Shown: piece by piece, positions 1 through 17,500 of the stretch
Layout: each line of letters opens with the position of its first letter
Numbering within the stretch: the stretch's first letter is position 1
Source: Actinidia chinensis
Lineage: Eukaryota > Streptophyta > Magnoliopsida > Ericales > Actinidiaceae
Direction: 5' to 3'
NCBI GenBank assembly: GCA_009663005.1
Contig: CM018908.1
Span: 2,587,501 to 2,605,000 of the forward strand
DNA: 17,500 nucleotides
Notes under the pieces: model-generated
Told to the model about the DNA's origin: nothing
What the model saw: only the letters and a program-made list of their open reading frames with translations
The model's database searches: none
Translations under genes and position numbers: made by a program

Positions 1-63
1 ATTTTTGACACTTCAGTTTTTATTCGGTTGAAAAAGACATCTAAATAATTGAACACTAAAATG

Positions 64-231
64 CACCTTAATATTATTCCATAATATGTAAGTTAATATT
101 TTATTGAGGATCATAAAAATTACAATATATTTCACAAGAGAAAATAAGTTTACAGTAAAGTTTAAGAAATTTGTCACACTAATAATATTCTAAATTATGT
201 AAGTTAATATTTTGTTGAGGATCATACAAAT
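64..231. repeat. Direct repeat, two ~57-bp copies 111 bp apart
   Basis: Copies lie at about 64-120 and 175-231. The shared core TATGTAAGTTAATATTTT is followed by TTGAGGATCATA in both, with few substitutions. The copies are offset by 111 bp, with unrelated or more diverged sequence between them. This indicates a local duplication in AT-rich DNA. Confidence 0.75.
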
Positions 232-625
232 TTATACTATGTATTATTGCAGAGCGGTATTTTGCTCTAAAGAGTTTTGGGAAGCTACATCATTACGCAA
301 AAAATTTTAATTTTTTTTAGTTTTTGAATATATAAAAAAATATACCATTGGTCAGCTCATTCAATCATCCCCAAAAAAATGAAAATCTATAAATATCCCA
401 TAACTTATGACTTTTTAAAAAGAAAGAAACATTTTTGTTAGGGAAGTAAGTATCCTCAACTCTTAATTCAGATTTTCAAAAATATTTAAAATATATATTA
501 TATTAGCTACTTCATCACAATATTTGTGGAGTTTATATTAGCTAGATTAGTGGCTAAATTGGTACTAGAACTTGCAATACGATTTAGCATAGATCAATTT
601 TAATTTGGTAATTAGCTAAATTAGA

Positions 626-647
626 TAAAATAAAATAAAATAAAATA
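626..647. repeat. (TAAAA)4 microsatellite
   Basis: Four perfect TAAAA units (626-645) followed by a partial unit. A simple repeat with no visible association to a gene. Confidence 0.9.
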
Positions 648-1563
648 CCCTGAATAGTTTTTTCCCCGCTGAAACTAATGTAAATTTGAATGCGTTATTA
701 TATGTTTTATTTTAATTGAAAATTAATAAATTTAAGTTGTTCAATTTGGTTGATTTTGGTAATTGTTTTATCGGATTTTGGTAAACTATAAAAATATGGT
801 AAAGGAAAGATAAGCAAAACATCTCTACGATCCGTCTCACTTTGGTCCTCTAAGTTTTAATTTCATCAATATTGTCCTTCAAGTTTTTAAATAGAATCAA
901 TTGGTTCCGATTGCATTTGGTAAAAAAAAATTGCTAATAAAAATATTTAAATGATATACGAAAGGTCCCTAAAATATGTGTTTTGTATGGCTTGAATTTC
1001 CAAAATTTTGAATTTTATTAACTCCATTCCTACACGCTGTATGGATGTATTGGGATGATAGATGCTTTAAAGAAAAAAAAATAGAAAACTTATGAATTAT
1101 TCATACATTTGAATGAGACTGTTTCATGTTGTACTAGGTAATTGAATAATTTCTTAAATGTTCTCAATTCAAAAGTACTAAACATTATCTATCCAAACAA
1201 AGACTTAAAGCGTTAAGGGATAAATTTGATAAAATCGATAATTTGAGTGCCAAAATAACACGAGATGAGTACTTTTTTGACAGTAATTAGACATTAAATA
1301 AATTTGATTCAATTTAAAAACTTTTAAGACAAAATTAAAAAAAAAATAACACTTTAAGAATTAAAATGACATAGAGCACGTATTTTAAGAAAAATTTATG
1401 TGTTTCACCCTGTATTATATTTTCAATATAAATAAAATTTGTAAATCATGCATAGCACGGATTATGATATTATAAATTACCATGTACAATTTTAAGCTAT
1501 TCTCATGCAATATTAATGTTAAATCCTTTCATTTTCATTTTTTTTGTTTTGAACTTTTGATAG

Positions 1564-1700
1564 TGAGTGGCGTGCCGTCTTGTTTGTCCCCTTCATGGAA
1601 CCCATTAGCAGCAATCACGTCACATCCTGGAAAGAAGGTTGCTGAAGGACCCTGCAAGTTTGATTCTTATTGGGTTCCTGCGTTTTGTTGTCTTCAAAGG
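1564..1700. pseudogene. Unidentified exon-like relic, strand ambiguous
   Basis: This island is visibly richer in G and C than its flanks. On the + strand it is open (within a frame running 1482-1817) and is bracketed by splice-like signals: a T-rich tract ending in TTGATAG at 1563 and a donor-like AAAGG|GTAAGTAAG at 1700/1701. On the - strand the 1564-1660 part reads equally well after an acceptor-like ACTTGCAG: it gives GPSATFFPGCDVIAANGFHE and then GDKQDGTPLTIKSSK. A second minus-strand open stretch begins with an ATG near 1814 and ends near 1730. I do not recognise either product. An exon fragment of a dead gene is the best guess, with the minus strand slightly more protein-like. A chance open frame remains possible. 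Confidence 0.3.
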
Positions 1701-1817
1701 GTAAGTAAGTTGGTAAAAGGACACTACTCACGGCTTAGAGTGGCACGTGGGATTGAGAGGCAGAAAGCCTCTGAGGTCTCTAAAACGAATCCATTGATTT
1801 TTTGCATTTCCATGTAA

Positions 1818-2598
1818 TTTACAACTAATTTTATTTTTACGGAAAATTAGGCTAGAGAATAGGGCCAAGTCAGGAGGGAAGTTTAATAGGGTCAAAATCA
1901 TAAAATTATGGTATAATAGTATAATTTTTTTTAATGAAGTCAAAATAGTGTATTTTTTTTATTAGGGGTGAAAGTATAATTTTTTTGATCAACGTGTGGG
2001 TAAATAACCTTGCCCTTTTTAATGTTTGCCCCCATTTTCGTTCTAAGTCTTAAATTTTTGATCTTGTCAATTGAACTCATGACCTGTTAGATTCTTCTGA
2101 AGGTCGCCTAATCCCAATGCCCAACCATTTTTGACACAGAAATGCCATGTATGCACCATGTGGAAACTCTATTTGGCTTGGTTTTGGGTTGTGCAAAAAT
2201 AAGTCAAAAGATAAGATGCCATTGCATCGTTGCATGAATCGGGGTGATGCTTATTTGGTGTTTTTATCTAAAAAATGGATGGTTATTGTAATCAGGGGCA
2301 TATTGACAACAATCTAATAATTTAGGAGCTCAATTAATAAATTAAAAAGCCTTTAAGGACTTAATAGAAAATCTGGATAAGAAAAATTTAAAACTGGACG
2401 AAAGTCTCTAATTAGACTTATTGGCCCATAATGAATAAGTTGAGGAATGATATAAACCGAATCAACAGTTTGAAGGACCAAATAATCTAAAAAATTAAAA
2501 AGTTTTTTTAAAAGGAAAAACTGTTTTCGATGTGCTTGTATTTTTCTTAAAAAAATATTTGAAAATTTCCACCGGCCTGCGTTCTTTGTGGTATAGAG
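1818..2598. other. Intergenic AT-rich stretch, no gene
   Basis: No coding frame is supported. From about 1850 to 1990 there is a poly-T/poly-A-rich stretch. From about 2290 to 2490 there is a degenerate run with phrases such as 'aaggaccaaata' and 'aggagctcaatt'. These resemble eroded dispersed plant repeats, but no ends or target duplications were found. It leads directly into the putative promoter. Confidence 0.55.
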
Positions 2599-2692
2599 AT
2601 ATATGAGCCCATTAACTTGCTCAAAATATATATGAGCCCATTTGTAGCCCAGTGGGTCTCATTCCATTCGTTGGGCTTGCAAATACAGCCCA
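2599..2692 (+). promoter_or_regulatory. Site II motif cluster (TGGGCY/RGCCCA), five copies
   Basis: Five GCCCA/TGGGC elements lie within 87 bp: AGCCCA at 2606-2611, 2635-2640, 2646-2651 and 2687-2692, and TGGGCT at 2672-2677. The first two are embedded in a 15-bp direct repeat ATATATGAGCCCATT (2599-2613 and 2628-2642). A GGCCCA also occurs at 2423-2428. In plants, Site II elements are bound by TCP-family factors and are typical of promoters of housekeeping and growth-linked genes (ribosomal proteins, PCNA, mitochondrial components). Clustered roughly 235-320 bp upstream of the TATA box, they are well placed to drive the unit starting near 2957. Binding and activity are inferred. Confidence 0.65.
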
Positions 2693-2925
2693 CATTGGGT
2701 GAATTTAAAAATAAAATAAAATAAAGAGAATGTAATAATCGGTTATCGCAACCGCATATTTACATTTATTTCCATAAAAAAAATCAAGCGTGGATCCCAA
2801 GCTAAGACTCCACCGCCTAAAAGGATAAATAATAAATAAATAAATAAAATTGTTATGGACGGGTTTCAACCGTCCGATCTCAAACCCACACTTAATCCTA
2901 GCCGTGTCTCTGCACCGACTTCACC

Positions 2926-2932
2926 TATAAAT
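2926..2932 (+). promoter_or_regulatory. TATA box
   Basis: TATAAAT in the context TCACCTATAAATTGGGACAC, a good plant TATA box. It lies about 30 bp upstream of a C/T-rich initiation region and downstream of the Site II cluster. The GC rise that starts here and runs to about 3060 fits a core promoter and untranslated leader. Confidence 0.7.
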
Positions 2933-2956
2933 TGGGACACCGTGCCTCGTTTCTCG

Positions 2957-3072
2957 CGTAGGCTCTGTGTTCTTTATTCGCTTCGCAGAGATGTTGTTAG
3001 AGATTTTGTGATTCGTAGAGAGCGTTTCGGGTTGATTTGAAGTTGTTTATCAAGGTATTTTTTGGTATCAAG
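2957..3072 (+). other. Putative untranslated first exon with tandem 5' splice sites
   Basis: The transcription start is placed about 30 bp after the TATA box; the exact base is a guess. The segment is GC-richer than everything downstream. Its only ATG (2991) runs into a stop after a few codons, so it is probably a 5' untranslated exon. The 10-bp phrase TATCAAGGTA occurs twice (3048-3057 and 3066-3075). Each gives a CAAG|GT donor, at 3054/3055 and 3072/3073, the second with the better context (GTAATC). After this point the sequence becomes T-rich and intron-like. A 5' leader intron is common in constitutively expressed plant genes. No coding exon follows within the window, so the gene product is unknown. 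Confidence 0.5.
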
Positions 3073-3383
3073 GTAATCATTGCTTTCTTTGTGGAATTTG
3101 ATGATATACGTATTCAAGTTGTGCTGGTTGGGTCTCGTGCCTTTTTGGGTTCATTGAATTCTTTAAGACAGTTGTGGTTTGGGTTCCAAATCTGGACTTA
3201 GGAGATCGTCCATGATATTGTGTTTGGATTTGATGATACGTTCATAAGAGATCTATTCTTGGTTTTGCTATTTACTAGAACAATTTTTGTGAAGTAATAT
3301 CAATTGAATCATAAGAGCTGTTTGCGAGCCCTCCTTGGTGAGAATTTTTTGGGTTCTGAAATCTGTATTAGATCCGTTTATAA

Positions 3384-3462
3384 TTCAGGGTGCTTCGTGC
3401 GGATTTTAAATAATTTTACGATGCTGCACTTGGGAAAGCCCTTATTGAGGTTGGCGTTCACA
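3384..3462 (+). repeat. 79-bp repeat, copy 1 (copy 2 at 4202-4281)
   Basis: Begins with CAGGGTGCTTC and contains ATTTTAAATAATTTTA followed by GATGCTGC, AAGCCCTT and TTGAGG. The second copy at 4202-4281 keeps the same order without large indels. In copy 2 the start is TTGCAG|GG, an acceptor-like context that copy 1 (TTCAGGG) nearly keeps. Confidence 0.8.
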
Positions 3463-3469
3463 GTTTTGT

Positions 3470-3600
3470 TTCCCCCCTCCTTTTTAATAATTAATTGTTT
3501 ATGGGTACCAGTTGTTCGGAAGATCCTGAAGATCGATGAGCGCTGTCTTGTTCTTTAATTTGTTTTGATGGGATTCTTGAACCTTTTTTGGTGACCTCTT
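3470..3600 (+). repeat. P-start module, copy 1 (others at 6840-6960 and 11570-11720)
   Basis: Defined by a C/T-rich tract, then GGTACCAGTT or an equivalent, GAAGATCGATGAGC, a T-rich stretch and GATGGGATTCTTGA. The three copies share this order with small indels. Copy 1 has a short internal duplication of the GAAGATC phrase. It marks the start of a recurrent unit of the array. Confidence 0.7.
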
Positions 3601-3807
3601 TCCTGATCTCTTTATGCAGTATTTATTGATATGAGTGGGTATCTTGAATTTTATTGGTATAGTCAATTTCGGGTGAGGCTTCCCTTATCCTTGAATTTTT
3701 AAGGTGAATGCTTAGTATTTCCCCGTCTGTTCGTATCTGTTGTGGACAGGATGTAGCTGGATTGGTACTGGTTTTTATATGATTTGCTGTTTTGTTCTAC
3801 CCATAGC

Positions 3808-3862
3808 AGTTTCTGTTTTGATTCTTTCTTTTGGTGACAGGTACTTTGATGATTAATATGTG
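3808..3862 (+). repeat. GACAGGTAC module, copy 1 (copy 2 at 7130-7193)
   Basis: Shares GTTTCTGTTTT, then TTGGTGACAGGTAC and TTGATGATTAATA, with 7130-7193, about 3.3 kb away. TTTGGTGACAG|GTAC resembles a 3' splice site. TTGATGATT resembles a C box of a C/D snoRNA, but no convincing D box or terminal stem follows. I call it a repeat only. Confidence 0.7.
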
Positions 3863-4201
3863 CATTCCTGTCTTCTTGTTCAGGTTCTAGGTACCATGGT
3901 TCCTTTTTTATTTTTTCACCTTTTCTTTTGATGGCTTCTATTGTTTATTTAAACATGGAGCACTGGTAAATAGCAATTTTGAATTTCATGTGTCTGGTGA
4001 GTGCGGTATCAGGTTTTGCATCTCCTTGAATCTGGACCATCATTTTTTTGTCTTTTATTTTATATTGCAATGGTTGTTGCCCGGTATCCAAAGCATTATT
4101 AGAGCAAGGAGGTTTCTTGAGCTGCCTTATATTTCTATTATTGTAAAGATGTGTTCCATCTGGTTATTGTCATCTTCTTGTCCTCGTTTTTACATAAATA
4201 T

Positions 4202-4281
4202 TGCAGGGTGCTTCTTGTGAATTTTAAATAATTTTATGATGCTGCGTTTTGGTAAGCCCTTTGTTGAGGCTGGAGTTCATA
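4202..4281 (+). repeat. 79-bp repeat, copy 2
   Basis: Partner of 3384-3462, about 818 bp downstream. The shared core ATTTTAAATAATTTTA and the GATGCTGC...AAGCCCTTTGTTGAGG order identify it. It lies within the first large unit of the array. Confidence 0.8.
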
Positions 4282-4441
4282 GGTCCATTTTATTGCTTTG
4301 CTAACTTAAACATAGGGATGGAGGACAGAATGCTTGACGATTCTAGATTAATTATGCCTGGTTTGTTTGTTTCCATCTTTGCATCTCATAACTTGTAAAG
4401 AAACTTGTTTACCTCATTTTTTTTTATTGTTATAGTTTTCT

Positions 4442-4659
4442 TCGTTTCTTCCTCTTTCTTATCGTTTGTGGTCCATATTTTGAAGGGGAGAGGGATTGAC
4501 TGACGGTCTGGTGCTGAACTGGTAGGGTTTTTGTTAATTCAGTTACGGGTTCGTTACTTCCTCTTTCTTATCGTCTGTGGTCCATATTTTGAAGGAGAGA
4601 GGGATTGACTGATGGTCTGGTGCTGAACTGGTAGGGTTTTTGTTAATTCAGTTACAGGG
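4442..4659 (+). repeat. 109-bp perfect-period tandem duplication
   Basis: Two head-to-tail copies, 4442-4550 and 4551-4659, differ at only a few positions. Each runs from TCGTT through CTTCCTCTTTCTTATCG, GAGAGGGATTGACTGA and GGTCTGGTGCTGAACTGG to GTTAATTCAGTTAC. It is the least diverged tandem duplication here apart from 16547-16711, so it is younger than the array around it. No open frame or RNA fold was recognised in it. Confidence 0.92.
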
Positions 4660-5341
4660 AAGGTATTTTCCTTATTTGTATTCCTTTATTTTCTTTGTAA
4701 AACCAGAGAAAAATAATTATACTTCCCCTTTTATTTCTCCCTTACTAACATTTCGTTCTTTTCTCTTTCTTTCAACGAGTTCCAAACATGCCCATAACAA
4801 AACAGAGAAGGAATTTGTGCTGAAGTTGGAAGATTATTATTTTTGTAAATAATGGATGATTTGTTGGTGCTCATAAAAACGATAATTTGCTTTTTAATTG
4901 ACCTATGCAAGTATTTTGTAGGTCGTTTGTAGTGGAAGGTTGATAGTTAAGGTTCGGGCCTATTTATGCTATGTTGATAGGGCTTGTTAATGCTTTAGTA
5001 CAAAACATTGTATTTTATGTTTTGCATTGTTAACATAATAAACTTAAATCTATGATGCATGAATTTTGGTTATATGCAAAATATTTTTTCCCGATTAGAT
5101 GATGTTCACTCAAATCGATATAAATAATGGAATGATCATTGACCTTTGGTTCGAACAGGAAAAAGGACTGGGCAGAAAGAGAAGTTTCAGGCTTATTAAT
5201 GTTGTGATAACAACGGTATGCCCAATGATAACTGGTTAGGTTGAAAGGTATTAAGATGCTCATTCAATTCAGTATATTTCTCTTTTCAAATATTTGTTGC
5301 CTTGGTGTTAGAGTGATTTGGGTCTTTTACCCATTTAAGTA
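4660..5341. other. Array interior, no gene
   Basis: No coding frame is supported. The stretch contains a pyrimidine-rich run (about 4710-4780) and generic AT-rich sequence. Around 5160-5260 there is faint similarity to about 8240-8340 (a shared GTTGTGA.AA and a later TATTAAGATG.TCAT phrase). This extends the 3.2-kb duplication upstream of its clear start at 5342. Confidence 0.55.
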
Positions 5342-5946
5342 TTGACAACTAGATGATGCAATGAGGGAATGGCTTTGATCTGTACTTTTTTTTTTTAATG
5401 AATAGAGATGTAGCTGAATGAGTGGCTCAATTTTTCTAAGTAATGGAAGAGGAATATGTTCAACTTTGCGTTATGTGCGGAAAGTGTTTGTATAAGTACG
5501 AACTTAACTGATTATAGTATTATGTTCGACTTATTTAAGTTGTGTAAAGTTTTTGAAAGAGAGTAACCTAGCTTCTTGTGATATTGTGTTAAGACTAAAT
5601 TCATTTGATAAATGCATGCCACGTTTAAATTTTGCTTTCTTCTCATGGTTGTCTTGTGCATTTCTTTTCATTTTTTGCTTCTGCATTGGTGTATTTTTGT
5701 AAGGGCGATATGTTCAAGTTGGAGGGGAAACAAAAGCCTTTGTTGTTTCTTTTTTTCGGCCGAAAAAGAATTGCTTGTGTCAAGAATGACAGGAGAGTGG
5801 CTAGCGGTCATTTGGTCTGGGTAACTAAGGGAGAGGTATTGTACATCATTGTTAGGTGGAAAAGGCTAGCTGCTAAGATTGCGCTTAATGTAGTCTTTAG
5901 TTTGGCTTCATGCTTAGTGTAGTCTTCGGTGAATGATGGCTGCTTT
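5342..5946 (+). repeat. ~0.6-kb duplicated block, copy 1 (copy 2 at 8542-9288)
   Basis: Colinear landmarks shared with copy 2 are GATGATGCAA near the start; then GATxTGTACT, GCTGAA and a CAACTTTG run; then a TGGAGGGG run, GGGAGAGGTATTGTACAT and CTTAATGTAGTCTTTAG near the end. Many indels make the copies 605 and 747 bp long. A 16-bp perfect palindrome (5752-5767) is present only in this copy. Frames open in this copy are not preserved in the other, so it is not a conserved gene. Confidence 0.85.
5752..5767. other. 16-bp perfect palindrome TTTTTCGGCCGAAAAA
   Basis: An uninterrupted palindrome with an EagI-type core CGGCCG and T5/A5 arms. The homologous position in the second block copy (about 9085-9105) is not palindromic, so the structure arose by, or survived, divergence in one copy only. 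Confidence 0.85.
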
Positions 5947-6511
5947 TCGTGTGATTTTTTGTCATTTTTGTCATTGTATTGGTGGTAGAGATAAGTTGAG
6001 CTATTCGTCAAATCATGACTCAGAGATGTTTATACGTCATCAATCGACTTGTGCATTAGGAGCATAATTTTGGTGACATCATTTTGCATCTGTATGAAAG
6101 GATCGTATTCATCTTCTGATCTTGTTTTTGGCATTAGTGTTCCTTGATGTTGGATACCATCATGTTTGAATTGTTTGTGTAGGGATTTGGTTGTTTGAAG
6201 TGAACTCAGTTGAGGAGTTTCAATATCATCCCTTGGTCCATACTCTGTTCTTTGCTGAAATTTATGGGGAAGAAGTGTGGGAGATACCCATCACAAAGCT
6301 TTTAAGAGGTTTCTCTCCTTTACAGTTTGTTAGTTGTTTTAGTTTTATGTAGAGCATTGAGTCTCGTCTCTTGGATAAGTGATTTGGGCCATTTGGCATA
6401 AGTGCATAACATTTTCCAGTAAAGAGGGATATCACTGTTTCCATCACTTGCTCCTAGATCCGATTTGGTTTCTAAATCTGATACATAGTTATGGGAAAGC
6501 AATTCCCCAAA
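5947..6511. other. Array interior, no gene
   Basis: No supported coding sequence. A short similarity to about 9310-9345 (GACATCATT, then TTTGTTTTTGGCA) continues the 3.2-kb duplication before it fades. Minus-strand open frames occur here but lack family resemblance. Confidence 0.5.
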
Positions 6512-7112
6512 GAGAATGGTTAACTGTCGGCCTCTAACTCCTCTATCTACCTGTTTTTTGAGTTTGCTTAGGTTCATGAAGTAGTCTATTGTAATTTGAT
6601 GAGTAATTTGGAAAAGATCTTATTTGGACTGATGATTATGACGGCTTTCATATATTCTCGATAATTGTTGGTGTCAATGTTGATGTTAACGTACAACCAG
6701 AGACAAAACATAGGTATAAACATTCTTTTTATAAGTTTTTGCTGTTTTTACCCTTTTTTCCATAATCAATTCATTTGATAAAAATGTTTTGCAGTAGTTA
6801 GATTGTCCTTTTCATTATTTTGCTCTCCTGGTGAAAGATTTTTTCCCCTTTTTCTTTTAAATTAATTATTCATTGGTACCAGTTTGGAAGATCGATGAGT
6901 GTTGTCATCTTTTGTTCATCTTGTTGAAGTTGTATTGGTGGGATTCTTTAACCTAATCTTTTCTGGCTATCTTTAGAGCGATGATGTTGTCTTCTTGTTG
7001 AAGTTTTGATGGGATTTTTGATTTTTTATCTTTTTTGATGACCCTAAATACCCACTAATTCTAATCATTTTCAGAAAGCGTTTAGAGTGAGATAGAGTAA
7101 TAAAGAGAGAGA
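6512..7112 (+). repeat. Q block, copy 1 (copy 2 at 11266-11797)
   Basis: Starts with 33 bases (6512-6544) identical to 11266-11298, beginning GAGAATGGTTAACTGTCGGC. It continues with shared landmarks ACCTGTTTTTTGAGTT, CATATATTCTC, ACAAAACATAGGTATAAACA, TTTGATAAAAATGTTTTGCA and CCCTAAATACCCACTAATTC. It ends at a GAGTAATAAAGAGAGA tract. This is the best conserved long match of the array. On the minus strand its first ~75 bases keep an open frame in both copies. Confidence 0.9.
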
Positions 7113-7129
7113 CATCCTCATATCGTAGA

Positions 7130-7193
7130 AGTTTCTGTTTTTGTTTCATTTTAATTTTTTTTTGGTGACAGGTACATTGATGATTAATAAGTG
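7130..7193 (+). repeat. GACAGGTAC module, copy 2
   Basis: Partner of 3808-3862: GTTTCTGTTTTTG, a T-rich run, TTGGTGACAGGTAC, then TTGATGATTAATAAGTGC. Placed about 3.3 kb after copy 1, the same spacing as the other P-unit landmarks. Confidence 0.7.
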
Positions 7194-7410
7194 CTTGGAG
7201 TTCTCTATTTGCAGGTCTCTTAGCATATCGCTCGATCTATTTATCTTTTAAGTCTTTCTTGCCAATAGCTACTAATTGTATATAGTGTTTCTTTCTTCGG
7301 TTTTCACCTCTTCTACCCTTCAACTATCATCCTAATGTGTTTTCTTGTGTGTTATTATAGGTTTGGCATATGTTTGCATAGTTTTTATGCCTGAATGTGA
7401 TTTAAGAAGC

Positions 7411-7905
7411 AAATATTGTTGGATTGCTCCATCCCATCTTTCTCATCTCTTTTTGCCATTGATTTTCTTGTATCATCCCAACTGCATTTGAATGTTTGAT
7501 TAGATTTGATATGTGATTCTAGCACGCCATGAAGCCTGAATTGTGCTTATGAGTTCATGTTTGGAAAGCATATTGGAGAACCCAGATTGGTAACATCGCC
7601 TTTTCGTTTCTCCTTTCTTTATGAGTTCTTGTCTGGCTATATTAAGTTCTTTGTTTGTAGCGAGAAACCAGATTCATACTTGTGATGAAGTGTTTAGTAA
7701 TTGCTATATGGTTCTAAATCACTTGGGAAATCTGAGTTTGTTTCCACTCCAGTTTAGAACTATATTCTCTTAATATCTCATGAGTATGGTGTAGTTATTT
7801 GTGATTTTTATTTGCAGAAAAGCAATCTGATGTCGGGAACTGGGTAGGCAAGGTGCATAATGAAGAACGACAAATCATGGGTATTATATCCAACCCTCAT
7901 CTTAT
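7411..7905 (+). repeat. A-type module, copy 1 of 4 (7411, 13645, 14320, 17208)
   Basis: Ordered landmarks are a GGAT/GGAG start; TCTCATCTCTTTTTGCCA; CTGCATTTG; a CATGAAGCCTGAATT-like phrase; AGTTCTTTGTTTGTAG; a GTGATGAAGTGTTTAGTAATTGC-like phrase; CCACTCCAGTTTAGAACT; ATTTGCAG; and finally ATTATATCCAACC. The closest relative is 14320-14820. The part at 7818-7852 is a candidate 35-nt exon, described separately. Confidence 0.8.
7818..7852 (+). other. Candidate 35-nt micro-exon, copy 1
   Basis: Bounded by TATTTGCAG upstream and GCAAG|GTGCAT downstream. The homologous segment at 14724-14758 has the same length and the same kind of borders (TTTGTAG and GAAAG|GTGCAT) despite several internal substitutions. 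The third homologue near 13985-14015 has lost the upstream AG. Preserved length and borders hint at a spliced exon of a non-coding or leader transcript, but one pair of copies is weak evidence. Confidence 0.25.
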
Positions 7906-8541
7906 TGTCCTTCGTTTTCTCGAGATTGTGGGGTAGTGCCCTAAATTTGATAAATGTTGGAGTTTTTGAGCAACCATGCTTCTCTCCAGTTCATTGATAT
8001 TACATTGCGCTATTACACTTTTGTTGCATATGCTAGATTCATACTTATGGTGTGGATGTGTTTGGTTATTGCCATGTGCTGCTAAAATTATCGGGCAACC
8101 TGAATTTTTTTTCAGCTCCTATTTAGAGCTTTATTTTCTCATTCTCTCTCGAGTTCTGTGTTGGTTAGTTATGATTTTTGTCTACAAATTAAGGCAATCT
8201 ATATTATTTTACCGATTTTTCTTCCTTTGGATTAGTACTACTGGCACTCATTCTTGTTGTGACAATAGCATAATGACCAATGATCTCCGGGTAGGGTCCG
8301 GGTAGGGTGATAGTTATTAAGATGGTCATGCAATTGATATTTAGGGGGACAAACTATATGATATCTGAATTGCAAGCACTATTTCCGGTTCTCACTTGGA
8401 TTGCTAGCAATGCTAGTGGATTCAAAACACTTGTCCCTGTTGGTTCATAGACCAAGCTTCTTTTAGGTATTGTATAGTGCTTCTCCTGTTACTAGTTGTA
8501 TGTGGTGGAAATGTTAGTTTCTTGATGCTAGTTATTTCAGT
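7906..8541. other. Array interior, no gene
   Basis: No supported gene. 8020-8170 is a partial relative of the A-type module and is closest to 13830-13960 (ATGTGCTGCTAAAAT, GGGCAAC, CAGCTCC, TCGAGT, TGTTGGTTA). An 11-bp tandem CCGGGTAGGGT occurs at 8288-8308. The phrase CTGGCACTCATTCTTGTTG (8240-8258) is also found, diverged, near 16810 and 13265. Confidence 0.55.
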
Positions 8542-9288
8542 GTCGACAATTTGATGATGCAACAAGAGGATGACTTTGATTTGTACTCTTTTCTGTCAAT
8601 GGCAAAGGGTTGGAGAAATGCAGCTGAACTGGTGGATCCCTTCTTCTAAGTTAAGGGGGAAGAGGAATTTGTTCAACTTTGAGCTCCGTAGTATCGTCTA
8701 TGGAAAGTGTTCAACAGAGTAAGAACTTAGTTGATTGTATCAAGTTTATGAATCTTTGCCCTTTGTTAATTTTGGACCCTTTTGTGTTAGGGTCCCCTCA
8801 TTTTAAGGGCAAGTTATTGATGATGAGCGCTTATCTGATACATGCATGCCACATATAAATTCTGCTCATCTTATTAACTTGCATTTCTTGTTCTTGATTT
8901 GATGTTAGGTGTTGTAATCTGCTGTTTATAGTGTGTTATGCTACGCGGTTTGTAAGTTGTGCTCCTTCGGGCATGTTGTCTTTGTGTTTAGTTTTTCTTC
9001 GGCTATATGGTGTCTTGTTGATTTGATGCTTCTATTTTGGTGTATTTCTTTAAGGACAATACCTCCAAGTTGGAGGGGGAACTACTGTTTCCGTCTAAGA
9101 AAGAATTTCCTTTGCCAAGAAGGACAGGAGAGTGGCCCAAGGTCGTTTGCCCACGTAAATAAGGGAGAGGTATTGTACATCTTTGTTTGGTGAAAAAGGA
9201 TAACTACTAAGTCGTGCTTAATGTAGTCTTTAGCTTTTGTTTGTTCTTTCTTGCTTAATATAGTCTTGGGTGCATGATGGCTCCTTTT
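8542..9288 (+). repeat. ~0.7-kb duplicated block, copy 2
   Basis: Partner of 5342-5946. It retains GATGATGCAAC, a GGAAGAGGAAT.TGTTCAACTTTG run, CATGCATGCCAC, TCCAAGTTGGAGGGG, AGGACAGGAGAGTGGC, GGGAGAGGTATTGTACATC and TTAATGTAGTCTTTAG. It is longer than copy 1 because of insertions around 8750-8830 and 8880-8990. Confidence 0.85.
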
Positions 9289-9315
9289 GGGGGTGGGGGT
9301 GGGGGTGCGCGCACA
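9289..9315. repeat. (GGGGGT)3 run followed by alternating GTGCGCGCAC
   Basis: Three perfect GGGGGT units (9289-9306) run into the palindrome GTGCGCGCAC (9305-9314). The alternating purine-pyrimidine CG/CA steps favour Z-DNA. The G-runs number only three, one short of a standard four-tract quadruplex. This is a striking GC spike in an AT-rich region, sitting at the edge of the duplicated block. Confidence 0.85.
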
Positions 9316-10735
9316 TGTTTTAATGACATCATTGGCTTTGTTTTTGGCAGCAGAAAAAAGCTTTGCAATAACAGAGTTCTGCCATCCTTTATCTGGTAAA
9401 CTTGATGCTTTGGGTTGCGCTTGCAAGTTGTCTCTCCACTTTGTTTTGCCCTTGTCCTTTTCATAAGTTCACGTCTTTTACATATATGTTAGATTAGACT
9501 AGATCAATAGGAATTTGTTATGACAATCAAGTTTTACAAATCCCACGTCTGGCACAGTAGGTCAACTACTAGTTTTAAATAACAATGAGCCTGTTTTATT
9601 GTTAATAACTCAAGTTGTTCGTCCTTACCAAAATTTAGCATGATTATTGACATCATAAAATGTATCATTAGTTTTTTTGTATAGCGTGTGAGATTGGTGT
9701 GGTTCAGAATGGGATCTTATTTTGTGTTCATAAAGAGAAAATGCATTAGTTCTATCTGCAATAAAGAGTCAATAGGTAAGTCATCCTGCATTTCTTTTCC
9801 ATATACATTAAAAAGTTTTTATATTTTTTTTTTGTAAACCCTACACAAAATTGCCACTGGCCAAGCCGACATGGGCGGCTTGGGCGGGACTGACCATGAC
9901 TTTCAATCTAAAGTTTCTTCTTTTTTTTTTTTTTTAACTTGGAAGTGAATCATCGGTTTTTTGCAGTCCATATAGGCCTTGAGTTCTATTCGTTTCATAT
10001 GTCCTTTCATTGCTTAGCAAGCAAGAGGGTATTCCTGAATGTGCTAATTCAACTCCAAATTTGTTGTTCAAACTTCTTGCGACTGTACTGAACCACAAAA
10101 TAGAATGTTGTACATTTATTCTGGTCATCCTTTCGATCTCAATAATGGAGCTGTGGGTGTGGGTATTCAGTTCAAGCAAGGGTCCCGAATTTTGGGATCC
10201 CTCTTTAAGAAAACGATTTGTGCAGAGATCTTGCCATTTTTGAGACCCACATTGAGTCCTTGATCATCATTTTTCAATGTAAATTTTAATATCTATTCTC
10301 AAATCTCTCTATCTGCAGCTGGAAGACCGCAAGAAACTTTAAGCTATTGGAGCATTCTCCAGGATCGATTCAGATCATGTGTGAAAACCCTAAAGGACTC
10401 TCTAGCTGTAAATCTGAATGCATTTTATTTGGATGTTAAATGGTGCTTTTATATTGTGTAATTTTCCTGTTTAATTTGCTTCGTCACAGCCTATAAAGGT
10501 TCCATAGCTACTATCCATTTGCAGGTTGGTGAAGCTAAGAAATGGCCCTAATTTTTGCCGTTTGTGATAGGTATAGTTGTTAGCGGTTTCCCATTGATGG
10601 TTGACAAGCAACAACTAGGCCACTTAAACCTGAAACAAACAGATCCTATCAATAAAATGCTCAAGCACGAGAAACAACCTATTGAACAAGCAAACATATG
10701 ATTAAGTTTTACCAAAATCATCTACATATATTTCA
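9316..10735. other. Non-duplicated interval, no intact gene
   Basis: This stretch, together with the monooxygenase exon, separates two array units. It holds T-rich runs (about 9820-9832; T15 at 9921-9935) and a GC-rich hairpin (9861-9883). From about 10160 to 10310 a segment contains GGGTCCCGAATTTTGGGATC and GAGACCCACATTGAG, and looks like a dispersed element, but no ends were found. At 10319 a good acceptor (CTCTCTATCTGCAG) is followed by about 145 bases open in one frame. Another acceptor-like TTTGCAG lies at 10519-10525. These could be exons of the putative transcript or chance. Confidence 0.4.
9861..9883. other. GC-rich hairpin, 8-bp stem
   Basis: CCAAGCCG (9861-9868) and CGGCTTGG (9876-9883) are perfect complements around a 7-base loop. 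The hairpin lies within a 50-bp GC-rich patch between two T-rich runs. It could be a terminator-like or element-derived hairpin. Its function is unknown. Confidence 0.8.
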
Positions 10736-11082
10736 CTACATTGGCCGGGTTAAGTTTGCATAATCTGTAGAATCACGAGGAGCAAACAAATCTGAGAGAA
10801 ACCATTTATTTCTCTTTGGATTGCATCCCATATCTCTGCACAAATAGTCATTGCAGTGTATTTGTAGCAAGAGACAAACACATGATCTTTTGTACTCTTC
10901 ACAAGCATACCGCCACATGCACTTCTCCCAACTCTTCACATCTTCCATCTCTCTGATAGTCGGCAACTCAAATTTCCTGGCTAGAAAGTGGGCTAGCCAT
11001 TTGCTCCCCATTTCTGTGGTGTACAAGATTGTTGGACTTTTCGACTATCGCTAGCTGCAGTATCCTGAGATGAATGCATTCC
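10736..11082 (-). pseudogene. Terminal exon of a flavin-containing monooxygenase (FMO1-like), frameshifted
   Basis: Read on the minus strand, this matches the C-terminus of plant FMO1-type flavin monooxygenases, NADPH/FAD enzymes that oxygenate N or S atoms of small metabolites. Visible landmarks are LYTTEMGSKWLA; FELPTIREME; WEKCMWRY; YKRSCV; then CNDYLCRDMGCNPKRNKWF (family pattern YRRSC...NDQLCKDMG.NPKRKK); and an ending ..DYANL..M before a TAG at 10738-10736. The exon is preceded by a good acceptor (TTTAATTGCAG, ending at 11083). Its first codons read ECIHLRILQLAIVEKS in a different frame, so a frameshift lies near 11040; the frame of the main part also has an in-frame TAG just upstream. 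The FAD and NADPH motifs, which sit earlier in the protein, are absent. No upstream exon was found, so this is a detached relic. Family assignment is from memory of the motif pattern. Confidence 0.78.
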
Positions 11083-11265
11083 CTGCAATTAAACATTTGG
11101 TTTCACTTGTATTTACATCTCACTTGGTTAATTCAAATATGATCATTTTAGACTAAATTGACATCTAAAGCAGGTCAAAACAACGCAAGTTTGCTTTGAA
11201 AAAGTGTTTGAGGAGAGTCGGTGTTCAATACGGGTGTCTGACACGATGCGCCGCAATTTCCCATG
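11083..11265. other. Intron remnant and junction before Q block copy 2
   Basis: On the minus strand, the sequence just before the monooxygenase exon is presumably the end of its last intron. Within 11200-11250 a GTCGGTGTTC.....GGGTGTCTGACACG phrase appears, a self-similar pattern seen in some plant repeats. At 11266 homology to the 6512 block begins abruptly. No TIR or target duplication was found at this junction. Confidence 0.4.
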
Positions 11266-11797
11266 GAGAATGGTTAACTGTCGGCCTCTAACTCCTCTGT
11301 ACACCTGTTTTTTGAGTTCTCTTAGGTCCATGAAATAGTCTATTATGATTTGCAGAATAATTTGAAAAAGATCTTGTTTGGAATAATGATTATGACATGT
11401 TTCATATATTCTCAATAAGTATTGGTGTCAATGCTGATGTTAAAGCACAACCAAAGACAAAACATAGGTATAAACATTCTTGTTATTAGCTTTTGTTGTT
11501 TTTATCTTTTTTTTCCTAAATCATTTCATTTGATAAAAATGTTTTGCAGTAGTATTTCTTTAGTTAAAGTAATCCCCCCAAGTAATTTTCCATTGGTGGC
11601 AATTCGAAAGATGGATGAGCGTTTTCTTCTTGTTGAAAACCTAGCATTTTCTGTCTATCTTTAGAGGGATGGTGTCTTTTTGTTGAATTTGTTTTGATGG
11701 GATTCTTGATTTTTTACCCTTTATGGTTACCCTAAATACCCACTAATTCTAATCATTCTCGGAAAACATTTAGAGTGAAGAGTAATAAAGAGAGAAA
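11266..11797 (+). repeat. Q block, copy 2, with attached P-start
   Basis: Partner of 6512-7112, starting with the identical 33-base stretch (11266-11298) and ending at AGAGTAATAAAGAGAGAAAG. P-start landmarks (GAAAGATGGATGAGCG and TTGATGGGATTCTTGA) follow at about 11605 and 11693. After about 11800 the copies diverge completely. Confidence 0.9.
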
Positions 11798-12227
11798 GAC
11801 TGAACATGGCTGATCGAAGATATATAGAGAAGAGTCGGTAAGAGAGAGCGGTGGTAGAGATATGGTTGGTCGAGAATAAAAAACAATCTTCCGTGAGTTT
11901 CTTGCAACCTCATCATTTTGATTCTTTCTTCTTTTTTTAGTTAATAATAAATTTAATTTCTATGTATCTTAGAATGTTTATTTTTTGAATGGTAGAAGAT
12001 CTTTTCTTGTTCCAAAACTTAGTTTATAATTCAAAGTATCCATGTGTTGAGTTTATTTTTCTCTTTTTTCTTGTATTTCTCGTTTATTGGCTACAAATAT
12101 GTGTTTGTTGTATTTTTAGTGAAGTTTTTCAATTATTGGGTTGTCTTAGTATTTCATTTTGCCTATATGATGATTAATTTTTTCAATTGTTCTAGCCTCC
12201 AGAGTTCATAGTAATCTTCGATTTTAT
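11798..12227. other. Purine patch then T-rich stretch, no gene
   Basis: 11805-11870 is purine-rich with repeated AGAGA/AGAGAGCGG motifs. From about 11900 the + strand becomes strongly T-rich, as in plant introns. No coding frame with family resemblance was seen. Confidence 0.5.
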
Positions 12228-12912
12228 TTGTAATTTGATTTTGGCTTTTTTGGTGATTGATTCAAGTTTTTTTTCATCTTTTTTGTAGTTTCCTTATTTG
12301 CTCTGTTTGGAGAGAATTGACTTTTTGTGTTTGTTGATTTCTATTTAGAAACTTTATTTTGAGTATATTTATTCTTCTATTATTTTCAAGGTTATTTTTT
12401 GTTTCCTTAGATTTCGCGGCTATAAAATCAAGCAGTATTGCATCGTTTATGAATTTTTACTTTTATTTGATCTACTCTCTGTCTTTGTTTGTATGATTAA
12501 TGAAGTATCTTTCTTTTCTTTTCTCTCTCTATAATTTTGTATCTCTATTCATAGATATTTTTTTCTCCACTTGTTCAGTTTTTTTAATTCAAAATTTTAT
12601 TTCATGCTTTCATGCCTTTCTTGTAATTTGATTTTCGATTTTGCTTTATGTAATTGTTGATTCACATTTTGTTTTCTATCTTTTTCGCTGATTTCTTATT
12701 TGTTTTGTTTGGAGAGAATTGACCCATCCATCAGGTGACGACTATTGTAGTTCATTGTGTTTGTTGATTTCTATTTAGAACTTTTTTGTGAGTATATTTA
12801 TTGTGATATTATTTTTAATGTTATTTTCTTTTTTCTTAAATTTCTTGGCTATGAAACCAATTTCTTGGATTTTTTGGCTATAAAACCAAGCTGTATTGTA
12901 TCTTTCATAAAC
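12228..12912 (+). repeat. ~0.4-kb T-rich tandem duplication (12228-12452 / 12621-12912)
   Basis: Shared landmarks are TTGTAATTTGATTTT, TGTTTGGAGAGAATTGAC, TTGTTGATTTCTATTTAGAA, GAGTATATTTATT and TATAAAAxCAAGCxGTATTG. The offset changes from 393 bp at the start to 430 bp mid-copy, partly through about 33 extra bases in copy 2 after GAATTGAC (about 12721-12754). Copy 2 also duplicates its TTTCTTGGCTAT.AAACCAA phrase internally (about 12841-12890). Confidence 0.85.
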
Positions 12913-13189
12913 CAAACCAAACCAAGCCACGATAAGTAACAAGCATGGCATTGGAGTTCCTCTAGCGATGTAGGCCATTTCCCCAACTCAAGTTGAATGA
13001 TTGTTTGACCCACCATGGTTATTGTTGGATCCAAAGTTCAATGATTTATTGTTTCTTAGTATTAGTTGAGTATTGCATGTTGGTATTTGTGGGATTATTT
13101 TTTTTAATTTATTGATGATTCTGTTTTTGTGTTCTACTGTTTTTTTCTATTGTTCTGCCAGAAATTTGCAATCCATACTAGATTTTATG
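12913..13189. other. Unassigned stretch, no gene
   Basis: Begins with an AACCAAACCAAACCAAGCC run (about 12909-12926), then a moderately GC-balanced 100-base patch (about 12930-13030). No homologue elsewhere in the window, no coding frame and no clear hairpin was found. Confidence 0.4.
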
Positions 13190-13644
13190 AGGCCATTCTG
13201 AAGTATAAAAGCTTGTGAGGCCCTCGTTGAGTTTGCAACTTGTTCCTCCTTTGGGCTAGTGAAGCTGGAACTCCTCCTTGTCAGTCTTCATTTTTTCTTC
13301 TCCTGTTAATAACTTTATTTCAATTGTTTGCTCCTTGTGCGCTGGGTGGTGTCTGCCGCCATGTGGCAAGGTGGTTTGCAGGACCTGGGAGCTTAACGGT
13401 GGAAGGATAGTAATTTTTTCCATGCTAATTGTTTCATTTTTGGCTTTTGTACAGCCTCTTTTTGGATTTGTTAGACAGTTCTTTACATGAGAATGCATGG
13501 CATGTTTTATTGTCAGTTTATTCTTTTTTCATCTCTTCCTTCTCCTAGCATCCTCTAGTGCGTTTTCTTGTCCGTTATGGGTTATTAGGTAGGCCGTATC
13601 ACTGTAGCATTTCTCCTGTATGTGTTTGGAGTTATCGCAAAAAT
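13190..13644 (+). repeat. E-prefix module, copy 1 (copy 2 at 16735-17207)
   Basis: Landmarks shared with 16735-17207 are CTTGTGAGGCC; an ACTTGTTC/AATTGTTC phrase; CTCCTTGTGCG / TTCCTTGTGCG; a ggTTgCAG near the middle; TTTTTGTACA; TTTGTTAGA; a TCTCTTCCTTCTCC / TCTCTCCATCTTCC run; and GCGTTTxCTTGTCxxTTATxGG. The offset is about 3.54 kb. Copies are heavily diverged. Confidence 0.75.
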
Positions 13645-14075
13645 GGCGGAGACTGCGGAGTACCCTCACACCCCATGTTTTCTCCTCTCTTTTTGCCATT
13701 CCTTTTTCTTCTATCATTCTACTTGCATACTTGTTATATATTTGGTATGAAGCCTTAATTATAATTTTTTGGGGAAACATGGTAAATACTGTTGATGCTG
13801 TTCTCTGCCCCTGTTTGTAGAAGGTTCCAGTTTCATGCTTGTGGTGCAGGTGTTTTTAGTAAAGACTAAATACCATGTGCTACTAAAATGTGTGGGGCAA
13901 CATTAGCTTTCAGCTCCCGTTTTAATAGTTTTGTCTCATTATCGCTCGAGTGATGTGTTGGTTATTTGTGATTATTATTTGCAAAAAAAGCAATCTGAAG
14001 CCATGTGGGCAGTGCATCATGAAAAATTATTGACCATGGTGGCATCATATCCAACCGTCTCTCATACATCTTATG
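13645..14075 (+). repeat. A-type module, copy 2
   Basis: Contains TCTCCTCTCTTTTTGCCA, TTTGGTATGAAGCC, a TGTTTGTAGAAGG phrase, ACTAAATACCATGTGC, CAGCTCCCGTTTTAATAG, GTTATTTGTGATTATTATTTGC, AAAAGCAATCTGA and finally CATCATATCCAACC. It lies about 0.7 kb before copy 3, so these two are a local tandem pair. It resembles 8020-8170 in its middle part. Confidence 0.8.
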
Positions 14076-14319
14076 TGTTCCATATTTTTTTTTCTAGATA
14101 GTGGGGCAATATTTTATATTTTGCAGTCTTGCACACTAGGATGGAGCTGCATTTTTCGTATTGGTTTGTTAAAGTTCTGATGAGGGAATGCTTCTTCTCC
14201 TGATATATGTTTTAACTAGATTAGGCTGCTCACACATTTATTAGTCGGATATCGAGTTCTGGCTTTCTGGTGGATATAGGGCTTGTGATTAATCCTCCAT
14301 CTCTTAAGTCATACAAATA
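14076..14319. repeat. Spacer between A modules, related to 14880-15110
   Basis: CTTTCTGGTGGATATAGGGCTTGTGAT (about 14261-14287) matches TTTTCTGGTGGATGTAGAGCTTGTGAT (about 15066-15092), and GGGCAATA plus GCA..TTTTCGTATTGGT also recurs. So the local tandem unit is about 0.7-0.8 kb, made of an A module plus this spacer. Confidence 0.7.
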
Positions 14320-14820
14320 GATGTGTTGGAGAACCCCAACCTGTCTTTCTCATCTCTTTTTGCCAATTTTTTTTTCTATCATCCTAATTGCATCTGCACG
14401 TCATGTATTTGGCATATGATCCCAGCTTGTCATTAAGCTTGAATATGCTTATGAGGGGGACATAGTAAATGTTGTTGCAAAGCATGCTGGTAAAATCTCC
14501 TTTCCACTTCTTTTTTTTAACGAGTTCCTGTTAGGCAATATTAAGTATTTTCCTTTGTTTATAGCTAGATACCAGACCCACATGTGATGCAGGTGTGTTC
14601 AGTAATTACTGCATGGTGCTAAATTGGGTGGGAAACCTGAACTTGGTTTCCACTCGAGTTTAGAACTGTGTTCTCTTATTATCTCTCAAGTAAGGTGTGG
14701 TTAGTTGTGAACTTTGTTTGTAGAAAGGCAATAGGAGGTCTGGCTGTGGGTATGAAAGGTGCATTGCAAAGAATGACTGACCACAGTGGTATTATATCCA
14801 ACTCTCTTCCATTGCATCTT
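14320..14820 (+). repeat. A-type module, copy 3
   Basis: Closest relative of 7411-7905. It keeps TTTCTCATCTCTTTTTGCCA, GAATATGCTTATGAG, TATTAAGTATTTTCCTTTG, CCACTCGAGTTTAGAACTG, GTTCTCTTATTATCTCTC, TTTGTAG and ATTATATCCAACTC in order. The pair is about 6.9 kb apart, yet closer in sequence than this copy is to its neighbour at 13645. Confidence 0.8.
14724..14758 (+). other. Candidate 35-nt micro-exon, copy 2
   Basis: Bounded by TTTGTAG and by GAAAG|GTGCAT, the same length and borders as 7818-7852. See that entry. The evidence is border conservation between two copies only. Confidence 0.22.
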
Positions 14821-15166
14821 AACTTGGCTGACCATTGTGCTTCTTTTGAAATATGTTTCCAACTAGGGTTCAATGAAAAATATGTTTCCAACTGGGCAAT
14901 ACTGCAAATTTTCGTATTTGGTCTGTCCAAGTTTAGATGACAAAAAATGACTTTCCGAATGGTGGATCTTGATCTCCATTACCACATTTAACCAATTATG
15001 GATTTCCAATAATACCTTTATGTGATTTAGCGGGACATTTTACTATTCAATTTATGTATTGTTATTTTTCTGGTGGATGTAGAGCTTGTGATCATTCCTA
15101 AAAACTTTAAATGGATATGTGCTCAAGATGGCATTTTTTGTTGGATTTCTTTGTAGGATTTGTAGT
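14821..15166. other. Array spacer, no gene
   Basis: Contains a short local duplication (AAATATGTTTCCAACT at about 14850 and 14878) and the spacer homologue of 14076-14319. No coding frame is supported. Confidence 0.5.
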
Positions 15167-15361
15167 TTTGGTATACAAAAATGATAGGTATACACCCAAT
15201 TTTTGTACACACCCAGACTCTCTCACCAAAATAGTGGGGTTCGCCCTACAAATACTAATTAGGGCGGGTCCCACTGTGTTTGAGGGCGAGTCCCACTGTG
15301 TTTGTGAGGGCCCCACTTTGTTTGTGAGAGGGTGTGTACCTATCATTGTTCTTTGGTATAC
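15167..15361. mobile_element. Short TIR element (MITE, Mutator-like by target duplication) with 10-bp TSD
   Basis: The element spans 15177-15351. Its termini are inverted repeats: AAAAATGATAGGTATACACCC at 15177-15197 against GGGTGTGTACCTATCATTGTT at 15330-15350, which match at 19 of 21 positions. It is flanked by the direct repeat TTTGGTATAC (15167-15176 and 15352-15361), with one extra C between the right TIR and right flank. At about 175 bp with no coding capacity it is a non-autonomous element. A 9-10-bp duplication is typical of Mutator-like elements, so that superfamily is the best guess. The core holds three imperfect tandem units of 20-24 bp containing GTCCCACTGTGTTTG (15262-15327). 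An open frame crossing it is incidental. Confidence 0.85.
15262..15327. repeat. Internal GC-rich tandem repeat of the TIR element, three units
   Basis: Units are 15262-15283, 15284-15307 and 15308-15327. Each starts GGGC, then has CCCACTKTGTTTG, and ends TGA. They are imperfect copies with shrinking length. The array accounts for the local GC spike. Confidence 0.85.
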
Positions 15362-16007
15362 TATAAGGGAGTGTTATGTGTTGGTTGAGTTTATACTTGT
15401 ACATTATTGGAACTTACGAGCAACTTAATCTCTTGGTATAATTGGTGACTAACATGGTGTCAAGATTTTTGGTTTCTTAAAGACCTTTTGTTACAGTTTT
15501 TTTGTTTGTATGCGTTTTTCGCTTGCTTTTTACCAATATACTTTTTGCATTCTGTATCGTTTCATGTATGTTTGCATCTTCGGTTATAAGATGGAGTTGC
15601 ACTGAGGGAAGGGTGTTGGATATCGTCATTGTTGGACTTATTTTCTAATAGCGCAAGTTTTAGAGGCAATTGGTGCATTGTCACTTCATAGCTCATCATT
15701 CCATCAAAATAGTGCTTGAGTTGCATTTTTTTTGATTTTTTTTATAGCCTTTTGAACAAATATATTATGTATTTGTTGGATCATGATGGTTAAAAATTAA
15801 TTCTATTCTCATTTCAGTGTCTTTTTAGTTAGAAGTTTGTTTGAGATAAGCCATCATAAGCAATGAGAGTTGCATCGATGCACGGCAACTGCAACTAAAT
15901 TTTATGGTGAGCTAACTACCCTGTATTGAAAATAATCCAATTTCTAGTGTGTTAGGTTTATGGAAAGGCATTTTCGCTTGTTTTATATGATGGGAATTTT
16001 TTAAATT
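15362..16007. other. Unassigned AT-rich stretch, no gene
   Basis: No coding frame of substance. It holds the 12-bp palindrome TGCATCGATGCA (15871-15882), nested between AGTTGC (15869-15874) and GCAACT (15885-15890). About 15590-15640 weakly resembles 14137-14170 (GATGGAGxTGCA). Confidence 0.45.
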
Positions 16008-16477
16008 TACAAGTTGCAAGTTCTTAAGACCGGCGATGTTATATGGGATTGAATGTTTGGCAACTAAGAAGCAATATTATGGCTAAAATATGTGTAGCTA
16101 AGATGAAAATATTGAGGTGGATGCATGGTAAGACTAGGGGGATAAAATTAGGAATGTTAACATTCGTGACATGGTAGGAGTTGCACCAATTGAGAATAAG
16201 CTAAAAAAAATAGACTTAGGTAGTTTAAACATATATGCCGTAGGTTTATTGATGTGGTATTAAGAAAAAGTTATATGATTAGTGGGTAATGACACTACTA
16301 AAAGGAGAGGTAAACCTAAGTTAACATTGAATGCAGTAGTAAAAAATGATATGGCTGTTTTGAATCTCAGGGAATATTTGCCCATTGATAGAGCTCAATG
16401 GCGTAAAAGGATTCATGTAACTTACCCCAATTGATTGGGACAAAAAAATGGTTTGGTTTGGTACAAGTTGCAAGTTC
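16008..16477 (+). mobile_element. 5'-truncated LINE with perfect 16-bp target duplication
   Basis: The insert is 16024-16461, flanked by identical TACAAGTTGCAAGTTC at 16008-16023 and 16462-16477. It encodes the decayed C-terminal end of a plant LINE ORF2 (reverse transcriptase protein). Visible pieces in changing frames are RPAMLYGIECLATKK (from 16027); MAKICVAKMKILRWMHGKTR; DKIRNVNIRDMVGVAPI; a RLR.FKHICRRF segment; then RGKPKLTLNAVVKNDM and RAQWRKRIHVTYPN before a TGA (open part 16300-16434). Plant LINE consensus here is LYG.ECWA.K...LRWM.GKTR.DKIRN...GVAPI...RLRWF.H..RR...GRPK.T...W.K.IH..DP. Several frameshifts and stops make it dead. The 3' tail is a short A-run then GGTTTGGTTTGG rather than poly(A), which suggests the RTE clade. 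The loss of the 5' part is the usual outcome of incomplete reverse transcription. Confidence 0.92.
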
Positions 16478-16546
16478 CAGTTCCAGTTCCCTAGCTCATG
16501 TTAGATTATTGTCTTGAAGCATCATGGTTATTCTAGGATTTAAATT

Positions 16547-16711
16547 TCATTGCAATCATTGTATCTTAATATTTGTGGAACAAATTATATTGGTTCTCTC
16601 TCTTGTTCTAACATATATTTGAAATAAGTTCATTGCAATCATTGCATCTTAATATTTGTGAAACAAATTATATTGGTTGTCTCTCTTTTGTTCTAACATA
16701 TATTTGAAATC
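16547..16711 (+). repeat. 83-bp tandem duplication
   Basis: Copies 16547-16629 and 16630-16711 differ at only a few positions. Each runs TCATTGCAATCATTG, ATCTTAATATTTGTG, ACAAATTATATTGGTT, then TCTCTC and TTCTAACATATATTTGAAAT. The low divergence makes this one of the youngest duplications in the window. It begins about 70 bp after the LINE target duplication. Confidence 0.93.
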
Positions 16712-16734
16712 CTAGCCAGATGTCAGACATTTCA

Positions 16735-17207
16735 TTGCTTTATTTGAAACATGAGACCTTGTGAGGCCATAGCTTGACATGCTAATTGTTCTTCTTTGGG
16801 GTTAGTATTGCTGGCACCTAATTCTTGTCGCAACTCTTTTATCTTTTTCTATTTTCTTTCGAGTACCATGTTTTAAGTGTTTTGTTCCTTGTGCGTTTTA
16901 TTTGTGGTAGCCTTCATGCAGCAAGTTGGATTGCAGCAAATTACCAAGGAGTTGAACAGAGAAGGAAAGCTATGCTGTCTTGTTGATTGTTTTGAGTCTT
17001 TTTATTTCTAGTTTTTGTACACTTTCAAGGTTTGTTAGATATCTCTTTACCCAAAGATGAACTAGAGGGCACTTTGTGGCTTGTAGTGCTAGTTTGTTCC
17101 TTTTTTACCTCTTCTCTCCATCTTCCTGCAAGCATCCAAATGCGTTTACTTGTCGATTATAGGTTAGGCCTATTCCTCGCTTTTTGAAGCCGGTGCATTT
17201 GAAGAAG
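16735..17207 (+). repeat. E-prefix module, copy 2
   Basis: Partner of 13190-13644 (CTTGTGAGGCCATAGC, TTCCTTGTGCG, GGATTGCAGCA, TTTTTGTACAC, TTTGTTAGAT, TCTTCCTGCAAGCATCC, ATGCGTTTACTTGTCGATTAT). It shows that the array resumes after the LINE and continues to the right. Confidence 0.72.
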
Positions 17208-17500
17208 TAGCAAATATTGTCGGAGCACCGCTGCCCCCTCTCCTTATTCTCTCTCTTTTTTGTCTTTCCTTCATATTTTAATGTTGCAATTTTACTTCTA
17301 TTGTATAATTGCATGCGCATATATTATAGGTTCAGAATGTTGGACAGAGCTGATACTCGTTACAGTAGTCAGTTGAGTTGAAGAATCTATGTTCCAGAAC
17401 CTTACTTGAGGTTTTCATCTTGTAAGGCCCTAGCACGTCATGACCCCAGAATTGGATTTGAGAAAAGCATGGTAAATGTTGTGCAAGAACATGGTGGAGT
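17208..17500 (+). repeat. A-type module, copy 4, cut by the window end
   Basis: Starts CAAATATTGTCGGAGCACCGC, as at 7411 (AAATATTGTTGGATTGCTCC). It then has CTCTCTCTTTTTTGTC, an ATTATAGG phrase, and CTAGCACGTCATGACCCCAG with GAATTGGATTTGAGAAAAGC and ATGGTAAATGTTGT, matching 7520-7580 and 14420-14480. It is incomplete, so the array extends past 17500. Confidence 0.72.

Follow-up and report, generated by a model that had tools for sequence, protein, structure and literature searches.

The window, a 17,500-nucleotide stretch of the Actinidia chinensis genome, contains a promoter-like region followed by repeated modules on one strand. The modules, lettered below, are read as four decayed units starting from 3.4 (U1), 6.5 (U2), 11.25 (U3) and about 16.5 kb (U4), with the following features:

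2606..2692, no strand assigned: five clustered Site II motifs (TGGGCY), from a motif scan
2925..3072, plus strand: TATA box (CTATAAA), with a presumed first exon that stops short of the GT at 3055 or 3073
3380..3463, plus strand: module G of U1, copied at 4198-4282 (82%)
3466..3884, plus strand: modules A and A-end of U1, with copies at 6839-7215 and, for A, also at about 11580-11799
4441..4658, plus strand: nested 109-bp tandem duplication (95%), from the tandem-repeat scan and self-comparison
5191..5995, plus strand: modules B1 and B of U1, with a copy at 8246-9360
6494..7215, plus strand: modules F, A and A-end of U2, F-A being copied at 11248-11799
7277..8200, plus strand: modules C and D of U2 and a second D copy, from self-comparison and trees of copies
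8215..9369, plus strand: modules E0, B1 and B of U2, from self-comparison
10736..11252, minus strand: probable flavin-containing monooxygenase (FMO) gene fragment, C-terminal part, directly left of the F copy in U3
11248..11799, plus strand: modules F and A of U3, from self-comparison
11800..12960, plus strand: T-rich repeat inserted in U3, with related copies dispersed in the genome
12975..15105, plus strand: modules E00, E0, C, D, C and D of U3, from self-comparison
15177..15350, no strand assigned: MITE-like dispersed inverted-repeat element, from self-comparison, its hairpin and the genome search
16020..16450, plus strand: LINE-like remnant, from its sequence and a skew reversal
16483..17434, plus strand: modules E00, E0, C and D of U4, containing a nested 83-bp duplication

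The last detected module match ends at 17434, and the window edge is at 17500.

Self-comparison of positions 3380-17500 gave 26 direct and no inverted matches at E < 1e-3, against means of 0.02 direct and none inverted in 100 local dinucleotide shuffles. At E < 1, 35 direct and three inverted matches compare with 2.4 and 0.7 in 30 shuffles. Fifty-four percent of the bases from 3384 to 17500 (7639 of 14,117) match another place in the window, according to an interval list that we merged from two self-comparisons. An earlier note had described modules recurring in the same order and named a dot-plot without the corresponding diagonals as evidence to the contrary; the diagonals were found within the window, linking 3466, 6839 and about 11580; 5333 and 8534; 6499 and 11253; 7430 and 13669; 7417 and 14324; 7283 and 17084; and 13199 and 16745. 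Direct matches at these offsets support its picture of a higher-order, colinear, few-copy array. The unit length of 3.2-3.4 kb that it gave holds roughly from U1 to U2 (offsets 3055-3445) and from U3 to U4 (3508-3576), but not from U2 to U3, where the offsets are 4688-4754 for F-A and 5794-6907 for C-D and where inserted DNA and additional C-D copies intervene. Nested sub-arrays, also proposed, are present as two 109-bp copies at 4441-4658 and two 83-bp copies at 16543-16710, and other nested offsets are about 365, 393, 667-744, 803 and 818 bp. A tandem-repeat scan with periods up to 500 returned six rows at four places with two to three copies each, which agrees with the view that the array is not a satellite.

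Alignable direct paralogous segments thus lie close together, as in arrays of the orphan type. In Arabidopsis thaliana, 465 of the 1,741 tandem arrays reported with ReD Tandem are “orphan”, covering no annotated gene, with a mean of 3.26 units and a mean unit of 1077 bp (PMC3464658). The array resembles these in having few head-to-tail, DNA-level units, in which neither a Pfam domain (2900-17500) nor an Rfam match at gathering score was found, but its units are about 3.3 kb long, contain nested sub-repeats and lie inside one probable transcription unit. The remark that the structure is not explained by any named feature is therefore not supported, since orphan arrays are a described class and the divergence is mostly as neutral decay gives.

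Genome queries with F-A, B, C-D and the promoter-U1 stretch matched the window and one other contig, C108, alone, and E-C-D matched its own place alone; these results are lower bounds, as one of the first four queries missed the F copy on C108 and the E-C-D query missed known within-window copies. As far as searched, the modules are thus not a dispersed transposon, in line with the earlier note, and the five queries reached these two loci rather than thousands of sites with transposon-like ends. Two other pieces of the window do match several contigs, the T-rich insert (36 matches including itself, on eight contigs) and the MITE-like element; unlike the modules, these two inserts are dispersed transposon. 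A third piece, at 16020-16450, which reads like a LINE remnant, had no Pfam match. These three pieces would fit an array built from a transposon family, but the confinement of the modules themselves, as far as searched, makes such an origin very unlikely. The ORF at 10736-11252 is presumably an FMO fragment: its PDB match (6wpu_A, E 0.16) is too weak alone and it has no FMO match in Pfam, but 11211-11252 matches C108 35001-35042, and a minus-strand FMO-like domain lies about 3.5 kb from there.

Five of the ten Site II matches in the window fall within 87 nt (Poisson P about 3e-9 per place and 6e-7 over 200 places), and the total is at chance level (10.49 expected). The aligned C108 stretch keeps two of the five clustered motifs (17543 and 17582), has one more at 17438, and preserves the TATA context and both GT sites (3055 and 3073). 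The promoter-like region is single and lies outside the array, and the TATA/first-exon region has no match elsewhere in the window. Exact Telo-box sites occur in the window only at 4523, 4632, 9836 and 10385, and none was found upstream of the TATA box.

A T-rich strand skew begins at the promoter-like region. The AT skew is -0.25 to -0.27 in U1, U2, U3 (12961-15105) and U4 and -0.16 in the F-A piece of U3; among the inserts it weakens to -0.05 in the FMO fragment and -0.10 in the MITE-like one and reverses to +0.12 in the LINE-like one. C108 shows -0.24 over 17930-27000 and -0.02 over 1-17850. The T-rich insert (-0.35) and 9371-10700 (-0.13) carry the skew as well, so it does not mark only DNA that belongs to the gene itself. 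Strong splice-like sites in 3001-17500 number seven donors and 12 acceptors on the plus strand and two and four on the minus strand, as scored with matrices of approximate frequencies, and a T-rich sequence by itself favours acceptors. Together, the single promoter-like region and the strand skew argue for the suggestion that the array lies inside a probable transcription unit, so that transcription of the region is probable from its sequence.

In all six frames of 2900-17500 and in the three plus-strand frames of C108 20001-27500, no Pfam domain reached E ≤ 1, and three of ten ORFs scanned gave weak matches, all under curated cut-offs. Among the best two peptide matches per pair and strand, shared peptides of at least 20 residues are less alike than the DNA, as in the F-A pair (71-79% against 86% identity), and those of 7-15 residues reach 80-89%. 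The absence of domains from the six frames and the weakness of the ORF matches led us to reject a protein-coding origin. A tandem family of genes that became pseudogenes, each unit being a decayed copy of an ancestral gene, would fit the size and tandem order of the units, which are typical of gene arrays; orphan units in Arabidopsis can likewise be pseudogenes or genes that annotation missed (PMC3464658). The promoter, however, is not repeated with the units, and with the domain and peptide results this leaves the pseudogene reading only a slim chance.

Window copies differ at 11-30% of aligned sites, and transitions and transversions are similar in number in 11 of 15 within-window pairs. The least diverged module pair is F-A of U2 and U3 (K2P 0.15). 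Pairwise divergence, used as relative orders, supports the ancient age that had been assumed for the copies. Local-alignment K falls below whole-module MAFFT values (for B, 0.22-0.36 against 0.43), hence only orders of divergence are used. C108 looks error-rich, its longest pair having 112 one-base gaps against 339 substitutions and 220 transversions against 119 transitions; the within-window reference is 72 one-base gaps against 1025 substitutions, summed over 15 pairs. That appearance, and a genome of 638 Mb in 1499 contigs, might suggest an assembly artefact, but a false join would not give the differences seen between window copies, and the U1 and U2 copies have counterparts on C108, which makes an artefact extremely improbable.

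The A-end tree splits U1 of the window and C108 from U2 of both (support 1.0), and the C-D tree sets window U2 and C108 apart from three other window copies (support 0.98). As the C108 copies pair with window U1 and U2, the oldest duplications (U1/U2) probably predate the split of the window locus and its C108 paralogue. This order of events is not supported by every module, since B of window U1 is about as far from C108 (0.420) as from its U2 counterpart (0.429), and support in the B1 tree is only 0.09. The F-A copies in the window are 0.153 apart and lie 0.38-0.39 (MAFFT modules) or 0.24-0.33 (local alignment) from C108, which suggests, not securely, that this copy is younger than the split, given a window-C108 distance of 0.12-0.16 in the promoter-U1 stretch.

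Mismatches are not clustered in 10 of 12 within-window pairs, for which 102 to 483 of 500 permutations gave a variance at least as large as the observed one. Clustering is present in the other two (0 and 3 of 500); one, 5333-5677, crosses a stretch without a match in one self-comparison, and the other, 12072-12431, falls in the T-rich insert. Three of seven window-C108 pairs are borderline (18, 24 and 26 of 500). Donor-like sites are slightly better kept when strong (29 of 43 against 206 of 405 weak sites in the window; 48 of 71 against 297 of 515 versus C108), and acceptor-like sites hardly so (23 of 37 against 111 of 191; 37 of 52 against 255 of 364), in counts that use the approximate matrices and include overlapping pairs more than once. 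Splice-like sites and mismatch clustering in window and C108 pairs thus gave a weak signal or none for exon conservation. Since mismatches are even along most within-window pairs, the copies seem to have undergone mostly neutral decay, and weak constraint may act on some of them.

Rfam gave four weak matches at E ≤ 5 and none at gathering score, so no snoRNA or miRNA family at cut-off, H/ACA snoRNAs being covered by Rfam and folding energy only. Our simple scan found one C/D-like hit on the plus strand against 1.06 expected, which is no excess. Folded RNA was not in excess either, with z < -3 in five of 580 plus-strand windows, two of which are the MITE-like hairpin; the lowest z-scores lie at 8701-8850, in the MITE-like element and at 2881-3000. 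In the mammalian SNORD115 and SNORD116 host-gene clusters, one promoter precedes tandem non-coding units, each with a C/D snoRNA. The locus shares the single promoter ahead of tandem non-coding copies, but no snoRNA was detected in its units by Rfam or the C/D scan, which tells against a snoRNA host-gene cluster. A tRNA-like molecule is reportedly produced from GUT15, as the title of one study has it, whereas no tRNA gene was found in the window. The GUT15/CR20 family of spliced non-coding plant transcripts was considered as an identity and compared by description (PMC10226578).

The Site II promoter type is common to snoRNA and ribosomal genes (PMC4660826). The locus is like the Site II and Telo-box type in that a Site II cluster and a TATA box precede its non-coding region, and unlike it in the Telo-box and small-RNA results above. 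A functional lncRNA gene in which the modules act through their repetition, whether as exons or as small RNAs from introns, in the manner of a snoRNA host cluster would account for this promoter, single and ahead of a tandem array without coding domains, for the better-kept donor-like sites and for the genome carrying the locus twice. We consider it unlikely, given the Rfam, C/D-like box and folding results, the lack of an exact Telo-box upstream of the TATA box and the even divergence of most pairs. A related reading, that a plant non-coding RNA gene with a growth-linked Site II promoter grew as its own exon-intron modules were repeatedly copied head-to-tail, and that these repeated, only weakly constrained modules are its working part, is in our view quite doubtful. 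The copies are presumed to lack function, nothing having been found that shows them doing anything. Among the literature matches listed, none was recognised as describing this locus.

The copies, their order, direction and relative divergence, their restriction, within the searches made, to two loci and the even divergence of most pairs are established. We consider it likely that they form an ancient tandem segmental-duplication array inside a plant gene, in a portion that is transcribed but non-coding, and that they decayed mostly neutrally. The host region would be either a gene for a long non-coding RNA or a 5' intron region of great length. Within it, roughly 3.3 kb of sequence downstream of the one promoter would have been copied head-to-tail, with unequal crossing-over or a similar copying process as the probable cause. 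Piecewise re-duplication would have followed, and dispersed repeats and a piece of a monooxygenase gene would have split and enlarged the array. The U1/U2 duplications would probably precede the split from the C108 paralogue, with mostly neutral decay afterwards.

The locus offers a clear example of tandem duplication that is old and limited to the inside of one probable transcription unit, and comparison with the paralogue on C108 allows a time order to be given to some of its duplications. Should the region be an RNA gene, it would serve as a useful example of how genes of this kind lengthen in plants; if not, it would be ordinary genome wear.

The array at window positions 3384-17500 is real and old. 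When the window was compared with itself (BLASTN, E<=1e-3), all 27 rows were direct; 3380-17500 gave 26 direct and 0 inverted matches, whereas 100 local dinucleotide shuffles averaged 0.02 and 0. With the cut-off relaxed to E<1, this interval gave 35 direct and 3 inverted matches, against 2.4 and 0.7 in shuffles (n = 30). The earlier note had described modules recurring in order on one strand, and every diagonal offset it gave is present; nhmmer self-profiles lengthen the BLASTN diagonals. A partner was detected for 7639 of the 14,117 bases of the claimed interval. The repeats fall into four decayed units (U1-U4), with module names and boundaries (F, A, A-end, C, D, E00, E0, B1, B, G) of our own:

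From 3380, U1: G, A, A-end, a G copy, a 109-bp doublet, B1 and B
6494-9369, U2: F, A, A-end, C, D, a D copy, E0, B1 and B
9370-10735, stretch between U2 and the monooxygenase fragment
10736-11252, minus strand, probable fragment of a flavin-containing monooxygenase (FMO) gene inside the array
11248-15105, U3: F, A, a T-rich dispersed repeat, E00, E0, C, D, C and D
After U3: a MITE-like element, then 15351-16000, then a LINE-like remnant
U4: E00 with an 83-bp doublet, E0, C and D; last detected match ends at 17434, remainder cut by the window edge

The genome, which has 638,422,350 bases in 1499 contigs and looks plant-like in content, carries the window at C21:2587501-2605000. Searches of it matched the modules here and on C108, a 40,392-base contig. 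The C-D, B and promoter-plus-U1 queries each matched the window and C108, while F-A gave 2 matches, both within the window, and E-C-D matched its own place only. These counts are lower bounds: the F-A search missed a C108 F copy seen by direct comparison, and the E-C-D search missed known copies within the window. The search was nonetheless able to detect dispersed repeats, because 11800-12960 (36 matches including itself, on eight contigs) and 15170-15360 (7 including itself, on five contigs) were both found elsewhere. The former, the T-rich repeat, has its own internal repetition at ~393-430 nt, and its related copies are dispersed and locally clustered, with another contig (C8) holding most among the matches listed. 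The MITE-like inverted-repeat element (15177-15350) carries a 22-bp doublet and has partial copies dispersed on four other contigs. Stretch 16020-16450 resembles a decayed LINE reverse-transcriptase tail with a terminal GGTTTGGTTTGG tract; a six-frame search gave no Pfam match there.

C108 14714-21162 is collinear, with gaps, with window 1592-5984. The next match (C108 21394-22352) corresponds to window 7128-7983, the counterpart of ~5.98-7.13 kb being missing at that place, and is followed at 23.9-26.3 kb by pieces resembling 5115-5195, F, 3891-4191 and 11739-11960. In unrooted trees, A-end copies of U1 from both loci group apart from those of U2 (support 1.0), and the C-D copies of window U2 and C108 group apart from the other three window copies (0.98); thus, the U1/U2 and C-D copies probably diverged before the loci separated. 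The B1 tree gave no resolution (support 0.09); in module B, the distance of window U1 to C108 (0.420) matches that to window U2 (0.429). The F copies of window U2 and U3 are 0.153 apart but 0.38-0.39 from the F of C108 in the trees' data (0.24-0.33 in local alignments), and this copy may therefore be younger than the split, although the promoter-U1 stretch itself differs between loci by 0.12-0.16. Judging from an excess of transversions (220 against 119 transitions in the longest window-C108 pair) and many one-base gaps (112 to 339 substitutions in that pair, 72 to 1025 in 15 within-window pairs summed), the C108 sequence (L012-L016) probably contains many errors, which makes its long branches unfit for dating.

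The F copy of U3 starts at ~11253 and adjoins 11211-11252, which matches C108 35001-35042; an FMO-like domain (PF00743, E 4.3e-6) lies ~3.5 kb from that match, on the minus strand. This suggests that a single duplication event joined array DNA and a piece of the monooxygenase gene. The C108 FMO-like N-terminal domain (L015 8300-8716, minus strand) lies beyond the array, and its reading frame looks broken.

The array is preceded by five Site II motifs within 87 nt and by a TATA box (2925-2931), neither being repeated inside it. The window total of 10 Site II motifs equals chance, but their clustering is non-random (P ~3e-9 per place), and only 2 of the 5 are kept where C108 aligns. Exact matches to the Telo-box are confined to 4523, 4632, 9836 and 10385, all downstream of the TATA box. 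The plus strand is T-rich from the presumed start onward, with AT skews of -0.27 (U1), -0.26 (U2), -0.16 (U3 F-A piece), -0.26 (12961-15105) and -0.25 (U4), compared with -0.13 at 9371-10700, -0.05 in the FMO fragment, -0.10 in the MITE-like element and +0.12 in the LINE-like remnant; the T-rich repeat, however, has -0.35. On C108, skew shifts at the corresponding position (-0.02 over 1-17850, -0.24 over 17930-27000, -0.02 over 27001-27500). Such T-rich skew is generally expected of plant introns. Strong splice-like sites in 3001-17500 number 7 donors and 12 acceptors on the plus strand and 2 and 4 on the minus strand. No Pfam domain was found at E<=1 in six frames of 2900-17500, and no Rfam family reached its gathering score.

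Mismatch clustering was assessed with 500 permutations in within-window pairs >150 nt and C108 pairs >250 nt. Positions looked random in 10 of 12 within-window pairs (102 to 483 permutations reached the observed variance); of the two clustered pairs, 5333-5677 (0/500) crosses a stretch without a BLASTN self-match and 12072-12431 (3/500) lies inside the T-rich repeat. Against C108, four of seven pairs looked random (169 to 483) and three were borderline (18, 24 and 26). With approximate scoring matrices, and sites in overlapping pairs counted more than once, strong versus weak acceptor-like sites were retained in 23/37 versus 111/191 cases within the window and 37/52 versus 255/364 against C108, and donor-like sites in 29/43 versus 206/405 and 48/71 versus 297/515. 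The only hints of a possible RNA gene using the modules are this retention of donor-like sites, the borderline result for three C108 pairs and the type of promoter. C/D-like boxes show no excess (1 seen, 1.06 expected), and 5 of 580 plus-strand folding windows have z<-3. The window's lowest folding z-score (-4.36) is at 8731-8850, which contains a short GGACCC/GGGTCC hairpin. In the best-kept module pair, shared peptides show 71-79% identity, against 86% for the DNA.

Most simply, the array would have arisen by tandem duplication within a non-coding region that is presumably transcribed, probably via unequal exchange, after which insertions would have entered the duplicated DNA and the copies would have decayed, mostly neutrally. 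Arrays comparable to this one have been described in Arabidopsis, where 465 of the 1,741 tandem arrays count as orphan; the study's table, with 461 of them, lists averages of 3.26 units per array and 1077 bp per unit (PMC3464658).
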